In this document: piece after piece, positions 1 through 64,000 of the stretch | How positions within the stretch are numbered: position 1 is the first letter of the stretch | Layout of the letters: each line of letters opens with the position of its first letter | Source of the DNA: Bacilli bacterium | GTDB lineage: Bacteria > Bacillota_I > Bacilli_A > RF39 > UBA660 | Assembly: GCA_017527675.1 (NCBI GenBank) | Contig: JAFXPU010000004.1 | Coordinates: 1 to 64,000, forward strand | Direction of reading: 5' to 3' | Length of the DNA: 64,000 bases | The notes under the pieces: generated by a model | The model's input: only the letters and a program-made list of their open reading frames with translations | The model's database searches: none | Told to the model about the DNA's origin: nothing | Program-made: the position numbers and the translations under genes

Positions 1-64
1 GGATATTATTTTATAACACAACTAGATTAAAGTCAAAAGTCAAGAAAAAGAGAAAAACTTACAC

Positions 65-92
65 AAAAAGAGAAAAATAATTTTCTCTTTTT
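65..92. terminator. Rho-independent terminator-like palindrome
   Basis: Twelve-base arms AAAAAGAGAAAA (65-76) and TTTTCTCTTTTT (81-92) form a perfect stem with T-rich ends in both directions. It probably ends a gene lying left of the window. Nothing else is recognisable in 1-124. Confidence 0.5.
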
Positions 93-187
93 AATCTACT
101 GTCTTTTTTTATTATGTCTCCTATTTGGGGTTCACATCATTTATATTATCTTTTTTTTTATGCTATAATGTATATAGAGGGATAAAT

Positions 188-637
188 ATGGATAAAGATG
201 AATTAATATATATATCAAAAAATACTGTTGGTAAGGGAGAAGGTTATGGAACACCAAACGAACATTCATTAATGACTTCTTCAGAATTTATTTATCGTGT
301 AACCGGTATGGATCAAATATTGGATATTATTGAATGTGGTTATGTTAGACCTAAAGGATATGGTAAAAGATTTAGTAGGGTAGGCCCTGTTGTTTATTGG
401 TCTCAAGGTGGTGGTAAACATCATTATGATGATAAAAGACCTGTTATAATGGCTAAAAGTGATAAAATTAAGGATGGCCAAATAGGTTGTATATCTATTG
501 ATGAATTGGAAGCAATATGGATGTATAATGAAGAAAAAGAAGTATATGAGAATAAGTTAAAAGAAATATTAAATATTCATTTAGGTATGCAAAATGATAA
601 AAAAATAGAAGAAAACATTAATTCAAAGAGTAAATAA
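188..637 (+). CDS. Conserved hypothetical protein, 149 aa
   Basis: The start is the ATG at 188, preceded by AGAGGGAT; an in-frame upstream extension has no ribosome site. The soluble protein has a compact motif-rich centre (SSEFIYRVTG, ECGYVRPKGYGKR, VVYWSQGGG) and a Lys/Glu-rich tail. The pattern of a helix ending in a Gly turn followed by an aromatic strand is loosely reminiscent of ADP-ribosyltransferase-fold proteins, but no catalytic set can be assigned, so function is unknown. A TATAAT at 164-169 is a likely -10 box. The gene sits just outside the left end of the 10-kb element and seems to belong to the host chromosome. A stem-loop terminator overlaps its stop codon. Confidence 0.65.
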   Translation: MDKDELIYISKNTVGKGEGYGTPNEHSLMTSSEFIYRVTGMDQILDIIECGYVRPKGYGKRFSRVGPVVYWSQGGGKHHYDDKRPVIMAKSDKIKDGQIGCISIDELEAIWMYNEEKEVYENKLKEILNIHLGMQNDKKIEENINSKSK

Positions 638-651
638 TATTTACTCTTTTT
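625..651. terminator. Terminator overlapping the stop of the 149-aa gene
   Basis: Ten-base arms AAAGAGTAAA (625-634) and TTTACTCTTT (640-649) close a 5-base loop, followed by T residues. Confidence 0.6.
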
Positions 652-698
652 TATTCACCAAATAATATTATAATCATAAATTAATATAGGTGATTTAA

Positions 699-1010
699 AT
701 GGCTAAAAAAATAGTAATTGATCCTGGACATGGTGGAACTGATCCAGGAGCATTAGGAAATGGTCTTAAAGAAAAAGATTATACTTTAAAAATAAGCGAA
801 TATATGGCTGATAGGTTTAATGAATTAGGAATACCTGTTGCTTTAACGAGAGATGAAGATATTACTTTATCGCCAACAGAACGTGTTAATAGAGTATTAA
901 ATGCATTTGGTAATGATCCAGATGTTATAGTAATATCTAATCACTTAAATGCAGGTGGTGGCGAAGGCTCTTGTGGTAAATTAACTTTCTTCGAGAAATA
1001 TATATGTTAA
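699..1010 (+). pseudogene. N-acetylmuramoyl-L-alanine amidase, 5' fragment interrupted by mobile element
   Basis: This is the N-terminal part of a zinc amidase (Amidase_3 family) that cleaves the lactyl-peptide bond of peptidoglycan. IVIDPGHGG carries the first zinc His, the following KEKDY the zinc Glu, and VISNHLNAGG the next zinc His. Homology stops after residue 87 (Ala-Gly-Gly at 951-959). The remaining residues to the stop at 1010 are encoded by the inserted element. The missing part, with the catalytic Glu (VEYGF) and three LysM repeats, lies 10 kb away at 10990-11781 in the compatible frame. As arranged, this fragment lacks the catalytic Glu and wall-binding domains and should be inactive. 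Start ATG 699 follows ATAGGTGATTTAA. Confidence 0.92.
966..977 (+). repeat. Left attachment-site arm (attL side)
   Basis: GGCTCTTGTGGT is the inverted partner of ACCACTAGAGCC at 10965-10976, with 11 of 12 positions matching. It lies 5 bases inside the crossover core. Confidence 0.75.
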
Positions 1011-1025
1011 ACTACCAAAATATGA

Positions 1026-1031
1026 TATAAT
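1026..1031 (+). promoter_or_regulatory. Possible -10 box of the cyclase operon
   Basis: TATAAT lies 75 bases before the first cyclase ATG, just inside the element. No convincing -35 hexamer is placed 16-18 bases upstream, so the call rests on the -10 box and position. Confidence 0.35.
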
Positions 1032-1044
1032 CTAATTATAAGAT

Positions 1045-1087
1045 AGCAGTATCGTCTTATTTTAAGATGGATACTGCTTATTTTTTG
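1045..1087 (+). terminator. Leader terminator or attenuator upstream of cyclase operon
   Basis: AGCAGTATC (1045-1053) pairs with GATACTGCT (1070-1078). An inner TCTTA/TAAGA stem extends it, and TTATTTTTT follows. It lies between the candidate -10 box and the cyclase gene. It may end transcription read in from the amidase fragment or act as an attenuator for the defence operon. Confidence 0.6.
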
Positions 1088-1105
1088 AAGTAAAGGAAGT
1101 GAAAC

Positions 1106-2455
1106 ATGAGTTTTGTAAAAAGTGATTTTGAAAATTTAGATAGTCAATTATATAAAATTACTTCACAAAAAGTAGAAGAAATAACTATTAGTAATAATGT
1201 ACCTACAGTAGAAAGTTTGAAAAACACTAATTTGGTTAATGTAATTGATGCAACTATATTATTTATAGATATAAGAAAATCAACGGAATTGACTGATGAA
1301 AGTAAACCAAAAACTATGGTTAAAATATATAGATCATTTATGAGAATGGCAGTGGAATGTGTAAGAAAGAATAATGGTGTTACTAGACAATTTATAGGTG
1401 ACAGAATAATGGCTGTTTTTTATGATATCATTGATGAAGACGGAAATATTATGATTAAATCAGTTGATAGTGCTGTTAATTGTGCAAGGACATTACAAAC
1501 ATGTATAAGTTTTTCACTAAATAAAAGATTAAAAGAAAATGTGGCTGGAAAAATGATATCTTGTGGAATAGGTATAGATTCTGGTAAAATTTTAGTTTCT
1601 AAGGTTGGAATGTATGGTTTAGAAACAAATGACGATAAAGAAAACGAGACAGATTGCGTGTGGATTTCAAAAGTAACAAATTATGCTAGTAAATATGCTG
1701 ACATAAGTGAAGGTAATGAAATATTTATTTCTGAAAAAGTTTATGAAAACATGTCTGAGTACTTGCAAAATTATTCAAATTGGAATAAAGTAATAAGAAA
1801 AAAAGGTAATAATACATATTTTGGATATTGTACTAAAGATTTTTATCTTGATTTTGCAAACGAATTCGATAATGAATACAAATTAGAAAATAATAATTTG
1901 ACAGATTCGGAATCAGAATTAGCATCTATAATAGATAAATTAAATGAAAAATATAATGAATTAAAAATAAAAGAAGTAAAGCTAACAGAAAAAGAAAATA
2001 CTATAAATACCGATAGTATTAATTTAAAAAATTTTCTTGATGAAATATATGATAGCTATTTTATAATTATAAGAGAATTATTTTTGCAGGATGAATTGTT
2101 AAAAAAAATGGGGTTTGAAAATGTTTCCAAAATACTTAATTCACTATATGATGTTGGCAAGTTAAAAGGAAAAAGTAGAGATGAAATTAATGAGTTAATA
2201 CTTCCTAATTTAGTAGATATATATAATACTTTTTCATCATATGCTGACAGTTATAAATACATGATGAAAATGATTAAAACAAGTGATTGGGTAATTATTA
2301 GAAAAGAGACTATTAAATGGTCATATGAAAACCATGAAAGTGATACATTAAAAAGAGAATTGGATAAAAGAATTGAAGGCTCTTTAAGCACTAATGAACA
2401 AAATGATTGGAAAAGATATAAGAATGAAGTTATAAAGATATTGGAGGAAAAGTAG
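1106..2455 (+). CDS. Class III nucleotide cyclase with C-terminal helical domain (Pycsar-like), 449 aa
   Basis: Residues about 45-235 form a class III nucleotidyl cyclase domain. The metal-binding aspartates are visible as Asp55 in ILFIDIRKST and Asp99 in RQFIGDR. GIGIDSGKIL and VWISKVTNYASK follow. In the usual Asn-x3-Arg transition-state motif, Asn192 is kept but the Arg position is Lys196. Residues about 260-300 are a charged coiled coil, and the last 150 residues are an unrecognised helical domain. The gene is first in a tight operon: its TAG is one base before the ATG of a DUF5706-type membrane protein, followed by a second cyclase. By analogy with Pycsar it would make a cyclic pyrimidine (or other) nucleotide on phage infection. 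Nucleotide specificity cannot be read from sequence. The start follows AAAGGAAGTG. Confidence 0.85.
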   Translation: MSFVKSDFENLDSQLYKITSQKVEEITISNNVPTVESLKNTNLVNVIDATILFIDIRKSTELTDESKPKTMVKIYRSFMRMAVECVRKNNGVTRQFIGDRIMAVFYDIIDEDGNIMIKSVDSAVNCARTLQTCISFSLNKRLKENVAGKMISCGIGIDSGKILVSKVGMYGLETNDDKENETDCVWISKVTNYASKYADISEGNEIFISEKVYENMSEYLQNYSNWNKVIRKKGNNTYFGYCTKDFYLDFANEFDNEYKLENNNLTDSESELASIIDKLNEKYNELKIKEVKLTEKENTINTDSINLKNFLDEIYDSYFIIIRELFLQDELLKKMGFENVSKILNSLYDVGKLKGKSRDEINELILPNLVDIYNTFSSYADSYKYMMKMIKTSDWVIIRKETIKWSYENHESDTLKRELDKRIEGSLSTNEQNDWKRYKNEVIKILEEK

Positions 2456-2456
2456 T

Positions 2457-3011
2457 ATGAAAAAAAGTAAAGAAATATATGATTTAGAACATGCTTACAA
2501 AATCTTAGAAAATATTAATATGTGGATAAATAATTCAGATACTAAGTCATCAATAATGTTAGGTTTAGTTGGTGTTGTATTTACAATATTATTTAGCAAT
2601 TTAAAATTTATTGATTCAATGATTAAAGTTGTTACCAATTGTTGTGTTAAGATAACATTTTCTGATTTATTGTATTTGTTAATGACTGCAATCTCACTTA
2701 TGATATTATTTAGTGGAATATATATGCTTATTAGAGTATTAATTCCAAAACTAAAATTAAATATTAATAATAATGATTCTGTCATATATTTTGGAAGTAT
2801 AGGTAAATATGAGTCAGTTAATGATTTTAAAGGAAAAGCATTGTGCATAAAAAAAGAAGAATTATTGGATGATCTGTTAAATCAAATATATATAAATTCC
2901 AAAATATGTATGAAAAAGTTTAACAATTACAATGTTGGAATAAGAAGTCTCATAGTTGGTATAATATCATTTGTTTTGCTTTATTTAATAGGATTATTTA
3001 TATATTTATAG
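2457..3011 (+). CDS. Pycsar effector-like membrane protein (DUF5706/PycTM type), 184 aa
   Basis: The layout is that of PycTM-like effectors: an N-terminal helix, then NMWINNSDTKSS leading into TM1 (about residues 33-52), TM2 (about 70-95), a soluble segment with VIYFGSIGKYES, a helix containing QIYINSKICMKKFNNYN, and a final TM (about 163-183). In described Pycsar systems such proteins sense the cyclic nucleotide and depolarise or breach the membrane to abort infection. Here it sits between two cyclase genes, 1 base after the first and 12 bases before the start of the second, so all three are almost certainly co-transcribed. Family assignment is by motif memory, not by a search. Confidence 0.75.
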   Translation: MKKSKEIYDLEHAYKILENINMWINNSDTKSSIMLGLVGVVFTILFSNLKFIDSMIKVVTNCCVKITFSDLLYLLMTAISLMILFSGIYMLIRVLIPKLKLNINNNDSVIYFGSIGKYESVNDFKGKALCIKKEELLDDLLNQIYINSKICMKKFNNYNVGIRSLIVGIISFVLLYLIGLFIYL

Positions 3012-3023
3012 TAGGTGGATTAT

Positions 3024-3758
3024 ATGAAGTATGATTATAGAAAAGGAAAGGAAAATATAGACCTAATATTAAATAATAATACTGATATATTAGAAAAAGA
3101 TATTCCGAAAAATGATGATGAGTTTACTTATGATAATGGTATTAAAAGTTGGGTTGGTTCAATCTTTGTAGATATTATTGATAGTACAGGTTTAATCCAA
3201 AATTCTGATGAATTGGAGGTTTCTAAAATTTTAAGAAGCTTTTCTTCTGAAATAATATCCATTATGAACAATAGTGAAAATGTAAGAGAAATTGGAATTA
3301 GAGGAGATTGTGTTTATGGGGTCTTTTTCTGCCCAACAAAAGAATCTACATATGAATTAGCAAGCATTTCTTTTTATATTAATACATTAATTAAAATGTT
3401 GAACAAACAATTTGTAAAATATAATTTACATAAAATTGATGTTGGAATAGGTGTCGCTATAGGTAAACATAAGGATTTAATAGTCAAAGCTGGGAAAAAG
3501 GGAACAGGTATTAATGATAAAATATGGATTGGTGATGCAGTGGTAGATGCCTGTAACATAGCAAACAAAGCGGGTAGAAATAATAATGATAGAATTGGTT
3601 TTTCATCTAATGCTTATAAGAATTTTATTGATATATTGCAAAATAATAATAAAACTAAGGATGTAACTAAGTGGTTTACATATAATTTTTATGATAATGT
3701 GTATTATGCAGATATTGTAAAAAGTGAATTTAATGAGTGGGTAGAAGAAAACTTGTAA
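3024..3758 (+). CDS. Second class III nucleotide cyclase (PycC-like), 244 aa
   Basis: Compact cyclase, essentially one catalytic domain. Asp50 in GSIFVDIIDST and Asp95 in IRGDCVYGVFF are the expected metal ligands. VGIGVAIGKHKDL, AGKKGTGINDK and IWIGDAVVDAC follow the order typical of Pycsar cyclases. At the Asn-x3-Arg transition-state motif, Asp175 and Ile179 appear instead, so the canonical pair is missing. This raises the possibility that it works as an asymmetric partner of the 449-aa cyclase. ATG 3024 is preferred over the in-frame GTG at 3015 because TAGGTGG overlaps that GTG and sits 5 bases before the ATG. A bidirectional terminator follows. Confidence 0.82.
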   Translation: MKYDYRKGKENIDLILNNNTDILEKDIPKNDDEFTYDNGIKSWVGSIFVDIIDSTGLIQNSDELEVSKILRSFSSEIISIMNNSENVREIGIRGDCVYGVFFCPTKESTYELASISFYINTLIKMLNKQFVKYNLHKIDVGIGVAIGKHKDLIVKAGKKGTGINDKIWIGDAVVDACNIANKAGRNNNDRIGFSSNAYKNFIDILQNNNKTKDVTKWFTYNFYDNVYYADIVKSEFNEWVEENL

Positions 3759-3762
3759 AAAT

Positions 3763-3797
3763 AAAAAAGAAGACTAATTAAATTTAATCTTCTTTTT
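3763..3797. terminator. Bidirectional terminator between cyclase operon and methyltransferase
   Basis: AAAAAGAAGA and TCTTCTTTTT arms flank a short AT loop between two convergent genes. Confidence 0.65.
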
Positions 3798-5028
3798 CTA
3801 TTATTTTTTCTAATTCTATTCCTATTTTCTCTATTATTCCTACAACTAAAGCATTACCCATCATGAAGTTTCTTTTCTTATCAGTCATTCCTGTATTAGT
3901 CCAGTTATCAGGGAAACAATTTATTCTCTCACATTCAATTGGAGTTAATAATCTAATCTTTTTAGTTTTATAATCTTCAACTATATGAGTAGTTCTACTT
4001 ATTCCACCCTCACTAGTTAACATTGTTCTAGCTGGAGCCTCTAAATTATCGGGACATGGCATAGCACCCTCTGTATAAAAATATTCTTCTCCATTTGGTT
4101 TAACTCTTGGAATTCTTTTATTACCTTTTAAGTATTCAAACTTTTTATAAGTTTCATCATTTAAAAAAAACTTTTTATCAACTTCTTCGTGTTGAATAAT
4201 TTTCTTTAATGGAAAGACTTCATTACAATCTGCTGATACTTTTGAAGTATATACTTTACCATTCATCATAATTCCAGCATTATAAAATTGTGCTTTAAAC
4301 TTATCACTTACTTCAACTAAATCTTTAAATGAATCTTTTGATAAATTAGTTGTATTAAATTCTAATTCAACATCTTTAATTGGGAATTGTTTAACAAACA
4401 TTCCATCTTTAAAAATTATATCTTTAGGATTACTTTTGGATAATGATTTATAATACTCAGTAGATTTATGATAAGCAAATATAAATACTCTTCTTCTTTT
4501 TTGTGGTAAACCATATTCACCAGCATTAATAACTCGCCATTGAACAGCATATCCATTATCCATAAAACTTCTTAAGATAATACCGAAATCTCTTCCTCTT
4601 TGTTTAGCAGGAGATAATAATAATCTATCAACATTTTCTAATAAAACAAATGGTGGCTTCTTAGCTTTTAAAATATCATTGATAGCCCACCATAAAACTC
4701 CTTTTTTCCCTTCAATACCTTTACTATTTGAAAGAGTTTGAGCTACTGAATAATCTTGACATGGAAAACCACCAACTAAAAGTGTATGATTTGGGATTTC
4801 TTTTTTATTAACTTGGAATATATCAACATTACTTGCATCTTTATCTCCAAATCTTTTAACATAACATTCAAAAGCTTCTTGAGTTTTTGTTGCAGGTTCC
4901 CATTGATTAGCCCATACAAATTTCCAATTTCCATTTTCTTTAACTTTATCGTTTATAAGTTTAACTTTATTTAAACCACATCTAAATCCACCAACACCAG
5001 CAAATAGCTCTACTACAGTTTTTTCCAT
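3784..5028 (-). CDS. DNA (cytosine-5)-methyltransferase, probably GATC-specific, 414 aa
   Basis: All main C5-methyltransferase motifs are present: ELFAGVGGF (I), GGFPCQDYSVAQ with catalytic Cys90 (IV), ENVDRLL (VI), QKRRRVFIFAY (VIII), and a C-terminal MMGNAL motif (X). The target-recognition region lies about residues 190-330. It is divergent from a Sau3AI/MutH-like nuclease gene, and M.Sau3AI-type enzymes methylate the cytosine of GATC; that specificity is inferred from the partner. Start 5028 follows a strong AGGAGG (5038-5043 on the opposite strand). Its promoter has a GATC inside the -35 box, suggesting control by methylation or by the enzyme itself. Confidence 0.92.
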   Translation of the reverse strand: MEKTVVELFAGVGGFRCGLNKVKLINDKVKENGNWKFVWANQWEPATKTQEAFECYVKRFGDKDASNVDIFQVNKKEIPNHTLLVGGFPCQDYSVAQTLSNSKGIEGKKGVLWWAINDILKAKKPPFVLLENVDRLLLSPAKQRGRDFGIILRSFMDNGYAVQWRVINAGEYGLPQKRRRVFIFAYHKSTEYYKSLSKSNPKDIIFKDGMFVKQFPIKDVELEFNTTNLSKDSFKDLVEVSDKFKAQFYNAGIMMNGKVYTSKVSADCNEVFPLKKIIQHEEVDKKFFLNDETYKKFEYLKGNKRIPRVKPNGEEYFYTEGAMPCPDNLEAPARTMLTSEGGISRTTHIVEDYKTKKIRLLTPIECERINCFPDNWTNTGMTDKKRNFMMGNALVVGIIEKIGIELEKIIEKED

Positions 5029-5068
5029 GATTTTATACCTCCTGACATTGTTTATATTCACTAAATAT

Positions 5069-5097
5069 ATTATAATATATTTGATTGAAAAGATCAA
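5069..5097 (-). promoter_or_regulatory. Methyltransferase promoter with GATC in the -35 box
   Basis: Read on the minus strand, TTGATC (5092-5097) lies 17 bases before TATAAT (5069-5074), close to consensus. The presumed recognition site GATC (5092-5095) is inside the -35 hexamer. Confidence 0.65.
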
Positions 5098-5141
5098 CAT
5101 TTGACTATATTATTATATAATATTGACTTAAAAAGATCAAC
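5081..5141. repeat. Two operator-like repeats containing GATC
   Basis: TTGATTGAAAAGATCAAC (5081-5098) and TTGACTTAAAAAGATCAAC (5123-5141) are near copies. Each is an imperfect palindrome (TTGAT...ATCAA in the first). They overlap the methyltransferase -35 box and the upstream region of the nuclease gene. A third GATC is at 5182-5185, just before the nuclease ribosome site. They look like binding sites for an autoregulator. Confidence 0.55.
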
Positions 5142-5199
5142 CTTATACTTATATTTTAAACTAAATTTTTAATTAAAACAAGATCGAAAGGAGAATTTT

Positions 5200-6582
5200 A
5201 TGAAAAAAGGTAGATTATATGATAGACAAGAAATTGAACTTATTGCTAAATCTGCAATTGGTAAATCATTAAATGATATTTTAAATGAAGAATTAGTAAC
5301 TATAGAAGATAAAGAAGCCAATAAAGGTGGATTTGGGCAACTAATAGAGAAGTATCTTTTTGGTATGGATAATAATAGTGATTCTGAACCTGATTTTATG
5401 CCAGCTGGTATTGAATTAAAAGTTACTCCATATAAAAGAATTAAAAAGAACGAATTGTCTGCTAAAGAAAGACTTGTGTTAAATATAATTGATTATGAAA
5501 CTGAATATAAAAATGAATTTAGAAGTAGTCACTTTTGGTATAAAAATAATAAGATTCAACTTTTATGGTATTTATGGGAGGCAGGTAAAGATAAAAAAGA
5601 TTTAAAGATAACTCATGAAAAGTTATTAGAACTTGCAAAAAATGAAGATTTAAAACAAATAGAAGAAGACTGGAATTTAATTATTAAAAAGATTAGAGAC
5701 GGTAAGGCCCACGAAATATCTGAAGCTGATACAATGTATCTTGGAGCTTGTTCAAAAGGTGCTAATGCTTTATCCACAAGAAAACAACCATTTAGTGATA
5801 TTCCCGCAATGCAAAGAGCATTTTGTTTTAAAAATTCTTATATGACTCAGTTAGTAAGAAAATATATAGGTAATTATTCTGATGTTGAAAAAGTATTAAA
5901 AAATACTACAGATTCATTTAGTGAATTTGTTAATAGTGTTATAGCTAAATATAAAGGTAAAACTCAAAAAGAATTAATGAAAGAGTTTGGAATTGAATCA
6001 ACTGCTAAAAGTATTAATAGTATGTTGATAAACAGAATGTTTAATGTTAAAAGTGAATTAGATAAAACAGATGAATTCCAAAAAGCAAATATAGTTCCAA
6101 AGACTATTAGAATAGAAGAAAATGGTAGAATAAAAGAATGCATTTCATTTCCAGCGTTTGAATTCACTGATATAGTTGAACAGGATTGGGAAACTTCTGA
6201 ATTAAAAGAACAATTTGAAACAACTAAATATATGTTTTTCATCTTTAAATGTGAAAATGGAGAATATGTTTTTAAAGATATAAAAATATGGAATATGCCA
6301 GAAATGGATATTCAAACTTGGGTTATGGATATGTGGAAGAAAACATATAATACAATCAAAACAGGTAATATAGTAAGGTATATCAAAGATGGAAAAAGAA
6401 AAACCAATTTTGTTGGTTCAAGTGAAAATAGAGTATGCCATGTAAGACCTCATGGAAGAGATTCAAAAGATACATTTAAATTGCCAGTAGCTGATAAATT
6501 AACTGGTGCAACTGAATATACTAAACATTGTTTTTGGATAAATAATAGTTATATTAAAGAGATATTTAATGAATATTTATAA
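5200..6582 (+). CDS. Sau3AI/MutH-family type II restriction endonuclease, 460 aa
   Basis: The N-terminal MutH-like domain has Glu50 (FGQLIEKYLFG), Asp65 (EPDFMPAGIELK), Glu72 and Lys74. The D-x6-E-x-K spacing matches MutH and Sau3AI. Length is close to Sau3AI (about 490 aa), whose C-terminal half is a second, catalytically inactive MutH-like fold that binds DNA; the region after about residue 240 would match it. Predicted to cut unmethylated GATC and to pair with the divergent methyltransferase. Start ATG 5200 follows AAAGGAG. The 170-base gap between the two starts holds both promoters and three GATC sites. A stem-loop terminator follows at 6620. Confidence 0.88.
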   Translation: MKKGRLYDRQEIELIAKSAIGKSLNDILNEELVTIEDKEANKGGFGQLIEKYLFGMDNNSDSEPDFMPAGIELKVTPYKRIKKNELSAKERLVLNIIDYETEYKNEFRSSHFWYKNNKIQLLWYLWEAGKDKKDLKITHEKLLELAKNEDLKQIEEDWNLIIKKIRDGKAHEISEADTMYLGACSKGANALSTRKQPFSDIPAMQRAFCFKNSYMTQLVRKYIGNYSDVEKVLKNTTDSFSEFVNSVIAKYKGKTQKELMKEFGIESTAKSINSMLINRMFNVKSELDKTDEFQKANIVPKTIRIEENGRIKECISFPAFEFTDIVEQDWETSELKEQFETTKYMFFIFKCENGEYVFKDIKIWNMPEMDIQTWVMDMWKKTYNTIKTGNIVRYIKDGKRKTNFVGSSENRVCHVRPHGRDSKDTFKLPVADKLTGATEYTKHCFWINNSYIKEIFNEYL

Positions 6583-6619
6583 AAAAATAAAAAATTTTTT
6601 TAGTGATTTTTCAAAAATG

Positions 6620-6642
6620 GTGCATATTTTTGCACTTTTTTC
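6620..6642 (+). terminator. Terminator after the restriction endonuclease
   Basis: GTGCA (6620-6624) and TGCAC (6631-6635) form a short stem followed by a run of T. Confidence 0.5.
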
Positions 6643-7018
6643 TGTTTTTTTATTTCTTTGTAGTAAAAGGGAAAATTGATGATAAAGTGAAGTATAAATC
6701 ACTTTTAAATTAAAGGTTAAAGTACCATTTAAAATGAATGGACAAATAAAATTTTTTATGATAAAGTTGCTATAATAAGTAAAAAATATGACAAAAAAAA
6801 GAGAAAAAAACGAGAAAAAATGAAACTTGCACAATAAAAAACTTTCTGTTAAACTTGATACAATAGGTGATAAATATATACAAGATGGATAAGTTTTAAA
6901 CATCCCAACAAAATCTCAATATTTTATGTATTGGGATTTTTTATTTGCCTATTTTTAAATATCTTATTAAAGATAATTCACCTATCTGGGATAAATTTTG
7001 CAAGTGCAAAATAAGTTT
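6643..7018. other. Gene-free AT-rich stretch with inverted repeats
   Basis: No convincing gene is seen. The stretch holds AAGTGA/TCACTT (about 6685-6703), a terminator-like hairpin AATCTCAATA/TATTGGGATT with T-run (6911-6943), and the palindrome ATTTTGCA-AG-TGCAAAAT (6995-7012). With the large dyad at 7019-7069 and the downstream replication-type HTH gene, it could be an origin or transfer region of the element; this is inference. Confidence 0.4.
6911..6943 (+). terminator. Terminator-like hairpin in the gene-free stretch
   Basis: AATCTCAATA pairs with TATTGGGATT (one wobble or mismatch) and is followed by TTTTTT. It may end a short leader or untranslated RNA. Confidence 0.5.
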
Positions 7019-7069
7019 GGTACCATAAGAAACATTGATTTTACTTAGTAAAATTAGTGTTACGGTACC
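7019..7069. repeat. Large imperfect dyad upstream of replication-type gene
   Basis: The left arm 7019-7044 starts with GGTACC and ends ATTTTAC; the right arm 7048-7069 starts GTAAAAT and ends GGTACC; TTA is the loop. Arms match except for a 4-base GAAA bulge and three mismatches. It could be a replication or transfer nick site or an operator. Confidence 0.6.
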
Positions 7070-7093
7070 ATCGTCTTATCCTGATAGAAAAAT

Positions 7094-7115
7094 ACCAATT
7101 AAAAATTGGTGTTTT
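7094..7115 (+). repeat. Leader hairpin before the HTH gene
   Basis: ACCAATT (7094-7100) and AATTGGT (7104-7110) close a 3-base loop and GTTTTT follows. It lies 36 bases upstream of the likely start, so it may be a weak attenuator. Confidence 0.4.
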
Positions 7116-7145
7116 TGGGATTTTAGAGAAAGGAGGAAAAAGTAT

Positions 7146-7433
7146 TTGAAAAAAGATTTTATTATTATTCCAAGAGAATTAATGAAAGATAACAGTTTGA
7201 CTAAATCAGACTGTTTTTTATTTGGTAATATTTATAATCTTAGTAGATTAAATGGTTATTGTTTTGCTACTAATAAAGTATTATCTAATTTATCTTTTGT
7301 TAAAATAAGAACAATTAATTATTCTTTAAAGAGATTAAAAGAAAAAGGATATATTAATGTTGAAAGAGTTAAAAATAATGACTTAATTCAAAGAAGAATA
7401 TATGTGAATGATATGCAAGATGATTCAGGTTAG
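7146..7433 (+). CDS. Small HTH protein resembling the N-terminus of replication initiators, 95 aa
   Basis: The best start is TTG 7146, nine bases after AGGAGG (7131-7136); the upstream open extension runs through hairpins and has no ribosome site. IIPRELMKDNSLTKSD, LFGNIYNLS, YCFATNKVLS, VKIRTINYSLKRL and EKGYINVER match the winged-helix domain at the N-terminus of phage and plasmid replisome-organiser proteins (HTH_36 type). The C-terminal part of such initiators is absent; the protein stops right after the wing. It may regulate replication or transcription of the element. It lies in the recombinase-proximal block, upstream of the OB-fold gene. Confidence 0.65.
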   Translation: MKKDFIIIPRELMKDNSLTKSDCFLFGNIYNLSRLNGYCFATNKVLSNLSFVKIRTINYSLKRLKEKGYINVERVKNNDLIQRRIYVNDMQDDSG

Positions 7434-7547
7434 TATGCAGTATTGTGCATTAATTATATGAATAGATATGCATGTATAATAAATAAATTAAAAGATAATT
7501 AATATATAAAAAATTATATATATATAATTAAACAGGAGGTTTTGTTT

Positions 7548-7982
7548 ATGATTTATAATGAAATATTATTATCTGGTGAGGTAAATAATATTATAATTAA
7601 TAATAGATATATTACATTAGGACTAACTTGTAAGAAGTATTCACCTAATGAAAATAGTAATATAGTTTATGCTAGTTTAAGAGTTTATAAAGATCTTTAT
7701 GAAAATAATAAAGATCTTTTTTTATTGGGTAAAAATGTATATTTAAAAGGATATTTAAATTCTTATTCTGATAAGAATAAAACAATACACAATTATGTAA
7801 CAGTAACCAAAATAGAAAATTATGATTTTATTAGTGCTGATGGTCCAGTTATTGGTGTTGATTATGATGGAGTAGAAACTTGGAATGGTAAAAGATGTGA
7901 ATCAGTTCCATTAACAGAAGAAGAATTAGCTGAACTAGAAGAATTACTTAAACCATTTAAGGATGGTGATTCTAGTGAATAA
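7548..7982 (+). CDS. OB-fold single-strand DNA-binding-like protein, 144 aa
   Basis: The N-terminal 100 residues have the strand order of an SSB or primosomal OB fold (EILLSGEVNNI, YITLGLTCKKYS, NIVYASLRVYKDL, GKNVYLKGYLNSYS, YVTVTKIENYDF). A short acidic tail follows (EEELAELEELLKPF), as in SSB partner-binding tails. Start ATG 7548 is eight bases after AGGAGG. It probably binds single-stranded DNA during replication or excision of the element. An overlapping small reading frame begins just before its stop. Homology is weak; the call rests on strand pattern and context. Confidence 0.55.
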   Translation: MIYNEILLSGEVNNIIINNRYITLGLTCKKYSPNENSNIVYASLRVYKDLYENNKDLFLLGKNVYLKGYLNSYSDKNKTIHNYVTVTKIENYDFISADGPVIGVDYDGVETWNGKRCESVPLTEEELAELEELLKPFKDGDSSE

Positions 7983-8088
7983 TCCTTTTATGGTAGACAT
8001 AAATTTAAGTATGAAAGAAGATAAAAAGGAAATTTTTAAAGAATTAATATTAAATTATTTATTAAAGCAAATTATGGAAGAAAAATAA
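7975..8088 (+). CDS. Possible 37-aa protein overlapping the OB-fold gene
   Basis: A GTG start at 7975 overlaps the end of the OB-fold gene by 8 bases, with AAGGA about a dozen bases upstream, so translation could be coupled. The product is mostly charged helix (MKEDKKEIFKEL, LLKQIMEEK). Small proteins of this kind often precede the recombinase in serine-recombinase elements. No function is assigned. Confidence 0.4.
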   Translation: MNNPFMVDINLSMKEDKKEIFKELILNYLLKQIMEEK

Positions 8089-8134
8089 TTCTAATGATTT
8101 GCTTATTTTTATTTATCATGGTAAGATGCACTTG

Positions 8135-8150
8135 TCTCGAAGAAAGTTAA
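8135..8150. repeat. 16-bp inverted copy of the element's left-end sequence
   Basis: TCTCGAAGAAAGTTAA (8135-8150) is the exact reverse complement of 981-996, next to the left attachment site. It lies 26 bases before the recombinase start codon, overlapping its promoter or leader region. Confidence 0.7.
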
Positions 8151-8175
8151 GTGCTATAAAATGAGGAGGTAGAAG

Positions 8176-9855
8176 ATGAATTATAGTTACTTAACAAATA
8201 TGAATTATAATGCAGGTATTTATATTAGACTTTCTCAAGAAGATAAAGATAAAAAATATGAGTCAGATAGTGAAAGTGTTACTAATCAAAAAGAAATATT
8301 AAGAGACTATTGTTTAAAAAATGGATTTAATTTAATAGATGAGTATGTAGATGATGGTTATTCAGGAACTAATTTTGATAGACCAGGATTTATTAGGATG
8401 ATTGAAGATATAAAAAATAAAAAGATTAATCTTGTAGTAGTAAAAGATTTATCTAGATTAGGTCGAGATCATGTAATGACTGGATATTATATTGAAACTT
8501 ATTTTCCTGAAAACAAAGTAAGATTTATATCAATTGTTGAAAATTACGATAGTATGAAAAATCAAGCAAGTAATGATTCATCAACATTTATCATTGCTTG
8601 TAATGACTATTATAGTAAGCAAAACTCATTGAAGATAAGAAATGTATTAGATTCTAAAAGAAAAGATGGTAAATTTATAGGTAGTAAGCCATGTTATGGT
8701 TATATGAGAGACCCAGAAGATAAAGGACATCTAATTATAGACCCTAATACAGCCCCTTATGTTAAGCAAATGTTTGAATGGAGAGCAAATGATATAGGAA
8801 TATCTGAAATAGCAACTCGTCTTACTATATTAGGAGCACCAACACCAAGTGCTTATAAAAATCTACCAATATCTTCAAGAGTAAAAGAAAAAAATGTATG
8901 GACAATACATTCAGTTAAAAAGATATTAGAAAATAGAATGTACACTGGTGATATGGTACAACATACTCAAACTAGCATAAGTTATAAATCCAAAAAGAAG
9001 ATAACACTTGATCAAAGTTTATGGGTAATAGTAGAAAATACACATGAACCATTAGTAGATAAAGAGACATTTAGAATAATAAATAAAAAAAGGGATAATC
9101 ATAATAGAACAGTTACTAAAAAAACAGAAAGACCAATTAGATTACTCGAAGGATTAATCTATTGCAAGGAGTGTGGAAATAGATTAGGTGTAATATATAG
9201 AAATAATCATGACTATTGGACTATTAATTGTAATAGATATGCAAGAGACCCAATTAGAGGAAGATGCAAAGCTCATTTCTTTCCATATGATTATTTCGAA
9301 GAAGAAGTATTAGAAGAATTAAACAAACTATTATCTGATTTATTTAAAGGATTAAGTATTAAAGAATTAAATGAAGAAATAGTTAATAGAACAAATTCTG
9401 GTACCAAATCACTTGATGAAATAAAGAAAGATATAGAAAAAGAAATTTTAAAATTATCTTCTAATATTCAAACAGTTTATCAAGATAGAATTGATGGTAA
9501 TATTTCCCTAGATTCATATAAAATGATAATATCTCCTTATGAACAAAAACTGAGAAACTTAAAAGATAAATTAGAAGAAATAGAACTTGAAATTTTAAAA
9601 AGAAAAAATAGTGCTAATAAAATACCAAATTATACAAAGAAGATAAAAGAATTATTAAATATAGAAAAACCAAATAGAGACTTGTTATTTACTATAATAG
9701 ATAGAATAGAAGCAGATGAAGACAGAAATATAACAATTAAATTTAAATACAAAATACTAGAAGATTATACTTTTAAATATATTGATAAAAATCCAATAAG
9801 AAATCCTTATGGAAGATGTGGAAAAAAGATTAATTGTAATAAAAATATGTTATAA
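8176..9855 (+). CDS. Large serine recombinase (integrase/excisionase of the element), 559 aa
   Basis: Resolvase domain about residues 11-160 with nucleophile Ser20 in YIRLSQED and VVVKDLSRLGRDH; recombinase domain (PF07508 type) about 185-300; zinc ribbon (IYCKECGNRLG with paired cysteines downstream) about 320-370; then a coiled coil about 400-510. This is the order of TndX/TnpX-like large serine recombinases. Start ATG 8176 follows GAGGAGG. It should catalyse recombination at the AGGTGGTG core that bounds the element. An inverted copy of the left-end sequence just upstream suggests control linked to the attachment site. The gene appears intact. Confidence 0.95.
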   Translation: MNYSYLTNMNYNAGIYIRLSQEDKDKKYESDSESVTNQKEILRDYCLKNGFNLIDEYVDDGYSGTNFDRPGFIRMIEDIKNKKINLVVVKDLSRLGRDHVMTGYYIETYFPENKVRFISIVENYDSMKNQASNDSSTFIIACNDYYSKQNSLKIRNVLDSKRKDGKFIGSKPCYGYMRDPEDKGHLIIDPNTAPYVKQMFEWRANDIGISEIATRLTILGAPTPSAYKNLPISSRVKEKNVWTIHSVKKILENRMYTGDMVQHTQTSISYKSKKKITLDQSLWVIVENTHEPLVDKETFRIINKKRDNHNRTVTKKTERPIRLLEGLIYCKECGNRLGVIYRNNHDYWTINCNRYARDPIRGRCKAHFFPYDYFEEEVLEELNKLLSDLFKGLSIKELNEEIVNRTNSGTKSLDEIKKDIEKEILKLSSNIQTVYQDRIDGNISLDSYKMIISPYEQKLRNLKDKLEEIELEILKRKNSANKIPNYTKKIKELLNIEKPNRDLLFTIIDRIEADEDRNITIKFKYKILEDYTFKYIDKNPIRNPYGRCGKKINCNKNML

Positions 9856-9888
9856 TATATAGCAAACACTTTAAATAGGGGGATTTTT

Positions 9889-10656
9889 ATGAAAAAGACT
9901 AATAAAGATGAAATATTAATTGAAAAACCAATCGATATAATTAATAAATATTATAAATTATTTATTGCATGCGGCTCGGCTTTATGTATTGTAATATTAT
10001 ATATCTTAAGATTTTTTGAGTATATCACAGCTAGTTATTATTTTTCGTATTATGGCTTGAATATTGGATTATATAGATTTAATGATCAAGGTTTTATTTA
10101 TTCATTATGTTTGTCAATTATATTTTTAGTTGCATTTTTATCTATTTTATTTAGTACAAATAGTTTAGCTAAAAAGTTAAAAGAAAAGGTGAATCGAAAA
10201 ATAATCAGAGAATTACTAACAATAATCTTTTATAATATAATATTGAGTTTTATATATTTTAAATTTGTTAATTTATTCAGTTTTGTTATATTTAATATTG
10301 CATTACTAATAACAGAATTAATTTATTCATATTTCTTTTTTAAAAAAGATGAAATCACGGATAATGATGTGGCAAAAGCTAAAATTAAGAACTATTTTAA
10401 AGCATTACCTTTTTTAATAATTTTGTTATTACTATTATATGGTGGTAGAACTTATTCACAGTTAAAACTAATTAGAAATTATAATATTATAGGAAATGAT
10501 AAAGTTGTAGTATATTCAAATAATGATTATTACATTACTTTAGATTGTGATATAAAAGATAATAATTTGACAATATATAAGGGAAGACAGGAAAAAATAG
10601 ATAATAAAAATGTATATACTGTATCTAAAACTTTTGAAAAAGTTGAATTAAAATAA
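9889..10656 (+). CDS. Polytopic membrane protein of unknown function, 255 aa
   Basis: Unrecognised. About six hydrophobic segments are seen (near residues 24-42, 62-85, 103-122, 123-145 and 165-180, plus a shorter one) with charged loops. A C-terminal domain of about 70 residues (VVVYSNNDYYITLDCDIKD and after) is probably extracytoplasmic and beta-rich. A GGGGG ribosome site at 9878-9882 precedes the ATG. It is the only cargo gene between the recombinase and the 70-aa gene. Its position in a defence element makes a membrane effector, immunity or exclusion role possible, but nothing in the sequence proves this. Confidence 0.6.
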   Translation: MKKTNKDEILIEKPIDIINKYYKLFIACGSALCIVILYILRFFEYITASYYFSYYGLNIGLYRFNDQGFIYSLCLSIIFLVAFLSILFSTNSLAKKLKEKVNRKIIRELLTIIFYNIILSFIYFKFVNLFSFVIFNIALLITELIYSYFFFKKDEITDNDVAKAKIKNYFKALPFLIILLLLLYGGRTYSQLKLIRNYNIIGNDKVVVYSNNDYYITLDCDIKDNNLTIYKGRQEKIDNKNVYTVSKTFEKVELK

Positions 10657-10749
10657 TTACGAAAATATTACAAAAAAAAGACAGAAATTTGGCAATATTT
10701 AATAATTGAAATGTTTTATAATAATTAAATAAGGAAAGGAGAGATAGAC

Positions 10750-10962
10750 ATGACAGTAGAACAAGCAATAAATATTGATAATAACTGGAAAGAGTTAACA
10801 AAGAAAATGATTGATAATTGTAGGAACTTCAATGATTTTACAAAGGAATTATTAAAATTATCTGCAGAACTTCAACATGAACAAAATAAAAGTGCTATAC
10901 TTGCTAAATATCAAATGATGCAAGCTATTGAACAACAAAATAAGGTTAATAATAACAATTAA
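10750..10962 (+). CDS. Small helical protein beside the right attachment site, 70 aa
   Basis: A strong AAAGGAGAG precedes ATG 10750. The product is a soluble, mostly helical protein (AINIDNNWKELTKKM, FTKELLKLSAELQHE) with a Gln/Asn-rich tail. The gene ends 2 bases before the attP arm at 10965. Small basic or helical proteins next to attachment sites are typical of recombination directionality factors, but this protein shows no recognisable relative, so that role is only a candidate. Confidence 0.55.
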   Translation: MTVEQAINIDNNWKELTKKMIDNCRNFNDFTKELLKLSAELQHEQNKSAILAKYQMMQAIEQQNKVNNNN

Positions 10963-10964
10963 TA

Positions 10965-10976
10965 ACCACTAGAGCC
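10965..10976 (+). repeat. Right attachment-site arm (attR side)
   Basis: ACCACTAGAGCC, inverted partner of the left-end arm at 966-977. The core AGGTGGTG follows at 10983-10990. Confidence 0.75.
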
Positions 10977-10989
10977 GTCACGAGGTGGT

Positions 10990-11781
10990 GATGGTGCTGA
11001 AGTTATTTATGCACTTCGTAATTCTAATACACTATCAAATAAAATATTGGCGGCATTAAGTGATGCTGGTCAAAATGTTAGAAAAGTATATCAAAGAAGA
11101 TTACCTTCTAATCCAAATAAAGATTATTATTTTATGCATCGTAATACAGGAGATACCGAAAGTGTTATAGTTGAATATGGCTTTATTGATAGTACAGGTG
11201 ATGATGCATATCAAATACAGAATAATTGGGAAAAATACGCTGAAGCGGTTGTTAAAGCTATAACAGAGTATGCTGGTTATAATTATTATCCTGAAAAAGA
11301 GGGTATTTATGTTGTTAAAAAAGGTGATACATTGTATGGTATAGCTCAAAAGTATAATGTTAGTCTAAATGAACTAAAAAAAATTAACAAGCTAGATAGT
11401 AATACAATAAGCATAGGTCAAATACTAACAATACCAGGTTTAATTGATATTGATGAAATAGATGAAGGTAATAATAATTCTATAAATAAAAATGTTCATA
11501 TTGTAAAAAAAGGTGATACCTTATATAGTATTGCTAAAATGTATAATACAACAATAAATAAAATAAAAGAATTAAATAATATAACTAGTAATATTTTAAG
11601 TATAGGTCAAGAACTATTAATTCCTGCTGATGATTATAATACTTATGAAGTTAAAAGTGGTGATACCTTATATAGCATAGCTAGAAGATTTGGTACAACT
11701 GTTGATGAAATAAAAAAACTTAATAATTTAATTAATAATTTATTAGGTATTAGTCAAATTATTAAGATACCAATAAAATAA
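10990..11781 (+). pseudogene. N-acetylmuramoyl-L-alanine amidase, 3' fragment with three LysM repeats
   Basis: This is the remainder of the interrupted amidase. It opens with Asp-Gly-Ala-Glu-Val-Ile-Tyr and continues through QRRLPSNPNKDYYF and VIVEYGFIDSTGDD, where the Glu is catalytic. Three LysM peptidoglycan-binding repeats follow, each with a GDTLY core. No ribosome site or good start lies at the junction, so it is probably silent in the integrated state. Joined to 699-959 it gives a 350-aa enzyme with normal domain order. Codons downstream are intact, with no stops or frameshifts, which suggests the function is still selected, for example after excision. Confidence 0.92.
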
Positions 11782-11810
11782 AAAAAGTATTGCAATCAAT
11801 ACTTTTTTTT
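11781..11810. terminator. Bidirectional terminator after the amidase
   Basis: AAAAAAGTATTG and CAATACTTTTTT arms with a 4-base loop, followed by T residues, lie between convergent genes. Confidence 0.75.
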
Positions 11811-12234
11811 AGAATTTTAATAATAATGGGAAGACAAACCAAATTGCTACAGCAATAATACCGAATATTAATAAAATAAATATTAAATTACTTTTATTTT
11901 TTTCATCTTCAGCTTTTTTACCAACAGCCATTTTAGAAACATTTGCTGTTTTTGGAACTTCAACTAATGTTTCATTTTGAGGAACTTGTTCCAAAACACT
12001 AGCATCAAATTCTGGAATTAATTCGTCATTTGATATTTTAATTTGTGGCTCATCAATTGGTGTAACAACTGTATTTTCAATAATTGGTTCTTCATCAAAA
12101 ACAACTTCTTCTTTTTTTTCTTCAACTTTAGCAGCAGGGTTTCCATATAATTGATTGTAATCAAATGTTGATGTACTTGGTTGTGGTGCAGTAGGTGCTT
12201 GATATGGATTATTTGGGTTATTTTGTTCGTTCAT
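11809..12234 (-). CDS. Tail-anchored membrane protein with acidic linker, 141 aa
   Basis: Unrecognised. Residues 1-30 are rich in Asn, Pro and Gln, the middle is acidic (EEKKEEVVFDEEP), and the last 25 residues are one hydrophobic segment (LIFILLIFGIIAVAIWFVF). There is no signal peptide, so the long N-terminal part should be cytoplasmic. AGAGG lies upstream of ATG 12234. Function unknown. Confidence 0.6.
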   Translation of the reverse strand: MNEQNNPNNPYQAPTAPQPSTSTFDYNQLYGNPAAKVEEKKEEVVFDEEPIIENTVVTPIDEPQIKISNDELIPEFDASVLEQVPQNETLVEVPKTANVSKMAVGKKAEDEKNKSNLIFILLIFGIIAVAIWFVFPLLLKF

Positions 12235-12307
12235 ATATATATACCTCTTTCTATCTTTCTTTATTTTACTACTTAAATTATATCATATATCGCTTAAAAT
12301 GCAAACA

Positions 12308-12559
12308 TTATTGCTTTTTTTCCCATACTTTACGTATAATACCAAGTGATAATGTTGATAAAGTAAAACCAATAACTGGTACTAAGGAACTTAACCAAAT
12401 ATTTGAATACTTAGTAATAATAAAAGAGTAGATAACTACAACTATATAAGTTAAAATAGCAATACATATTTTTCTAGTTAATGATGTTTCCCATTTTTTA
12501 TCTAGTTCTACACGTTTATTTCTAGCTTTAATATTATTTATTTCTTCCTCAAAATTCAT
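12308..12559 (-). CDS. Small two-TM membrane protein, 83 aa
   Basis: An amphipathic charged N-terminal 30 residues is followed by two hydrophobic segments (about 33-50 and 55-73). Its ATG overlaps the last base of the upstream patatin gene, indicating translational coupling. No family is recognised; an accessory role for the lipase is possible only by position. Confidence 0.6.
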   Translation of the reverse strand: MNFEEEINNIKARNKRVELDKKWETSLTRKICIAILTYIVVVIYSFIITKYSNIWLSSLVPVIGFTLSTLSLGIIRKVWEKKQ

Positions 12560-13413
12560 TATTTACCTCCTATATATGCTTTTAATTCATCTAAATGTTG
12601 AAGACAATCTTCACGACCTAAATTGTATTGTAAATCCATAATATCAGGATTTTTTTCTATACGACTTATTTTAATATATTTTGATGGTTTTAATACATAT
12701 ATTTTCTTTTCTTTTTCAAATTTATCAATAATATCCAAAGTTGCATTATACATTTTATCACGATTAATAAAAGCATTTAAGAAATTTGGATACTTACGAT
12801 ACCATAATTTAGCATATGGTCTTTTTTTATGTGGCATACGATAATTAGCTACTCTTGTTTCTACAACTATTATTTTATCATAACCCATATCCATTGCTTT
12901 TAAAACTGGAATACTATCCGCAACAGCCCCATCTAAGTATTTTTCTCCGTTTACCTCAACTAATTTAGATACTAGTGGCATCGATCCAGTCGCTCTTAAA
13001 TATTCCATTTCAATCTCATCTTTTAAATTGGATATTGGAATATATTCAGCTTTACCAGTTTTAACATTAGTAACTGTTGCATAAAATTTAACTTTGGACT
13101 TACTAAATGTTTCAAAATCAAATGGATCTAATTCATTAACTAATTTATTAAAACAGAAATCTTTGTTCATAATATTTCCAGTTTTAATTAAACAGTGCAA
13201 ACCCATATAATTTTTATCTTTGCAGTATTTTTTATTATATCTTATAACACGACCTGGTTGTTTAGATAAATAGTTTATACCAAATAGAGCACCAGCAGAT
13301 ACTCCTATAATACAATCTACTTTGATCTTCTTTTCCATTAAAATATCTAAAACTCCAGCAGTGTATAATCCTCTAAGACCTCCACCTTCAAGGACTAACG
13401 CAACTTTTTTCAT
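12559..13413 (-). CDS. Patatin-like phospholipase (RssA/YjjU type), 284 aa
   Basis: The features of a Ser-Asp dyad lipase are visible: oxyanion motif EGGGLRGLYTAGVL, nucleophile GVSAG, and the dyad Asp in LDGAVADSIPV. Length matches the short bacterial family whose members hydrolyse membrane lipids. ATG 13413 follows AGGTG. It is upstream of the small membrane protein and just downstream of a flavodoxin gene on the same strand. Confidence 0.88.
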   Translation of the reverse strand: MKKVALVLEGGGLRGLYTAGVLDILMEKKIKVDCIIGVSAGALFGINYLSKQPGRVIRYNKKYCKDKNYMGLHCLIKTGNIMNKDFCFNKLVNELDPFDFETFSKSKVKFYATVTNVKTGKAEYIPISNLKDEIEMEYLRATGSMPLVSKLVEVNGEKYLDGAVADSIPVLKAMDMGYDKIIVVETRVANYRMPHKKRPYAKLWYRKYPNFLNAFINRDKMYNATLDIIDKFEKEKKIYVLKPSKYIKISRIEKNPDIMDLQYNLGREDCLQHLDELKAYIGGK

Positions 13414-13422
13414 CTTACACCT

Positions 13423-13863
13423 CTAATCTAGTTTTTTTAATTCATCATTATACTTATTTGGTTCTTTTAAAATGGTTATCTTAGCACTTGAATAATTTTT
13501 GTTAATAAATTCTTCCGCTTTTTTACCTGTTCCACTACCACTATATAAAACAAAGTGAATAGTTTTATTTTCTAAATTTAATTTATTAAGTGCTGTTCTA
13601 ACAGGAGTAGATAAGCGATCAAACCAAATAGGGGAACCAATTATTATTTCATTATAATTATCTATATTATTATCAAAATTAATTAATTTTTCTTTATAAT
13701 TAATTAAAGCTTTAAAACCACCTGTCATTATTCTAAAGAAGAATATTTTAGGCAATTTCTTTTTAACTTCAATTTTTCTTATATCATATCCTTTATCTTT
13801 ATAGTAATCTGCAACTTTATCACCATTATTAGTTAAACTATAATATATAAATAATTTATTCAT
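13423..13863 (-). CDS. Flavodoxin-like protein, 146 aa
   Basis: The N-terminus LFIYYSLTNNGDKVADYY gives the phosphate-binding loop of a flavodoxin, and IIIGSPIWFDRLSTPVRTAL and YSGSGTGKKAEEF match the other FMN contacts. ATG 13863 is chosen because AAGGTG lies 6 bases upstream; a longer reading would start inside that ribosome site. It overlaps the end of the DUF4298 gene by 8 bases. Probably an electron carrier or quinone-reductase-type oxidoreductase. Confidence 0.8.
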   Translation of the reverse strand: MNKLFIYYSLTNNGDKVADYYKDKGYDIRKIEVKKKLPKIFFFRIMTGGFKALINYKEKLINFDNNIDNYNEIIIGSPIWFDRLSTPVRTALNKLNLENKTIHFVLYSGSGTGKKAEEFINKNYSSAKITILKEPNKYNDELKKLD

Positions 13864-14161
13864 GATTATCACCTTTATTATATTTTTTTATAAGTTTTTG
13901 CATTTTAATAATAATATCATCTATATCTTCATTCATATTCCAAACTGTATCTTCACCTAAAACCCCCGCATTAACGTTAGTTATTTTCCTGTTTTCAAAT
14001 AATTCTTTATCTTTAAACCATGATTTACTACCATAATATTTATTAACATCTTTAATATCTTTTAAACACTTATCAAAGTTATCTAGAGAATTATCTAATT
14101 CTTTTATAATATTTAAAATACTATCTAATTTTTCTTCGTTTTTTTCAATTCTATCCTTCAT
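13856..14161 (-). CDS. DUF4298-like protein, 101 aa
   Basis: Helical protein with the DUF4298 signature KYYGSKSWFKDKELFE and VNAGVLGEDTVWN. The second of two close ATGs (14161) is preferred because GGAG lies about 8 bases upstream of it. Overlap with the following flavodoxin gene suggests one operon. Function unknown in the family. Confidence 0.65.
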   Translation of the reverse strand: MKDRIEKNEEKLDSILNIIKELDNSLDNFDKCLKDIKDVNKYYGSKSWFKDKELFENRKITNVNAGVLGEDTVWNMNEDIDDIIIKMQKLIKKYNKGDNHE

Positions 14162-14257
14162 TTTCATTTCTCCAATATGTGCTGCAATTTAAAAATATTT
14201 TCATAATTATCTTCTATTTAATATACACAATAGCCTTTTTCAGCACCAAATTGATTA

Positions 14258-14902
14258 TTATATTTTCTTTTCTTTTTTTAATTCTTTAATATATTCTCTT
14301 TGGGTATTAATGTATTTATCTTTGTCTTTTAGTAAAGATCTTAATTCTTTTAAAAAGTTTTCATATTGCGAATCTTTAAAATAAAATTTAGCATAACCAT
14401 CTTCACCAAATTTATTTTGAAGCACATTATATGCCCTTAAAAACAATTCTTCATCTGTTGCATCTGGATTTAATTTCTTACCATATGTATATGTTCTTCT
14501 TAAACAATCTTCTACTTTATTGTTTCTATCTGCAGAAGATACTATTTTACCATAAATGCTTCTTGGATTTTCTTTAGCTGATGCTCTATGATCTTCAATT
14601 GCTTCTTTAATTATTTTTAATTCTTCTTCATTAAAGAATTTGGATAAATTTTTATCTTTTGACATTATATCAGCGGAAATAATTTCGTGTGTTTTTGAAT
14701 CTATATGATGTCCTATATCATGATAAGCTGCTATAACATAAACCATATCTATATTAACTTCTAGTTGGTTTTCTTCCACTAATTCAAAACTTCTTCTAAT
14801 AACGTCTTTAATATGATTAATTCCATGTCCTGATTCATTTTTATTATATTCAGGAAATACTTTTTCTTCAATATATTGTTTTAATTCTTCGGTTATTCTC
14901 AT
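14258..14902 (-). CDS. HD-domain metal-dependent phosphohydrolase, 214 aa
   Basis: The HD signature is complete: HGINHIKDV, AAYHDIGHH, an IEDHRAS helix and IVSSADRNNK give the metal-binding His and Asp residues. ATG 14902 follows AAAGGAGAT; a longer reading upstream has no better site. The C-terminal 60 residues are helical and Lys/Glu rich. Substrate unknown; relatives hydrolyse nucleotides or phosphoesters. It lies right after the broken rRNA methyltransferase gene. Confidence 0.82.
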   Translation of the reverse strand: MRITEELKQYIEEKVFPEYNKNESGHGINHIKDVIRRSFELVEENQLEVNIDMVYVIAAYHDIGHHIDSKTHEIISADIMSKDKNLSKFFNEEELKIIKEAIEDHRASAKENPRSIYGKIVSSADRNNKVEDCLRRTYTYGKKLNPDATDEELFLRAYNVLQNKFGEDGYAKFYFKDSQYENFLKELRSLLKDKDKYINTQREYIKELKKEKKI

Positions 14903-14904
14903 AA

Positions 14905-16001
14905 TTATCTCCTTTCCAATATACATACATTTTCCACATGATAAGTATTAGGAAACATATCAAATGGGGTTATTTCTTTAACATTATATTTTTCACTTAA
15001 TATTTTTAAATCTCTAACTAAAGTCATAGAATCACATGATGTATATACAATTTTTTGAGGTTTTAATTTTAAAATTGTTTGAATAGTTATATTATCTAAA
15101 CCTGCACGAGGGGGATCAACTATAACAATATTTGGTAATTCTTTAATTTTATTAATGGTCTTATCTACGCTTCCACTTAAAAATTCCATATTATTAATAT
15201 TGTTTAACAACATATTTTCTTTAGCATCTAAAATAGCTTGTTTATTTATTTCAATACCATAAACTTTTTTTGCTTCATTTCTAAATATATACCAATAGTA
15301 CCAACGCCACAATAAAGATCATAGATAATATCATCTTTAGTTGGATTAGCATATTCTTTTATTTGATCATACATCTTTTTAGTAACATTATTGTTTATTT
15401 GAAAAAAAGCTTCTAAGGATACATTATATTTATAATTACCTATTTGACATTCTATTTTTTTGTTGACATCTTTCAGGATTTTCTTACCATTAGTTCTTAT
15501 AATTAAATGGTTTTTATCTATATTTGGTATTTCTTTATTTAACGTTTCATCAAGTAATAGACAATTATCAATTTTAACAATATTGTTACTTTTTTTATCA
15601 TAAAAACCGATTATATTATCTTTAAAGTGAAGTGTTACCTTGTTGCGGTAATAAAATTCATTATCACTTTTAACAATGTTATTTATTTTAATATTATTAT
15701 TCAAGTATTTAGAAATAATATTTTCCATTTTATGTTGTTTAAAATTTAATTGCTCATCATAATTCATATGTAAAATATTGCAACCACCGCATTTATCATA
15801 ATACTTGCAAATATTATTACGTCTTTTAGGGCTCTTAACTACATAGTTAGTTACATTAGCTTCACTATAACTTTTTTTATCATTATAAATAGATATTTCT
15901 ACTTCTTCACCAATTAGAGCATTATTAACAAAAATAATCTTGTTATCTTTTTTAGTAATACCTCTACCATAATGATCATATTCAGTTATTAAATAAGCCA
16001 T
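14905..16001 (-). pseudogene. rlmD: 23S rRNA (uracil-5-)-methyltransferase, RlmCD/RlmD type, with one frameshift
   Basis: Two overlapping frames (15246-16001 and 14905-15312) together encode one TrmA/RumA-family enzyme: TRAM domain, Fe-S cysteines in CKYYDKCGGCN, SAM motif DLYCGVGTIGIY, then after the frame change VYGIEINKQAI, VIVDPPRAGLD and catalytic Cys in YTSCDSMTLVRDL. Restoring one base around 15266-15290 gives a normal-length enzyme. The zero frame continues past GIY into CAAAAAAAG, where a -1 slip also yields VYGIEI. It could be a real mutation, a homopolymer sequencing error or recoding. ATG 16001 follows a weak AATGGTGAT. Confidence 0.85.
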
Positions 16002-16042
16002 ATTATCACCATTTAAATTATATCAAAAAAACAAATAGAATA

Positions 16043-16666
16043 CTATTTGTTTTGCTGATATATTAAATTAAATAGATTGTTACTTTTATTATAAACATCT
16101 TGATTATCTTTTTTAAGTTCCTTAGATATGGTATTAATAATAAGATGAATATTATTTTCTTTTTTATTAAAACAATCATAATATAAGTATTTTAAACGAT
16201 TATTACTTATTTTTTTAATATTTTTAAGAATATATTTAATGCGTTCTTTTTCATACCTTGTTAAATTAGTTATTTTTTCTTTTTTTGTTATTTTATAGGA
16301 CATATTAATGTATTTTAAATCTTTTGCTTCAATACATATATTTTCTTCATCTTCAAATATCAGAGATGATTTTTTTAAAATTTGACCTTTTTCATTAAAA
16401 GAAATAACCATAGCATTAGTACCATTTGTTAGAGCTAAATAATTAAATTTTTTGCTACAATTATATTTTTCGCATTTTAATAAATAGTTAGATAAAAAAC
16501 TAGTATCTATAGAAATACTATAGTTTATAATATTCAAAAGATCTTTATTGTTAATTTTAATAATGGGTATTTTTTTTAAGTGTTCTATATAATCTTTTTT
16601 ATTCCATTCATAGAATTCAAAATAATCATTATTAAGATTAATAAAAATATCATTTATATATGTCAT
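16043..16666 (-). CDS. DUF3603-like protein, 207 aa
   Basis: Not firmly recognised. The N-terminus (MTYINDIFINLNNDYFEFYEWNKKD reading, with Trp and Asp at the end) and a central ALTNGTNAMVISF strand followed by SSLIFEDEE resemble the DUF3603 family of Bacilli. The C-terminal 90 residues are very Lys/Asn rich helix. It is soluble. AAGGAGG precedes ATG 16666, and it overlaps the stop of the small membrane gene upstream. Confidence 0.55.
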   Translation of the reverse strand: MTYINDIFINLNNDYFEFYEWNKKDYIEHLKKIPIIKINNKDLLNIINYSISIDTSFLSNYLLKCEKYNCSKKFNYLALTNGTNAMVISFNEKGQILKKSSLIFEDEENICIEAKDLKYINMSYKITKKEKITNLTRYEKERIKYILKNIKKISNNRLKYLYYDCFNKKENNIHLIINTISKELKKDNQDVYNKSNNLFNLIYQQNK

Positions 16667-16860
16667 TTATCCTCCTTTATTAAATAAAAAGTAATAATTA
16701 TAATTCCAAATATAAAGTTTAAACATTCTAATCTACCAATTATAAATTTAACATAATCAAAAAAATTATACCCAATAGTTAATAAATTGAGATAACTTAT
16801 AATAAATGTTAGACCGGATGAGACTAGAATTATACCTAATAATAGGGTTAAATACTTAAT
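16663..16860 (-). CDS. Small membrane protein, likely non-ATG start, about 66 aa
   Basis: Two or three hydrophobic segments fill most of the protein (ILVSSGLTFIISYLNLL; FIFGIIIITFYLI). The only in-frame GTG (16867-16869) lies inside the ribosome site AGGTG. The leader AGGTGATAATC is identical to that of the flavodoxin gene at 13863, but here the following codon is ATT, not ATG. The gene may start at ATT (16858-16860) or have a damaged start. Function unknown. Confidence 0.45.
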   Translation of the reverse strand: MKYLTLLLGIILVSSGLTFIISYLNLLTIGYNFFDYVKFIIGRLECLNFIFGIIIITFYLIKEDK

Positions 16861-16947
16861 GATTATCACCTAATTAATTTTATTAAATTGGATTAATTTT
16901 ATTTATTAATTTTAATAAATGTTATATAATTAAATAGGTGATTTTTT

Positions 16948-17754
16948 ATGGAACTATTAAAGTATTTGTTTCTTGGATTGATTCAAGGTTTAACTGAGGC
17001 TATACCTGTTTCATCTAGTGGTCATTTAATGATATTTAAACATTTAATAGATTTAGATGTTGATTTTGATACTTTAGCAATTGTTACTAATTTTGGTAGT
17101 TTAATTGCAATTATATTGGTTTTTTGGAAAGATATAATTGAATTAGTTAGTAATTTTTTCAAATATCTATTTAAAAAGGATAAAACTTGTAAGGATGATT
17201 ATAGATATTGTTGGTTAATTGTTTTAGGATGTATTCCTGCTGGTATAGCTGGTTTAATAGTATCTAAATTAGATTTATTGGACAAAATTGAAGATAATAT
17301 TAAGATTGTAGGTATATCATTAATTGTAACAGCCATACTATTGTATTTAATTAGAAATATTAAAGGTAAAAGGGAAGATAAAGATATAACTTGGAAGAAT
17401 GCTTTGATAATTGGTGCCTTTCAAATACTAGGTTTATTACCTGGAATTAGTAGAAGTGGTTCTACTATTATTGGAGGTATGAATCAAGATTTAAAAAGAG
17501 ATACGGCATTTAAATATTCATTTATGTTATATATTCCTATGAGTATTGCTGCTATGGCATTAGAAATTACAGATATTTTAGATAAAGATATTTCTACTAC
17601 TACATGGATTTACTATTTATTATCTGCAATTATTGCTATGATATTTACGTATATTATGACTAAATGGTTTAGAAGAGTAGTTAATCATGGTAAATTAATA
17701 TATTTTTCAATTTATTGCTTTATTGTTGGTGCTCTTGTAATAATATTTTTATAA
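16948..17754 (+). CDS. uppP: Undecaprenyl-diphosphatase UppP (BacA), 268 aa
   Basis: Integral membrane enzyme that dephosphorylates undecaprenyl pyrophosphate to recycle the cell-wall lipid carrier. Both family signatures are present: LTEAIPVSSSGHLM near residue 15 and LPGISRSGSTI near residue 172. About eight hydrophobic segments and normal length. ATAGGTGAT precedes ATG 16948. Confidence 0.95.
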   Translation: MELLKYLFLGLIQGLTEAIPVSSSGHLMIFKHLIDLDVDFDTLAIVTNFGSLIAIILVFWKDIIELVSNFFKYLFKKDKTCKDDYRYCWLIVLGCIPAGIAGLIVSKLDLLDKIEDNIKIVGISLIVTAILLYLIRNIKGKREDKDITWKNALIIGAFQILGLLPGISRSGSTIIGGMNQDLKRDTAFKYSFMLYIPMSIAAMALEITDILDKDISTTTWIYYLLSAIIAMIFTYIMTKWFRRVVNHGKLIYFSIYCFIVGALVIIFL

Positions 17755-17811
17755 TTTAATAAAATAATGGTGTGATTATAACTTAAAAGTGTAAAAAAAG
17801 TAAAAAAATAC

Positions 17812-17840
17812 TTGTTATTTAAAAAATGTTATGTTATAAT
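17812..17840 (+). promoter_or_regulatory. tRNA operon promoter
   Basis: TTGTTA (17812-17817), a 17-base spacer and TATAAT (17835-17840) lie 22 bases upstream of tRNA-Arg. Confidence 0.7.
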
Positions 17841-17862
17841 TAATCTCGTATGAAAGAGATTC

Positions 17863-17939
17863 GCGCTCGTAGCTCAGCTGGATAGAGTGTTTGGCTACGA
17901 ACCAAAAGGTCAGGGGTTCGAATCCCTTCGGGCGCACCA
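17863..17939 (+). tRNA. tRNA-Arg (anticodon ACG)
   Basis: Acceptor GCGCTCG pairs with CGGGCGC (one G-U), the anticodon loop is CTACGAA between TTTGG and CCAAA, the T arm has GGTTCGAATC, and CCA is encoded. First gene of a two-tRNA operon. Confidence 0.95.
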
Positions 17940-17945
17940 TTTAAT

Positions 17946-18022
17946 CGGGAAATGGCTCAACTTGGTAGAGCACTTGGTTTGGGACCAAGGGGTTGCAGGT
18001 TCAAATCCTGTTTTCCCGACCA
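17946..18022 (+). tRNA. tRNA-Pro (anticodon TGG)
   Basis: Acceptor CGGGAAA/TTTCCCG, anticodon loop TTTGGGA between CTTGG and CCAAG, T arm GGTTCAAATC, encoded CCA. It lies 6 bases after tRNA-Arg. Confidence 0.95.
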
Positions 18023-18032
18023 TTTAAAAATT

Positions 18033-18059
18033 AAAGTAACTATTATAGTTACTTTTTTT
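18033..18059 (+). terminator. Terminator of the tRNA operon
   Basis: AAAGTAACTA and TAGTTACTTT arms with a TTA loop, then a T-run. Confidence 0.75.
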
Positions 18060-18082
18060 GTATATACTTAGAATTATAGTTA

Positions 18083-18115
18083 TAAAAAAAAGTAAAGATA
18101 TACTTTACTTTTTTT
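18083..18115 (-). terminator. Terminator of the CAP-domain lipoprotein gene
   Basis: AAAGTAAAG and CTTTACTTT arms around a TATA-type loop, with A- and T-runs on both sides; it ends the minus-strand gene. Confidence 0.7.
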
Positions 18116-18806
18116 AACCTGCAAATTCTTGTGACCAATAATATACGCCATCATTATAATATACTGAAATACCTATTGTATAAAAGTCAGGTGTTAAAAT
18201 ATTAACTCTATGTCCTTCTGAATCCATCCAATCTTGAACAACTTCAGCAGGATCTTCTTGACCATATGCAAGATTTTCACCAAATTTACCATGTAGTCCA
18301 TATTGCTGATGTAATGTCCACCAGTTTGAACCATCTGGTCTTGTATGTGACCAGTTTCTTGTTGCTTCTTCAGCTCTAATGTTAGCAATTTGCATTAATG
18401 TATAATCCATTGTTAATTCGCCTAAACCATTTTCTTTTCTTATTTGGTTTATTAAATATAATACTTGATATGCATAATCATTATTATAATATGTTGAAGA
18501 AACTGATTGTTCAACTACAGGTTCAGGTTGTGGTTGAGGTTCTGGTGTAGGAACATAATTGTTTTCAATGTTATTTGCCTCAGCCATTACTTCATCATTA
18601 TTAACTGGTGTTGGTTCTTCAATAGCAGTATCTTCTTTTACTTCATTATTTTCTTTAACTTTTAATTCTTTTTGTTCAAAATAGTTAGGTGTAATTTTAG
18701 CATCAGCTGTTATAATTTTAGCCTTTGCAAATTCCATGTTACATGCTGTTAAAATAATTGGGATGATAACCGCTAATTTTATAGCATTAAACATATTTTT
18801 TTTCAT
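18114..18806 (-). CDS. CAP/SCP-domain lipoprotein (YkwD-like), 230 aa
   Basis: The N-terminus has a signal peptide with a lipobox (ILTAC, Cys22), so it is probably membrane-anchored outside the cell. Residues 30-105 form an acidic, Pro-rich linker (PTPEPQPQPEPVVEQ). The C-terminal 120 residues are a CAP domain: NQIRKENGLGEL, WSHTRPDGSNWW, FGENLAYGQ, DSEGHRVNIL, YYWSQEFAG. YkwD-like CAP proteins occur widely in spore-formers; their activity is not settled. GAGGGG precedes ATG 18806. Confidence 0.85.
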   Translation of the reverse strand: MKKNMFNAIKLAVIIPIILTACNMEFAKAKIITADAKITPNYFEQKELKVKENNEVKEDTAIEEPTPVNNDEVMAEANNIENNYVPTPEPQPQPEPVVEQSVSSTYYNNDYAYQVLYLINQIRKENGLGELTMDYTLMQIANIRAEEATRNWSHTRPDGSNWWTLHQQYGLHGKFGENLAYGQEDPAEVVQDWMDSEGHRVNILTPDFYTIGISVYYNDGVYYWSQEFAG

Positions 18807-19044
18807 ATTTACCCCTCTTTTTTATATAAATTGTCGTCTATGATAATTCAAGTTTATGAAATTGTCAAGAAAAAAATGCTTTTTTTTGTAAATTTATTAT
18901 TATAATGGTTAAAATATTAAAAAATATAAGTAAAAACACGTAATTGTCAAAGAAACGTCTAAAAAGCAAAAAAAATTTATAATTTTTTTGTTGTATAATA
19001 AAGATAAAATAGAATAGTTAGGTATGCTATTTTGGGGTGTAAAT

Positions 19045-19119
19045 ATGAAAAAAACATTATTATCGTTATTATTAATATTTGCTATTATGTTTGATTGTAA
19101 TGAATCTATATGTTATTAA
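19045..19119 (+). CDS. Possible 24-aa secreted peptide or lipopeptide
   Basis: ATG 19045 follows GGGGTG, and TATAATAAAG about 50 bases upstream suggests a promoter. The peptide is a signal-like hydrophobic stretch (KKTLLSLLLIFAIMF) followed by DCNESICY with two cysteines. It could be a signalling peptide, a minimal lipoprotein or noise. Confidence 0.3.
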   Translation: MKKTLLSLLLIFAIMFDCNESICY

Positions 19120-19169
19120 GAGATTTTTAAACTAAAAAAAGTTGGATAATTCCAACTTTTTATTTTCTT

Positions 19170-19255
19170 TGGTGCCTGCGGTCGGACTTGAACCGACACG
19201 GTATTGCTACCATTGGATTTTGAGTCCAACGCGTCTACCATTTCACCACGCAGGC
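19170..19255 (-). tRNA. tRNA-Leu (anticodon CAA)
   Basis: Acceptor GCCTGCG pairs with CGCAGGC, a long variable arm is present, the anticodon loop CTCAAAA lies between TTGGA and TCCAA, and CCA is encoded. Length of 86 bases fits class II. Confidence 0.93.
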
Positions 19256-19296
19256 ATACATACATTATACACAAAAATAAAAAAAGAAACAATATG

Positions 19297-19890
19297 TTAT
19301 TCTTCAATTGTTTCTTTTTCTTCTTCAGTATTTTCTTCAGTATATTTTGATTTAAATAAATTTTGTTCATTATCTTCTTCAGATGGTTCCTCTTCAATTT
19401 TTAAATCAGGCAAGTCATCTGTTGATTCTAAACCAAAATGGTCTAAAAATAAATCAGTAACAATATATTGTTTAGGTCTACCTGGAAGTTCTGATCTACC
19501 AATATCTTCAATTAAACCTTTAATTAATAATTTACGCATAACATATGTGCTATTAACCCCTCTTATTTCGTCTATTTCAATTCTTGTTATAGGTTGGTTA
19601 TAAGCAATTATGGCTAGTGTTTCTAAAGCTGATTGGCTTAAATTACTATCTAGTTCAGAATCTACTAATTTTTTGTAATATTCTTTATGCTCTTCTTTAG
19701 TAGTAAATTTGTAATGATTACCTAGTATAACTAATTTAATACCACGTTCAGAATTTTCTAAATCAGATTTTAATTCATCAAGAATGGTTTTTACTTCATC
19801 AATATTTAATTCAGTTACTTTGGCAATATTATCAATAGTTATACCTTCATTACCACTTAGGAAAATTAAACCTTCTAAGACTGCTTTCAT
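19297..19890 (-). CDS. scpB: Chromosome segregation and condensation protein ScpB, 197 aa
   Basis: ScpB is the winged-helix kite subunit of SMC-ScpAB condensin. MKAVLEGLIFLSGNEGI, QSALETLAIIAYNQPITRIEI, IRGVNSTYVMRKLL and GRPKQYIVTDLFLDHF are family motifs. An acidic tail of about 40 residues follows. Its ATG overlaps the stop of scpA, so the two are translationally coupled. Confidence 0.95.
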   Translation of the reverse strand: MKAVLEGLIFLSGNEGITIDNIAKVTELNIDEVKTILDELKSDLENSERGIKLVILGNHYKFTTKEEHKEYYKKLVDSELDSNLSQSALETLAIIAYNQPITRIEIDEIRGVNSTYVMRKLLIKGLIEDIGRSELPGRPKQYIVTDLFLDHFGLESTDDLPDLKIEEEPSEEDNEQNLFKSKYTEENTEEEKETIEE

Positions 19891-20609
19891 TATTTTTTCC
19901 TCTCTTTTATATATATTTCTTTAAAGTTGTTCTCTTGTTCTATTTGGATTAATTCTTTTTTACAAAGGCTTAAAATAGCTAAGAAAGAAACAACTATATA
20001 ATCTTTACTATAATTATCAATTATTTCATTAAATGTTACTTTTTTCTTTTTGCGGATAATATCGCGTATTTCTACACATCTTTTTCCAACAGAGTATTCT
20101 TTATTTGTTATTTTAGTTTTTAATGGTTTTAAGTTTTCTTTATTTTCTAAAAATTTTTGAAATGCCATTATTAAATCATCAAGTGTGGCATCAATTTTAT
20201 TCTGTTCTTCTAAATCAATAAAATCACTTACATCACTAACTTCTTTAGTAAATACTTGTTGTCTTTCCTTTTCAAGTTCAATAAAGTTTTCAGTACTGTC
20301 TTTATAATACTTGTATTCTAATAAGCGATTAATTAATTTTTGACGTGGATCTTCTTCATAATCATCCTCAACATCATTATTATGAGGCAAAAGAATGCTT
20401 GATTTCATTTCTAATAGTTCTGCTGCCATAACAAGATATTCTGAGGCCACATTTAAATTCATTTCTTCCATTAAATTAATGTATTCAAGATATTGTTTAG
20501 TTATTTTTTCAATACTAATATCCATAATATCAATGTTATCTTGCTTAATTAAATGAAGTAGAAGATCTAATGGACCTTCGAAGTTTTCTATTGTTACTTT
20601 GTACTCCAT
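19890..20609 (-). CDS. scpA: Segregation and condensation protein ScpA, 239 aa
   Basis: Kleisin subunit of the SMC complex. YKVTIENFEGPLDLLLHLI at the N-terminus and AAELLEMKSSILLP are diagnostic; the C-terminal winged helix is also present. ATG 20609 is chosen because GGAGG lies 5 bases upstream; a slightly longer in-frame reading lacks a site. Operon scpA-scpB. Confidence 0.95.
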   Translation of the reverse strand: MEYKVTIENFEGPLDLLLHLIKQDNIDIMDISIEKITKQYLEYINLMEEMNLNVASEYLVMAAELLEMKSSILLPHNNDVEDDYEEDPRQKLINRLLEYKYYKDSTENFIELEKERQQVFTKEVSDVSDFIDLEEQNKIDATLDDLIMAFQKFLENKENLKPLKTKITNKEYSVGKRCVEIRDIIRKKKKVTFNEIIDNYSKDYIVVSFLAILSLCKKELIQIEQENNFKEIYIKERKK

Positions 20610-20741
20610 AAAAACCTCCATAAACTTATAACATTATAATATAAATTATAAAAAAAATCAAAGAAAAGTGTACCTTTAGAATCTTGTTTTTTGTGTATAT
20701 TTAAGGTATACTATTAATATAGAAGATAGGAAGGTAATAAT

Positions 20742-22310
20742 ATGGTATTTAGAAAGCCTTATGCGTTTTTAATTAAGAACTTTAGATTAATGCATATTAT
20801 TTTAACAATATGTTGTGCATATTTAATTATTAAAACAAGTGCAATTATATCATTTTTAGGTGATTATATTGCTTCAGATGACCTAGTTATTGGTCAAAAT
20901 GTTGTTGGTGGATTATACAATGGTTTAATGTTTATTATTCCAGTATTGATGCTCGTGTTTTTTATTGTATTATTAGCTGTAATGACAGTTAAGGAAAAAC
21001 CAAGAACATTTTATATTGTTAACATTATTGTGTATTTTTTAATTTTTATTCTTTTTATATATGGTCATGGCGTATTAAAAGGAATGGAAAAAGAAATAAT
21101 ATCACCACAAAAAGTCAAATCACTACATGATTTATTTGTTTATGCTTTGATATTTCAATTTTTTACTGTTGTAATTGCTGCTATTCGTGGACTTGGATTT
21201 GATATTCGTAAGTTTGATTTCGCCAAGGATTTACATGATTTGGATATTTCTGATGAAGATAACGAAGAGTTTGAAGTTGCAATAAATTATGACTTTGATG
21301 ATACTAAAAGAAAAATAAAAAAACATGTTAGAAATTTTAAATATACATATAAAGAACATAAATTCGTCATTAATGTTATTATTGCATTGGTATTAGTTTT
21401 TTGTGGTTATACATTCTATAAAAATTCAAGTATTTCTATTAGAAAATATCATTTAAATTCTTATATAAGTATGAATGGATTCTCAACTAGATTTACTAAT
21501 GCATATGTTGTTGATACGGATTATATTGGAAATGATTTAAATACTAATTTGCTTATTTTAAAAGTAGACGTAAAAAGTAATAATAAAAATATAAAAAAAT
21601 TTGTTACAGGTTCTTATGAGTTAATGTTAGATGGCAAGATATATCATCATAAAGCTAAATATGATGATGAATTTAAAGATATTGCACAAGCATATAAGAG
21701 TCAAACTTTATCGTCTTCTGATTATAATACTTATGTACTTGTTTATGATATAGGTAATAAAAAACCTAAGAAGGCTCGACTAAAAATAACAAATTTATTT
21801 AATCAGGAATATGTATATTTAGATTTTAATATAAAAAGCTTTACTACTAATAATAATCCTAGTGAATATGCTGTTAATGATGAAGTTTCATTGAAGGATA
21901 CCAATCTTGAAAGTACTAAGTTTACAATAAAAAATGTATCTATTGCTGATAGAGTTGCTTTAACATATGACTATTGTATTAATAAGGATGAATGTATTAG
22001 TTCGGTTGAGTATCTAAGACCTGATTATTATCATACTGGATTACCAAAAACACTTATAAGAATGGAATATGATTTTGAATCAAGCGATGTTAATAGTTTT
22101 TATAAATTATTATCTATGTACGGTTCAATTGAATATGTGATTGATGGTAATACAAAGATTCAACATGGTAATTTTAAAAATATCAAGAGTTTAAGAAAAA
22201 CAGAAGATAACATTATTAATCTTGAGGTTGTTAAAGAAGTAGAAAATGCTTCTGAAGTGTATATAGTATTAAATATACGTAATAGGGAATTTAGATATAA
22301 AATAAAGTAG
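20742..22310 (+). CDS. Membrane protein with large extracytoplasmic domain, 522 aa
   Basis: Unrecognised. Four hydrophobic segments lie in the first 150 residues (about 17-40, 60-82, 88-110, 127-148), then a charged cytoplasmic loop and a fifth segment (about 206-226, INVIIALVLVFCGYTFY). The last 290 residues are beta-rich with no further TM, probably outside. AGGAAGGT precedes ATG 20742. The next gene, 8 bases downstream, encodes a secreted, membrane-anchored protein, so the two may form one envelope complex. Confidence 0.65.
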   Translation: MVFRKPYAFLIKNFRLMHIILTICCAYLIIKTSAIISFLGDYIASDDLVIGQNVVGGLYNGLMFIIPVLMLVFFIVLLAVMTVKEKPRTFYIVNIIVYFLIFILFIYGHGVLKGMEKEIISPQKVKSLHDLFVYALIFQFFTVVIAAIRGLGFDIRKFDFAKDLHDLDISDEDNEEFEVAINYDFDDTKRKIKKHVRNFKYTYKEHKFVINVIIALVLVFCGYTFYKNSSISIRKYHLNSYISMNGFSTRFTNAYVVDTDYIGNDLNTNLLILKVDVKSNNKNIKKFVTGSYELMLDGKIYHHKAKYDDEFKDIAQAYKSQTLSSSDYNTYVLVYDIGNKKPKKARLKITNLFNQEYVYLDFNIKSFTTNNNPSEYAVNDEVSLKDTNLESTKFTIKNVSIADRVALTYDYCINKDECISSVEYLRPDYYHTGLPKTLIRMEYDFESSDVNSFYKLLSMYGSIEYVIDGNTKIQHGNFKNIKSLRKTEDNIINLEVVKEVENASEVYIVLNIRNREFRYKIK

Positions 22311-22318
22311 GTGATTAA

Positions 22319-22987
22319 ATGAAAAAATTATTGTTATTTATTGTAATGTTAGTATTACCTATGGCTGTATTTGCTCGTGCTAAAACAGGATGCGACTATT
22401 CTTTGGTATCTAGATTAAAAAAATATGCTTCAAATGTTAATGTAATATATGATTATAGAATTGAAAATAATGAAGCAATATTTAGTGTTACATTTAATAA
22501 TATTGTTTCAGAAATCTATATTCATGATGAAATAACCGGTGCTAATTATTATTTTGAAAACACAAATAATGGAGAACTTGTTATAAATGATATTAAAAAC
22601 ATAAAAAAATTAAAATATAAGGTATTATCAAGAAATGGCGAATGTAATGATGAATTACTTCTTACTCATTACATTACTCTTCCAGTTTATAATAAATACA
22701 GTACAGATCCTTTATGCGAAGGATTGGAAAACTATAAATTATGTTACACATTTCTAGATACTGATATTTCTTATGATGAATTTAAACAAAAAATAGAAGA
22801 ATATAAGAAAGAAAAACCTGCTGAAAAAGAAGAAGAAAAGAAAAAAATAAGTGAAAAATCTAACTGGGATAAGTTCTTAGATTTTATGGTAAAATATGGT
22901 ATATATATAGTTGCTATAATTGCAATTCTAATTACAATTTTATCAATTAGAAGAAGTCGCAAGAATCAATTTGACTTTAAGTTATAA
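22319..22987 (+). CDS. Secreted protein with C-terminal membrane anchor, 222 aa
   Basis: Signal peptide LLLFIVMLVLPMAVFARA, an extracytoplasmic domain with four or more cysteines, a Lys/Glu-rich stalk (EKPAEKEEEKKK), a TM segment (YIVAIIAILITILSI) and a short basic tail. It follows the 522-aa membrane protein in an operon (TAGGTGATTAA ribosome site). Family not recognised. Confidence 0.65.
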   Translation: MKKLLLFIVMLVLPMAVFARAKTGCDYSLVSRLKKYASNVNVIYDYRIENNEAIFSVTFNNIVSEIYIHDEITGANYYFENTNNGELVINDIKNIKKLKYKVLSRNGECNDELLLTHYITLPVYNKYSTDPLCEGLENYKLCYTFLDTDISYDEFKQKIEEYKKEKPAEKEEEKKKISEKSNWDKFLDFMVKYGIYIVAIIAILITILSIRRSRKNQFDFKL

Positions 22988-23015
22988 TTGACAAATAATT
23001 ATAAAGTTATATAAT
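22988..23015 (+). promoter_or_regulatory. aspS promoter
   Basis: TTGACA (22988-22993), 16-base spacer, TATAAT (23010-23015): a consensus vegetative promoter ahead of the T-box leader. Confidence 0.8.
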
Positions 23016-23029
23016 ATAGTTAATATTTG

Positions 23030-23218
23030 TTTGAAGGAGTAATTATATAAGTCCTTTGAGAGAGTCTATGGTTGGTGAAAATAGATAGGGCATGTATAAT
23101 GAAGACATCAAACGTTAAATAAGCGTATTTCTGCGTTAAAGAAAAGAGTATAGAAATTCTATAGAAGTAGGGTGGTACCACGTTAAGCGTCCCTACATTT
23201 ATAGAATTTTTTTAATTT
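23030..23218 (+). promoter_or_regulatory. T-box riboswitch leader, Asp (GAC) specifier
   Basis: The T-box sequence GGGTGGTACCACG is at 23170-23182. Stem I elements (GAGAG, GGTTGGTGAAAAT) are at about 23058-23082. The specifier is GAC at 23104-23106, found by alignment with the Ile leader at 62262, where ATC occupies the same place. The terminator pairs ATTCTATA...GTAGGG with CCCTAC...TATAGAAT and ends in a T-run. Uncharged tRNA-Asp should favour read-through into aspS. Confidence 0.9.
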
Positions 23219-23230
23219 TAAGGAGGATTT

Positions 23231-24547
23231 ATGAAAAAAATATACGTTAATGAACTTACAAAACATATAGGAGAGGAAATAACATTTAGTGGATTTGTTG
23301 ATGCTATTAGAGATAAAAAATGGGTTATGTTTGTTATTCTAAGGGATTCAACTGGTAAAATTCAAATGACTATTGAAAAAAGTGAAGAAGCAAATGCTAA
23401 ATTGTTAGAAATAATGTCTAATGTAACTGTTGAATCAACAATTAATGTAACTTGTAAAGTATTAGAAAATGAAGCAGTTAAATTAGGCGGAATTGAGTTA
23501 ATACCAAGTAATATAGAAGTAACATCTTTAGCTGAGACATTACCATTTGATTTTAATAATTTAGAAGGTGTTAATATTGATACTCGTATGGATTATCGTT
23601 GGATTGATTTAAGAAATCCAAGAAATACTTTAATTAGACAAGTTGAATCTTGCATGATTGAAGCAATGCGTGACTATTTATATCAAAATAATTTTACAGA
23701 AATACATACACCAAAATTAATTGGTGCAGCCTCAGAATCAGGTTCAGATGTTTTTGAAGTTAAATATTTTGATAGATCTGCATATTTAGCTCAATCGCCA
23801 CAATTTTATAAACAAATGGCTTTAGCCGGTGGTTTGGATAAAGTATTTGAAGTAGCTCCATGTTTTAGAGCTGAAAATTCTAATACTAATAGACATGCTA
23901 CTGAGTTTACTTCATTTGACTTAGAATTTGCTCATATATCATCTTATGAAGATGTTATGGACTTAGAAGAGGATTTACTTATTGCTGGATTAACTAAAGT
24001 AAAAGAAAAATATGGTGAGGCAATTCTTGAAAACTTTGGTAAGGAGGTTATTATTCCAACTAAGCCATTTCCAAGAATGAAATTAAAGGAATTATATCAA
24101 GAATTTCATGATTTATATGGTTTTGATATTCCAACAGAGGATATTGGTGATATGAATGCCGAAGCTGAAAAATTAACATACCGTTATGCCCAAGAAAAAT
24201 TTGACTCTGAATTTATGTTTATTGTTGATTATGCAGCTACAAAAAGACCATTCTATCATATGCGTGATGAAAATGGAAAACTTCAAGGATATGATTTAAT
24301 TTGGCGTGGTACTGAAATTACATCTGGTGCTCAAAGAGAACATAGATATGAAGAATTATGTAAAAATGCAGCTGAAAAAGGCTTAGGTAAAGATGTTGAA
24401 TTCTATTTGCAATTCTTTAAATATGGTTGCCCACCACATGGAGGATTTGCTATAGGTGTAGATAGACTTACAATGTTACTTTTGGGCCTAACTAGTTTAA
24501 AGGAAACTCAATTATTATTTAGAGGTCCAAATAGATTAAATCCTTAA
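23231..24547 (+). CDS. aspS: Aspartyl-tRNA synthetase, archaeal type, 438 aa
   Basis: Class II synthetase with an N-terminal OB anticodon domain (about 1-105) and a catalytic core. FRAENSNTNRHATEFTS (motif 2 region) and the C-terminal GFAIGVDRLTMLLLG (motif 3) with GPNRLNP match the archaeal/eukaryotic AspRS group. The bacterial GAD insertion is absent, consistent with 438 rather than about 590 residues. Such enzymes are often non-discriminating and also charge tRNA-Asn, but the T-box specifier here is Asp. AAGGAGG precedes the ATG. Confidence 0.9.
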   Translation: MKKIYVNELTKHIGEEITFSGFVDAIRDKKWVMFVILRDSTGKIQMTIEKSEEANAKLLEIMSNVTVESTINVTCKVLENEAVKLGGIELIPSNIEVTSLAETLPFDFNNLEGVNIDTRMDYRWIDLRNPRNTLIRQVESCMIEAMRDYLYQNNFTEIHTPKLIGAASESGSDVFEVKYFDRSAYLAQSPQFYKQMALAGGLDKVFEVAPCFRAENSNTNRHATEFTSFDLEFAHISSYEDVMDLEEDLLIAGLTKVKEKYGEAILENFGKEVIIPTKPFPRMKLKELYQEFHDLYGFDIPTEDIGDMNAEAEKLTYRYAQEKFDSEFMFIVDYAATKRPFYHMRDENGKLQGYDLIWRGTEITSGAQREHRYEELCKNAAEKGLGKDVEFYLQFFKYGCPPHGGFAIGVDRLTMLLLGLTSLKETQLLFRGPNRLNP

Positions 24548-24550
24548 TAA

Positions 24551-24579
24551 TTGACAAATTAATAAAAAAAGAGTATATT
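24551..24579 (+). promoter_or_regulatory. Promoter of the rel gene
   Basis: TTGACA (24551-24556), 17-base spacer and TATATT (24574-24579). Confidence 0.7.
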
Positions 24580-24592
24580 ATGTCTTAATTTA

Positions 24593-24622
24593 AAAACGAC
24601 AGCATGATTATGTTGTCGTTTT
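24593..24622 (+). other. Leader hairpin before rel
   Basis: AAAACGACA (24593-24601) and TGTCGTTTT (24614-24622) form a stable stem near the 5' end of the mRNA, 23 bases before the start codon. It could shape translation or mRNA stability. Confidence 0.55.
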
Positions 24623-24645
24623 GCGTTAAAAAAGGCGGTGAGCTT

Positions 24646-26223
24646 ATGAATTTAAAAGAAGTTTATTCCATGTATGATTCTTTAATTAAAGGTTCAAATA
24701 AACAAGATAATGTATCATGTGATTTTTTGCTTGAACTTTTTAGTGAATATAATGATGATTTTCATGCTTTAGATGAAATAGAAAAAGCTTACATTTTTGC
24801 CTTTGAACAACATAAAGAGCAAAAACGTGATAGTGGTGAAGCATATATTATTCATCCACTTTCTGTTGCCATTATTTTAGCTAATATGCATGCTGATAAG
24901 GATACTATTTGTGCCGGTTTATTACATGATGTTATTGAAGATACTGGTACAACAGAATTAAATTTAGCTATGCTTTTTAATAGTCAAATAGCTCATTATG
25001 TAGCGGGTGTATCCAATTTGGAAGAAAAAGATGACGTTAGACATAAATTAGATGATTTAGCTTACATTCGCAAATTATTAATTACAGGTACGCAAGATGA
25101 TTTAGAGATTATTCTAATTAAATTAGCTGATAAATTACATAATATGCGTACTTTAGAACATAAAAGAGCGGAAAAACAAGTATCAACTGCTAAGGAAACA
25201 TTAGAATTATTTGCACCATTAGCTGGTCGTATAGGTGTATACCAAGTTAAAAATGAACTTGAGGATTTATCTTTAAAATTTATTAAGCCTGATTGTTATA
25301 ATTATATAAAACAAGTTTTAGCAGAGGAATTAATTAAAAGAAGAAAGAATTATCATAAAGCTATTCAAGACATTGATTTATGTTTAAATGCAATGGATAT
25401 AGATCATAATTTTAAGTGTTCTACTAAAAATATTTATGGTATATATTTAGTTATTGAAGATATGTTACCTAAGGAAAATGTTACCATTGATGACGTAAGA
25501 AAAGCATTTGATAAAAAAAATATTCATGATTTGATTTCTGTTCAAGTTCTTGTTTCAAATGAAAAAAGTTGTTATGAAGCAAATCAAGTAATTAACAGTT
25601 ATTATAGTGTTGTTAAAGAAGAAACAAAGGATTATATTAAAAATCCAAAATCAAATATGTATCGTTCTCTTCATACAACAATCCGTGATGATGATAATAA
25701 ATTAATTCAAATTCAAATTAGAACACCTAATATGGATAAGGTTGCTGATTATGGTTTTTCTGCTTGTTGGGATCTTTCAGGACCATATGCTAAAAATGAT
25801 ATGAAGGAAGGTATTAAAAGAAACATTAAAAAACCGGTTCATGCAATAGATCGTATTTATGCTAATAATGAGGAATTCTTAACACATATTAAATCAGAAA
25901 TGTTAAAAGAAGATAACATAGTTGTATATACTCCAACAAGAGAAGCTATTGAATTACCAGCAGGAGCTACTCCAATTGATTTTGCGTATCAAATCCATAC
26001 AGAAATTGGTAATAATTTAGATTATGCTATTGTTAATGGTCAAAGAAAAAGCGTTTATTATCAATTACATGATGGTGACGTTGTTGAAGCTGTTGTTTCT
26101 CAAAATACACATCCAAATTTACTATGGTTAGAACATATTGTAACAACAAGAGCCTATAAAAAAATATGTGAATATGTTAAAATTGGTGAGCCAAAGGACA
26201 AAATATTAACAAAAAAAATGTAG
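24646..26223 (+). CDS. rel: RelA/SpoT-family (p)ppGpp enzyme, HD-synthetase-TGS, 525 aa
   Basis: The HD hydrolase domain is complete: IIHPLSVA, LLHDVIEDT and IKLADKLHNMRTL. The synthetase domain keeps KNIYGIY, HDLISV and MYRSLHTT, but the normally invariant Glu of the ExQxRT motif (Glu323 in Rel of S. equisimilis) is Gln here (IQIQIRT), and the Arg of the RVIV strand is Gln. The TGS domain (VVYTPTREAIELPAGATP) ends the protein; the C-terminal helical and ACT domains of full-length Rel (about 730 aa) are missing. It is probably hydrolase-dominant. ATG 24646 is chosen for AAAGGCGGTG. Confidence 0.9.
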   Translation: MNLKEVYSMYDSLIKGSNKQDNVSCDFLLELFSEYNDDFHALDEIEKAYIFAFEQHKEQKRDSGEAYIIHPLSVAIILANMHADKDTICAGLLHDVIEDTGTTELNLAMLFNSQIAHYVAGVSNLEEKDDVRHKLDDLAYIRKLLITGTQDDLEIILIKLADKLHNMRTLEHKRAEKQVSTAKETLELFAPLAGRIGVYQVKNELEDLSLKFIKPDCYNYIKQVLAEELIKRRKNYHKAIQDIDLCLNAMDIDHNFKCSTKNIYGIYLVIEDMLPKENVTIDDVRKAFDKKNIHDLISVQVLVSNEKSCYEANQVINSYYSVVKEETKDYIKNPKSNMYRSLHTTIRDDDNKLIQIQIRTPNMDKVADYGFSACWDLSGPYAKNDMKEGIKRNIKKPVHAIDRIYANNEEFLTHIKSEMLKEDNIVVYTPTREAIELPAGATPIDFAYQIHTEIGNNLDYAIVNGQRKSVYYQLHDGDVVEAVVSQNTHPNLLWLEHIVTTRAYKKICEYVKIGEPKDKILTKKM

Positions 26224-26245
26224 TTAAATAAACTACATTTTTTAT
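26213..26245. terminator. Bidirectional terminator between rel and CPBP gene
   Basis: AAAAAATGTAGTT and AACTACATTTTTT arms with a 5-base loop. Confidence 0.75.
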
Positions 26246-26946
26246 ATTATAGCAAGTAATAATTGTAAAAATATTAATATTCCATTATGAATTGTATGTA
26301 ATGTTGTACTTACAAAAATATTTTTAGATTTATCATATATATAAGCAAACATCCATCCTGGGATACTATATGAAATAATATATAATAAATCAAATGGTTC
26401 TTTCATTGATAAAACTACGTGCATTAAACCAAAGAATAAACCAGAAAAAATTATAAATACCCATCTATCACTAAATATTTTTTTACAGGTTTTTCTAAAA
26501 ACTATTTCTTCTTCAAGTGGTCCAATAACAACTGCTGTAAAAATCATATATATTGGAAAATTACTTAGTATTTTGCGTACAGCTTCTTCATTTCCCGCAA
26601 TTGCTTCTTTATGATGAGCAAGTTTTTGAATTATTAATATTAAAAAGTTTGATGCATACATTAATGCTAGCATTATAAGCCAATATTTAAAGTATTCATC
26701 TAAATACTTTTTCCAATTCTTTTTAAAATCATCCCAATCAGTTAACATATCCTTTTTGTATATCATAAATATAGTAAAAACAAATAATGACTCGGCAACT
26801 AGTAAGAATATTACTTTATAAATTGTCGCCCAGGAATTAATATCTATACCAATTAAATATAAAGGTATTAAGAGAAAATCTGTATAAAATAGATATAAGA
26901 AAATAACTGATAAAGCAATCACTACTTCTTTTTTATGACTTTGCAT
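26242..26946 (-). CDS. CPBP (Abi/CAAX) family intramembrane protease, 234 aa
   Basis: About seven hydrophobic segments. The glutamate motif LEEEIVFRK, FFGLMHVVL and LHTIHNG give the EExxxR, FxxxH and HxxxN motifs of the family. Members cleave prenylated or membrane substrates; in Firmicutes some give bacteriocin self-immunity. AGAGGTG precedes ATG 26946. Confidence 0.85.
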   Translation of the reverse strand: MQSHKKEVVIALSVIFLYLFYTDFLLIPLYLIGIDINSWATIYKVIFLLVAESLFVFTIFMIYKKDMLTDWDDFKKNWKKYLDEYFKYWLIMLALMYASNFLILIIQKLAHHKEAIAGNEEAVRKILSNFPIYMIFTAVVIGPLEEEIVFRKTCKKIFSDRWVFIIFSGLFFGLMHVVLSMKEPFDLLYIISYSIPGWMFAYIYDKSKNIFVSTTLHTIHNGILIFLQLLLAII

Positions 26947-27047
26947 TTTACACCTCTAATAATAATTATACCAAAAAAGTGCATAAAAATAATAAAAAAA
27001 CTAGGAAAAAGTTAAAATATATGCTATAATACATTTTAGTTACATGC

Positions 27048-27070
27048 AAGAGTGGGTATTCCCACTCTTT
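27048..27070 (+). other. Leader hairpin of the rimP-nusA-infB operon
   Basis: AAGAGTGGG and CCCACTCTT arms close a TATT loop just after a TATAAT at 27025-27030 and 20 bases before rimP. A hairpin at this place is common in Firmicutes rimP operons. The T-run is weak, so it may tune expression rather than terminate. Confidence 0.6.
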
Positions 27071-27089
27071 AATATTTATTGGAGGTAAT

Positions 27090-27344
27090 ATGAATATCGA
27101 AAAAAAAGTTAGAGAATTAATTGAAAAAGATATTGAAGATGCAGGATATATATTAGATGAAGTATTATATGTTAAAGAAGAAGGTAACTATTTTTTAAGA
27201 GTAGTTATTGATTCAACTAAAATCATTGAGATAGAGGATTGTGTAACAGTTAGTAAAATAATTAATCCAATGCTTGATGATGCTGATTTAATTAAAGAAA
27301 GTTATATTTTAGACGTATGTTCTAAAGAGAAAGGTTGTGAATAA
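27090..27344 (+). CDS. rimP: Ribosome maturation factor RimP, short form, 84 aa
   Basis: First gene of the nusA-infB operon. EKKVRELIEKDIEDAGYIL, YFLRVVID and IEDCVTVSKIINPML are RimP N-terminal domain motifs. The usual C-terminal SH3-like domain (to about 150 aa) is missing and the protein ends just after the YILDV strand with KEKGCE. The frame is clean, so this looks like a shortened functional form for 30S maturation. GGAGG precedes the ATG. Confidence 0.85.
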   Translation: MNIEKKVRELIEKDIEDAGYILDEVLYVKEEGNYFLRVVIDSTKIIEIEDCVTVSKIINPMLDDADLIKESYILDVCSKEKGCE

Positions 27345-27345
27345 A

Positions 27346-28536
27346 ATGGATAATAAGGAATTTAAAAAGGCTTTAGATAATTTAGTAAATGAAAAAGGTA
27401 TATCTAAAGAATATATTTTAGAAGCATTAGAATTAGCGTTAACTAGTGCTTATAAGAAAAATTATCATTCTTTATCTAATGTAAGAGTTGCTATTGATGA
27501 TGATTGTAATATCAAAGTATATTCATTTAAAACTGTTGTTTTAGATCATGATCATGCTGTATCTTTAGATGAAGAAGATAAAATGTATGAAAATGATACA
27601 TTAGATGGTATTACTTCTTTTGCTGATTTAGAAAATATGGAATTTGATGATGAAGAAGAAGATGAATATAAACCATTTGTTTTTGATGATCGTATTCATA
27701 TTACATTAGAAGATGCTCAAAAAATTGTTCCAGGTATTAAAGTTGGTGAAACTATTGAAGAAGAAGTTACTCCAAAAGATTTTGGTCGTGTAGCTGCCTC
27801 AACTGCTAAACAAGTAGTAATTCAAAAAATTCGTGAAGCTGAAAGAAATATTATAGCTGAGGAATTTGAAGAGAAAAAAGATGAAATGGTTTCTGGTACT
27901 GTTGAGATGGAAGATGAAAAGAACTATTACATTAACTTAGGTAAGACTCAAGGATTACTTCCAAAATCTGAGATAATTCCAGGTGAAACTATTAAAATGG
28001 GTTCTAATATTAAAGTATATATAAATAAAGTAGATATTAATAACAAGGGTGCCTTAATATTATTAACTCGTAAACACTTTGGATTTGTTAAACGTTTATT
28101 TGAATTGGAAATTCCAGAAATTTCTGAAGGTATAGTTATGGTTTATGGTGTTGCTCGTGAACCAGGTGTTAGAACTAAAATAGCTGTATATTCAGAGAAT
28201 TCTAATGTTGATCCAATTGGTGCATGTATTGGTGAAAAAGGTAGTCGTATTAATGCTATTTTAAATGAACTTGGTGGAGAAAAAATTGATATAGTATTAT
28301 ATGATAATGATCCAGCTAAATTTATAGCTAACGCTTTAGCTCCTGCTAAGGACGTTCATGTATATATAATTGATGAAAAAGAAAAAGAAGTTTTAGCTGT
28401 TGTTGATGATAATAATTTATCTTTAGCTATTGGTAAAAAAGGTGTTAATGTTCGTTTAGCTACAAGACTTACTCATTATAAACTTGATGTTAAAACATTT
28501 GATCAAGTAAAAGAAGCAGGAATTAATATTCTATAA
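27346..28536 (+). CDS. nusA: Transcription termination/antitermination factor NusA, 396 aa
   Basis: N-terminal RNA-polymerase-binding domain, S1 domain (VSGTVEMEDEKNYYINLGKT), and KH domains with PIGACIGEKGSRINAILNELGGEKID and LSLAIGKKGVNVRLA. Normal Firmicutes length without the C-terminal repeats of proteobacterial NusA. ATG 27346 is preferred over a nearby in-frame GTG because of spacing from AAAGG. An acidic insertion lies about residues 80-110. Confidence 0.95.
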   Translation: MDNKEFKKALDNLVNEKGISKEYILEALELALTSAYKKNYHSLSNVRVAIDDDCNIKVYSFKTVVLDHDHAVSLDEEDKMYENDTLDGITSFADLENMEFDDEEEDEYKPFVFDDRIHITLEDAQKIVPGIKVGETIEEEVTPKDFGRVAASTAKQVVIQKIREAERNIIAEEFEEKKDEMVSGTVEMEDEKNYYINLGKTQGLLPKSEIIPGETIKMGSNIKVYINKVDINNKGALILLTRKHFGFVKRLFELEIPEISEGIVMVYGVAREPGVRTKIAVYSENSNVDPIGACIGEKGSRINAILNELGGEKIDIVLYDNDPAKFIANALAPAKDVHVYIIDEKEKEVLAVVDDNNLSLAIGKKGVNVRLATRLTHYKLDVKTFDQVKEAGINIL

Positions 28537-28793
28537 TGAAAAAGATTCCTGAAAGAACATGTTCAGTAACACATGAAAAATTACCAAAGAAAGATTTAAT
28601 TAGAATCGTAAAAAATAAAGAATTAGGTGTTTTAGTAGATGAAACTGGTAAAGTTAATGGCCGAGGTGTATATCTAAAAAAAGATATAGATGTATTAGAA
28701 AAAGCTATTAAAACTAATGCTTTAGGAAGAAGTTTAGAAATTGAAATACCTGATAGTGTTTATGAGGAAATAAGAAATATAATAAATAATTAG
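28536..28793 (+). CDS. ylxR: YlxR/RnpM-family RNA-binding protein, 85 aa
   Basis: The short protein carries the family pattern ERTCSVTHEKLPKKDLIRI and GRGVYLKKD. It is in its usual place between nusA and infB, with a start that overlaps the nusA stop (TAATG). Relatives bind RNA and the RNase P RNA. The ylxQ (L7Ae-like) gene that often follows is absent here. Confidence 0.9.
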   Translation: MKKIPERTCSVTHEKLPKKDLIRIVKNKELGVLVDETGKVNGRGVYLKKDIDVLEKAIKTNALGRSLEIEIPDSVYEEIRNIINN

Positions 28794-28809
28794 AAAGTAG
28801 GTGCATAAT

Positions 28810-30924
28810 ATGATGAGTGTATTAGAATACGCTGAAGATGTAGGTAGAAGTGTTGAACAAATCTTAACTAAATGTCGTGAATTAAAATTAAATGTATCTA
28901 ATGAAGATGATGAATTAAATGAAGAAGCTATCACAGAATTAGATTATTTTTTCACAGGTGATAATGCTGAGGATTTAGATGAAGCTACTGAAGACATCGA
29001 AGACGAATTAGAAGATCAATTAATTGAAAAAGAGAATAAAAAGATTAATGATTTAACTCGTGATAATCATAAAAAGCAAACTATAAATAAAGTTCAAAAT
29101 AACAAAAAGGAACTAGCTAAAAAGAAAAAGGAAATGTATAAGAGTAAAGAAAAACTTACTTCTAATGTTCCAGTTGAAAATAAAAATGTTATTATCTATA
29201 AAGATAATTTAACTATTGGCAATTTAGCTAAAGAGTTAGGCGTAACACCAGCTGAATTAATTAAAAAGTTATTTTCATTAGGCGTTTTAGCTACCGTTAA
29301 TAATGTTATTGATTTTGATAATGCTTCTTTACTAGTTATGGAATATGGTAAAGAAATTCAAAGAGAACAAGAAATAAATGAAGCTAATTTTGAAGATTTT
29401 GAAATAGTTGATGATGAAACTTCATTAATTAAAAGACCACCAGTTGTCACTATTATGGGACATGTTGATCACGGTAAAACAACATTACTAGATACTATTC
29501 GTAAGACTAATGTTGCTTTAGGTGAAGCAGGTGGTATTACTCAAGCAATAAGTGCTTATCAAGTTACTTGCAATGGTGAATTAATTACCTTTATTGATAC
29601 TCCAGGACATGCTGCATTTACGGAAATGCGTGCACGTGGGGCATCAATTACCGATATTGTTATTATAATAGTAGCTGCTGATGATGGTGTTATGCCACAA
29701 ACCAAAGAAGCTATTGATCATGCTAAGGCTGCTAATGTTCCAATTATTGTAGCTATTAATAAAATTGATAAACCTGATGCTAATCCAGATCGTGTTATGA
29801 CTGAGTTAGCTGAATATGGTTTAACTCCAGATGAATGGGGTGGAGATAATATATTTGTTAAAATATCAGCAAAAACTGGTGAAGGTATAGATAAATTACT
29901 TGAAAATATCTTACTTGTTGCTGAGATGGAAGAATATAAAGCTAATCCAAATCGTTATGCATCTGGTTCAGTTGTTGAATCAAGACTTGATAAACAAGTT
30001 GGCCCAATTGTTACAATGCTAATTCAAAATGGTACTTTAAGATTAGGTGATCCAATTGTTGTTGGTAATGCCTTTGGTAAAGTAAGAACAATGAAAAATG
30101 ATTTAGGTGAAGAAATAATTGAGGCTAAACCATCTACACCAGTAGAAATTACCGGTTTAAATGAAACTCCATCAGCTGGTGATAAATTTATGGCATTTGA
30201 AACTGAAAAACAAGCTCGTCAAATAGGCGAAACTCGTAAAGATGAAGCACGTTTAAAACAAAATGCTAAATCAAGTTTATCTTTAGAAGATATTTTTGCT
30301 AAAATTCAAGATGGTGTTAAAGAAATAAATGTAATTATTAAGGCTGATGTTAATGGTTCAGCTGAAGCCGTTAAAAATAGTTTTGAAAAAATTGATGTTG
30401 AAGGTGTTAAAGTAAAAGTTATTAGAAGTAGTGTTGGGGCTATAACAGAAAGTGATATAGTTTTAGCTCAAGCTTCTAATGCTATTATGGTTGGATTTAA
30501 TGTTCGTCCAAATAATGCAATTAAAGAGTATGCTAAAGAATGTGGCGTAGAAATAAGATTATATGACATTATCTATAAAGCAGTTGAAGAAATGGAAGCA
30601 GCTATGAAAGGTATGCTTGATCCAGAATATGAAGAAAAAATTACTGGTGATGCTGAAGTACGTCAATTATTTAAATTCTCTAAAGTTGGAACTATTGCTG
30701 GTTCATATGTTAATGATGGAGTTATTAAAAATAATTCTAAAGCCCGTGTTATTCGTGATGGTGTAACTGTTTACGATGGTCAAATAGGTTCTGTACAAAG
30801 AGAAAAAGAAGCTGTAAAAGAAGTTAAAAAAGGTCTTGAGTGTGGTATTACAATTAGCAATTTTAATGATTTAAGAGTTAATGATATTATTGAAACTTAC
30901 GAAATGGTAGAAATTAAAAGATAA
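28810..30924 (+). CDS. infB: Translation initiation factor IF-2, 704 aa
   Basis: GTPase with [14 protein letters not shown] (G1), the switch and [12 protein letters not shown] (G3), NKIDK (G4) and SAKTGEG (G5). C-terminal domains II-IV are intact and bind initiator tRNA. The N-terminal part is short and Lys/Glu rich but keeps an IF2_N helix region ([19 protein letters not shown]). GTAGGTG precedes ATG 28810. Confidence 0.96.
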
Positions 30925-31271
30925 TGAATACAATTAAATTAGAAAGAATTAATAACAATATTCTTCGTGAATTAAGTTATATTTTTGCAAATGATGTTGC
31001 CGATCATAATATAAAATATGTTACAGTTACAGCAGTTAAAACATCAAATGATTTATCATATGCTAAAGTATACATTACAATACTAAATGAAGAGTATAAA
31101 ACTGAAACTTTAAAAGCGTTAAAATCTGCTAAAGGTTATATTAAAAAGGAATTAGCTCATCGTATTGAATTAAGACAAATTCCTGATTTAGATTTTGTTT
31201 ATGATGATTCAATTGAACATGGTAATTCAATTGAAAAAATTATAAAAGAGATAAATAAAAAAGCTAATTAG
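30924..31271 (+). CDS. rbfA: Ribosome-binding factor A, 115 aa
   Basis: KH-type 30S maturation factor. LERINNNILRELSYIF, VTVTAVKTSNDLSYAKVYIT and IPDLDFVYDDSIEHG are conserved motifs. The ATG overlaps the infB stop (TAATG). It ends the operon, followed by a strong bidirectional terminator. Confidence 0.95.
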   Translation: MNTIKLERINNNILRELSYIFANDVADHNIKYVTVTAVKTSNDLSYAKVYITILNEEYKTETLKALKSAKGYIKKELAHRIELRQIPDLDFVYDDSIEHGNSIEKIIKEINKKAN

Positions 31272-31290
31272 AAATAATAATTAGCTTTTT
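31259..31290. terminator. Bidirectional terminator after rbfA
   Basis: AAAAGCTAATTA and TAATTAGCTTTT arms with a 7-base loop between convergent genes. Confidence 0.75.
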
Positions 31291-32227
31291 ATTTTGCTTC
31301 TATAAATATATTTTCATCAAATTGATGTTCAACACTATCTAATTCCAATAATTTATCTTTATCAATTAAGAAATATTCATGAATTAATAATTGGTCACCA
31401 GTATTAGTTACGGGATCATCCCAAGTAACATCTAGATTTAACCATTTTTTATCAAGATAAACTAAATTCCAAACATGTAATTTAGCTGCTACTCGAATAT
31501 TTTTAATACCTAACTTATCTAGGTATAAAGCCATAATATCTGAATAACCGCCACATAAAGCAGTTTTATTATGAGTGATACCATAAGCTGTATGTGATGG
31601 ACTATCTTTATATTTAGGATTATTAACATCCCCGGCACGTTCAGAATCATAGACAGTATAATCAATTATGTAATCATGGAATAATAATATTTTATGATAA
31701 TCATCCATATCCTCGGTAATGTTTTCTTTAATATAATTATCTAAAAAATCATTTACTTCACTAATCATTTCTTTAGTATATAATTTATCAAATTTAATTG
31801 TTACTTTACCACGATCATTAGTAATTAAAGTAATATTTTTATAAGTATTATAAGGACTAACAAAATTATTTAACTCAGACATTATATCTGTGCCACTATC
31901 ATCAAGTGGTATAATCTTATTTATATCACTTAAACAATTTTTATATTTGTTATCACAATAAAAAGTGAATTCATCAATTCCGCTATCTAAAGCAGAATAA
32001 AAAATATTTAATAAATCTTGATAATTTTTTGCCATAAAATTATCAGTTATTTTAACAAATTTATAATTTTGCTCTTTGGCATATTCATTTGTTTCTAAAT
32101 ATATGTTATTTGATTTAAAGTGAATATAATTGGTATTAACATAATCAAGTATTTGTTCACTAAAAACAAGAAAAGTTAATAAAGAAATAATCAGTGTAAT
32201 ACTTAAAAATGTTTTTATTTTTTTCAT
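31289..32227 (-). CDS. Membrane-anchored transglutaminase-like protein, 312 aa
   Basis: An N-terminal TM or uncleaved signal (IKTFLSITLIISLLTFLVFS) is followed by a transglutaminase-like core: KTALCGGYSDIMALYL gives the nucleophile Cys, AAKLHVWNLVYL the His, and WLNLDVTWDD the Asp of the triad. Proteins of this type in Firmicutes are envelope peptidases or cross-linking enzymes. Length and triad are intact. GAGGTG precedes ATG 32227. Confidence 0.82.
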   Translation of the reverse strand: MKKIKTFLSITLIISLLTFLVFSEQILDYVNTNYIHFKSNNIYLETNEYAKEQNYKFVKITDNFMAKNYQDLLNIFYSALDSGIDEFTFYCDNKYKNCLSDINKIIPLDDSGTDIMSELNNFVSPYNTYKNITLITNDRGKVTIKFDKLYTKEMISEVNDFLDNYIKENITEDMDDYHKILLFHDYIIDYTVYDSERAGDVNNPKYKDSPSHTAYGITHNKTALCGGYSDIMALYLDKLGIKNIRVAAKLHVWNLVYLDKKWLNLDVTWDDPVTNTGDQLLIHEYFLIDKDKLLELDSVEHQFDENIFIEAK

Positions 32228-32279
32228 ATATTCACCTCTAGATAATTATATCATGAAACCATCAAAATTATTATAAAAA

Positions 32280-32299
32280 AAATGTAGTAAACTACATTT
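32280..32299 (-). terminator. Terminator at the end of rpsT
   Basis: AAATGTAGT and ACTACATTT arms overlap the rpsT stop; on the minus strand a T-run follows. Confidence 0.6.
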
Positions 32300-32552
32300 C
32301 ATTAATTTTTTTACTTAAACGTGATTTGTTTCTAGCGCATGTATTTTTCTTAACAGCACCTTTTTGAGCAGCTTTATCAATTGCTTTAACAGCAACTTTG
32401 TATTTTTCTTCAGCTACTTTTTTATCTTTACTATTTACAGCTCTTTCAACATTTTTAACAGCAGTTTTCATAGAAGCTGCATAGTTGTTATTTGATACTT
32501 CTTTCTTTTGATTTACTAAAATACGTTTTTTAGCATTTTTCATGTTTGGCAT
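32292..32552 (-). CDS. rpsT: 30S ribosomal protein S20, 86 aa
   Basis: Short basic helical protein with MPNMKNAKKRILVNQKK and the C-terminal AQKGAVKKNTCARNKSRLSK motif. Divergent from gpr, the arrangement seen in Bacillus. GGAGGTG precedes the ATG. Confidence 0.95.
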   Translation of the reverse strand: MPNMKNAKKRILVNQKKEVSNNNYAASMKTAVKNVERAVNSKDKKVAEEKYKVAVKAIDKAAQKGAVKKNTCARNKSRLSKKINEM

Positions 32553-32652
32553 ATTTTCACCTCCAAGTCATAATACATATTAATTTTAGCAAAAAAACTA
32601 ATAAAAAGCAAATAAAAACCATAAATTTGTTAAAAATATTAGTGGTGATTGC

Positions 32653-33660
32653 ATGAAACATACAGTTGATTTACAAAAATATAATTTAAGAACCGATTTA
32701 ACTATTGAAAAACTAGAACAAAATAAAATAACTAATTCTAAAATAAAAAAGAGTAAGTACAAAGATATAATAATTGAAACAGTTAATATAAATGCTAATG
32801 ATGGCAAAATAATTGATAAAAAAGAAGGTTTATATACTACTATTACATTTAATGATACAACTGATTCAGATAATAGAAAAAATTTAGAACATGTTTTAGT
32901 AAGGGAATTAAAGCAATATATAAATATTAATAGGGATGATTTAGTACTTGTTGTGGGTTTGGGTAATATTTTATCAACGCCTGATTCATTAGGACCAAAA
33001 GTAATTGACAAAATAATGGTTACTAATCATTTATATGAATTAAATATATGTGATTCAAATTACCAGCGAGTTGCTGCAATTGCACCATCTGTAACAGGTA
33101 AAACAGGTATAGAGACCTTTGATCAGATAAAAAGTATAGTAGATAAAATTAAACCTAAATTAGTTATAGCAATTGATTCTTTAGCTGCATCATCAGTATC
33201 TCGTGTTAATAAAACTATTCAAATAACCAATACAGGTATTAACCCAGGAAGTGGTATTGGTAACTTTCGAAAAGAAATAAGCTATGAAACTATAAAAATA
33301 CCAGTTATTGCTATTGGTATACCAACCGTCGTTGATGCTACATCTATTGTTTTTGATACTTTAAATTATATGTTAAAAAAGTATTCTTTTTCAAAAAATA
33401 ATATTAATAATAAAAAATATTTATTAACGTACAATAATATTAATTACTTAAATAAAGATACTAAAATTGATACAAAAGATAAGCAAATGTTATTAGGCTT
33501 AGTAGGTAAATTAAGTAATGAAGAATTAAAAAAATTAATTTATGAAGTATTAAGTCCAATAGGTTATAATTTAATGGTTACAGTAAAAGAAATAGATTTT
33601 ATTATTGATACTTTTGCAACTGTTTTAGGAAATAGTATTAATAAGATTTTTAGTTCGTGA
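32653..33660 (+). CDS. gpr: Germination protease Gpr, 335 aa
   Basis: Gpr degrades small acid-soluble spore proteins during germination. The N-terminal HTVDLQKYNLRTDLTIE contains the self-cleaved propeptide region. VVGLGNILSTPDSLGPKV, AAIAPSVTGKTGIET, VIAIDSLAASSVSRVNKTI and TGINPGSGIGNFRKE are highly conserved. It ends with TGA, which shows TGA is a stop in this organism. Ribosome site AGTGGTG. With spoVIF nearby it marks the host as a spore-former. Confidence 0.93.
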   Translation: MKHTVDLQKYNLRTDLTIEKLEQNKITNSKIKKSKYKDIIIETVNINANDGKIIDKKEGLYTTITFNDTTDSDNRKNLEHVLVRELKQYININRDDLVLVVGLGNILSTPDSLGPKVIDKIMVTNHLYELNICDSNYQRVAAIAPSVTGKTGIETFDQIKSIVDKIKPKLVIAIDSLAASSVSRVNKTIQITNTGINPGSGIGNFRKEISYETIKIPVIAIGIPTVVDATSIVFDTLNYMLKKYSFSKNNINNKKYLLTYNNINYLNKDTKIDTKDKQMLLGLVGKLSNEELKKLIYEVLSPIGYNLMVTVKEIDFIIDTFATVLGNSINKIFSS

Positions 33661-33725
33661 TATTGCTTTTTATAGTCAGTTGTGATAAGATTAAAATGTA
33701 AAAGATAAAGGTAGGAGGTAAATAA

Positions 33726-34163
33726 ATGAAAACAAATCAAAAAGGTTTTACATTAATTGAGTTATTAGCAGTAATCGTTATTTTAGCAGTCATTGCCTTA
33801 ATTACAACTCCAATTGTATTAGGTATTATCAATGATGCTAAAGAAGCTTCAAACTTACGTTCAGTAGAAGCATATGCTAAAGCAGTAGAATATGGTGTTA
33901 TTCAATATGAATATAAAAATAATGGTGAATTACCAACTTCATATTGTGATATTAAAGACTACGTAAGTTATACTAATACTGATGTAGTATGTAAAGTTAC
34001 TATTACTTCTGATGTAGCTAATGTTAAAGTAGAAAACTGTAAGGTAGGAAGTTATACTAAAAACTCATACAAATATGATGGAACTTTAAAAACAGAAAAT
34101 CGTGGTGCTGAAAAAGAAGCTGAAAAAACATTTGCTACAAAGAAACCAGACGAAGATTGTTAA
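33726..34163 (+). CDS. Type IV prepilin-like protein, tandem copy 1, 145 aa
   Basis: Prepilin cleavage and methylation site KGFTLIELLAVIVILAVIAL followed by the long hydrophobic N-terminal helix; the mature protein has two pairs of cysteines. It is exported and would need a prepilin peptidase and assembly ATPase not in this window. The neighbour at 34272 is identical for the first 60 residues and in the CKVGSYTKNSYKYDG segment but differs in the middle and at the tail. TAGGAGG precedes the ATG, and a terminator follows. Confidence 0.85.
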   Translation: MKTNQKGFTLIELLAVIVILAVIALITTPIVLGIINDAKEASNLRSVEAYAKAVEYGVIQYEYKNNGELPTSYCDIKDYVSYTNTDVVCKVTITSDVANVKVENCKVGSYTKNSYKYDGTLKTENRGAEKEAEKTFATKKPDEDC

Positions 34164-34169
34164 TATAAG

Positions 34170-34196
34170 AAGTATAGATTAATCTATACTTTTTTT
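34170..34196 (+). terminator. Terminator after prepilin copy 1
   Basis: AAGTATAGATT and AATCTATACTT form a perfect palindrome with a trailing T-run. Confidence 0.75.
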
Positions 34197-34271
34197 GTTT
34201 TTTGTTGTTGAAAAAAATATAATAATGTGCTACTATTGTATTGTAAAGAATAAAGGTAGGAGGAATATAAA

Positions 34272-34709
34272 ATGAAAGCAAATCAAAAAGGTTTTACATT
34301 AATTGAGTTATTAGCAGTAATCGTTATTTTAGCAGTCATTGCCTTAATTACAACTCCAATTGTATTAGGTATTATCAATGATGCTAAAGAGGCTTCAAAC
34401 TTACGTTCAGTAGAAGCATATGCTAAAGCAGTAGAATATGGTGTTATTCAATATGAATATAAAAATAATGGTGAATTACCAACTAAATATTGTCAAATTG
34501 CTCCATATGTAAGTTATACTAATACAGAAGTATTATGTGATGTATCTATCTCTGAAGATGTTGCTAACGTTAAAGTTGAACATTGTAAGGTAGGAAGTTA
34601 TACTAAAAACTCATATAAATATGATGGAACTTTAAAAACAGAAAATCGTGGTGCTGAAAAAGAATCTACAAAAAGTTTCTCTGATGGACCAGATATGTCT
34701 GGATGTTAG
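34272..34709 (+). CDS. Type IV prepilin-like protein, tandem copy 2, 145 aa
   Basis: Paralogue of the preceding gene with the same KGFTLIELLAVIVILAVIAL signal, the same length and the same ribosome site. The middle (KYCQIAPYVSYTNTEVLCDV) and the tail (FSDGPDMSGC) differ. Each copy has its own promoter region and terminator, so the two can be expressed separately. Confidence 0.85.
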   Translation: MKANQKGFTLIELLAVIVILAVIALITTPIVLGIINDAKEASNLRSVEAYAKAVEYGVIQYEYKNNGELPTKYCQIAPYVSYTNTEVLCDVSISEDVANVKVEHCKVGSYTKNSYKYDGTLKTENRGAEKESTKSFSDGPDMSGC

Positions 34710-34723
34710 TAATAAAATATAAT

Positions 34724-34752
34724 AAAAATATAGATTTAATCTATATTTTTTT
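34724..34752 (+). terminator. Terminator after prepilin copy 2
   Basis: AAAAATATAGATT and AATCTATATTTTT arms, then T residues. Confidence 0.7.
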
Positions 34753-34793
34753 TTGCCTTTTTGGTATAATCTTTAAAGAAATGCGGTGATAAA

Positions 34794-36104
34794 ATGAAAA
34801 AACCAGTAGTAGCATTATTAGGAAGACCAAATGTTGGTAAATCTACATTATTTAATCGCTTAGTAGGTAAAAAAGTATCTATTATTGAAGATACACCAGG
34901 TATTACCAGAGATAGAATATATGGAAATGTTACTTTTTCTAACCAACAATTTCATTTAATTGATACTGGAGGAATTGATCTAGCTAATGAAACATTTAAT
35001 GATTCTATACGTGCTCAAGCTGAATTAGCTATTGATGAGGCAGATTTAATATTATTTGTTGTTGATGGTAAAGAAGGCTTAACTTCTAATGATTTTGCTG
35101 TGCGCGATATGCTTTTAAAAAGTAATAGAGAAGTGATTGTAGTAATTAATAAATGTGATTCTAAACTAATCAAAGAACATGAATATGATTTTTATGAATT
35201 AGGTTTTGAAACATATTTAAAGGTCAGTGGAGAACAAAATGATGGTATTTATGATTTACTTGATATGATTATAGCTAAAATACCAAAATTTAATGAAGAA
35301 GTAGAAGATGATATTATTAAGTTCTCTGTAATAGGTAGACCTAATGTAGGAAAAAGTAGTTTAGTTAATGCCTTGCTTGACGAAGAAAGAGTAATTGTTT
35401 CTAATGAAGCAGGTACTACTCGCGATGCAATTGATACTAAATTTACTTATCATGGTGAAGATTATATTGTTATTGATACGGCCGGTATGCGCAAAAAAGG
35501 AAAAATTTATGAAAGTGTTGAAAAATACTCCTTACTTAGAAGTATGAAAGCTATTGATAGATCTGATGTATGTTTACTTGTTATTAATGCTGAAGAAGGT
35601 ATTATAGAACACGATAAACATATAGCATCTTATGCTATTGAAGCAGGAAAAGCATTAGTTATTGTAGTTAATAAATGGGACTTAGTAGAAGATAAAGAAC
35701 AAAGTCAAAAAAAATGGTTAAAAGATATTGAAGCTAATTTTCAATTTATGACTTATGCTAAAGTAGTTTTCTTATCAGCCAAAACTAAAAAAAGAATTCA
35801 TACATTAATGCCTGAGGTATTAACTGCTTATGAAAATAGTAAAAGAGAAATTAAAACTAGTGTTTTAAATGAGGTAATTCAGGAAGCTTATACTCTAAAT
35901 CTTCCACCAACTTATAAAGGAAGAAGATTAAAAATCTATTTTGCAACTCAAGTGGCTACTCAACCGCCAACATTTAATATTCAAGTAAATAGTAAAGGTT
36001 TAGTGCATTTTTCTTATGAAAGATATTTAGAAAATAAAATACGTGAGTCTTTTGATTTTACAGGAACTCCAATTGTTATAAATTTTAAAAATAAAGGTGA
36101 ATAA
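34794..36104 (+). CDS. der: GTPase Der (EngA), 436 aa
   Basis: Tandem G domains, GRPNVGKSTLFNRL near residue 9 and GRPNVGKSSLVNAL near residue 182, with DTPGITRD and EAGTTRDAIDT switches, plus a C-terminal KH-like domain. It assists 50S ribosome assembly. GCGGTGAT precedes the ATG. Confidence 0.96.
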   Translation: MKKPVVALLGRPNVGKSTLFNRLVGKKVSIIEDTPGITRDRIYGNVTFSNQQFHLIDTGGIDLANETFNDSIRAQAELAIDEADLILFVVDGKEGLTSNDFAVRDMLLKSNREVIVVINKCDSKLIKEHEYDFYELGFETYLKVSGEQNDGIYDLLDMIIAKIPKFNEEVEDDIIKFSVIGRPNVGKSSLVNALLDEERVIVSNEAGTTRDAIDTKFTYHGEDYIVIDTAGMRKKGKIYESVEKYSLLRSMKAIDRSDVCLLVINAEEGIIEHDKHIASYAIEAGKALVIVVNKWDLVEDKEQSQKKWLKDIEANFQFMTYAKVVFLSAKTKKRIHTLMPEVLTAYENSKREIKTSVLNEVIQEAYTLNLPPTYKGRRLKIYFATQVATQPPTFNIQVNSKGLVHFSYERYLENKIRESFDFTGTPIVINFKNKGE

Positions 36105-36114
36105 CCAAAATAAA

Positions 36115-36156
36115 AAAATCCCATATACTACATTTAGGAGGTAGTTATGGGATTTT
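36115..36156 (+). promoter_or_regulatory. Hairpin sequestering the spoVIF start codon
   Basis: AAAATCCCATA (36115-36125) pairs exactly with TATGGGATTTT (36146-36156), which contains the start ATG. The ribosome site AGGAGG (36136-36141) is in the loop. Transcripts that include the left arm could be poorly translated. Confidence 0.65.
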
Positions 36157-36389
36157 CTGATGGTTTATTTAATCGTATTCAACAAAAAACAAATGTTGAT
36201 AAAAATACAATAATGGAACTTGCTAGAGAATTACAACAAAATGATCTAAAAAATGAAAATACTTTAAGGGATGTAATAAGAAAATTAAGTCAAATGACAG
36301 GTCGTGATGTAACTGCTGAACAAGAGAATAAAATAATCAATGCAGTTATAAATGATAATGTACCAAAAGATGTGGATAAGTTTTTTTAA
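36147..36389 (+). CDS. spoVIF: Stage VI sporulation protein F-like, 80 aa
   Basis: Matches the small SpoVIF/YjcC family: MGFSDGLFNRIQQKTNVDKN, IMELARELQQNDLKNE and IRKLSQMTGRDVTAEQENKI. In B. subtilis this protein acts in the mother cell on GerE-dependent coat assembly. The length is full. Its start codon is buried in an 11-bp perfect hairpin stem. A decayed IS30 copy begins 42 bases downstream. Confidence 0.85.
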   Translation: MGFSDGLFNRIQQKTNVDKNTIMELARELQQNDLKNENTLRDVIRKLSQMTGRDVTAEQENKIINAVINDNVPKDVDKFF

Positions 36390-36430
36390 AACGGCATTAT
36401 AATATATATTTTTTAAAAACTTAAATTTGC

Positions 36431-37356
36431 ATTTCAACCGCACCACTCGGTGTGGTTTTTTGGTACAATAAAAGAGCCCTACCCGGCAAGAAAGAGCTCT
36501 ATATGAATTATACACAATTAACTGAAAAAAAGAAAGCCCAAATAAATATTCTATTAGAACAAGGTTTATCAATGAGAAAAGTTGCTGAGATATTAAAAGT
36601 TCATCATTCAACCATTTCAAGATATAAGAGAGGAATATATAAAAAAAGAAAAATAAATATAAAAGAAAAATATGAAATATTTATAAAATATTTGTTTGAT
36701 CATTATGATAGAAGAGATTGCTCTATAGAGGTGTGCATACATAATTTTAAAAGAAGATATAAAGGTGTAAAATGTCCATCTATGCAACAAGTATATAAAT
36801 GGGTAAAAGAAAATAAAATATTTTTAATAAGAGATAAACTATGTTATAAAAAATATAAAAACAAAGGTAAAAAAAGAAAAAATAATATGATGGAATATAC
36901 AAAATGGAATATGGTAAATAAAACGGTTTTACCAATAAGATTAAGGCCAAAACATATAGAAGAAAGAAAAGAAATAGGACATTTAGAAATAGATTCAATA
37001 ATAGGATTAAAGAATCAGCAAGAATCATTAATATCAATTGTAGATAGATGTACAAGACGTCTATGGCTTATAAAATCAGAATATAGAAATGAATACTATA
37101 CAGCTAATTTAATTTATAAATATATTTTAGATAATGATATACATGTTAAATCAATAACAACAGATAATGGATTAGAGTTTAAAGCATTAGGAATAACTGC
37201 AAAAAAATTAGGAGTAAAATTATATAAATGTGATCCATATTGTTCATTTCAAAGAGGAACAAATTCATTAGTAAGAAGATGGATACCAAAAATATTTGAC
37301 TACAAAAGTACTTTTGATATAGAATTAGATTATAAATAAAGTGGTGCGGTTGAAAT
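36431..37356 (+). mobile_element. IS30-family insertion sequence, decayed, 926 bp
   Basis: Bounded by perfect 16-bp inverted repeats ATTTCAACCGCACCAC (36431-36446) and its complement (37341-37356). It contains one degraded IS30 transposase. No clear target duplication is seen. The right end abuts the 86-bp segment that is repeated at 55152. Confidence 0.85.
36503..37339 (+). pseudogene. IS30-family transposase, probably inactive
   Basis: N-terminal HTH (SMRKVAEILKVHHSTISRY) and a DDE core with the first Asp in GHLEIDSIIG and the second in TTDNGLEF. The third acidic residue normally sits in RGTNEN; here the sequence reads QRGTNSLVRRWIPK, so a few codons including the Glu are missing. The C-terminus is also cut short (about 279 aa). 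It is therefore likely inactive. Confidence 0.8.
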
Positions 37357-37442
37357 AAGAAAAGAATGAATAATTAATATTCATTCTTTTTTTATTAAAA
37401 AAAGGAAATAGAGAAAAAACAATAATAATATAAGTAGGAGGT
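37357..37442 (+). repeat. 86-bp segment repeated upstream of the DUF1016 gene (copy 1)
   Basis: Nearly identical to 55152-55238, differing by one A in a homopolymer. It includes the last codons of a surface-protein gene (Lys-Lys-Arg-Met-Asn-Asn-stop), a terminator hairpin GAATGAATAATTAATATTC with T-run, and a leader ending in GTAGGAGGT. Confidence 0.9.
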
Positions 37443-37448
37443 ATTATA

Positions 37449-38237
37449 ATGGAAAAAATAGAACAATATGGTGAAACAATGTTTGAACAAATAAAACATG
37501 TTGATGATATTGGAAATGAATATTGGTATGCAAGGGAATTACAAATTGCTTTAAAATATAATAAATGGGAGAATTTTCATAAGGTTATTAAACAAGCTAT
37601 GATATCGTGTTATACAAGTAATTACGATATTTCTGATCATTTTGCCAACGTTGGCAAAATGATAAATATAGCAAAAGGAGCCAAAAGAAAAATAGAAGAT
37701 TATAAATTAAGTAGATATGCATGTTATTTAATTGCTCAAAATGGAGATTCAAGAAAAAAGGTTATTGCCTTAGCTCAAACTTATTTTGCTATACAAACCA
37801 GAAAACGAGAAATATTTAGTAATTTATCAGAAGATGAAAAAATAATAGAAATTAGAAAAAAGATAAGAAAAGGTAATCTTGGCTTAAATCAAACAGCAAT
37901 AAGATGTGGAGTAAAAGATATGGCTAGTTTTACTAATGCTGGTTATAAGGGACTATACAATGGAGAAACAGTTGATGATATAGCTAAAAGAAAAAAATTA
38001 AGGTATCGCGAAGATATTTTAGATAATATGGGAAGTGAGGAGCTAGGTGCTAATTTATTTAGAATTACTCAAACTGATGCTAAATTAAAAAGGGATAATG
38101 TTGATAATGAATATAAGGCTTGTGATACGCATTATAATATGGGAAAGAAAATAAGAAAATTTATTAAAAGTATTGATGGTACTATGCCTGATGAATTACC
38201 AACTCCTAAAAGTTCAATTAATAAAATAGATAAATAG
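37449..38237 (+). CDS. dinD: DinD-like DNA-damage-inducible protein (BRO-N domain), 262 aa
   Basis: N-terminal BRO-type domain (EYWYARELQIALKYNKWENF), then a DinD-type core (YKLSRYACYLIAQNGDSRKK, AQTYFAIQTRKREIF), and a C-terminal helical part (EELGANLFRITQTDAKLKRD). E. coli DinD limits RecA filaments; relatives are phage antirepressors. The coding region contains a perfect 28-bp palindrome (37636-37663). The 5' leader is the 86-bp repeat shared with the DUF1016 gene. AGGAGG precedes the ATG. Confidence 0.88.
   Translation: MEKIEQYGETMFEQIKHVDDIGNEYWYARELQIALKYNKWENFHKVIKQAMISCYTSNYDISDHFANVGKMINIAKGAKRKIEDYKLSRYACYLIAQNGDSRKKVIALAQTYFAIQTRKREIFSNLSEDEKIIEIRKKIRKGNLGLNQTAIRCGVKDMASFTNAGYKGLYNGETVDDIAKRKKLRYREDILDNMGSEELGANLFRITQTDAKLKRDNVDNEYKACDTHYNMGKKIRKFIKSIDGTMPDELPTPKSSINKIDK
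37636..37663. repeat. Perfect 28-bp palindrome inside dinD
   Basis: Arms of 14 bases centred between 37649 and 37650; the left arm reads ATCATTTTGCCAAC. It encodes Asp-His-Phe-Ala-Asn-Val-Gly-Lys-Met and falls between the BRO-N domain and the rest of the protein. Confidence 0.85.
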
Positions 38238-38288
38238 TTTTTCTTGTTTTAAATACCTAAATATTGTATAATTATAGTAGGTGATAAA

Positions 38289-38633
38289 ATGAAAAAGATG
38301 AATAATAAAGGGTTTACTTTACTAGAAATGATGGGTGTATTAATTCTGCTAGCAATTATATTATTAGTTGCAATTCCATCAATTACAAAAACAATGAAAA
38401 AAGATCAAGTAAATCAATTAGCTAAGTATGAAGAAACATTATGTGATGCTGCAGAAGCATATATTACTGGTGAGGGTATTAATGTTACTGAATTAAAGGT
38501 ATCTGTTTTAGTTTCCAAAGGCTATGTTGCTGATAATTTATCTAATCCAAAGACTAAGAAAAATGCAACAAAAGATACTTTAAATATAGGTCACGCAGCT
38601 AATGGAAAAATTACTTGTAGTTTAAAGGACTAA
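38289..38633 (+). CDS. Type IV prepilin-like protein (ComGC-like), 114 aa
   Basis: Prepilin signal NKGFTLLEMMGVLILLAIILL with a hydrophobic helix, then a short soluble domain with two cysteines. It lies just upstream of dusB; AGGTGAT precedes the ATG. It may be a minor pseudopilin of a competence or pilus system encoded elsewhere. Confidence 0.8.
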   Translation: MKKMNNKGFTLLEMMGVLILLAIILLVAIPSITKTMKKDQVNQLAKYEETLCDAAEAYITGEGINVTELKVSVLVSKGYVADNLSNPKTKKNATKDTLNIGHAANGKITCSLKD

Positions 38634-38634
38634 T

Positions 38635-39588
38635 ATGTTTAAAATAGGTAATGTTGAAATTAAAGGGCAAATTGCTTTAGCACCAATGGCTGGTGTGTCT
38701 AACCCTTCGTATATTAAAATATGTGAAGATATGGGCGCATCTTATGCTATTACAGAATTAATTAGTGCTGAGGCTATTATTCGTCATAATAAAAAAACGT
38801 TAGATATGTTAAATGGCTACGAGATTATTAATATTCCCGTAGCTTTACAATTATTTGGTTCAAATCCTAATACAATGGTTAAAGCTGCAAAATATATTTC
38901 TGAAAATTATAATTTTAAAATAATTGATGTTAATATGGGTTGTCCTGTACCTAAAGTTGCTGTTAGATCTGAAGCAGGAAGTGCTTTACTTAAAAATCCA
39001 AAAAAGATTGGTGAAATAATTTCTAAAATGGTTAAAGAAGTTAATATTCCTATAACAGCTAAAATAAGAAGTGGCTGGGATCATAATAGCATTAATGCAG
39101 TAGAAGTTGCTAAAATATTGGAAGAAGCAGGAGCTAAGGCAATAACTATTCATGGACGTACGCGTGCAGATGGTTACACTGGTCATGTTGATTTAGATAT
39201 TATTAAAAAAGTTAAAGAAAGTGTTTCTATTCCTGTATTTGGTAATGGTGATGTTAAAAGTTATGAAGACTTTAAACATATGCTTGATTATACAAAGTGT
39301 GATGGGGTAATGATTGGTCGTGGATGCTTAGGTAATCCATGGTTGATTAAGGAATGTTTTTTAGGTAAAAAAATTGAAGTAAGTTCAAAAGATAGAATTG
39401 AAATGATTAAAAAACATTTTGATTATTTATTAAAAATAAAACCAGAACGTGTAGCCTTACTAGAAATTAGAACTCATGCTGCTTGGTATTTAAAGGGTAT
39501 ACCTGGTTCTAAAGAGATGAAATTGGATATTTTTAAAACCAAAACAAAAGAAGAATTTTTAGATGTCTTAAATAGATTTGAGGGATAA
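38635..39588 (+). CDS. dusB: tRNA-dihydrouridine synthase, DusB type, 317 aa
   Basis: FMN-dependent TIM-barrel enzyme that reduces uridine in tRNA D loops. ALAPMAGVSNPSYI, IIDVNMGCPVPKV with catalytic Cys, ITIHGRTRADGYTG and DGVMIGRGCLGNPWL are family motifs. The start follows the prepilin stop by one base. Confidence 0.94.
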   Translation: MFKIGNVEIKGQIALAPMAGVSNPSYIKICEDMGASYAITELISAEAIIRHNKKTLDMLNGYEIINIPVALQLFGSNPNTMVKAAKYISENYNFKIIDVNMGCPVPKVAVRSEAGSALLKNPKKIGEIISKMVKEVNIPITAKIRSGWDHNSINAVEVAKILEEAGAKAITIHGRTRADGYTGHVDLDIIKKVKESVSIPVFGNGDVKSYEDFKHMLDYTKCDGVMIGRGCLGNPWLIKECFLGKKIEVSSKDRIEMIKKHFDYLLKIKPERVALLEIRTHAAWYLKGIPGSKEMKLDIFKTKTKEEFLDVLNRFEG

Positions 39589-39589
39589 T

Positions 39590-40189
39590 ATGCGTCTTGA
39601 TCGTATTAAAGCCTATTTAATAGACTTGGTAGTTATTCTAATTATATATATTATTTCTACTAATGTTATTCCAAGGTCAGACTTACTTAAAAAATATAAA
39701 TCTGATGAGCGAGAATTACATGAAAATTATGTAGAAAAGAAAATAAGTATGAGTGATTATACTAAACAATATGAAGTATTATATTATAATATAAGTCGTG
39801 AAAGTAAGGTAAATGATATTGTTTATGTTGTTAGTTTGCTTATATACTTTGTTGTTGTACCATTTTTTCTAAATGGACAAACATTAGGTTTATTTTTAAA
39901 TAGACTTCGAATAGAAAGATTTACTATTGGTAAGCTGCATATGTGGCAGTTACTAGTTCGTAATGTAGTTATTGTAGGACTTGGATATAGTATTTTTAGA
40001 GTTTCTTTAGTATACTTTTTAGATGCTAAAATATATTATAAAGTATTGCTTGGAATATCCGCTGTACAAATACTATTACTACTATTAAGTTGGATTATGG
40101 TTATCCGTAAAAAAGAAAAACGTGGACTTCACGAAATATTAAGTAATACAGAGGTTGTTAGTTTAAGAAAAAGACCTAAAAAAATATAG
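39590..40189 (+). CDS. RDD-family membrane protein, 199 aa
   Basis: The N-terminal LDRIKAYLIDLVVILIIY gives the Arg/Asp pattern of RDD proteins, and GQTLGLFLNRLRI and LLVRNVV match the second half. Four hydrophobic segments. ATG 39590 follows GAGGGA. Transported substrate unknown. Confidence 0.8.
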   Translation: MRLDRIKAYLIDLVVILIIYIISTNVIPRSDLLKKYKSDERELHENYVEKKISMSDYTKQYEVLYYNISRESKVNDIVYVVSLLIYFVVVPFFLNGQTLGLFLNRLRIERFTIGKLHMWQLLVRNVVIVGLGYSIFRVSLVYFLDAKIYYKVLLGISAVQILLLLLSWIMVIRKKEKRGLHEILSNTEVVSLRKRPKKI

Positions 40190-40200
40190 AAAAAACTAGT

Positions 40201-40230
40201 AATAATACCATATTTTATGGTATTATTATT
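40201..40230 (+). terminator. Hairpin between the RDD gene and lysS
   Basis: AATAATACCATA and TATGGTATTATT form a perfect 12-bp stem with a TTT loop. It ends the upstream operon or attenuates lysS, which starts 17 bases later. Confidence 0.55.
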
Positions 40231-40246
40231 TGTAGGGAGTGAGATT

Positions 40247-41731
40247 ATGAGAGAAATAACAGAACAAGAACAAGTTAGAAGAGAAAAAATGGAAAATATT
40301 GCAAATCTTGGTTTAGATCCTTTTGGTCATCGTTATGACAGGGATTCATTTGCGCAAGATTTAAAAGATAAATATAAGGATGTAGAACATGATGCTTTTG
40401 AAAATATGAATGATACAGCAAAAGTAGCTGGACGTATTATGTTTATTCGTAAAATGGGTAAAGCATCATTCTTTTCTATTCAAGATAAAACTGGAAAGAT
40501 TCAAGTATATATCTCAATTAATGATGTAGGTGAAGAGACTTATAATTTATTTAAATCAGCTGATATTGGTGATATTGTTGGTGTATATGGTAAAGTTATG
40601 AAAACACAAACAGGTGAAGTAACTATTAAATGTTTAGAATATACTCATTTAGTAAAGGCTTTAAAACCATTACCAGAAAAATTTCATGGTTTAACTGATA
40701 TTGAAGAAAGATACAGAAGACGTTATGTAGATTTAATTATGAATGAAGATTCTAAGAAAGTTGCTTTCACTCGTCCAAAAATTATTAGATGTATCCAAAA
40801 TTATATGGATTCATTAGGCTTTACAGAAGTTGAAACACCAGTTTTAACAACATTATTAACAGGTGCATCAGCAAGACCTTTTGTTACACATCATAATACA
40901 CAAGATTTAGATATGTATTTAAGAATAGCTTTAGAGTTACCACTTAAAAGATTACTTGTAGGTGGTATGGAAGCTGTATATGAAATTGGTCGTGTATTCA
41001 GAAATGAAGGTATGGATCCAAAGCATAATCCAGAATTTACTTTAATGGAAGCTTATTTAGCATATTCTGATTTAGAGGGTATGATGGATATGACTGAGGC
41101 AATGTATCAAAAGATTGCTACAGATGTCTTTGGTAAAATGGTATATAACTGGTGTGGTAATGAAATTGATTTAACTGGTCCATGGAAAAGAATAAGTATG
41201 ACAGATGCTATTAAAGAAAAGACTGGTATTGATTTCAAAACTATTACTAGTGTTGATGAATGTATTAAATTAGCTGAAGAACATCATATAGAACTTGAAG
41301 AACATGAAAAACAATATGGTCATATTATTAATAAATTCTTTGAAAAATATGTTGAGGAAACTTTAATTCAACCAACATTCTTATATGGACATCCAATTGA
41401 AATTAGTCCATTAACTAAGAAAAATCCAGAAGATCCAAGATTTGTTGATAGATTTGAATTATTTATTGGTGGAAGAGAATTTGCTAATGCTTATACTGAA
41501 TTAAATGATCCAATCGATCAATTAGAAAGATTTGAAGATCAATTAAAGGAAAGAGATTTAGGTAATGATGAAGCAAATGATATTGATTATGATTTCATTG
41601 ATGCCTTAGAATATGGTATGCCACCAGCCGGTGGAATTGGATATGGAATTGATAGATTATGTATGTTATTTACAGAACAAGAATCAATTCGTGATGTTAT
41701 TTTATTCCCAACTATGAAAAATAGAGGTTAA
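40247..41731 (+). CDS. lysS: Lysyl-tRNA synthetase, class II, 494 aa
   Basis: N-terminal OB anticodon-binding domain (about 60-150), motif 2 in YEIGRVFRNEGMDPKHNPEFT, and motif 3 in GIGYGIDRLCMLFT. Full length. ATG 40247 follows GGGAGTG. The operon continues with a histidine phosphatase. Confidence 0.96.
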   Translation: MREITEQEQVRREKMENIANLGLDPFGHRYDRDSFAQDLKDKYKDVEHDAFENMNDTAKVAGRIMFIRKMGKASFFSIQDKTGKIQVYISINDVGEETYNLFKSADIGDIVGVYGKVMKTQTGEVTIKCLEYTHLVKALKPLPEKFHGLTDIEERYRRRYVDLIMNEDSKKVAFTRPKIIRCIQNYMDSLGFTEVETPVLTTLLTGASARPFVTHHNTQDLDMYLRIALELPLKRLLVGGMEAVYEIGRVFRNEGMDPKHNPEFTLMEAYLAYSDLEGMMDMTEAMYQKIATDVFGKMVYNWCGNEIDLTGPWKRISMTDAIKEKTGIDFKTITSVDECIKLAEEHHIELEEHEKQYGHIINKFFEKYVEETLIQPTFLYGHPIEISPLTKKNPEDPRFVDRFELFIGGREFANAYTELNDPIDQLERFEDQLKERDLGNDEANDIDYDFIDALEYGMPPAGGIGYGIDRLCMLFTEQESIRDVILFPTMKNRG

Positions 41732-41732
41732 A

Positions 41733-42269
41733 ATGCTTTTATATGTTGTAAGACATGGTCAAACTGAATGGAATTTAAAACATTTAGTTCAGGGTGTATC
41801 AGATATTCCTTTAACAGAAAAAGGAATTGAAGAGGCCTACAAATTACAAGAGTTAGTATCTAGTTTAGACATTGATGTTGTTATCTCATCACCTCTTGAA
41901 AGGGCACGCAAAACAGCAATGATAATTACTAATAATAAATTACCAGTTAATACTGATGATCGTATTAAAGAACGTGATTGGGGAATGAATGAGGGTGCAC
42001 CAATTGATTCAGTTGATACTATTGATTGTTGGGATGTTATTTTAAATACTAATGTTCAAAATATAGAAAGAATTCAAGATTTTATGCTTCGTGTATCTAG
42101 TTTTATTGAAGATATAAAAGTAAGATATAAAGATAAAAAGGTATTAGTAGTTACCCATAGCGCGGTTATGCGTGTAATTCACTATATGTTAGGTAGAATT
42201 CCGGAAGATGGGGATTTATCTAAACTTGAATTTCCTAATTTAAGAATATTAGAATATGAGGTAAAATAA
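41733..42269 (+). CDS. Histidine phosphatase-family protein (phosphoglycerate mutase-like), 178 aa
   Basis: Catalytic RHGQTEWN near the N-terminus, SSPLERARKTA, an ERDWG acid-base Glu and the second His in VVTHSAVMRV. Small size suits a broad phosphatase rather than a glycolytic mutase. It starts 1 base after lysS. Confidence 0.88.
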   Translation: MLLYVVRHGQTEWNLKHLVQGVSDIPLTEKGIEEAYKLQELVSSLDIDVVISSPLERARKTAMIITNNKLPVNTDDRIKERDWGMNEGAPIDSVDTIDCWDVILNTNVQNIERIQDFMLRVSSFIEDIKVRYKDKKVLVVTHSAVMRVIHYMLGRIPEDGDLSKLEFPNLRILEYEVK

Positions 42270-42320
42270 ATATGTTTCAAATAGTAATTGTTACTATTGA
42301 ATAGATGAAGGGAGAAAAAA

Positions 42321-43496
42321 ATGAAAATATTATCTGTTAATGCTGGTAGTTCATCTTTAAAATTTCAAATGTATGAAATGCCAGAAGAAAAAGTTTTAAT
42401 TTCAGGTACATTTGAACGTATTGGTATTGGTGGAGGAATGTACACAATTAAAATAAATGGTGAAAAAATTAAAAAAGAACAAGAATTAGCTGATCATTCT
42501 GTAGCTGTTAAAATCTTAATTGATGAATTATTTGCAAATAATGTAATTGAATCATTAGATGAAATTAAGGGTGTTGGACACAGAATCGTTCATGGTGGTG
42601 AAAAATATGCTAAATCAGTTGTAATTGATGATGATGTTATCAAAACTGTAACTGAATTAAGTGATTTAGCTCCACTTCATAATCCAGCTAACTTAATTGG
42701 TGTTAAAACATTTATGGAAAGCATTCCAAATGCTATACAAGTTGGATGTTTTGATACAGCTTTCCATCAAACAATGGAAAAATGTGAATTCTTATATCCA
42801 GTTCCATATGAATGGTATACTGAATATGGTGTAAGAAAATATGGTTTCCATGGTATGTCACACAATTATATAGCTAAAAGAGCTGGTGAAATTTTAGGTA
42901 ATCCAAATGCTAAAATTATTTCATGTCATATTGGTAATGGTGGATCATTATGTGCAATTGCCGATGGTAAATCAATTGATACATCAATGGGATTTACTCC
43001 TAATGCTGGTTTAATGATGGGTTCTCGTTCAGGTGATATTGATTCAACACTTATTCCATTTATTATGAATAAAACAGGAAAATCTTTAGATGAAGTTATC
43101 AATGATTTAAATAAAAAATCTGGTTATCTTGGAGTATCAGGTATCTCATCTGATTCAAGAGATATTGAAGATGCTGCTGCTGAAGGTAATGAAAGAGCCA
43201 TCTTAGCTCAAAATATGTATTATGAAAAAATTGTTAATTATATTGCTGAATACTATCTTGAATTAGGTGGTGCTGATGCCATCGTATTCACTGCAGGTGT
43301 TGGTGAAAATTCTAAATTAACAAGAAAAGCTATCTGTGATAAATTAGCTCCATTAGGCGTTAAATTAGATGAAGAAGCTAATAATGTTAGAGGTGAAGAA
43401 AAACTTATTTCTGCTCCTGATTCAACAGTTAAAGTATATGTAATACCAACTGATGAAGAAGTAATGATTGCAAGAGATACATATAGTTTTATCTAA
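42321..43496 (+). CDS. ackA: Acetate kinase, 391 aa
   Basis: ASKHA-fold enzyme making ATP from acetyl phosphate. VNAGSSSLKFQMY, GHRIVHGG, YGFHGMSHNYI, CHIGNGGSLCAI and FTAGVGENS are diagnostic. AAGGGAG precedes the ATG. A small hairpin AATAGTAA/TTACTATT lies in the 51-base gap upstream. Indicates fermentative acetate production. Confidence 0.96.
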   Translation: MKILSVNAGSSSLKFQMYEMPEEKVLISGTFERIGIGGGMYTIKINGEKIKKEQELADHSVAVKILIDELFANNVIESLDEIKGVGHRIVHGGEKYAKSVVIDDDVIKTVTELSDLAPLHNPANLIGVKTFMESIPNAIQVGCFDTAFHQTMEKCEFLYPVPYEWYTEYGVRKYGFHGMSHNYIAKRAGEILGNPNAKIISCHIGNGGSLCAIADGKSIDTSMGFTPNAGLMMGSRSGDIDSTLIPFIMNKTGKSLDEVINDLNKKSGYLGVSGISSDSRDIEDAAAEGNERAILAQNMYYEKIVNYIAEYYLELGGADAIVFTAGVGENSKLTRKAICDKLAPLGVKLDEEANNVRGEEKLISAPDSTVKVYVIPTDEEVMIARDTYSFI

Positions 43497-43520
43497 AAAA
43501 GAGAGTAATCTCTTTTTTTT
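43495..43520 (+). terminator. ackA terminator
   Basis: AAAAAAGAGA and TCTCTTTTTT arms with a GTAA loop and T-run. Confidence 0.75.
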
Positions 43521-43547
43521 ATGATATAATTAAAATAGGTGATAGGA

Positions 43548-44939
43548 ATGTATGATGTAGTAATAATAGGAGCTGGACCTGCTGGTTTATTTGCAGCCTA
43601 TGAATTAATTGAAAAAAATAGTAATTTAAAAGTATGTATAATTGATCGCGGAAGTAAAGTTGCCACACGTGTTTGCCCAATGAATAAAAATGGTATACCA
43701 TGTCAAAATTGTAACCCATGTGCTATTTTGTCAGGCTATGGTGGAGCTGGTACTTTTTCAGATGGTAAATTAAATTATATTCATAAATTAGGTAAATCTG
43801 ATTTAACTAAATATATGGATGAAAGTGAAGCTATTAAATTAATTGATGAAACTGAAGAAATATTTAATAAATTTAAAATGGATGCAGAAACATATCCATC
43901 AAATATGCGTGAAGCTGAAGAGATAAGAAAAAAAGTTGCTATTGCTGGTGCTAAACTTTTAATTATTAAACAAAAACATTTAGGTTCAGATCATTTACCA
44001 TCTTATATAGAAGGCATTTGTAATTATCTATCTGATAAAGGCGTAGTATTAATGGATAGATGTGATTGTACTGATATTAATACAATTGATGAAAATAATC
44101 ATGAAATAATATATAAACATGGTGCTAATGAAGAAAAAATAAATGCTAAATTTGTTATAGTTGCTCCAGGTCGTACTGGTGCTAAATGGATTCAAGAATT
44201 AGCTGATAAATATCAAATACCATATTATTCTCAATCTATTGAAATAGGTGTTCGCGTAGAAGTTAGAAAAGATATTATGGAAGATATTACTAATGTTATT
44301 TATGACCCAACAATATTCATTAAAACAAAAACTTATTCAGATGAAATTAGAACTTTCTGTACTAATCCAGGTGGATTTGTAGCTAAAGAAAACTACTATG
44401 GTTATATTTGTGTTAATGGTCATGCTTTAAAAGATATTAAAAGTAATAATACTAATTTTGCTTTTATTACTAAGGTTAATCTAACAGAACCAGTAACTAA
44501 TACAAGATTATATGGTGAATCTATAGCTAAAATAGCTAATGTACTTGGTGATGGAAAACCAATTATTCAATCTTTAAAGGATTTAAGAAATGGTCGTAGA
44601 TCTGAATGGCATCGTATTAAAAAAGGCTTTATTGAACCTACATTAAAAGATTGTGTAGCTGGTGATTTAGCCCTTGTTATGCCACATAGAATTATAACTA
44701 ATATACTAGAGGGTTTAGAAGTTTTGGATAAAATAATTCCAGGTGTTAACAATGATGATACATTGTTATATGGTCCAGAAATTAAATTTTTCTCAAATGA
44801 AATTAAAACAGATAATAATTTTAGATTAGATAATAACAATATTTATTTCATTGGCGATGGTTCAGGCAAAGCTGGAAATATAGTAACAGCTGCTTCAACT
44901 GGTTTAGTTTCTGCACGTGACATTTTAAAACGTATATAA
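43548..44939 (+). CDS. FAD-dependent oxidoreductase (COG2509-like), 463 aa
   Basis: Rossmann FAD motif VVIIGAGPAGLFAAYEL at the N-terminus, FVIVAPGRTGAKWI in the middle and a C-terminal YFIGDGSGKAGNI FAD contact. Several cysteines (CPMNKNGIPCQNCNPC) lie near residue 50. Family role unknown. ATG 43548 follows AGGTGATAGGA. Confidence 0.86.
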   Translation: MYDVVIIGAGPAGLFAAYELIEKNSNLKVCIIDRGSKVATRVCPMNKNGIPCQNCNPCAILSGYGGAGTFSDGKLNYIHKLGKSDLTKYMDESEAIKLIDETEEIFNKFKMDAETYPSNMREAEEIRKKVAIAGAKLLIIKQKHLGSDHLPSYIEGICNYLSDKGVVLMDRCDCTDINTIDENNHEIIYKHGANEEKINAKFVIVAPGRTGAKWIQELADKYQIPYYSQSIEIGVRVEVRKDIMEDITNVIYDPTIFIKTKTYSDEIRTFCTNPGGFVAKENYYGYICVNGHALKDIKSNNTNFAFITKVNLTEPVTNTRLYGESIAKIANVLGDGKPIIQSLKDLRNGRRSEWHRIKKGFIEPTLKDCVAGDLALVMPHRIITNILEGLEVLDKIIPGVNNDDTLLYGPEIKFFSNEIKTDNNFRLDNNNIYFIGDGSGKAGNIVTAASTGLVSARDILKRI

Positions 44940-44963
44940 AGGTATTTTATATACGTTTTTTTT
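44927..44963 (+). terminator. Terminator after the oxidoreductase
   Basis: AAAACGTATATAAA and TTTTATATACGTTTT arms with a GGTA loop; the left arm overlaps the stop codon. Confidence 0.75.
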
Positions 44964-45014
44964 GCTATGAGAACTATTTTGATGTATAATATTAATATAG
45001 TTAGAGAGTGATTT

Positions 45015-45977
45015 ATGAATAAATTTAAGACTGTATATCGTCAAATTAAAAAGTATAATACTATTGTAATTGCTCGTCATGTTGGAGCTGACCCAGATGC
45101 TTTAGGAAGTACTTTTGGTTTAAAAGAAATAATTTTAAACACTTTTCCAAAAAAGAGAGTATATGTAACTGGTCAACCAGCATTTCGTTTTAAATATATT
45201 GGTTTAACAGATAAAATAGAAGATATTGATTATGATAAAACATTATTAATAATATTGGATACCCCAAATATTAAAAGAGTTGATATTGAAAATATAGATC
45301 TTTATCCACATCGTATTAAAATCGATCATCATCCATTTGTTGAGTCTTTTTGTAATCTTGAAATAATTGATGATACAGCATCATCAGCAGCTCAATTAAT
45401 AATGGAATTAGTGTTTAAAACAAGATTAAAAGTTAATGAAAAAGCTGCTGCTAAATTATATTATGGATTAATAGGTGATACTAATAGATTTTTATATAGT
45501 TATACAACACCTAAAACATTTGATTTAGTATCTAAATTAATTAAAAAAACTGGTTTAGATTTTACTAAGTTATACGATAATATGTATTTAAGACCATATA
45601 AGGAAATTAAATTTGAAAGTTATATTTTTGAGAATTTAACTATAACGGAAAATGGCTTTGCTTATATTAAGCTAGATCAAGACATATTGGATCAATTTGA
45701 AGTTGATGCATCTACTGCTGGTAATATGGTTAATAATTTTAATTATGTTGAAGAATATGTTTCTTGGGGTGTATTTTCCTATGATAAGGCTAATAATATT
45801 ATTAAAGGATCAATACGTTCTCGTGGACCTATTATTAATGAAGTAGCTGCTAATTTTGGTGGTGGTGGTCATGCTATGGCTTCTGGTGTTAAATTAGCTT
45901 CATTTGAGGTAGTAGATGATTTAGTCAAAGAATTAGATAAAGTATGTTTGGCATATAAAGATAATGGTGATAAATAA
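45015..45977 (+). CDS. nrnA: DHH-family phosphoesterase, NrnA-like nanoRNase/pAp phosphatase, 320 aa
   Basis: IARHVGADPDALGST, ILDTPN, KIDHHPFVESF and GDTNRFLYS give the metal-binding DHH motifs; GGGGHAMASG is the DHHA1 motif. Such enzymes degrade 2-5-mer RNAs and dephosphorylate pAp. The stop overlaps the ATG of the following frameshifted gene (TAATG). Confidence 0.92.
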   Translation: MNKFKTVYRQIKKYNTIVIARHVGADPDALGSTFGLKEIILNTFPKKRVYVTGQPAFRFKYIGLTDKIEDIDYDKTLLIILDTPNIKRVDIENIDLYPHRIKIDHHPFVESFCNLEIIDDTASSAAQLIMELVFKTRLKVNEKAAAKLYYGLIGDTNRFLYSYTTPKTFDLVSKLIKKTGLDFTKLYDNMYLRPYKEIKFESYIFENLTITENGFAYIKLDQDILDQFEVDASTAGNMVNNFNYVEEYVSWGVFSYDKANNIIKGSIRSRGPIINEVAANFGGGGHAMASGVKLASFEVVDDLVKELDKVCLAYKDNGDK

Positions 45978-46857
45978 TGTTTGAATTTTTAAAACAGCTT
46001 AGTGATAAGAAATTACAAAAAAAGTTGATGAATCTTTAACTGAAGAAAATAAAGAATATATTGAAACAGCAATTGATGCTATTAATGATGAAATAAAATA
46101 TATTGATGATACAGTTGGTGAGGAAACTAATGCTTTAAAAACTGATGTATTATCATTTTCTCGTTTAACTGCTTTAGAATATATTTATGATGAAGATAAA
46201 GTAGGTTTTTATGCAAAAACTACCTATGGAGAATTAATAGTTGCTAAATATCAAGATGGTAAATTTATTTTACCTAAGATGACTGGTGCTAATAGCATCT
46301 ATATTAATATTTTAAAGCATTATGATAAACAATTAAAATCAATAGCTGAAAGATATAAACGTCTAAGACCATATTTGAAATATCGTCAAAAATTATTATC
46401 TATGAAAAAAATTATTTTAGGTCAAAATATATATGATGCATATATCTCTGAATATAATTTTGAAAAAGAATCAAAAGAAAAAATTAAAACAATTAGTAAA
46501 AAAATTACAAATATTAAAGAATCAATATTTAATGATACTGGTTTTTACGAAATTAAACCTAATGTTTTTGGTACTGTTGATGTAGATGGCAATGTTATTA
46601 ATGCTATTGTATTAAATGATAAATGGTCTCCTTATTCAGCAATTGAAACCAAAGCTAATCAGGAAGAAAAAATAATATTTGAACATAGCCAAATATTAAA
46701 TGATTACAAATCTGAATATTGTAAAATAAGTGAAATAAATGCTAAACAAAATAGTATAACTGAAAATATTAATAAACAAATTGAAGAAAGAAATAGTATT
46801 ATTACACAAATAAGAGAGAAAAAAATATATGAAAATAAAAAACAATTAGTTAAGTAA
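45977..46857 (+). pseudogene. Coiled-coil protein interrupted by a frameshift at an A7 run
   Basis: ATG 45977 opens a frame that stops after 20 codons. The frame resumes at CAAAAAAAG (46016-46024): a one-base shift continues as VDESLTEENKEYIETAID and runs to 46857, about 292 aa in total. The product is mostly Lys/Glu-rich helix with a central beta-like segment (YAKTTYGELIVAKYQDGK); family unrecognised. The zero-frame heptamer A-AAA-AAG is a classical -1 slip site. A lost A, a sequencing error or recoding are all possible. Confidence 0.7.
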
Positions 46858-46907
46858 TATTTATTTTATTTAAAAATTGTGATAAACTTTATTTAAGTAG
46901 GTGAGTT

Positions 46908-47291
46908 ATGAATAAAAAGGGATTTACTTTAGTTGAACTAATAAGCGTTATTGTAATATTAGGAATTCTTGCTTTAATTGTTTTTCCAAGTGTTTTATCA
47001 ACAATAAATAAAGGAAAAAGTAATACAAAAGATTCAAATAAAAAATTGATTATAGCTGGTGCTAAAAACTATGTTACAGATAATCAAAATAGTTTTAAAT
47101 CTATTGATGGTAAAACATATTGCATAAGTATGGGTACTTTATATAACAATGGTTATATTAATACAGTTATAGGTATAGATGTTGATGATGATGTAACTAA
47201 AATAACAGATGTTGTTAAGGCAGTTTATAGTGGAGGTAAATTTAATTATTCTTATGTTAGTACCTCTGAATGTAGTGGAGAAAATGTTTAA
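46908..47291 (+). CDS. Type IV prepilin-like protein, 127 aa
   Basis: KKGFTLVELISVIVILGILAL prepilin signal and hydrophobic helix, a soluble domain with two cysteines. Fourth such gene in the window. TAGGTGAG precedes the ATG. Confidence 0.82.
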   Translation: MNKKGFTLVELISVIVILGILALIVFPSVLSTINKGKSNTKDSNKKLIIAGAKNYVTDNQNSFKSIDGKTYCISMGTLYNNGYINTVIGIDVDDDVTKITDVVKAVYSGGKFNYSYVSTSECSGENV

Positions 47292-47314
47292 AAAAGAAGG
47301 AAACTTCTTTTTTT
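47291..47314 (+). terminator. Terminator before polC
   Basis: AAAAAGAAG and CTTCTTTTT arms with a GAAA loop. Confidence 0.65.
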
Positions 47315-47353
47315 TAATACCTTAATTATGTTATAATTATCTTAGGTGGTTTT

Positions 47354-50300
47354 ATGAATAACAAGCTAGAAAAATTATTAAAACAAATTAATCTTGAAGA
47401 TGAATATTTCACCTATTTTAATAATGCTTCACTAGAAAAAATAATAGGTAATAGTGCAAAAGATTCCTATATTTTTTTGATTAATAATGATGAGACATTC
47501 CCTGTTGAAATTTATAAGTCAATGAATGAAAAATTAAGTGAAACATTTAAAGATATTAAGAATAAAACCATTAAATTAACAATTAAAAATAAAAATTATA
47601 GTTTAATATCAGATTATTTTAGATATTTTACGGAAGAACTAAGTCATGATAATCATACTATGTTATCTTTAATGGATTTAGATGTAGTATTTGAAGGAGA
47701 TAAATTTTTTACATCTTTTGATAATCAAGCATCTTTAAATTTATTCCGCAAAAATGAAGATAAATATTTAAAACTATTTGAAAATGCTGGTTATAATGAT
47801 GTTAAATTTGAAATAGAAGTTAATATTAAAGAAGAAGTTGTTGATAATACTGCTGAGGTAGATATTGAAAGATTAAAAAACATTGATAAAGTAGCTGAGG
47901 TTAAACCTCAAAGAAAATGGGAAAGAAAAGAAATAGAAACCGTTGAAGATGAAAATGTTTTATTAGGACGTATCATTGATACAGAAATAAGTCGTATAGA
48001 TACAGTTGCTGAAGCCGTTAATAGTATTACTTTTGAAGGCTATATTTTTGGCGTTGATATACGTGAAACAAAAACAGATTTAGTAATTATTACTTTAAAA
48101 ATTACTGATGAAACGGATAGTATTTATGGAAAAATATTTACAGCTGATAAGGACAGACTTGCTATTTTAAAGAAAAACTTAAAAGAAGGTAAATGGTTTA
48201 AATTTAGAGGTTCAATTAAAGAAGATAAATATTCTAATGAACTTGCTTTAAATATAACGGATATTAATTTTTCTTCCAAAAAGAAAAAAGAAATAGTTGA
48301 TGATGCACCTGTTAAAAGAGTTGAATTACATGCTCATACAATGATGAGTCAAATGGATGGTTTAACTAAAGTTGATTTAGGTAAGCATACATGTGAATTA
48401 GTGTCTCGTACAATTGCTATGGGTTATAAAGGTGTAGCTATTACAGATCATAATGGTTGTCAGGCTTTTCCAATTGCTTATGGAATTATCTCATCTCATA
48501 ATAAAGATGTTAGAAAAGAGTATAAAAATAAATTAGAAGAAGTTGAAAATAAATTAAGAGAAGATCCTGATAATGAAGAGTTAAGAAGTGAACTTAAAAA
48601 AATAAATGATGAAATAAAAAATCCACCAATTTTTAAAGGATTATATGGTACGGAATTAACACTAGTTGATGATACAATTAATATTGTTGTTAGACCAAAA
48701 GACTATCCTTTAAAAGATACTACATTTGTTGTATTTGATACTGAGACAACTGGTTTTAATGCTGGTGGAAATGATCAGATGATTGAAATTGGTGCTGTTA
48801 AATTAAAAAATGGAGAAATAATAGATCGTTTTGATGAATTAATTGATCCAAAAAGACATATACCAGATAAAATTACAGAGTTAACTTTAATAACTGATGA
48901 AATGGTTAAGGGTAAAGATGATGAAGAAACTGTAACTAAGAAATTCTTAGAATGGGCAGGAGACTTACCAATGGTTGCTCATAATGCTAAGTTTGATATT
49001 TCTTTTATTGAAAGAGCTATGAAGAAATATAATTTAGGTGAATTTAGTAATACAGTGGTTGATACTTTGGAATTATCTCGTGCCTTAGATCAAGGATTTG
49101 CTCGTCATAATCTATCCGCATTAGTTAAAAGATATAATGTTCCTTGGGATGAGGATGCTCATCACCGTGCAGATTATGATGCTGAAGGAACTGCTTTAGT
49201 ATACTTTCATATGATGGAAAAAATGATAGGTCAAAATTTTGAAACTGTTTTAGATTTTGAAAGATTAATCTCTAAAGATGAAATATATAAATTTGGTAGC
49301 ACTTATCATTTTAATGCTATTGCTTTAAATAAAACGGGTTTAAAAAATTTATTTAAAATAATATCACTTGCTAATACTGTTTATCTTTATAAGACACCTA
49401 GAATATTAAGAAGTGAATTAGATAAACTACGTGAAGGTTTAATTATTGGTTCCGGTTGTTATGAATCAGAAGTATTTATTGAAGCCCGTAGTAAAGATGG
49501 TCAAGAATTAACTAATATTATTAATTTCTATGATTATGTTGAGGTACAACCACCAGAGGTATATGATCATTTAATTCAGTTAGGTGATTTTAAAGATAAT
49601 ATTGAATTAACTAATCATATTAGAAAAATAATTGAAGCAACTAAAGATGCCGGAAAACTTATTGTTGCAACTGGTGATGTTCATCATTTTGAACGTGAAG
49701 ATAGAATATATCGAAAAATAATAGTTAACCAAAAAGTACCAGGTGGCGGAAGACATCCACTTGCTAAAACTGGTATTAAAGAAATACCATCACAACATTT
49801 TAGAACAACAAGAGAAATGCTAGAGGATTTCAGTTTCTTACCTGATGATTTAGCATATGAAATCGTTGTTGAAAATACCAATAAAGTACTTGACATGGTT
49901 GAAGAAATTGAGGTTATTATAGATACTGGTGGTATTCCATTTTCACCTCGTGTAAAAAGTGATGATGGACAATCTTATCTAGACTGTCCTCGTGTTGTTA
50001 CTGATTTGGTATGTGAAAAAGCAAAAGAGTGGTATGGTGATCCACTTCCAAATAATATTGAAGAGCGTATAGCTAAGGAATTATATGGTGATATTTTATA
50101 TACTTATTGGAAAGATAAAATAACTAAAGAAAATCCAGATAAAGATCTTAAAGATTTAGAAGATGAAATCTTTATTAATGTTCATGAAACTATCTTAGCT
50201 GGTTTTGACAAAGTAAAAGAATTATTAAAGGAATATTTGAAAGACAATTGGGATTCTGAAGAAGAATTAACTGATAAATCTCTAGAGAAAAAATTAAAAA

Positions 50301-52096
50301 AATCATTAGGTGGTATTATTGGTGGAGGCTTTGATCCAATATACTTAATTGCTCAAAGACTTGTTAAGCACTCTAATGATGAAGGATATTTAGTAGGTTC
50401 CCGTGGTTCTGTAGGTTCATCATTTGTTGCTACAATGATGGGTATAACAGAAGTAAATCCACTACCAGCTCATTACAGATGTTTAAAATGTCAAACATCA
50501 ATCTTTAAAGATGAAGATGGTAATGATTTAGGTGCTACATATTCATCAGGATTTGATTTACCTGATAAAATATGTCCTAATTGTGGTGAAAAAATGTATA
50601 AAGATGGACAAGATATGCCATTTGCCACTTTCTTAGGTTTTAATGCAGATAAGGTACCAGATATAGACCTTAACTTCTCTGATTTAAATCAAGCATCAGC
50701 TCATGAATATACGAAAGTCCTATTTGGTGTTGATAATGTATATCGTGCTGGTACTATAGGTACAGTTGCAGATAAAACAGCTTATGGTTTTGTTAAAGGA
50801 TATCTTGAAGATAACAATATAGTTATGCGTTCTGCGGAAATTGAAAGACTAGCATTAGGCTGTACGGGTGTTAAAAGGACAACAGGTCAACATCCAGGTG
50901 GAATAGTTGTTGTTCCCGATTATATGGATGTTTCAGATTTTACACCATTCCAATTTCCAGCTGATGATGTTACTTCTGCATGGCGTACAACTCACTTTGA
51001 TTACCATGCAATAGATCAAGATTTATTAAAACTAGATATTTTAGGGCATTCAGATCCAACTCAACTTCGTATGATTCAAGATACATCTAAAACCGATATA
51101 TTAAAAGTTCCAATGGATGATAAAGAGACTATGAGTATATTTAGATCAACCAAAGCTTTAGGTGTAACTGAAGATAAAATTATGTGTACAACAGGTACCT
51201 TAGGTGTTCCTGAATTTGGTACACCATTTACAATTCAATTAGTTGAAGATACAAAACCTAAAACATTTGCTGAACTTGTTAAAATATCAGGTCTATCTCA
51301 TGGTACTGATGTATGGCTTGGTAATGCTCAAGAATTAATTAAAAATAATGTTGTTCCATTTTCAGAGGTTATTGGATGTCGTGATGATATTATGGTATAT
51401 TTGATGTATCATGGTGTTGAACCAATAAAAGCATTTAAAATAATGGAATTTGTTCGTAAAGGAAAAGCATCCAAAGATCCAGAAACGTGGGCTACCCATA
51501 AAGAAACCATGGAAAAAGCGGGAATTGAAAAATGGTTTATTGATTCATGTCAAAAAATCAAATACATGTTCCCAAAAGCACATGCCGCTGCATATGTTAT
51601 GTCTGCCTTTAGAATAGCTTGGTATAAAGTTCATATGCCAGTTCATTTCTATGCCTCTTGGTTAACTTGTAAAGCAACTGATGTTGATGTTGAAGTAATG
51701 ATTAAAGGTTATGATGCTATTAAAAATAGAATAATTGAAATTCAAAATAAAGGTTACGATGCAACTAATAAAGAATTAGGTCAACTTGAAAGTTTAAAAG
51801 TATGCCTTGAAGCATCAGCTCGTGGCATTAAGTTTGTACCTATTACTTTAGAAGAATCATTAGCAACAACGTGGGGTGTTAAATCTGATACAGAAATAAT
51901 TCCACCATTTTCTTCAATTGATGGACTTGGTGATACTGTTGCCAATAATATAGTAACTGAGCGTGAAAAACGCAGTTTCTTATCAATAGAGGAAGTTCAA
52001 TATCGTGCAAAAATATCTGGAACTTTAATGGATAAAATGCGTTTGATGGGAATGTTTGAAGGTATGAGTGAATCTAATCAAATGAGTTTATTTTAA
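47354..52096 (+). CDS. polC: DNA polymerase III PolC, 1580 aa
   Basis: Replicative Gram-positive polymerase. OB domain about residues 220-315; PHP domain VELHAHTMMSQMDGLT about 325 and after; DEDDh exonuclease TFVVFDTETTGFNAGG with HHRADYDAEGT near residue 600; zinc cysteines CLKCQ and CPNCGEK; palm with PDIDLNFSD; C-terminal HhH. At 1580 aa it is longer than B. subtilis PolC (1437); part of the excess is a charged helical insert in the PHP region (about residues 385-425). Confidence 0.96.
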   Translation: MNNKLEKLLKQINLEDEYFTYFNNASLEKIIGNSAKDSYIFLINNDETFPVEIYKSMNEKLSETFKDIKNKTIKLTIKNKNYSLISDYFRYFTEELSHDNHTMLSLMDLDVVFEGDKFFTSFDNQASLNLFRKNEDKYLKLFENAGYNDVKFEIEVNIKEEVVDNTAEVDIERLKNIDKVAEVKPQRKWERKEIETVEDENVLLGRIIDTEISRIDTVAEAVNSITFEGYIFGVDIRETKTDLVIITLKITDETDSIYGKIFTADKDRLAILKKNLKEGKWFKFRGSIKEDKYSNELALNITDINFSSKKKKEIVDDAPVKRVELHAHTMMSQMDGLTKVDLGKHTCELVSRTIAMGYKGVAITDHNGCQAFPIAYGIISSHNKDVRKEYKNKLEEVENKLREDPDNEELRSELKKINDEIKNPPIFKGLYGTELTLVDDTINIVVRPKDYPLKDTTFVVFDTETTGFNAGGNDQMIEIGAVKLKNGEIIDRFDELIDPKRHIPDKITELTLITDEMVKGKDDEETVTKKFLEWAGDLPMVAHNAKFDISFIERAMKKYNLGEFSNTVVDTLELSRALDQGFARHNLSALVKRYNVPWDEDAHHRADYDAEGTALVYFHMMEKMIGQNFETVLDFERLISKDEIYKFGSTYHFNAIALNKTGLKNLFKIISLANTVYLYKTPRILRSELDKLREGLIIGSGCYESEVFIEARSKDGQELTNIINFYDYVEVQPPEVYDHLIQLGDFKDNIELTNHIRKIIEATKDAGKLIVATGDVHHFEREDRIYRKIIVNQKVPGGGRHPLAKTGIKEIPSQHFRTTREMLEDFSFLPDDLAYEIVVENTNKVLDMVEEIEVIIDTGGIPFSPRVKSDDGQSYLDCPRVVTDLVCEKAKEWYGDPLPNNIEERIAKELYGDILYTYWKDKITKENPDKDLKDLEDEIFINVHETILAGFDKVKELLKEYLKDNWDSEEELTDKSLEKKLKKSLGGIIGGGFDPIYLIAQRLVKHSNDEGYLVGSRGSVGSSFVATMMGITEVNPLPAHYRCLKCQTSIFKDEDGNDLGATYSSGFDLPDKICPNCGEKMYKDGQDMPFATFLGFNADKVPDIDLNFSDLNQASAHEYTKVLFGVDNVYRAGTIGTVADKTAYGFVKGYLEDNNIVMRSAEIERLALGCTGVKRTTGQHPGGIVVVPDYMDVSDFTPFQFPADDVTSAWRTTHFDYHAIDQDLLKLDILGHSDPTQLRMIQDTSKTDILKVPMDDKETMSIFRSTKALGVTEDKIMCTTGTLGVPEFGTPFTIQLVEDTKPKTFAELVKISGLSHGTDVWLGNAQELIKNNVVPFSEVIGCRDDIMVYLMYHGVEPIKAFKIMEFVRKGKASKDPETWATHKETMEKAGIEKWFIDSCQKIKYMFPKAHAAAYVMSAFRIAWYKVHMPVHFYASWLTCKATDVDVEVMIKGYDAIKNRIIEIQNKGYDATNKELGQLESLKVCLEASARGIKFVPITLEESLATTWGVKSDTEIIPPFSSIDGLGDTVANNIVTEREKRSFLSIEEVQYRAKISGTLMDKMRLMGMFEGMSESNQMSLF

Positions 52097-52120
52097 AAAC
52101 TATCGCAAGATAGTTTTTTT
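52095..52120 (+). terminator. polC terminator
   Basis: AAAAACTATC and GATAGTTTTT arms with a GCAA tetraloop. Confidence 0.75.
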
Positions 52121-52164
52121 ACTTATATAAAATATGCTATAATATAGTTAGTGGGGATGATGGT

Positions 52165-54297
52165 ATGAAAAAGAAATTACTTCAAGATGAATCATCTAAA
52201 ATGATAAAAAATTATTTATCTCATCTATTTAAACGTATATATAATTCTTATAATTATCTAAAATTAGATGAAGAAAAATATAATACTATTGTTTTAGAAG
52301 AAATAGAAAAAACTAAAAAAATTAAATCTGATGATTATGTTAAAAATCTTGAAATTAATATGCATCATCGTATGAATGAAATGGTTTTACATGAATTAAA
52401 AAGTAATAGTGAAACATTTCTTTTAAATTATTTAACTAGCCAAATTACTTATTGTCATAAAGTAAGTGATGCATTCCGTAATTATAATCAGTTAAATAGT
52501 TTTTTAAGTAAATATAACTATGCACCCAATATAGATACTTTAATGTATTTAATAAATAATAATAAAGTGCTTAATAAGACTGTGGAAATGTTATATGCTG
52601 ATAATAATATAATATCTAATAAAGTTAATGATGAATTATTAGAATCTTTAAAAGGTGCGTATTGTATAGTTAATAATATTGATATTGATCTAAATGATGA
52701 TATTAAAGAATATAATTGTGATGATAATACACCTGATTTAGATTCAACTAAAATGTATCTTCAGGAAATTCATAAAATACCTCTTCTTACAACAAGTGAA
52801 GAAAAGGAATTATTCATAAGATATCGTAATGGTGATTTAGATGCTAAAAAAGAAATAATTGAAAGAAATTTAAGATTAGTAGTATCAGTTGCACGTCGCT
52901 ATAAATCAAATCGTTTAACTCTTTTAGATAAAGTTCAAGAAGGTAACTTTGGATTAATGAAAGCTGTTGATCGTTTTGATGTTGATAAGAATTATAAATT
53001 TTCTACTTATGCCATTTGGTGGATAAGACAAACAATTGAAAGAGCTATTAATAATTATGATAGATTAGTAAGGTTACCAATATATTTATCGGATAGAATA
53101 AAAAGAATTAATTCTATAATAGATAAATATGAAAAAGCATATGGACGTGAACCAACTGCTGAAGAAATTGCTAAAGAATTAAAAATATCTGTTTCTAGTG
53201 TTTTAGAAATTAAAAAGAATATGCAAGAAACCGTAAGTATTAATACACCTATTGGTGATGAAAAAGAAACTGAATTAGCTGATTTTATCCCACAAATGGA
53301 AATTGATACTGAACAAAATTATATAGATGAAAATTTAATAATAGATTTTACTAAATTTTTTGATGAAGCTAAGTTAACCGAAAAAGAAAGAGATATTTTA
53401 TATTTAAGATATGGTTTTAATGATGAAGATCCTAAAACGTTAGAAGAAATTGGTAAAAAATACCATGTAACTCGCGAGCGTATTCGTCAGATACAAGCAA
53501 AAGCCTTAAATAAATTAAGACTTAATCCTAATATTAATAATTTCTCAAATTATATGAGTAATCCAGATAGATGTTTGGAGAATATACAAAATATGCGCAG
53601 CGAATACTATGGTATTTCAATAGAAGATGAAAAAGAGGAAGAAAATCCTGATACTAAGAAAAGAGGAAATAAGATGGTAAATAAAACTATTTATAAGTAT
53701 TTTAATGCTTATAGTAAACAAAAAATTGATTCTGTTATAGCTGAATTAAGTGAAGAAGAAAGAAATTTGATAACTAAAAGATATGGTAATGATTTAAATA
53801 ATCCAGTTGAAACTAGTTTAACAAAAGAAGAATACGCTAAATTCTATGGTGGTGTAATTCCTAAAATTAGAAGAAGATTAGAAGGTATTCAACCAAAAAT
53901 ATCTAAAAAGAAAGAAGAAAAAACTGAGGTATTAGAAACAGAATTAAAAGAAAGCAATATTGAAATAACTGATAAAACAGAATTAAAAGAAGAAAATAAA
54001 GTATTGGTAGAAAAAAATGAAGAAGATAAAGAATTAGATACATTATTATCATTATTTAGAACACCTAAGGTATTAGAATATATTCAGACAATGCCACCAA
54101 AAGAAGCAACAATTATTTATTTAAAATTAGGTTTTGTTAATGGTAAAAGATATACAACAATAGATATTGCAGAATTTTTAGATATTACAACATTTGAAGT
54201 AAGAGAAGTTACTAAGAAATTTTTATTAGGCTCAAAAGATATAATAACTGCTTCATTAGATGATGTTATTACTGAAGTAATAAATAAAACAAAATAA
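52165..54297 (+). CDS. Sigma-70 family RNA polymerase sigma factor with N- and C-terminal extensions, 710 aa
   Basis: The core about residues 190-460 is a group 1/2 sigma factor: region 1.2 (STKMYLQEIHKIPLLT), region 2 (NLRLVVSVARRYKSN, KFSTYAIWWIRQTIERAI), region 3 and region 4 (TLEEIGKKYHVTRERIRQIQ). About 190 residues precede it with no recognised motif. About 250 residues follow, including two segments that look like degenerate copies of region 4: LSEEERNLITKRYG...GGVIPKIRRRLEG and MPPKEATIIYLKLG...DITTFEVREVTKK, joined by a Lys/Glu linker. It could be the primary sigma (RpoD) or a specialised one; no other sigma is in the window. GTGGGGATGATGG precedes the ATG. Confidence 0.85.
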   Translation: MKKKLLQDESSKMIKNYLSHLFKRIYNSYNYLKLDEEKYNTIVLEEIEKTKKIKSDDYVKNLEINMHHRMNEMVLHELKSNSETFLLNYLTSQITYCHKVSDAFRNYNQLNSFLSKYNYAPNIDTLMYLINNNKVLNKTVEMLYADNNIISNKVNDELLESLKGAYCIVNNIDIDLNDDIKEYNCDDNTPDLDSTKMYLQEIHKIPLLTTSEEKELFIRYRNGDLDAKKEIIERNLRLVVSVARRYKSNRLTLLDKVQEGNFGLMKAVDRFDVDKNYKFSTYAIWWIRQTIERAINNYDRLVRLPIYLSDRIKRINSIIDKYEKAYGREPTAEEIAKELKISVSSVLEIKKNMQETVSINTPIGDEKETELADFIPQMEIDTEQNYIDENLIIDFTKFFDEAKLTEKERDILYLRYGFNDEDPKTLEEIGKKYHVTRERIRQIQAKALNKLRLNPNINNFSNYMSNPDRCLENIQNMRSEYYGISIEDEKEEENPDTKKRGNKMVNKTIYKYFNAYSKQKIDSVIAELSEEERNLITKRYGNDLNNPVETSLTKEEYAKFYGGVIPKIRRRLEGIQPKISKKKEEKTEVLETELKESNIEITDKTELKEENKVLVEKNEEDKELDTLLSLFRTPKVLEYIQTMPPKEATIIYLKLGFVNGKRYTTIDIAEFLDITTFEVREVTKKFLLGSKDIITASLDDVITEVINKTK

Positions 54298-54323
54298 ACA
54301 GGTAAAACATGTTTATTTTAAAA

Positions 54324-54348
54324 AAGCAAGTATTTATACTTGTTTTTT
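54324..54348 (+). terminator. Terminator after the sigma factor
   Basis: AAGCAAGTA and TACTTGTTTT arms followed by a T-run; another stem AAATAAACA/TGTTTATTT lies at 54293-54318. Confidence 0.7.
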
Positions 54349-54355
54349 TGTACAA

Positions 54356-54377
54356 AAAAAAGAATCAAACGATTCTT
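54356..54377 (-). terminator. rpmB terminator
   Basis: AAGAATC and GATTCTT arms around AAAC, with a T-run on the minus strand. Confidence 0.6.
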
Positions 54378-54392
54378 ATAAACTTACATCTA

Positions 54393-54575
54393 TTAAGCAG
54401 CTTTTCTAGAAGCTTTATTTAATGTTCTCATTTCACGAGTAGTTGTTCTAACTTTAGTACCATCTTCTAATGTCATTACTTGTAAATTAACTTTTTGAGC
54501 ATGTTTAGTAGCACGGCATGAATGAGATCTTCTATTACCATGTAATGCAGTTTTGCTTGTTACTTTAGTTGCCAT
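54393..54575 (-). CDS. rpmB: 50S ribosomal protein L28, 60 aa
   Basis: Short basic protein: SKTALHGNRRSHSCRATKH, KVNLQVMTLEDGTKVR and TTREMRTLNKA are L28 signatures. AAGGAGG precedes the ATG. Confidence 0.94.
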   Translation of the reverse strand: MATKVTSKTALHGNRRSHSCRATKHAQKVNLQVMTLEDGTKVRTTTREMRTLNKASRKAA

Positions 54576-54713
54576 ATTGAATCCTCCTTACAAAGTTTTT
54601 TTCCTATGCCTTATGAGTTTATCATAATTTGAAAAATAAGTCAATTATTTAGTTAAATTTTTATGCATTCTGTTGTAAAAAAACGTAAATTTTGGTAAAA
54701 TTATATATAGTAA

Positions 54714-55172
54714 AATAGGATAGTATATTATGAAATAGAGGTAAAAAATACAGGAGATATACCTGCAACATTTAAAGTAGTAGAAGGAGATATACCAGGC
54801 TTTGAAATCTATGATATAGGTGAATTTACAAAAGTCGGAAACAACTATGAATTAAATGTTGAGTTAGAACCTGGAGATAGTAAAACATATAAGATAGGTT
54901 ATAAATGGAATCAAAAAGACTATGGAATAAGTACAAATAAAGTAGAAATAACAGAAGTAACAGGAAAAGAAGGATATCCAGAACCAGATGAAGATGATAA
55001 TAAATCAACAGCAACAGTAGAAACAAAGATACCAAAAGAAGTAATACCTGATACAATAATAATTCCAGATACAGTAGATAAGATAATGACAAGCATTATA
55101 ATATTTATAGGAAGTCTAATTGGAATCATAGTAAGTTTAATCTTAATTAAAAAGAAAAGAATGAATAATTAA
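54714..55172 (+). pseudogene. 3' fragment of a surface-protein gene with membrane anchor
   Basis: The open frame has no start. It reads YYEIEVKNTGDIPATFKVVE, EPGDSKTYKIGYKW and VEITEVTGKEGYPEPDED, then KEVIPDTIIIPDTVDK, a TM helix (MTSIIIFIGSLIGIIVSLIL) and a basic tail KKKRMNN. This is the C-terminal end of a DUF11-type wall or membrane surface protein. The upstream part is absent and replaced by 140 bases of unrelated AT-rich DNA after rpmB. Its last codons begin the 86-bp segment repeated before dinD. Confidence 0.75.
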
Positions 55173-55238
55173 TATTCATTCTTTTTTTATTAAAAAAAGG
55201 AAATAGAGAAAAAAACAATAATAATATAAGTAGGAGGT
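55152..55238 (+). repeat. 86-bp segment repeated upstream of dinD (copy 2)
   Basis: Partner of 37357-37442, identical apart from one extra A. It runs from the end of the surface-protein fragment through a terminator hairpin and leader to AGGAGGT of the DUF1016 gene. Confidence 0.9.
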
Positions 55239-55243
55239 GTAGT

Positions 55244-56140
55244 ATGAAAGAAGTAGATAATGTATATACTCAAATAGAAGATATATTGATATATCATAAA
55301 ATATATCAATGTTCAAAAGATTATTCAAAGGCAAAAGAAAAAATAAGAACATATTTAATAATTGGTAATTTGCTTAATAATATCGATATTAAATATGGAA
55401 GAGGAGTAATAAATGATTATGCTAAAAGATTATCGTTGAAGTTTGGTAAAAAGTATACTGTATCATTATTATATAAAATTAAAAAATATTACAATATTAT
55501 TGAAAAAGTCCCGACATTGTCGGGAAAGTTAACATGGAGTCATTGGTATGAAATGCTATCAATTACTGATATAAATAAAATAATTTATTATGTTAATCAA
55601 TGTGAAATTAAGAATATAGATGTTAGGGGATTAAGAGAAAAAATAAAATCTAAAGAATATGAAAGATTACCAGAAGAGGCTAGAAGTAAGATAATAAAAA
55701 ATAAAGAAGTAAAAGTTAAAGATTTAATTAAGGATCCAATTGTTATAAAGAATAAAAATAATATAGAAAAAGTATCAGAAAAAATATTGCAACAAATGAT
55801 TCTTGAAGATATATCTTCCTTTTTAGAAGAATTAGGTAGTGGCTTTGCTTTTATAAAAAGTGAGTATAGAATTAAAATAGGTTCTAATTATAACTACATA
55901 GATTTATTATTATTTAATTATGAGTATAATTGTTTTATTGTTTTGGAATTAAAAGTATCTGAACTAAAAAAAGAACATATAGGGCAAATACAAGTATATA
56001 TGAATTATATTGATAACAATTTAAAGACTATTAATCTGAATAAAACAATTGGTATTATATTAGTTAAAAGGAATAATAAATTTATCATGGAATACTGTTC
56101 AGATAAAAGAATACTTGCAAGAACTTATGAATTTGTTTAA
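55244..56140 (+). CDS. DUF1016 (YhcG-type) PD-(D/E)XK nuclease-domain protein, 298 aa
   Basis: N-terminal helical DUF1016 domain (YLIIGNLLNNIDIKYGRGVI, LTWSHWYEMLSI) and a C-terminal PDDEXK-like nuclease (NYIDLLLFNYEYNCFIVLELKV gives the D...ExK core, then GQIQVYMNYID). Proteins of this family are linked to mobile elements and defence loci. A perfect palindrome (55509-55525) lies between the two parts. It has the same leader as dinD; AGGAGG precedes the ATG. Confidence 0.87.
   Translation: MKEVDNVYTQIEDILIYHKIYQCSKDYSKAKEKIRTYLIIGNLLNNIDIKYGRGVINDYAKRLSLKFGKKYTVSLLYKIKKYYNIIEKVPTLSGKLTWSHWYEMLSITDINKIIYYVNQCEIKNIDVRGLREKIKSKEYERLPEEARSKIIKNKEVKVKDLIKDPIVIKNKNNIEKVSEKILQQMILEDISSFLEELGSGFAFIKSEYRIKIGSNYNYIDLLLFNYEYNCFIVLELKVSELKKEHIGQIQVYMNYIDNNLKTINLNKTIGIILVKRNNKFIMEYCSDKRILARTYEFV
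55509..55525. repeat. Perfect palindrome inside the DUF1016 gene
   Basis: TCCCGACA and TGTCGGGA flank one T. It is strikingly GC-rich for this genome and encodes Val-Pro-Thr-Leu-Ser-Gly-Lys. Confidence 0.8.
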
Positions 56141-56182
56141 AAAATAATAAAAATATAGTAAAATATTAGTAGGAGGGATTTT

Positions 56183-59080
56183 ATGAATTATACACCACTT
56201 TATATTAAAACAGATAATTCGCTTCTTGAAAGCTTAATAAAAGTTGATGATTTAATTAAGTATGCTAAAGATAATAATCTAAAGTCCCTAGCAATTGCTG
56301 ATAATAATCTGTATGGAGTTATGGATTTTTACATGCAATGTAAAAAAAATGATATAAAACCTATTATTGGTTTAGAAGTAAAAATTAATAATAGTATTAT
56401 GGTTTTATATGCCATGAATTTTAATGGTTACAAGAATTTAATAAAAATAAATATTATTAAATCAACACGTGACTTAACCATGAATGATATTGTTATTCAC
56501 AATCAAGATTTAATATGTTTAGTTCCATATATTTATAAAGAATTATATGAAGATTTAAAAAATGTTTTTGAATATATATATTTAACATATAAAAATGAAA
56601 AAGAAAAACAGATGATTAATGATAAAGCTTTATATATGAATGAAACATTATGTTTATATAAAGATGATTTAAAATACTTATCTTATTTAGATAAAATAGC
56701 TGAAAGAGATACTAAGACTTATGTTGATAATTATTTATTAAAATTTGAAGAAGTCAAAAAGTATTTAAATGAAAATAATGCAAAGATAGATAAATTATGT
56801 AATTTAGAAATACCTTTAGAACAAGATTTAGTGCCAATATTTGAAAATGATTTAAATATGTCATCATATGATTATTTAAAGAAAAAATGTATTGAAGGTA
56901 TGAAAAAAATCTTTGGTGATAGTGTTTCTAAAGCCTATCAAGAAAGATTAAAATATGAACTTGATATAATTAATAAAATGAATTTCAATGATTACTTTTT
57001 AATAGTTGCTGATTATGTTAATTATGCTAAAAATAATAATATTATAGTTGGACCTGGACGTGGTAGTGCCGTTTCATCACTTGTTGCTTATTTACTTGGA
57101 ATAACCGAAATAGACCCAGTTAAAAATGATTTATTATTTGAAAGATTTTTAAATGAAGCTCGTACAACAATGCCTGATATTGATATAGATTTTGAACATA
57201 TTAAAAGGGAAGAAGTTATTGAATACTGTATTTCTAAGTATGGTAAGAAATGTGTTGTACCAATTATTTCTTTTGGTACAATGGGTGCTCGCCAAACCAT
57301 TAGAGAAGTTGCTAATTTTTTAGATATTAATAATTATCTTGTAAATAATTTAAGTAAGATGATTGATGCTAATATTAGTTTAAAAGATAATTTTAAGAAA
57401 AAAGACATTATGGATTATATTACCAATAATGATTTACAAAAATTAGCTCATATATCTTTAAAATTAGAGGGTTTAAAACATCATACATCTTTACATGCTG
57501 CGGGTATCGTTATGTCATCTAAACCACTTGATGAAATAATACCAATTGTTAATTATAATAATCGCTTTGTCACGGGTATTGATATGACATATTTAGAAAA
57601 AATAGGTCTTCTTAAAATGGATTTTTTAGCTATTAAGTATTTAACTATAATTCATGAAATGATTGATGATATTAATAAAGAATATGATATAGATTTAAAA
57701 TTTAGTGATATACCAAATAATGATTTAATGACTCTTGATATTTTTAAAGAAGGAAATACTTTAGGAATATTTCAATTTGAATCAGCTGGTATGATTAATT
57801 TTTTAAAGAAATTAAAGCCAAAATCATTTGAAGATATTACAATAGCTATGGCTTTATATAGACCAGGACCTATGCAAAATATTGATACTTATATAAATAA
57901 TGCTAAAAATCCAAGCAGTATTAAGTATTTAGATGATAGTTTAATACCTATTTTAAAACCAACTTGTGGTATCTTAATTTATCAAGAGCAAATAATGCAA
58001 ATGGCTATGACCTTAGCAGGTTATACGAAGGCTGAGGCGGATATTTTAAGAAAAGCCATGAGTAAAAAGAAAAAAGAATTATTACTTAATGAAGAAGATA
58101 AATTTATTAATGGATGTTTAAAAAATAATATTGGTAAAGATAAAGCTAAGAAAATATATGATTTAATGCTTAAATTTGCTGAATATGGTTTTAATAAATC
58201 ACATTCATATGGTTATTCACTAGTTTCTTATCGTATGGCATATATAAAGGCTCATTATCCATATATATTTATGAATCATATTTTAAATGAAGAAATGTCT
58301 GATAAAGATAAGGTTAAAAAGTATTTTAAGGAATGCAAAAAAAATAAAATTAATATTTTAAAACCAAATATTAATTTATCAGATAAAACTTTTATAGAAG
58401 ATAATGGATCACTTTTATACCCTTTAAATGCCATTAAAGATATCCCAATTACTTTAATTAATGAAATAATTGAAAAAAGAAAAGAAAAGATTTTTTCTGA
58501 TATTTTTGATTTTGTTTCTCGTATTGAGTTCAAATTAACTAAGGAAATACTTGGTAATTTAGTTAAATCTGGATGTTTTGAAAGATTAAATTCTAATATG
58601 AAGGTTTTAATTAATAATTTAGATGTTATTATTAACTATGGTGAACTTGCTCATGATATTGGTGCAGATAATAGTCTAAAACCTGTATTAGATTATTGCG
58701 ATGATTATGATTTAAAAGAAAAATTATTCTTTGAAAAAGAATTATTTGGAGTTTACCTATCTAATCATCCAACTATTTACTATAAGTCTAAAACTAATAA
58801 TATAGTAGATATTATTGATTGTGAAAAATATTTTGATAAGGAAATAAATATTATTGTTATAATAGATAGTTTAAGAAAAATAATGACAAAGAAAAATGAT
58901 CATATGGCCTTTATTTTAGGTTCTGATGAAACCGATGAAATTGATTTAACTTTATTTCCTAAAACACTAAAGCAATATGAAAATATTGATAATGGAAATG
59001 TTATTTTAGTAAAAGGCAAGGTAGAAAAGAGATTTGATAAATATCAAATAGTTGTAGATAAATTAAAAGTTTTAGAATAA
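56183..59080 (+). CDS. dnaE: DNA polymerase III alpha subunit DnaE, 965 aa
   Basis: Second replicative polymerase. The N-terminal PHP domain (KSLAIADNNLYGVMDFY) has lost some metal ligands. Palm motifs VGPGRGSAVSSLVAYLLG and PDIDIDFEH, then LKHHTSLHAAGIVMS and FNKSHSYGYSLVSYRMAY are typical. It is short like B. subtilis DnaE3-type and ends in an OB-like domain. GGAGGG precedes the ATG. Confidence 0.95.
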   Translation: MNYTPLYIKTDNSLLESLIKVDDLIKYAKDNNLKSLAIADNNLYGVMDFYMQCKKNDIKPIIGLEVKINNSIMVLYAMNFNGYKNLIKINIIKSTRDLTMNDIVIHNQDLICLVPYIYKELYEDLKNVFEYIYLTYKNEKEKQMINDKALYMNETLCLYKDDLKYLSYLDKIAERDTKTYVDNYLLKFEEVKKYLNENNAKIDKLCNLEIPLEQDLVPIFENDLNMSSYDYLKKKCIEGMKKIFGDSVSKAYQERLKYELDIINKMNFNDYFLIVADYVNYAKNNNIIVGPGRGSAVSSLVAYLLGITEIDPVKNDLLFERFLNEARTTMPDIDIDFEHIKREEVIEYCISKYGKKCVVPIISFGTMGARQTIREVANFLDINNYLVNNLSKMIDANISLKDNFKKKDIMDYITNNDLQKLAHISLKLEGLKHHTSLHAAGIVMSSKPLDEIIPIVNYNNRFVTGIDMTYLEKIGLLKMDFLAIKYLTIIHEMIDDINKEYDIDLKFSDIPNNDLMTLDIFKEGNTLGIFQFESAGMINFLKKLKPKSFEDITIAMALYRPGPMQNIDTYINNAKNPSSIKYLDDSLIPILKPTCGILIYQEQIMQMAMTLAGYTKAEADILRKAMSKKKKELLLNEEDKFINGCLKNNIGKDKAKKIYDLMLKFAEYGFNKSHSYGYSLVSYRMAYIKAHYPYIFMNHILNEEMSDKDKVKKYFKECKKNKINILKPNINLSDKTFIEDNGSLLYPLNAIKDIPITLINEIIEKRKEKIFSDIFDFVSRIEFKLTKEILGNLVKSGCFERLNSNMKVLINNLDVIINYGELAHDIGADNSLKPVLDYCDDYDLKEKLFFEKELFGVYLSNHPTIYYKSKTNNIVDIIDCEKYFDKEINIIVIIDSLRKIMTKKNDHMAFILGSDETDEIDLTLFPKTLKQYENIDNGNVILVKGKVEKRFDKYQIVVDKLKVLE

Positions 59081-59112
59081 AAAAAATAAAAGTTTATACT
59101 TTTATTTTTTTA
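59081..59112. terminator. Bidirectional terminator after dnaE
   Basis: AAAAATAAAAGT and ACTTTTATTTTT arms with a TTAT loop between convergent genes. Confidence 0.7.
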
Positions 59113-60151
59113 TGTATTTTTTTAATATTTCACCACTTACAAGTTCTTCACTATCTAAACCAAAACTATTTAATACTTCAAGCGGTTCATAATGATATGA
59201 TTGTTCAATAAAATTATCTGTAAGTAATTTAGCATATTCTGGATCATTTTTATAAATATCAAAATATTTTAAACCAACTAAAATACCATAACTATATTGA
59301 ATATCATTAAAAATATAGGTGTTTGATAACTCATTTGTTGTTAGATCATCATTAAAATCAATTAAATATTTACATAAATTATCAAGATAAGCATTAAAGC
59401 ATGTATCAATATCTTTAGTGTATATATTTTTTTCTTTTATATAATGATAAAAAGCAAATTGTAAAAAGAATGAATATACTTCTTGAAAAAAGTAATTATA
59501 ATTTTCACATGTTTTATTATTTTTTAATAAATCATATTGTCTTAAATGGGCAGTTTCATGAACAATTGTTGCTGCATCATCTATGTTGCTATTTAAAAAG
59601 AATGATAAATATGGAGTTTTATTATTGCTAAGTGGAGTAAATAAACCGCCTAAATCAGATTCATCAAATTCTTTTATTAAGATATGATTTTTTTTCTCAA
59701 TAGTATTATATGCATTTAATAATTTATTATCATAATAATTCATAAATTCTTTAGCATAATTAACTATCTCTTGATAATTACCTATGTAATTTAATTCATG
59801 ATATTTTTTTTCAAAATTATTTTCAATAAATAAATCAGATAATTCAGATACAGCAAGATGATAATCAAGGTCTTTATTTACTAGATTATAAAGTCGACGA
59901 TGGTTCTTTAAAAATATTTTAAAACGATTATCAGAATCAAGAACACTAATAGATCTTGCAACATAATCCTCTACTTCAGGATAGTCATATAAATCAAAAT
60001 AATTTGCTAGAGTATATAGGTTATTTAATTCAACAGCCAAACGATTAAAATTAGATTTTGAATCTGCTTTTTTTAATTCAGTTATTAAGGTGCGCATATC
60101 TTTATATAATTCTAGTTCAGCTTTCTTGTTATCGAATTTATCAAAACTCAT
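59102..60151 (-). CDS. M3/oligopeptidase-like zinc metallopeptidase, paralogue A, 349 aa
   Basis: Soluble helical protein with IVHETAHLRQYDL (HExxH zinc motif) followed by FFQEVYSFFLQF, whose Glu is the likely third zinc ligand, as in M3 oligoendopeptidases. It is shorter than PepF (about 600 aa). It forms an operon with a similar gene 14 bases upstream. AGGTGAT precedes the ATG. Confidence 0.72.
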   Translation of the reverse strand: MSFDKFDNKKAELELYKDMRTLITELKKADSKSNFNRLAVELNNLYTLANYFDLYDYPEVEDYVARSISVLDSDNRFKIFLKNHRRLYNLVNKDLDYHLAVSELSDLFIENNFEKKYHELNYIGNYQEIVNYAKEFMNYYDNKLLNAYNTIEKKNHILIKEFDESDLGGLFTPLSNNKTPYLSFFLNSNIDDAATIVHETAHLRQYDLLKNNKTCENYNYFFQEVYSFFLQFAFYHYIKEKNIYTKDIDTCFNAYLDNLCKYLIDFNDDLTTNELSNTYIFNDIQYSYGILVGLKYFDIYKNDPEYAKLLTDNFIEQSYHYEPLEVLNSFGLDSEELVSGEILKKYIKK

Positions 60152-60165
60152 AATATCACCTACAA

Positions 60166-61164
60166 TTATTTTAAAAAGTTATCTATTTTCTTTTGAGTTA
60201 ATAATTTTTTCTTATTAATATTTAATTCATCTAATACTTTATCAGAATCATATGATGATGATTTAGTTATAAATTTTTCCATATCATAATCAGCTCTTTC
60301 AGGATCAATTAGATATTTATTATAGTAATATATTGCTATTGCTTGACCAAAAGCATATTGTAAATCATCAAAGACAAGATCATCAGAAAATTTTATTTTT
60401 CCACTATAATAATTATTTAAACGGACTAAATGCATTCGTAAAAGTTGCAATACATTCTTTTTAATCGCCAAACCATCTTTTTTATATAATCCTTGATCAG
60501 ATAGAAATTTAAGATATAAAAATTGAACATAATGTGAATATACTTCACTATAAAAGTAATCTAAACTTTTACTTTTTACCAACGATTTATTCCATTGGTA
60601 ACAATGTCCTACCTCATGGACAAGACAATCACCATCTACAATATTATTTTTCTTAAGTAATATTATATATGGTGAACTATGATGAAAAAGATAACTAACA
60701 CCTTTATAATCAATATTATCATTGTAATCAAATATTTTTATGTGATTATTAGATTTTAAATCTCTAAAGATATCATATAACTCAGAATTATAATGTGACA
60801 TAAAGTCACTAATTAGTTCTAAATTATTGTTTATATCAACCTTTTTAAGTTTTAATTTTAAATCATCTTCTTCAAAATCGATATATTTATATTTTTTAGA
60901 AAGAAATAATAAATAGTCTTTATCTAAATTAACATTTTTCTTAAATAATGATTCTTGCTGATAAAATAATAAAAGTTTTCTTGCTTTATATAATAACTGA
61001 TGCTTGTCAATAAAATCTTTGTTAGGTTTTTTAATAGCTAAATCGTTTATAATTTCTTCAAATGCCATTAAATCTTCAAAGTCATTATAGTTTGGTTTAT
61101 GAAGATAATTTTTTAATGTTTTTTTATAATCTTCATAAATAGATAATTCAAATTGATCAAGCAT
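60166..61164 (-). CDS. M3/oligopeptidase-like zinc metallopeptidase, paralogue B, 332 aa
   Basis: Same layout as the downstream gene: LVHEVGHCYQWNK zinc motif, YFYSEVYSHYVQF with the third ligand, LVFDDLQYAFGQAIAIYYYNK near the C-terminus. The two are old paralogues. AAAGGAGG precedes the ATG. No signal peptide, so cytoplasmic. Confidence 0.72.
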   Translation of the reverse strand: MLDQFELSIYEDYKKTLKNYLHKPNYNDFEDLMAFEEIINDLAIKKPNKDFIDKHQLLYKARKLLLFYQQESLFKKNVNLDKDYLLFLSKKYKYIDFEEDDLKLKLKKVDINNNLELISDFMSHYNSELYDIFRDLKSNNHIKIFDYNDNIDYKGVSYLFHHSSPYIILLKKNNIVDGDCLVHEVGHCYQWNKSLVKSKSLDYFYSEVYSHYVQFLYLKFLSDQGLYKKDGLAIKKNVLQLLRMHLVRLNNYYSGKIKFSDDLVFDDLQYAFGQAIAIYYYNKYLIDPERADYDMEKFITKSSSYDSDKVLDELNINKKKLLTQKKIDNFLK

Positions 61165-61314
61165 TAGATTTCCTCCTTTTTTTGTCTAGTTGCTATTATA
61201 ATACAAATATAAAAAAAGTCAAAGAAAAATATAAAAAAAAGATAAAAAATCTTTTCATTTTTTGGATAATGTGTTAGAATTAATTGTAGTAGACGTAAAA
61301 ATGGGAGGAACTTT

Positions 61315-61719
61315 ATGGGATTTATTAAGAAATTATTCAAAGAAGAAGAAGAAGATATTTTCAGTGGAGATGAAAATCAATTTTATGAAATAACTGAAGC
61401 TGAAGCTATGGCTGAAGATGGAGGAGCTAAAATGATTCTTTTAGAACCAAGAGCATTCTCTGAATCTCAACAAATAGCTGATCATTTAAAGAAGAGAAAT
61501 ACAGTTGTTGTTAACTTAAAAAGAGTTACATCAGATCAAGCAAAACGTATTGTTGACTTCTTAAGTGGAACAATATATGCTATCGGTGGCGATTTACAAA
61601 AAATCGGTGGTGGAATTTTCTTATGTACACCTAAAAATATTAATGTACAAGGTAAAATATCAGATGATGCTGATGGTGCAGATGTACATGATAATGATGA
61701 TATAAATATTGAATGGTAA
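61315..61719 (+). CDS. sepF: Cell division protein SepF, 134 aa
   Basis: An N-terminal amphipathic membrane helix ([14 protein letters not shown]) and the SepF core: [55 protein letters not shown]. It anchors FtsZ to the membrane. Followed by the divIVA-like gene, the common order in Firmicutes. GGGAGGA precedes the ATG. Confidence 0.94.
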
Positions 61720-61761
61720 TATTTTAGTTTTTAAGTAGATTTGTTGTGCGAGGAGATTAGT

Positions 61762-62241
61762 ATGGAAAAGTTTAGCCGTGTACTTCGTGGGTATGATCCT
61801 GATGAAGTAAATGCATTTTTAGATCAAATAATTAGACAAGTTGAAGCAATGGTTAATGATATAAAAATTAAGGATGCCAAAATAGCTAGTTTAAAAGAAC
61901 AAGTTAATGGTATGAATGATGAAATAGCTAATGTTGACCATTTGAAAGAAAAACTTGCTCAATATGAAAGAATAGAAGGAACATTAAATAGAGCTATTAT
62001 TATGGCTCAAAAAACTTCTGATCAAATTAAATCTACGGCTCATCGCGAATCTGAAATACTAATCGAAGATGCAAAGAAAAATGCAAGTCGCATTGTTAAT
62101 GAAGCATTACTTAAGGCTGAAAAAACTGAAGCTGAAACAGCAATGCTAAGACGTAATATAAATGTATTTAAAAGAAAATTAAAAGATATCATTGAATCTC
62201 AATTAGAAATAGTTGAAGATATTGAAAAAGTTGAAATATAA
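61762..62241 (+). CDS. DivIVA-like coiled-coil protein, 159 aa
   Basis: EKFSRVLRGYDPDEVNAFLDQI is the membrane-curvature-binding head of DivIVA/GpsB proteins, followed by two coiled-coil stretches to the end. ATG 61762 is chosen because AGGAG lies 6 bases upstream. It acts in division-site or polar organisation. Confidence 0.88.
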   Translation: MEKFSRVLRGYDPDEVNAFLDQIIRQVEAMVNDIKIKDAKIASLKEQVNGMNDEIANVDHLKEKLAQYERIEGTLNRAIIMAQKTSDQIKSTAHRESEILIEDAKKNASRIVNEALLKAEKTEAETAMLRRNINVFKRKLKDIIESQLEIVEDIEKVEI

Positions 62242-62261
62242 AAACAAATGATGAAGACGTT

Positions 62262-62450
62262 AATTATGAATACTTAGTAGAGAGCCTATGGTTGGTGAGA
62301 ATAGGTAGGGATAGTAATTAAGGATCACTTCTGATGTTATTTAGGGATAAGCTAAATACGTTAACTTGCGTTAATAGATTAAGTGCATGAAATTCATGAA
62401 TTAAGGTGGTACCACGCGTAAGCGCCCTTAAATTTATGGATTTTTTTTTT
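62262..62450 (+). promoter_or_regulatory. T-box riboswitch leader, Ile (ATC) specifier
   Basis: Stem I GAGAG and GGTTGGTGAGAAT (about 62279-62301), specifier ATC at 62323-62325, T-box AAGGTGGTACCACG at 62403-62416. The TTAAGG/CCTTAA-type terminator ends in a run of ten T. It controls the CYTH gene and ileS. Confidence 0.92.
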
Positions 62451-62459
62451 GGAGGTTTT

Positions 62460-63023
62460 ATGAAAACTGAGTATGAAGTTAGATTATTAGAAATTGACCA
62501 TGATTTAATGATAGAAAAATTAGAAAAGTTAGGAGCTCAAAAAGTATTTGGTGCTATGCAGGAGCGAAAAGTATATGATTTTCATCCTGTTGATCCTAAT
62601 CGTTGGATTAGATTGCGTACAAATGGTTTGAAAACAACTCTAACTATAAAAGAGTTAAAGGATAAAACAATTACAGGTACTAAGGAAGCAGAAATTGAGG
62701 TATCTTCATTTGCTGATACTGATGAGATACTAAATCAATTAGGTTATGAAGCTCGCTCTTATCAACAAAATTTTCGAATACAATATATATTAGATGATGT
62801 GGAAATAGATTTAGATAGATGGCCACTAATACCTGAATATATGGAAATAGAGGGTAAATCTACTGCTGATGTTTATGCTGTTTTAGATAAACTTGGAATA
62901 AATAAAGATGCTGTTACAACAATGGATGTTGATAGCATCTATAAATATTATGGTATTGATGATATATGTCATATGCCAAAATTATTATTTAAGGAGGAAG
63001 ATGAAAAATGTTTAAAGAATTAG
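62460..63023 (+). CDS. CYTH-domain protein, 187 aa
   Basis: CYTH (triphosphate tunnel) fold: the N-terminal TEYEVRLLEI gives ExExR in place of the usual ExExK, then RWIRLRTNG, LTIKELKD, EAEIEVSSF, VEIDLDRWPLIPEYMEIEG. Members hydrolyse inorganic or thiamine triphosphate or, rarely, make cAMP. ATG 62460 follows GGAGG, and the gene overlaps ileS by 16 bases, so it is co-transcribed and under Ile T-box control. Confidence 0.88.
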   Translation: MKTEYEVRLLEIDHDLMIEKLEKLGAQKVFGAMQERKVYDFHPVDPNRWIRLRTNGLKTTLTIKELKDKTITGTKEAEIEVSSFADTDEILNQLGYEARSYQQNFRIQYILDDVEIDLDRWPLIPEYMEIEGKSTADVYAVLDKLGINKDAVTTMDVDSIYKYYGIDDICHMPKLLFKEEDEKCLKN

Positions 63024-64000
63024 ATAAAAGACCTACTCATGAAGTAGAAGCAGATATCTTAAAAACTTGGAAGAGTCAAGATATCTTAAATAAAACAATC
63101 GAAAATAGAAAAGATAAAGATAACTGGGTATTCTATGATGGACCAGCTACTGCTAATGGTATGCCAGGATTACATCACATGGTATCAAAATTTTTGAAAG
63201 ATTCATTTTGTAAATATCAAACTATGCAAGGTAATCGTGTTTTAAGAAAAGTAGGATGGGATACTCATGGTTTACCAGTTGAAGTTAATGTTGAAAAGAA
63301 ATTAGGTTTTTCTGGCAAAGCTGATATCGAAAAATATGGTATAAAAGAATTTAACAAATTATGCAAAGAAACTGTTTGGGAAAATGAAGAGGCATTTAGA
63401 AGATTAACAGATGAAATGGGACAATTTATTGATCTAGATAACCGTTATATTACATATGATAATAATTATATTGAAACTGAATGGTGGATTTTAAAGAAAT
63501 TTTTTGATGAAGGATTATTCTATGAAGGTGTTAAAATCATGCCTTGGTGTCCAAGATGTGGAACTGGTTTAGCTTCACATGAAGTTGCTCAAGGATATAA
63601 AGAAATTGATGCTAATACTGTAATCGTACCATTTAAGAAAAAAGATGAAGATGCGTACTTCCTAGTTTGGACAACTACTCCATGGACTTTAATATCTAAT
63701 GTAGCATTATGTGTTAATCCAAAAGAAGAATATGTTAAAGTTGAATCAATGGGCTATAAATTTATCCTTGCTAAAGCCCTTGCTAATGCTGTTTTAGGTG
63801 ATGAATATATAGTACTTGAAACTTATAAAGGAAAAGATTTAGAATATGCTGAATATGAGCAATTAATTCCATCTGATATTGAGGTAAAAGGTAAAGGATT
63901 CTTTGTAACATGTGATAATTACGTAACAATGTCAGATGGTACTGGTATAGTTCATATTGCTCCTGCTTTTGGTGAAGATGATGCTAATGTTGGTAAAAAA
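63008..64000 (+). CDS. ileS: Isoleucyl-tRNA synthetase, N-terminal part (runs off the window)
   Basis: Class I synthetase. FYDGPATANGMPGLHHM is the HIGH-type region in a variant form, GWDTHGLPVEV follows, and CPRCGTGLASHEVAQGYKEI leads into the editing domain (VWTTTPWTLISN). The wording of these motifs fits the eukaryote-like, type 2 IleRS group. AGGAGG lies 9 bases before ATG 63008. At least 331 codons are in the window; the end is not seen. Confidence 0.95.
   Translation, partial: MFKELDKRPTHEVEADILKTWKSQDILNKTIENRKDKDNWVFYDGPATANGMPGLHHMVSKFLKDSFCKYQTMQGNRVLRKVGWDTHGLPVEVNVEKKLGFSGKADIEKYGIKEFNKLCKETVWENEEAFRRLTDEMGQFIDLDNRYITYDNNYIETEWWILKKFFDEGLFYEGVKIMPWCPRCGTGLASHEVAQGYKEIDANTVIVPFKKKDEDAYFLVWTTTPWTLISNVALCVNPKEEYVKVESMGYKFILAKALANAVLGDEYIVLETYKGKDLEYAEYEQLIPSDIEVKGKGFFVTCDNYVTMSDGTGIVHIAPAFGEDDANVGKK

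Follow-up and report, generated by a model that had tools for sequence, protein, structure and literature searches.

The window, which is the whole 64,000-nucleotide stretch analysed here, contains a complete open reading frame without internal stops that encodes a putative sigma-70 factor with a long C-terminal tail (Table 1). Regions 2, 3, and 4 are present in order and each exceeds its Pfam cut-off (whole-protein scores of 69.8, 72.4, and 95.9 bits for PF04542, PF04539, and PF04545, respectively), as does region 1.2 (PF00140), and the recognition helix of the true region 4 retains its promoter-contact residues (VTRERIRQIQAKAL). This arrangement, including the intact recognition helix, is that of the RpoD/SigA-type sigma-70 factors (groups 1 and 2), but the protein differs from them in having a 190-residue N-terminal extension, of which only the final stretch, continuous with region 1.2, aligns with the N-termini of primary sigmas, and a tail of 258 residues with two extra modules derived from region 4. 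The tail begins where region 4 ends at nucleotide 53520, the same position from which the first-pass annotation starts, and consists of a linker, module A (including LSEEERNLITKRYG), a Lys/Glu-rich linker, and module B (including MPPKEATIIYLKLG).

The sigma gene lies downstream of a polC-like gene and is followed by a small gene on the other strand (MATKVTSKTALHGNRRSHSC...) that resembles that of ribosomal protein L28 and sits directly behind it, and by nuclease-like and dnaE-like genes, all of these being assigned by sight. A 152-residue frame in the same region has no obvious start and looks like the C-terminus of a surface protein, with a repeat-like domain, a transmembrane helix, and a KKKRMNN tail; it reads as an orphan or truncated 3′ end. 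Elsewhere in the window there are two T-box leaders that score above the Rfam gathering threshold.

Table 1. Coordinates of the sigma factor gene, its parts, and other features in the window, followed by related loci (positions within the named locus).
Feature	Position	Strand	Basis
Sigma-70 factor gene with C-terminal tail derived from region 4, 710 aa	52165..54297	+	ORF call, Pfam
N-terminal extension, aa 1-190, common to long relatives	52165..52734	+	alignment A3
Region 1.2, aa 193-224	52741..52836	+	PF00140
Region 2, aa 231-298	52855..53058	+	PF04542
Region 3, aa 311-385	53095..53319	+	PF04539
True region 4, aa 402-452, TRERIRQ recognition helix	53368..53520	+	PF04545, contact residues
Module A, aa 506-572: region 4.1 retained, helix-turn-helix predicted as one long helix	53680..53880	+	profile comparison, AF2
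Module B, aa 621-710: region-4-like with altered DNA-contact positions	54025..54294	+	profile comparison, contact residues
L28-like gene	54393..54575	-	by sight
152 aa frame, orphan or truncated 3′ end	54714..55172	+	
T-box leader	23023..23197	+	Rfam
T-box leader	62239..62432	+	Rfam
Adjacent RpoD-type sigma genes of the host genome, contig C7 (L067)	3667-4839, 4857-6032		
Module-bearing sigma gene with primary-like core (L043, genome G088)	86-2236		
Four tandem RpoD-type sigma paralogues (L044)	4039-11057		
Three tandem RpoD-type sigma paralogues (L049)	2622-7788		
Four tandem paralogues with weak module A matches (L115)	2851-9485		
Phosphoesterase genes with module A	L126 2491-3834, L127 2928-4229, L212 1352-2614, L216 2618-3847, L218 2537-3832		

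The host genome (1.13 Mb in 24 contigs, 88.6% complete, 26% G+C) is tentatively placed in an RF39-like Bacilli lineage by its size, its G+C content, a PolC-like gene, and sporulation-type sigmas. It has nine matches to region 2, and the window protein is not its primary sigma factor. Two adjacent genes on contig C7, each encoding an RpoD-type protein of about 390 residues, score 402.7 and 344.2 bits against the RpoD model NF006666, compared with 278.1 bits for the window protein; none of the three reaches the model cut-off of 572, and the best RpoD candidate is the 391-residue product scoring 402.7 bits. The identification of the window protein as RpoD, and with it the comparison with primary sigmas drawn in the first-pass annotation, was therefore rejected, and its sequence is best called that of an alternative RpoD-type sigma factor. 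That annotation had considered the joint case of a primary sigma elsewhere in the genome and relatives devoid of the extension; a better primary candidate is indeed present, but many relatives are extended. Membership of the ECF sigmas, which contain regions 2 and 4 only, fails because regions 1.2 and 3 are present. ECF sigmas with C-terminal extensions that have a regulatory role are known, ECF41 being an example (PMC3426412, PMC8999054). The window protein is similar in carrying an appended C-terminal part, but the modules in that part have their own origin in region 4.

Neither module passes the Pfam cut-off for region 4 as a single sequence (14.3 bits for module A and 14.8 bits for module B against PF04545; cut-off 24.1), and profiles were therefore built from relatives (27 aligned A modules and 18 B modules) and compared with a set of canonical region 4 sequences from further sigma factors, almost all of them encoded on IMG/VR contigs. 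With hhalign, run pairwise so that its E-values are not database E-values, module A matches canonical region 4 with a probability of 93.5% (score 36, 49 columns) and module B with a probability of 96.9% (score 53, 59 gapless columns), whereas the best of 60 column-shuffled controls per module reached 1.8% and 3.3%, respectively. In class genomes outside the host's family the module A profile hits ordinary sigma factors of about 430 residues in their region 4.1 (approximately profile positions 13-43, E-values of 1e-5 to 1e-4), and a narrower profile used in the phylum search finds the same region at 2.6e-7. On this profile evidence modules A and B are derivatives of region 4. A direct relation between the two is not recovered, the profile comparison of A with B failing at a probability of 5%, so they diverged either separately or long ago.

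Module A is predicted by AF2, from the window sequence alone, to form three short helices (residues 10-13, 19-27, and 31-41) and a single 21-residue helix (55-75) in place of the helix-turn-helix (mean pLDDT 81.5, pTM 0.66); module B, also from a single sequence, is predicted poorly and without a confident fold. Foldseek searches of the PDB with both models return sigma chains or entries for sigma region 4 almost exclusively, but no match has an E-value of 0.001 or better and the TM-scores are low, such that these matches are supportive of a likeness to region 4 rather than proof of it. The first-pass annotation had described a protein continuing about 250 residues past a normal region 4, two tail segments repeating the region 4 pattern, and a helix replacing the helix-turn-helix turn in the first, and it was accurate on all three. 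When sigma70 is bound by AsiA, the helix-turn-helix of region 4 turns into a near-continuous helix, and the module A model resembles this form, a resemblance only. Region 4 is a docking surface for the beta flap tip helix and for the phage T4 protein AsiA, which remodels region 4 and thereby prevents it from contacting the promoter (PMC6755090); module A, too, probably cannot contact a promoter, although in the AsiA case the change is imposed by an added phage protein and in module A it is built into the sequence.

The positions that read the -35 element, corresponding to R584, E585, R588, and Q589 of E. coli sigma70, retain the canonical residue in 46-50 of the 63 true region 4s of related sigmas, the exceptions including sigmas of the SigE/K type, for which a difference at these sites is typical. 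The module B residues are mostly acidic (E, E/Q, I/R, and E/D), and in module A, aligned there along the hhalign path, mostly I, P, R/K, and R/K. Because the module A model has no helix-turn-helix at this point, replacement refers to a change in structure as well as in residues. Median net charge falls from +3 in canonical region 4 to 0 in module A and -2 in module B; the module A of the window protein itself has a net charge of +4 and a basic end (IPKIRRRL), for which reason it may still bind DNA non-specifically. Given the replaced residues in both modules and their general retention in true region 4, -35 reading has probably been lost from modules A and B.

At E≤1e-10 module A is present in 42 of the 193 genomes of the host's family (counted from the search table; ordinary region 4 is part of a tally of 142/193 at E≤0.001). 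The architecture of a sigma factor with extra region 4 modules, for which the first-pass annotation had suggested a search, recurs in relatives. In an order-level sample it is found at E≤1e-7 in 58 of 241 genomes, every one belonging to the host's family. Among the matches listed for 346 class and 245 phylum genomes there is no full module A outside the family; those out-of-family matches are short or weak (best E-values of 1.5e-5 and 2.6e-7, respectively) and mostly fall on sigma region 4.1. Comparison of the tail with phage and plasmid records gave no match, module A was not found in IMG/VR, and matches of the full-length protein to IMG/VR are confined to the sigma core or to a portion of the N-terminal region, so a phage or plasmid origin of the tail was rejected. 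As far as these samples reach, the tail looks like a lineage-specific feature that is widespread in the family, if patchily distributed.

Module A occurs on several kinds of protein. The 61 carriers among the fetched loci, from 46 genomes, comprise 33 RpoD-type sigmas, eight SigE/SigK-type sigmas (e.g. L122, whose best NCBIfam match is SigE at 1.7e-59), five phosphoesterases, and 15 proteins without a recognised core. The phosphoesterases, from five genomes, are calcineurin-like (by PF00149 for L126 and by sequence motif only for the other four) and carry the module at the N-terminus. Copy number ranges from one in the window protein through three each in L048, L054, and L064 to seven, with two copies of module B, in L055 (1347 aa). 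L109 (1548 aa) has 14 copies and no sigma core, and L110 (1864 aa), located directly 3′ of a 949-residue sigma gene, has 16-20 depending on the score limit. Copy number also varies inside one genus (four in G422 and one in G507 at the threshold used), and all such counts may be affected by assembly errors in metagenome bins. Rows of tandem RpoD-type sigma paralogues are seen at two loci, one of four genes between those of isoleucyl-tRNA synthetase and pyruvate formate lyase (L044) and one of three (L049); at L115 four tandem paralogues of 532-551 residues have weak module A matches, and a Pfam scan of one gave no match.

Repeats are more similar inside one protein than between genomes (median identities of 67% and 31%), and in genome G126 a 219-bp block with 95% DNA identity is common to L042, which is RpoD-type, and L122, which is of the SigE/K type. 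The block covers module A and reaches a contig end, the rest of the two loci being unaligned at the limit used, and points to recent transfer or conversion of the module, as a single case in a binned genome. Median dN/dS between repeats is 0.22-0.65 in five proteins and approximately 1.1 in a sixth with three pairs only. In L109 the stretch from region 4.1 to the end of the long helix has a pN/pS of 1.03 compared with 0.30 elsewhere in the repeat; because it was picked after viewing the alignment and is absent from the other array tested, it is a lead only. The array-bearing SigE/K-type cores form one clade and the RpoD-type cores are scattered, in a tree from which no number of origins is claimed since many forks are unresolved, primaries are few, and one entry marked as primary has a SigF/G-type core. 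In the tree the core of the module-bearing L043 falls with a primary-like sigma from a different genome (support 97/96), whereas its N-terminus and tail are those of the long family, and its core may have been replaced by recombination.

The genes neighbouring module-bearing genes vary between genomes, and those searched are ordinary (e.g. ValRS, IleRS, pyruvate formate lyase, pyruvate:ferredoxin oxidoreductase, and DNA ligase); no conserved partner gene that would be a candidate regulator was seen among the neighbours in the genomes compared. A defence-island reading was rejected, PADLOC yielding only generic MzaA matches to sigma parts. The window protein resembles MzaA of the MZA anti-phage system in that its sigma core, and only its core, matches the NCBIfam model, but the 237.8 bits are far below the cut-off of 800 and its neighbours are not MZA genes by size or sequence. 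A literature search on MG284/MPN403, a lead from NCBIfam, gave nothing relevant.

The reading we favour, at about even confidence, is that the tail is an exchangeable protein-docking arm on an alternative RpoD-type sigma and probably does not read promoters. We infer from the intact regions and contact residues that the protein acts as a sigma factor, with regions 2 to 4 binding RNA polymerase and reading the -10 and -35 elements as usual. The tail behind region 4 is the product of duplicated region 4, module A having retained the 4.1 helix and lost the helix-turn-helix and module B having retained the region 4 outline with altered DNA-reading positions; it is on these changes that a role in promoter reading appears improbable. 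Docking would use the protein-binding side of region 4, with a regulator or the beta flap, both named as options in the first-pass annotation, or other module-bearing proteins as candidate targets, and could provide control over when the holoenzyme acts. Within the family the tail is exchangeable, through its tandem multiplication and its occurrence on two sigma kinds, on phosphoesterases, and in arrays without a sigma core; copy numbers up to ~14-20, use on different sigmas, and core-less use suggest a lineage-specific and probably protein-docking element. The simplest interpretation is that the appended copies have probably lost DNA reading and kept or modified the docking role.

A rather unlikely alternative is that the modules are a built-in inhibitor that contends for the beta flap with the true region 4, or folds back on that region, so that the sigma is off until released. 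Module A keeps region 4.1, with an aromatic RYG motif at its flap-facing end (alignment A1). The regulatory C-terminal extensions of several ECF sigmas (PMC8999054) offer a parallel, but inhibition leaves the sigma-less arrays and the phosphoesterase-borne modules unexplained. That A and B instead bind further -35-like DNA, one of the contacts suggested in the first-pass annotation, or upstream DNA and extend the holoenzyme footprint is improbable; both modules descend from a DNA-binding domain and the module A of the window protein is basic, but the -35-reading residues are replaced (I-P-K in A, acidic in B), positive charge is lower, and the module A model has no helix-turn-helix.

It is very improbable that the modules are decoys, soaking up phage anti-sigma factors or other proteins that attack region 4 and so shielding the true region 4. 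Phage proteins do target this region (AsiA, PMC6755090; G1 ORF67 with sigma A domain 4 in the PDB). A patchy distribution, many copies per protein, and arrays that lack a core would also fit, but the neighbours are housekeeping rather than defence genes and the PADLOC matches are generic. No such phage factor is known for these hosts. Equally hard to credit is a tail with no function of its own that arose by repeat slippage and is tolerated, since, although copy number varies widely and many family genomes lack the module, it is recognisable across many genera (mean column identity 45%; alignment A1), its repeats are mostly under purifying selection, the long frames stay open, and it is present on unrelated proteins.

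The docking-arm reading bears on how region 4 is understood. The usual description of a sigma-70 factor has a single region 4 that serves both as -35 reader and as a main docking site for anti-sigmas and activators; in the host's family these two jobs would be split between one reader and a variable number of copies that probably do not read DNA. Full-text searching of the open-access literature turned up no account of sigma factors in which region 4 is multiplied, and the results point to a large repeat-protein family in a small-genome lineage that is likewise without a description found there. A bolder and doubtful extension is that in this one family region 4 became a repeat module, with arrays of up to about 14-20 copies forming a common docking or decoy system near RNA polymerase in which copy number and a variable patch tune binding; if so, array modules, whether on sigmas, adjacent to them, or alone, would bind anti-sigmas, activators, or phage factors that target region 4, and should a role be found the sigma-less arrays might deserve more weight. 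As the extra copies sit on more than one sigma class, the role of region 4 other than DNA reading becomes testable.
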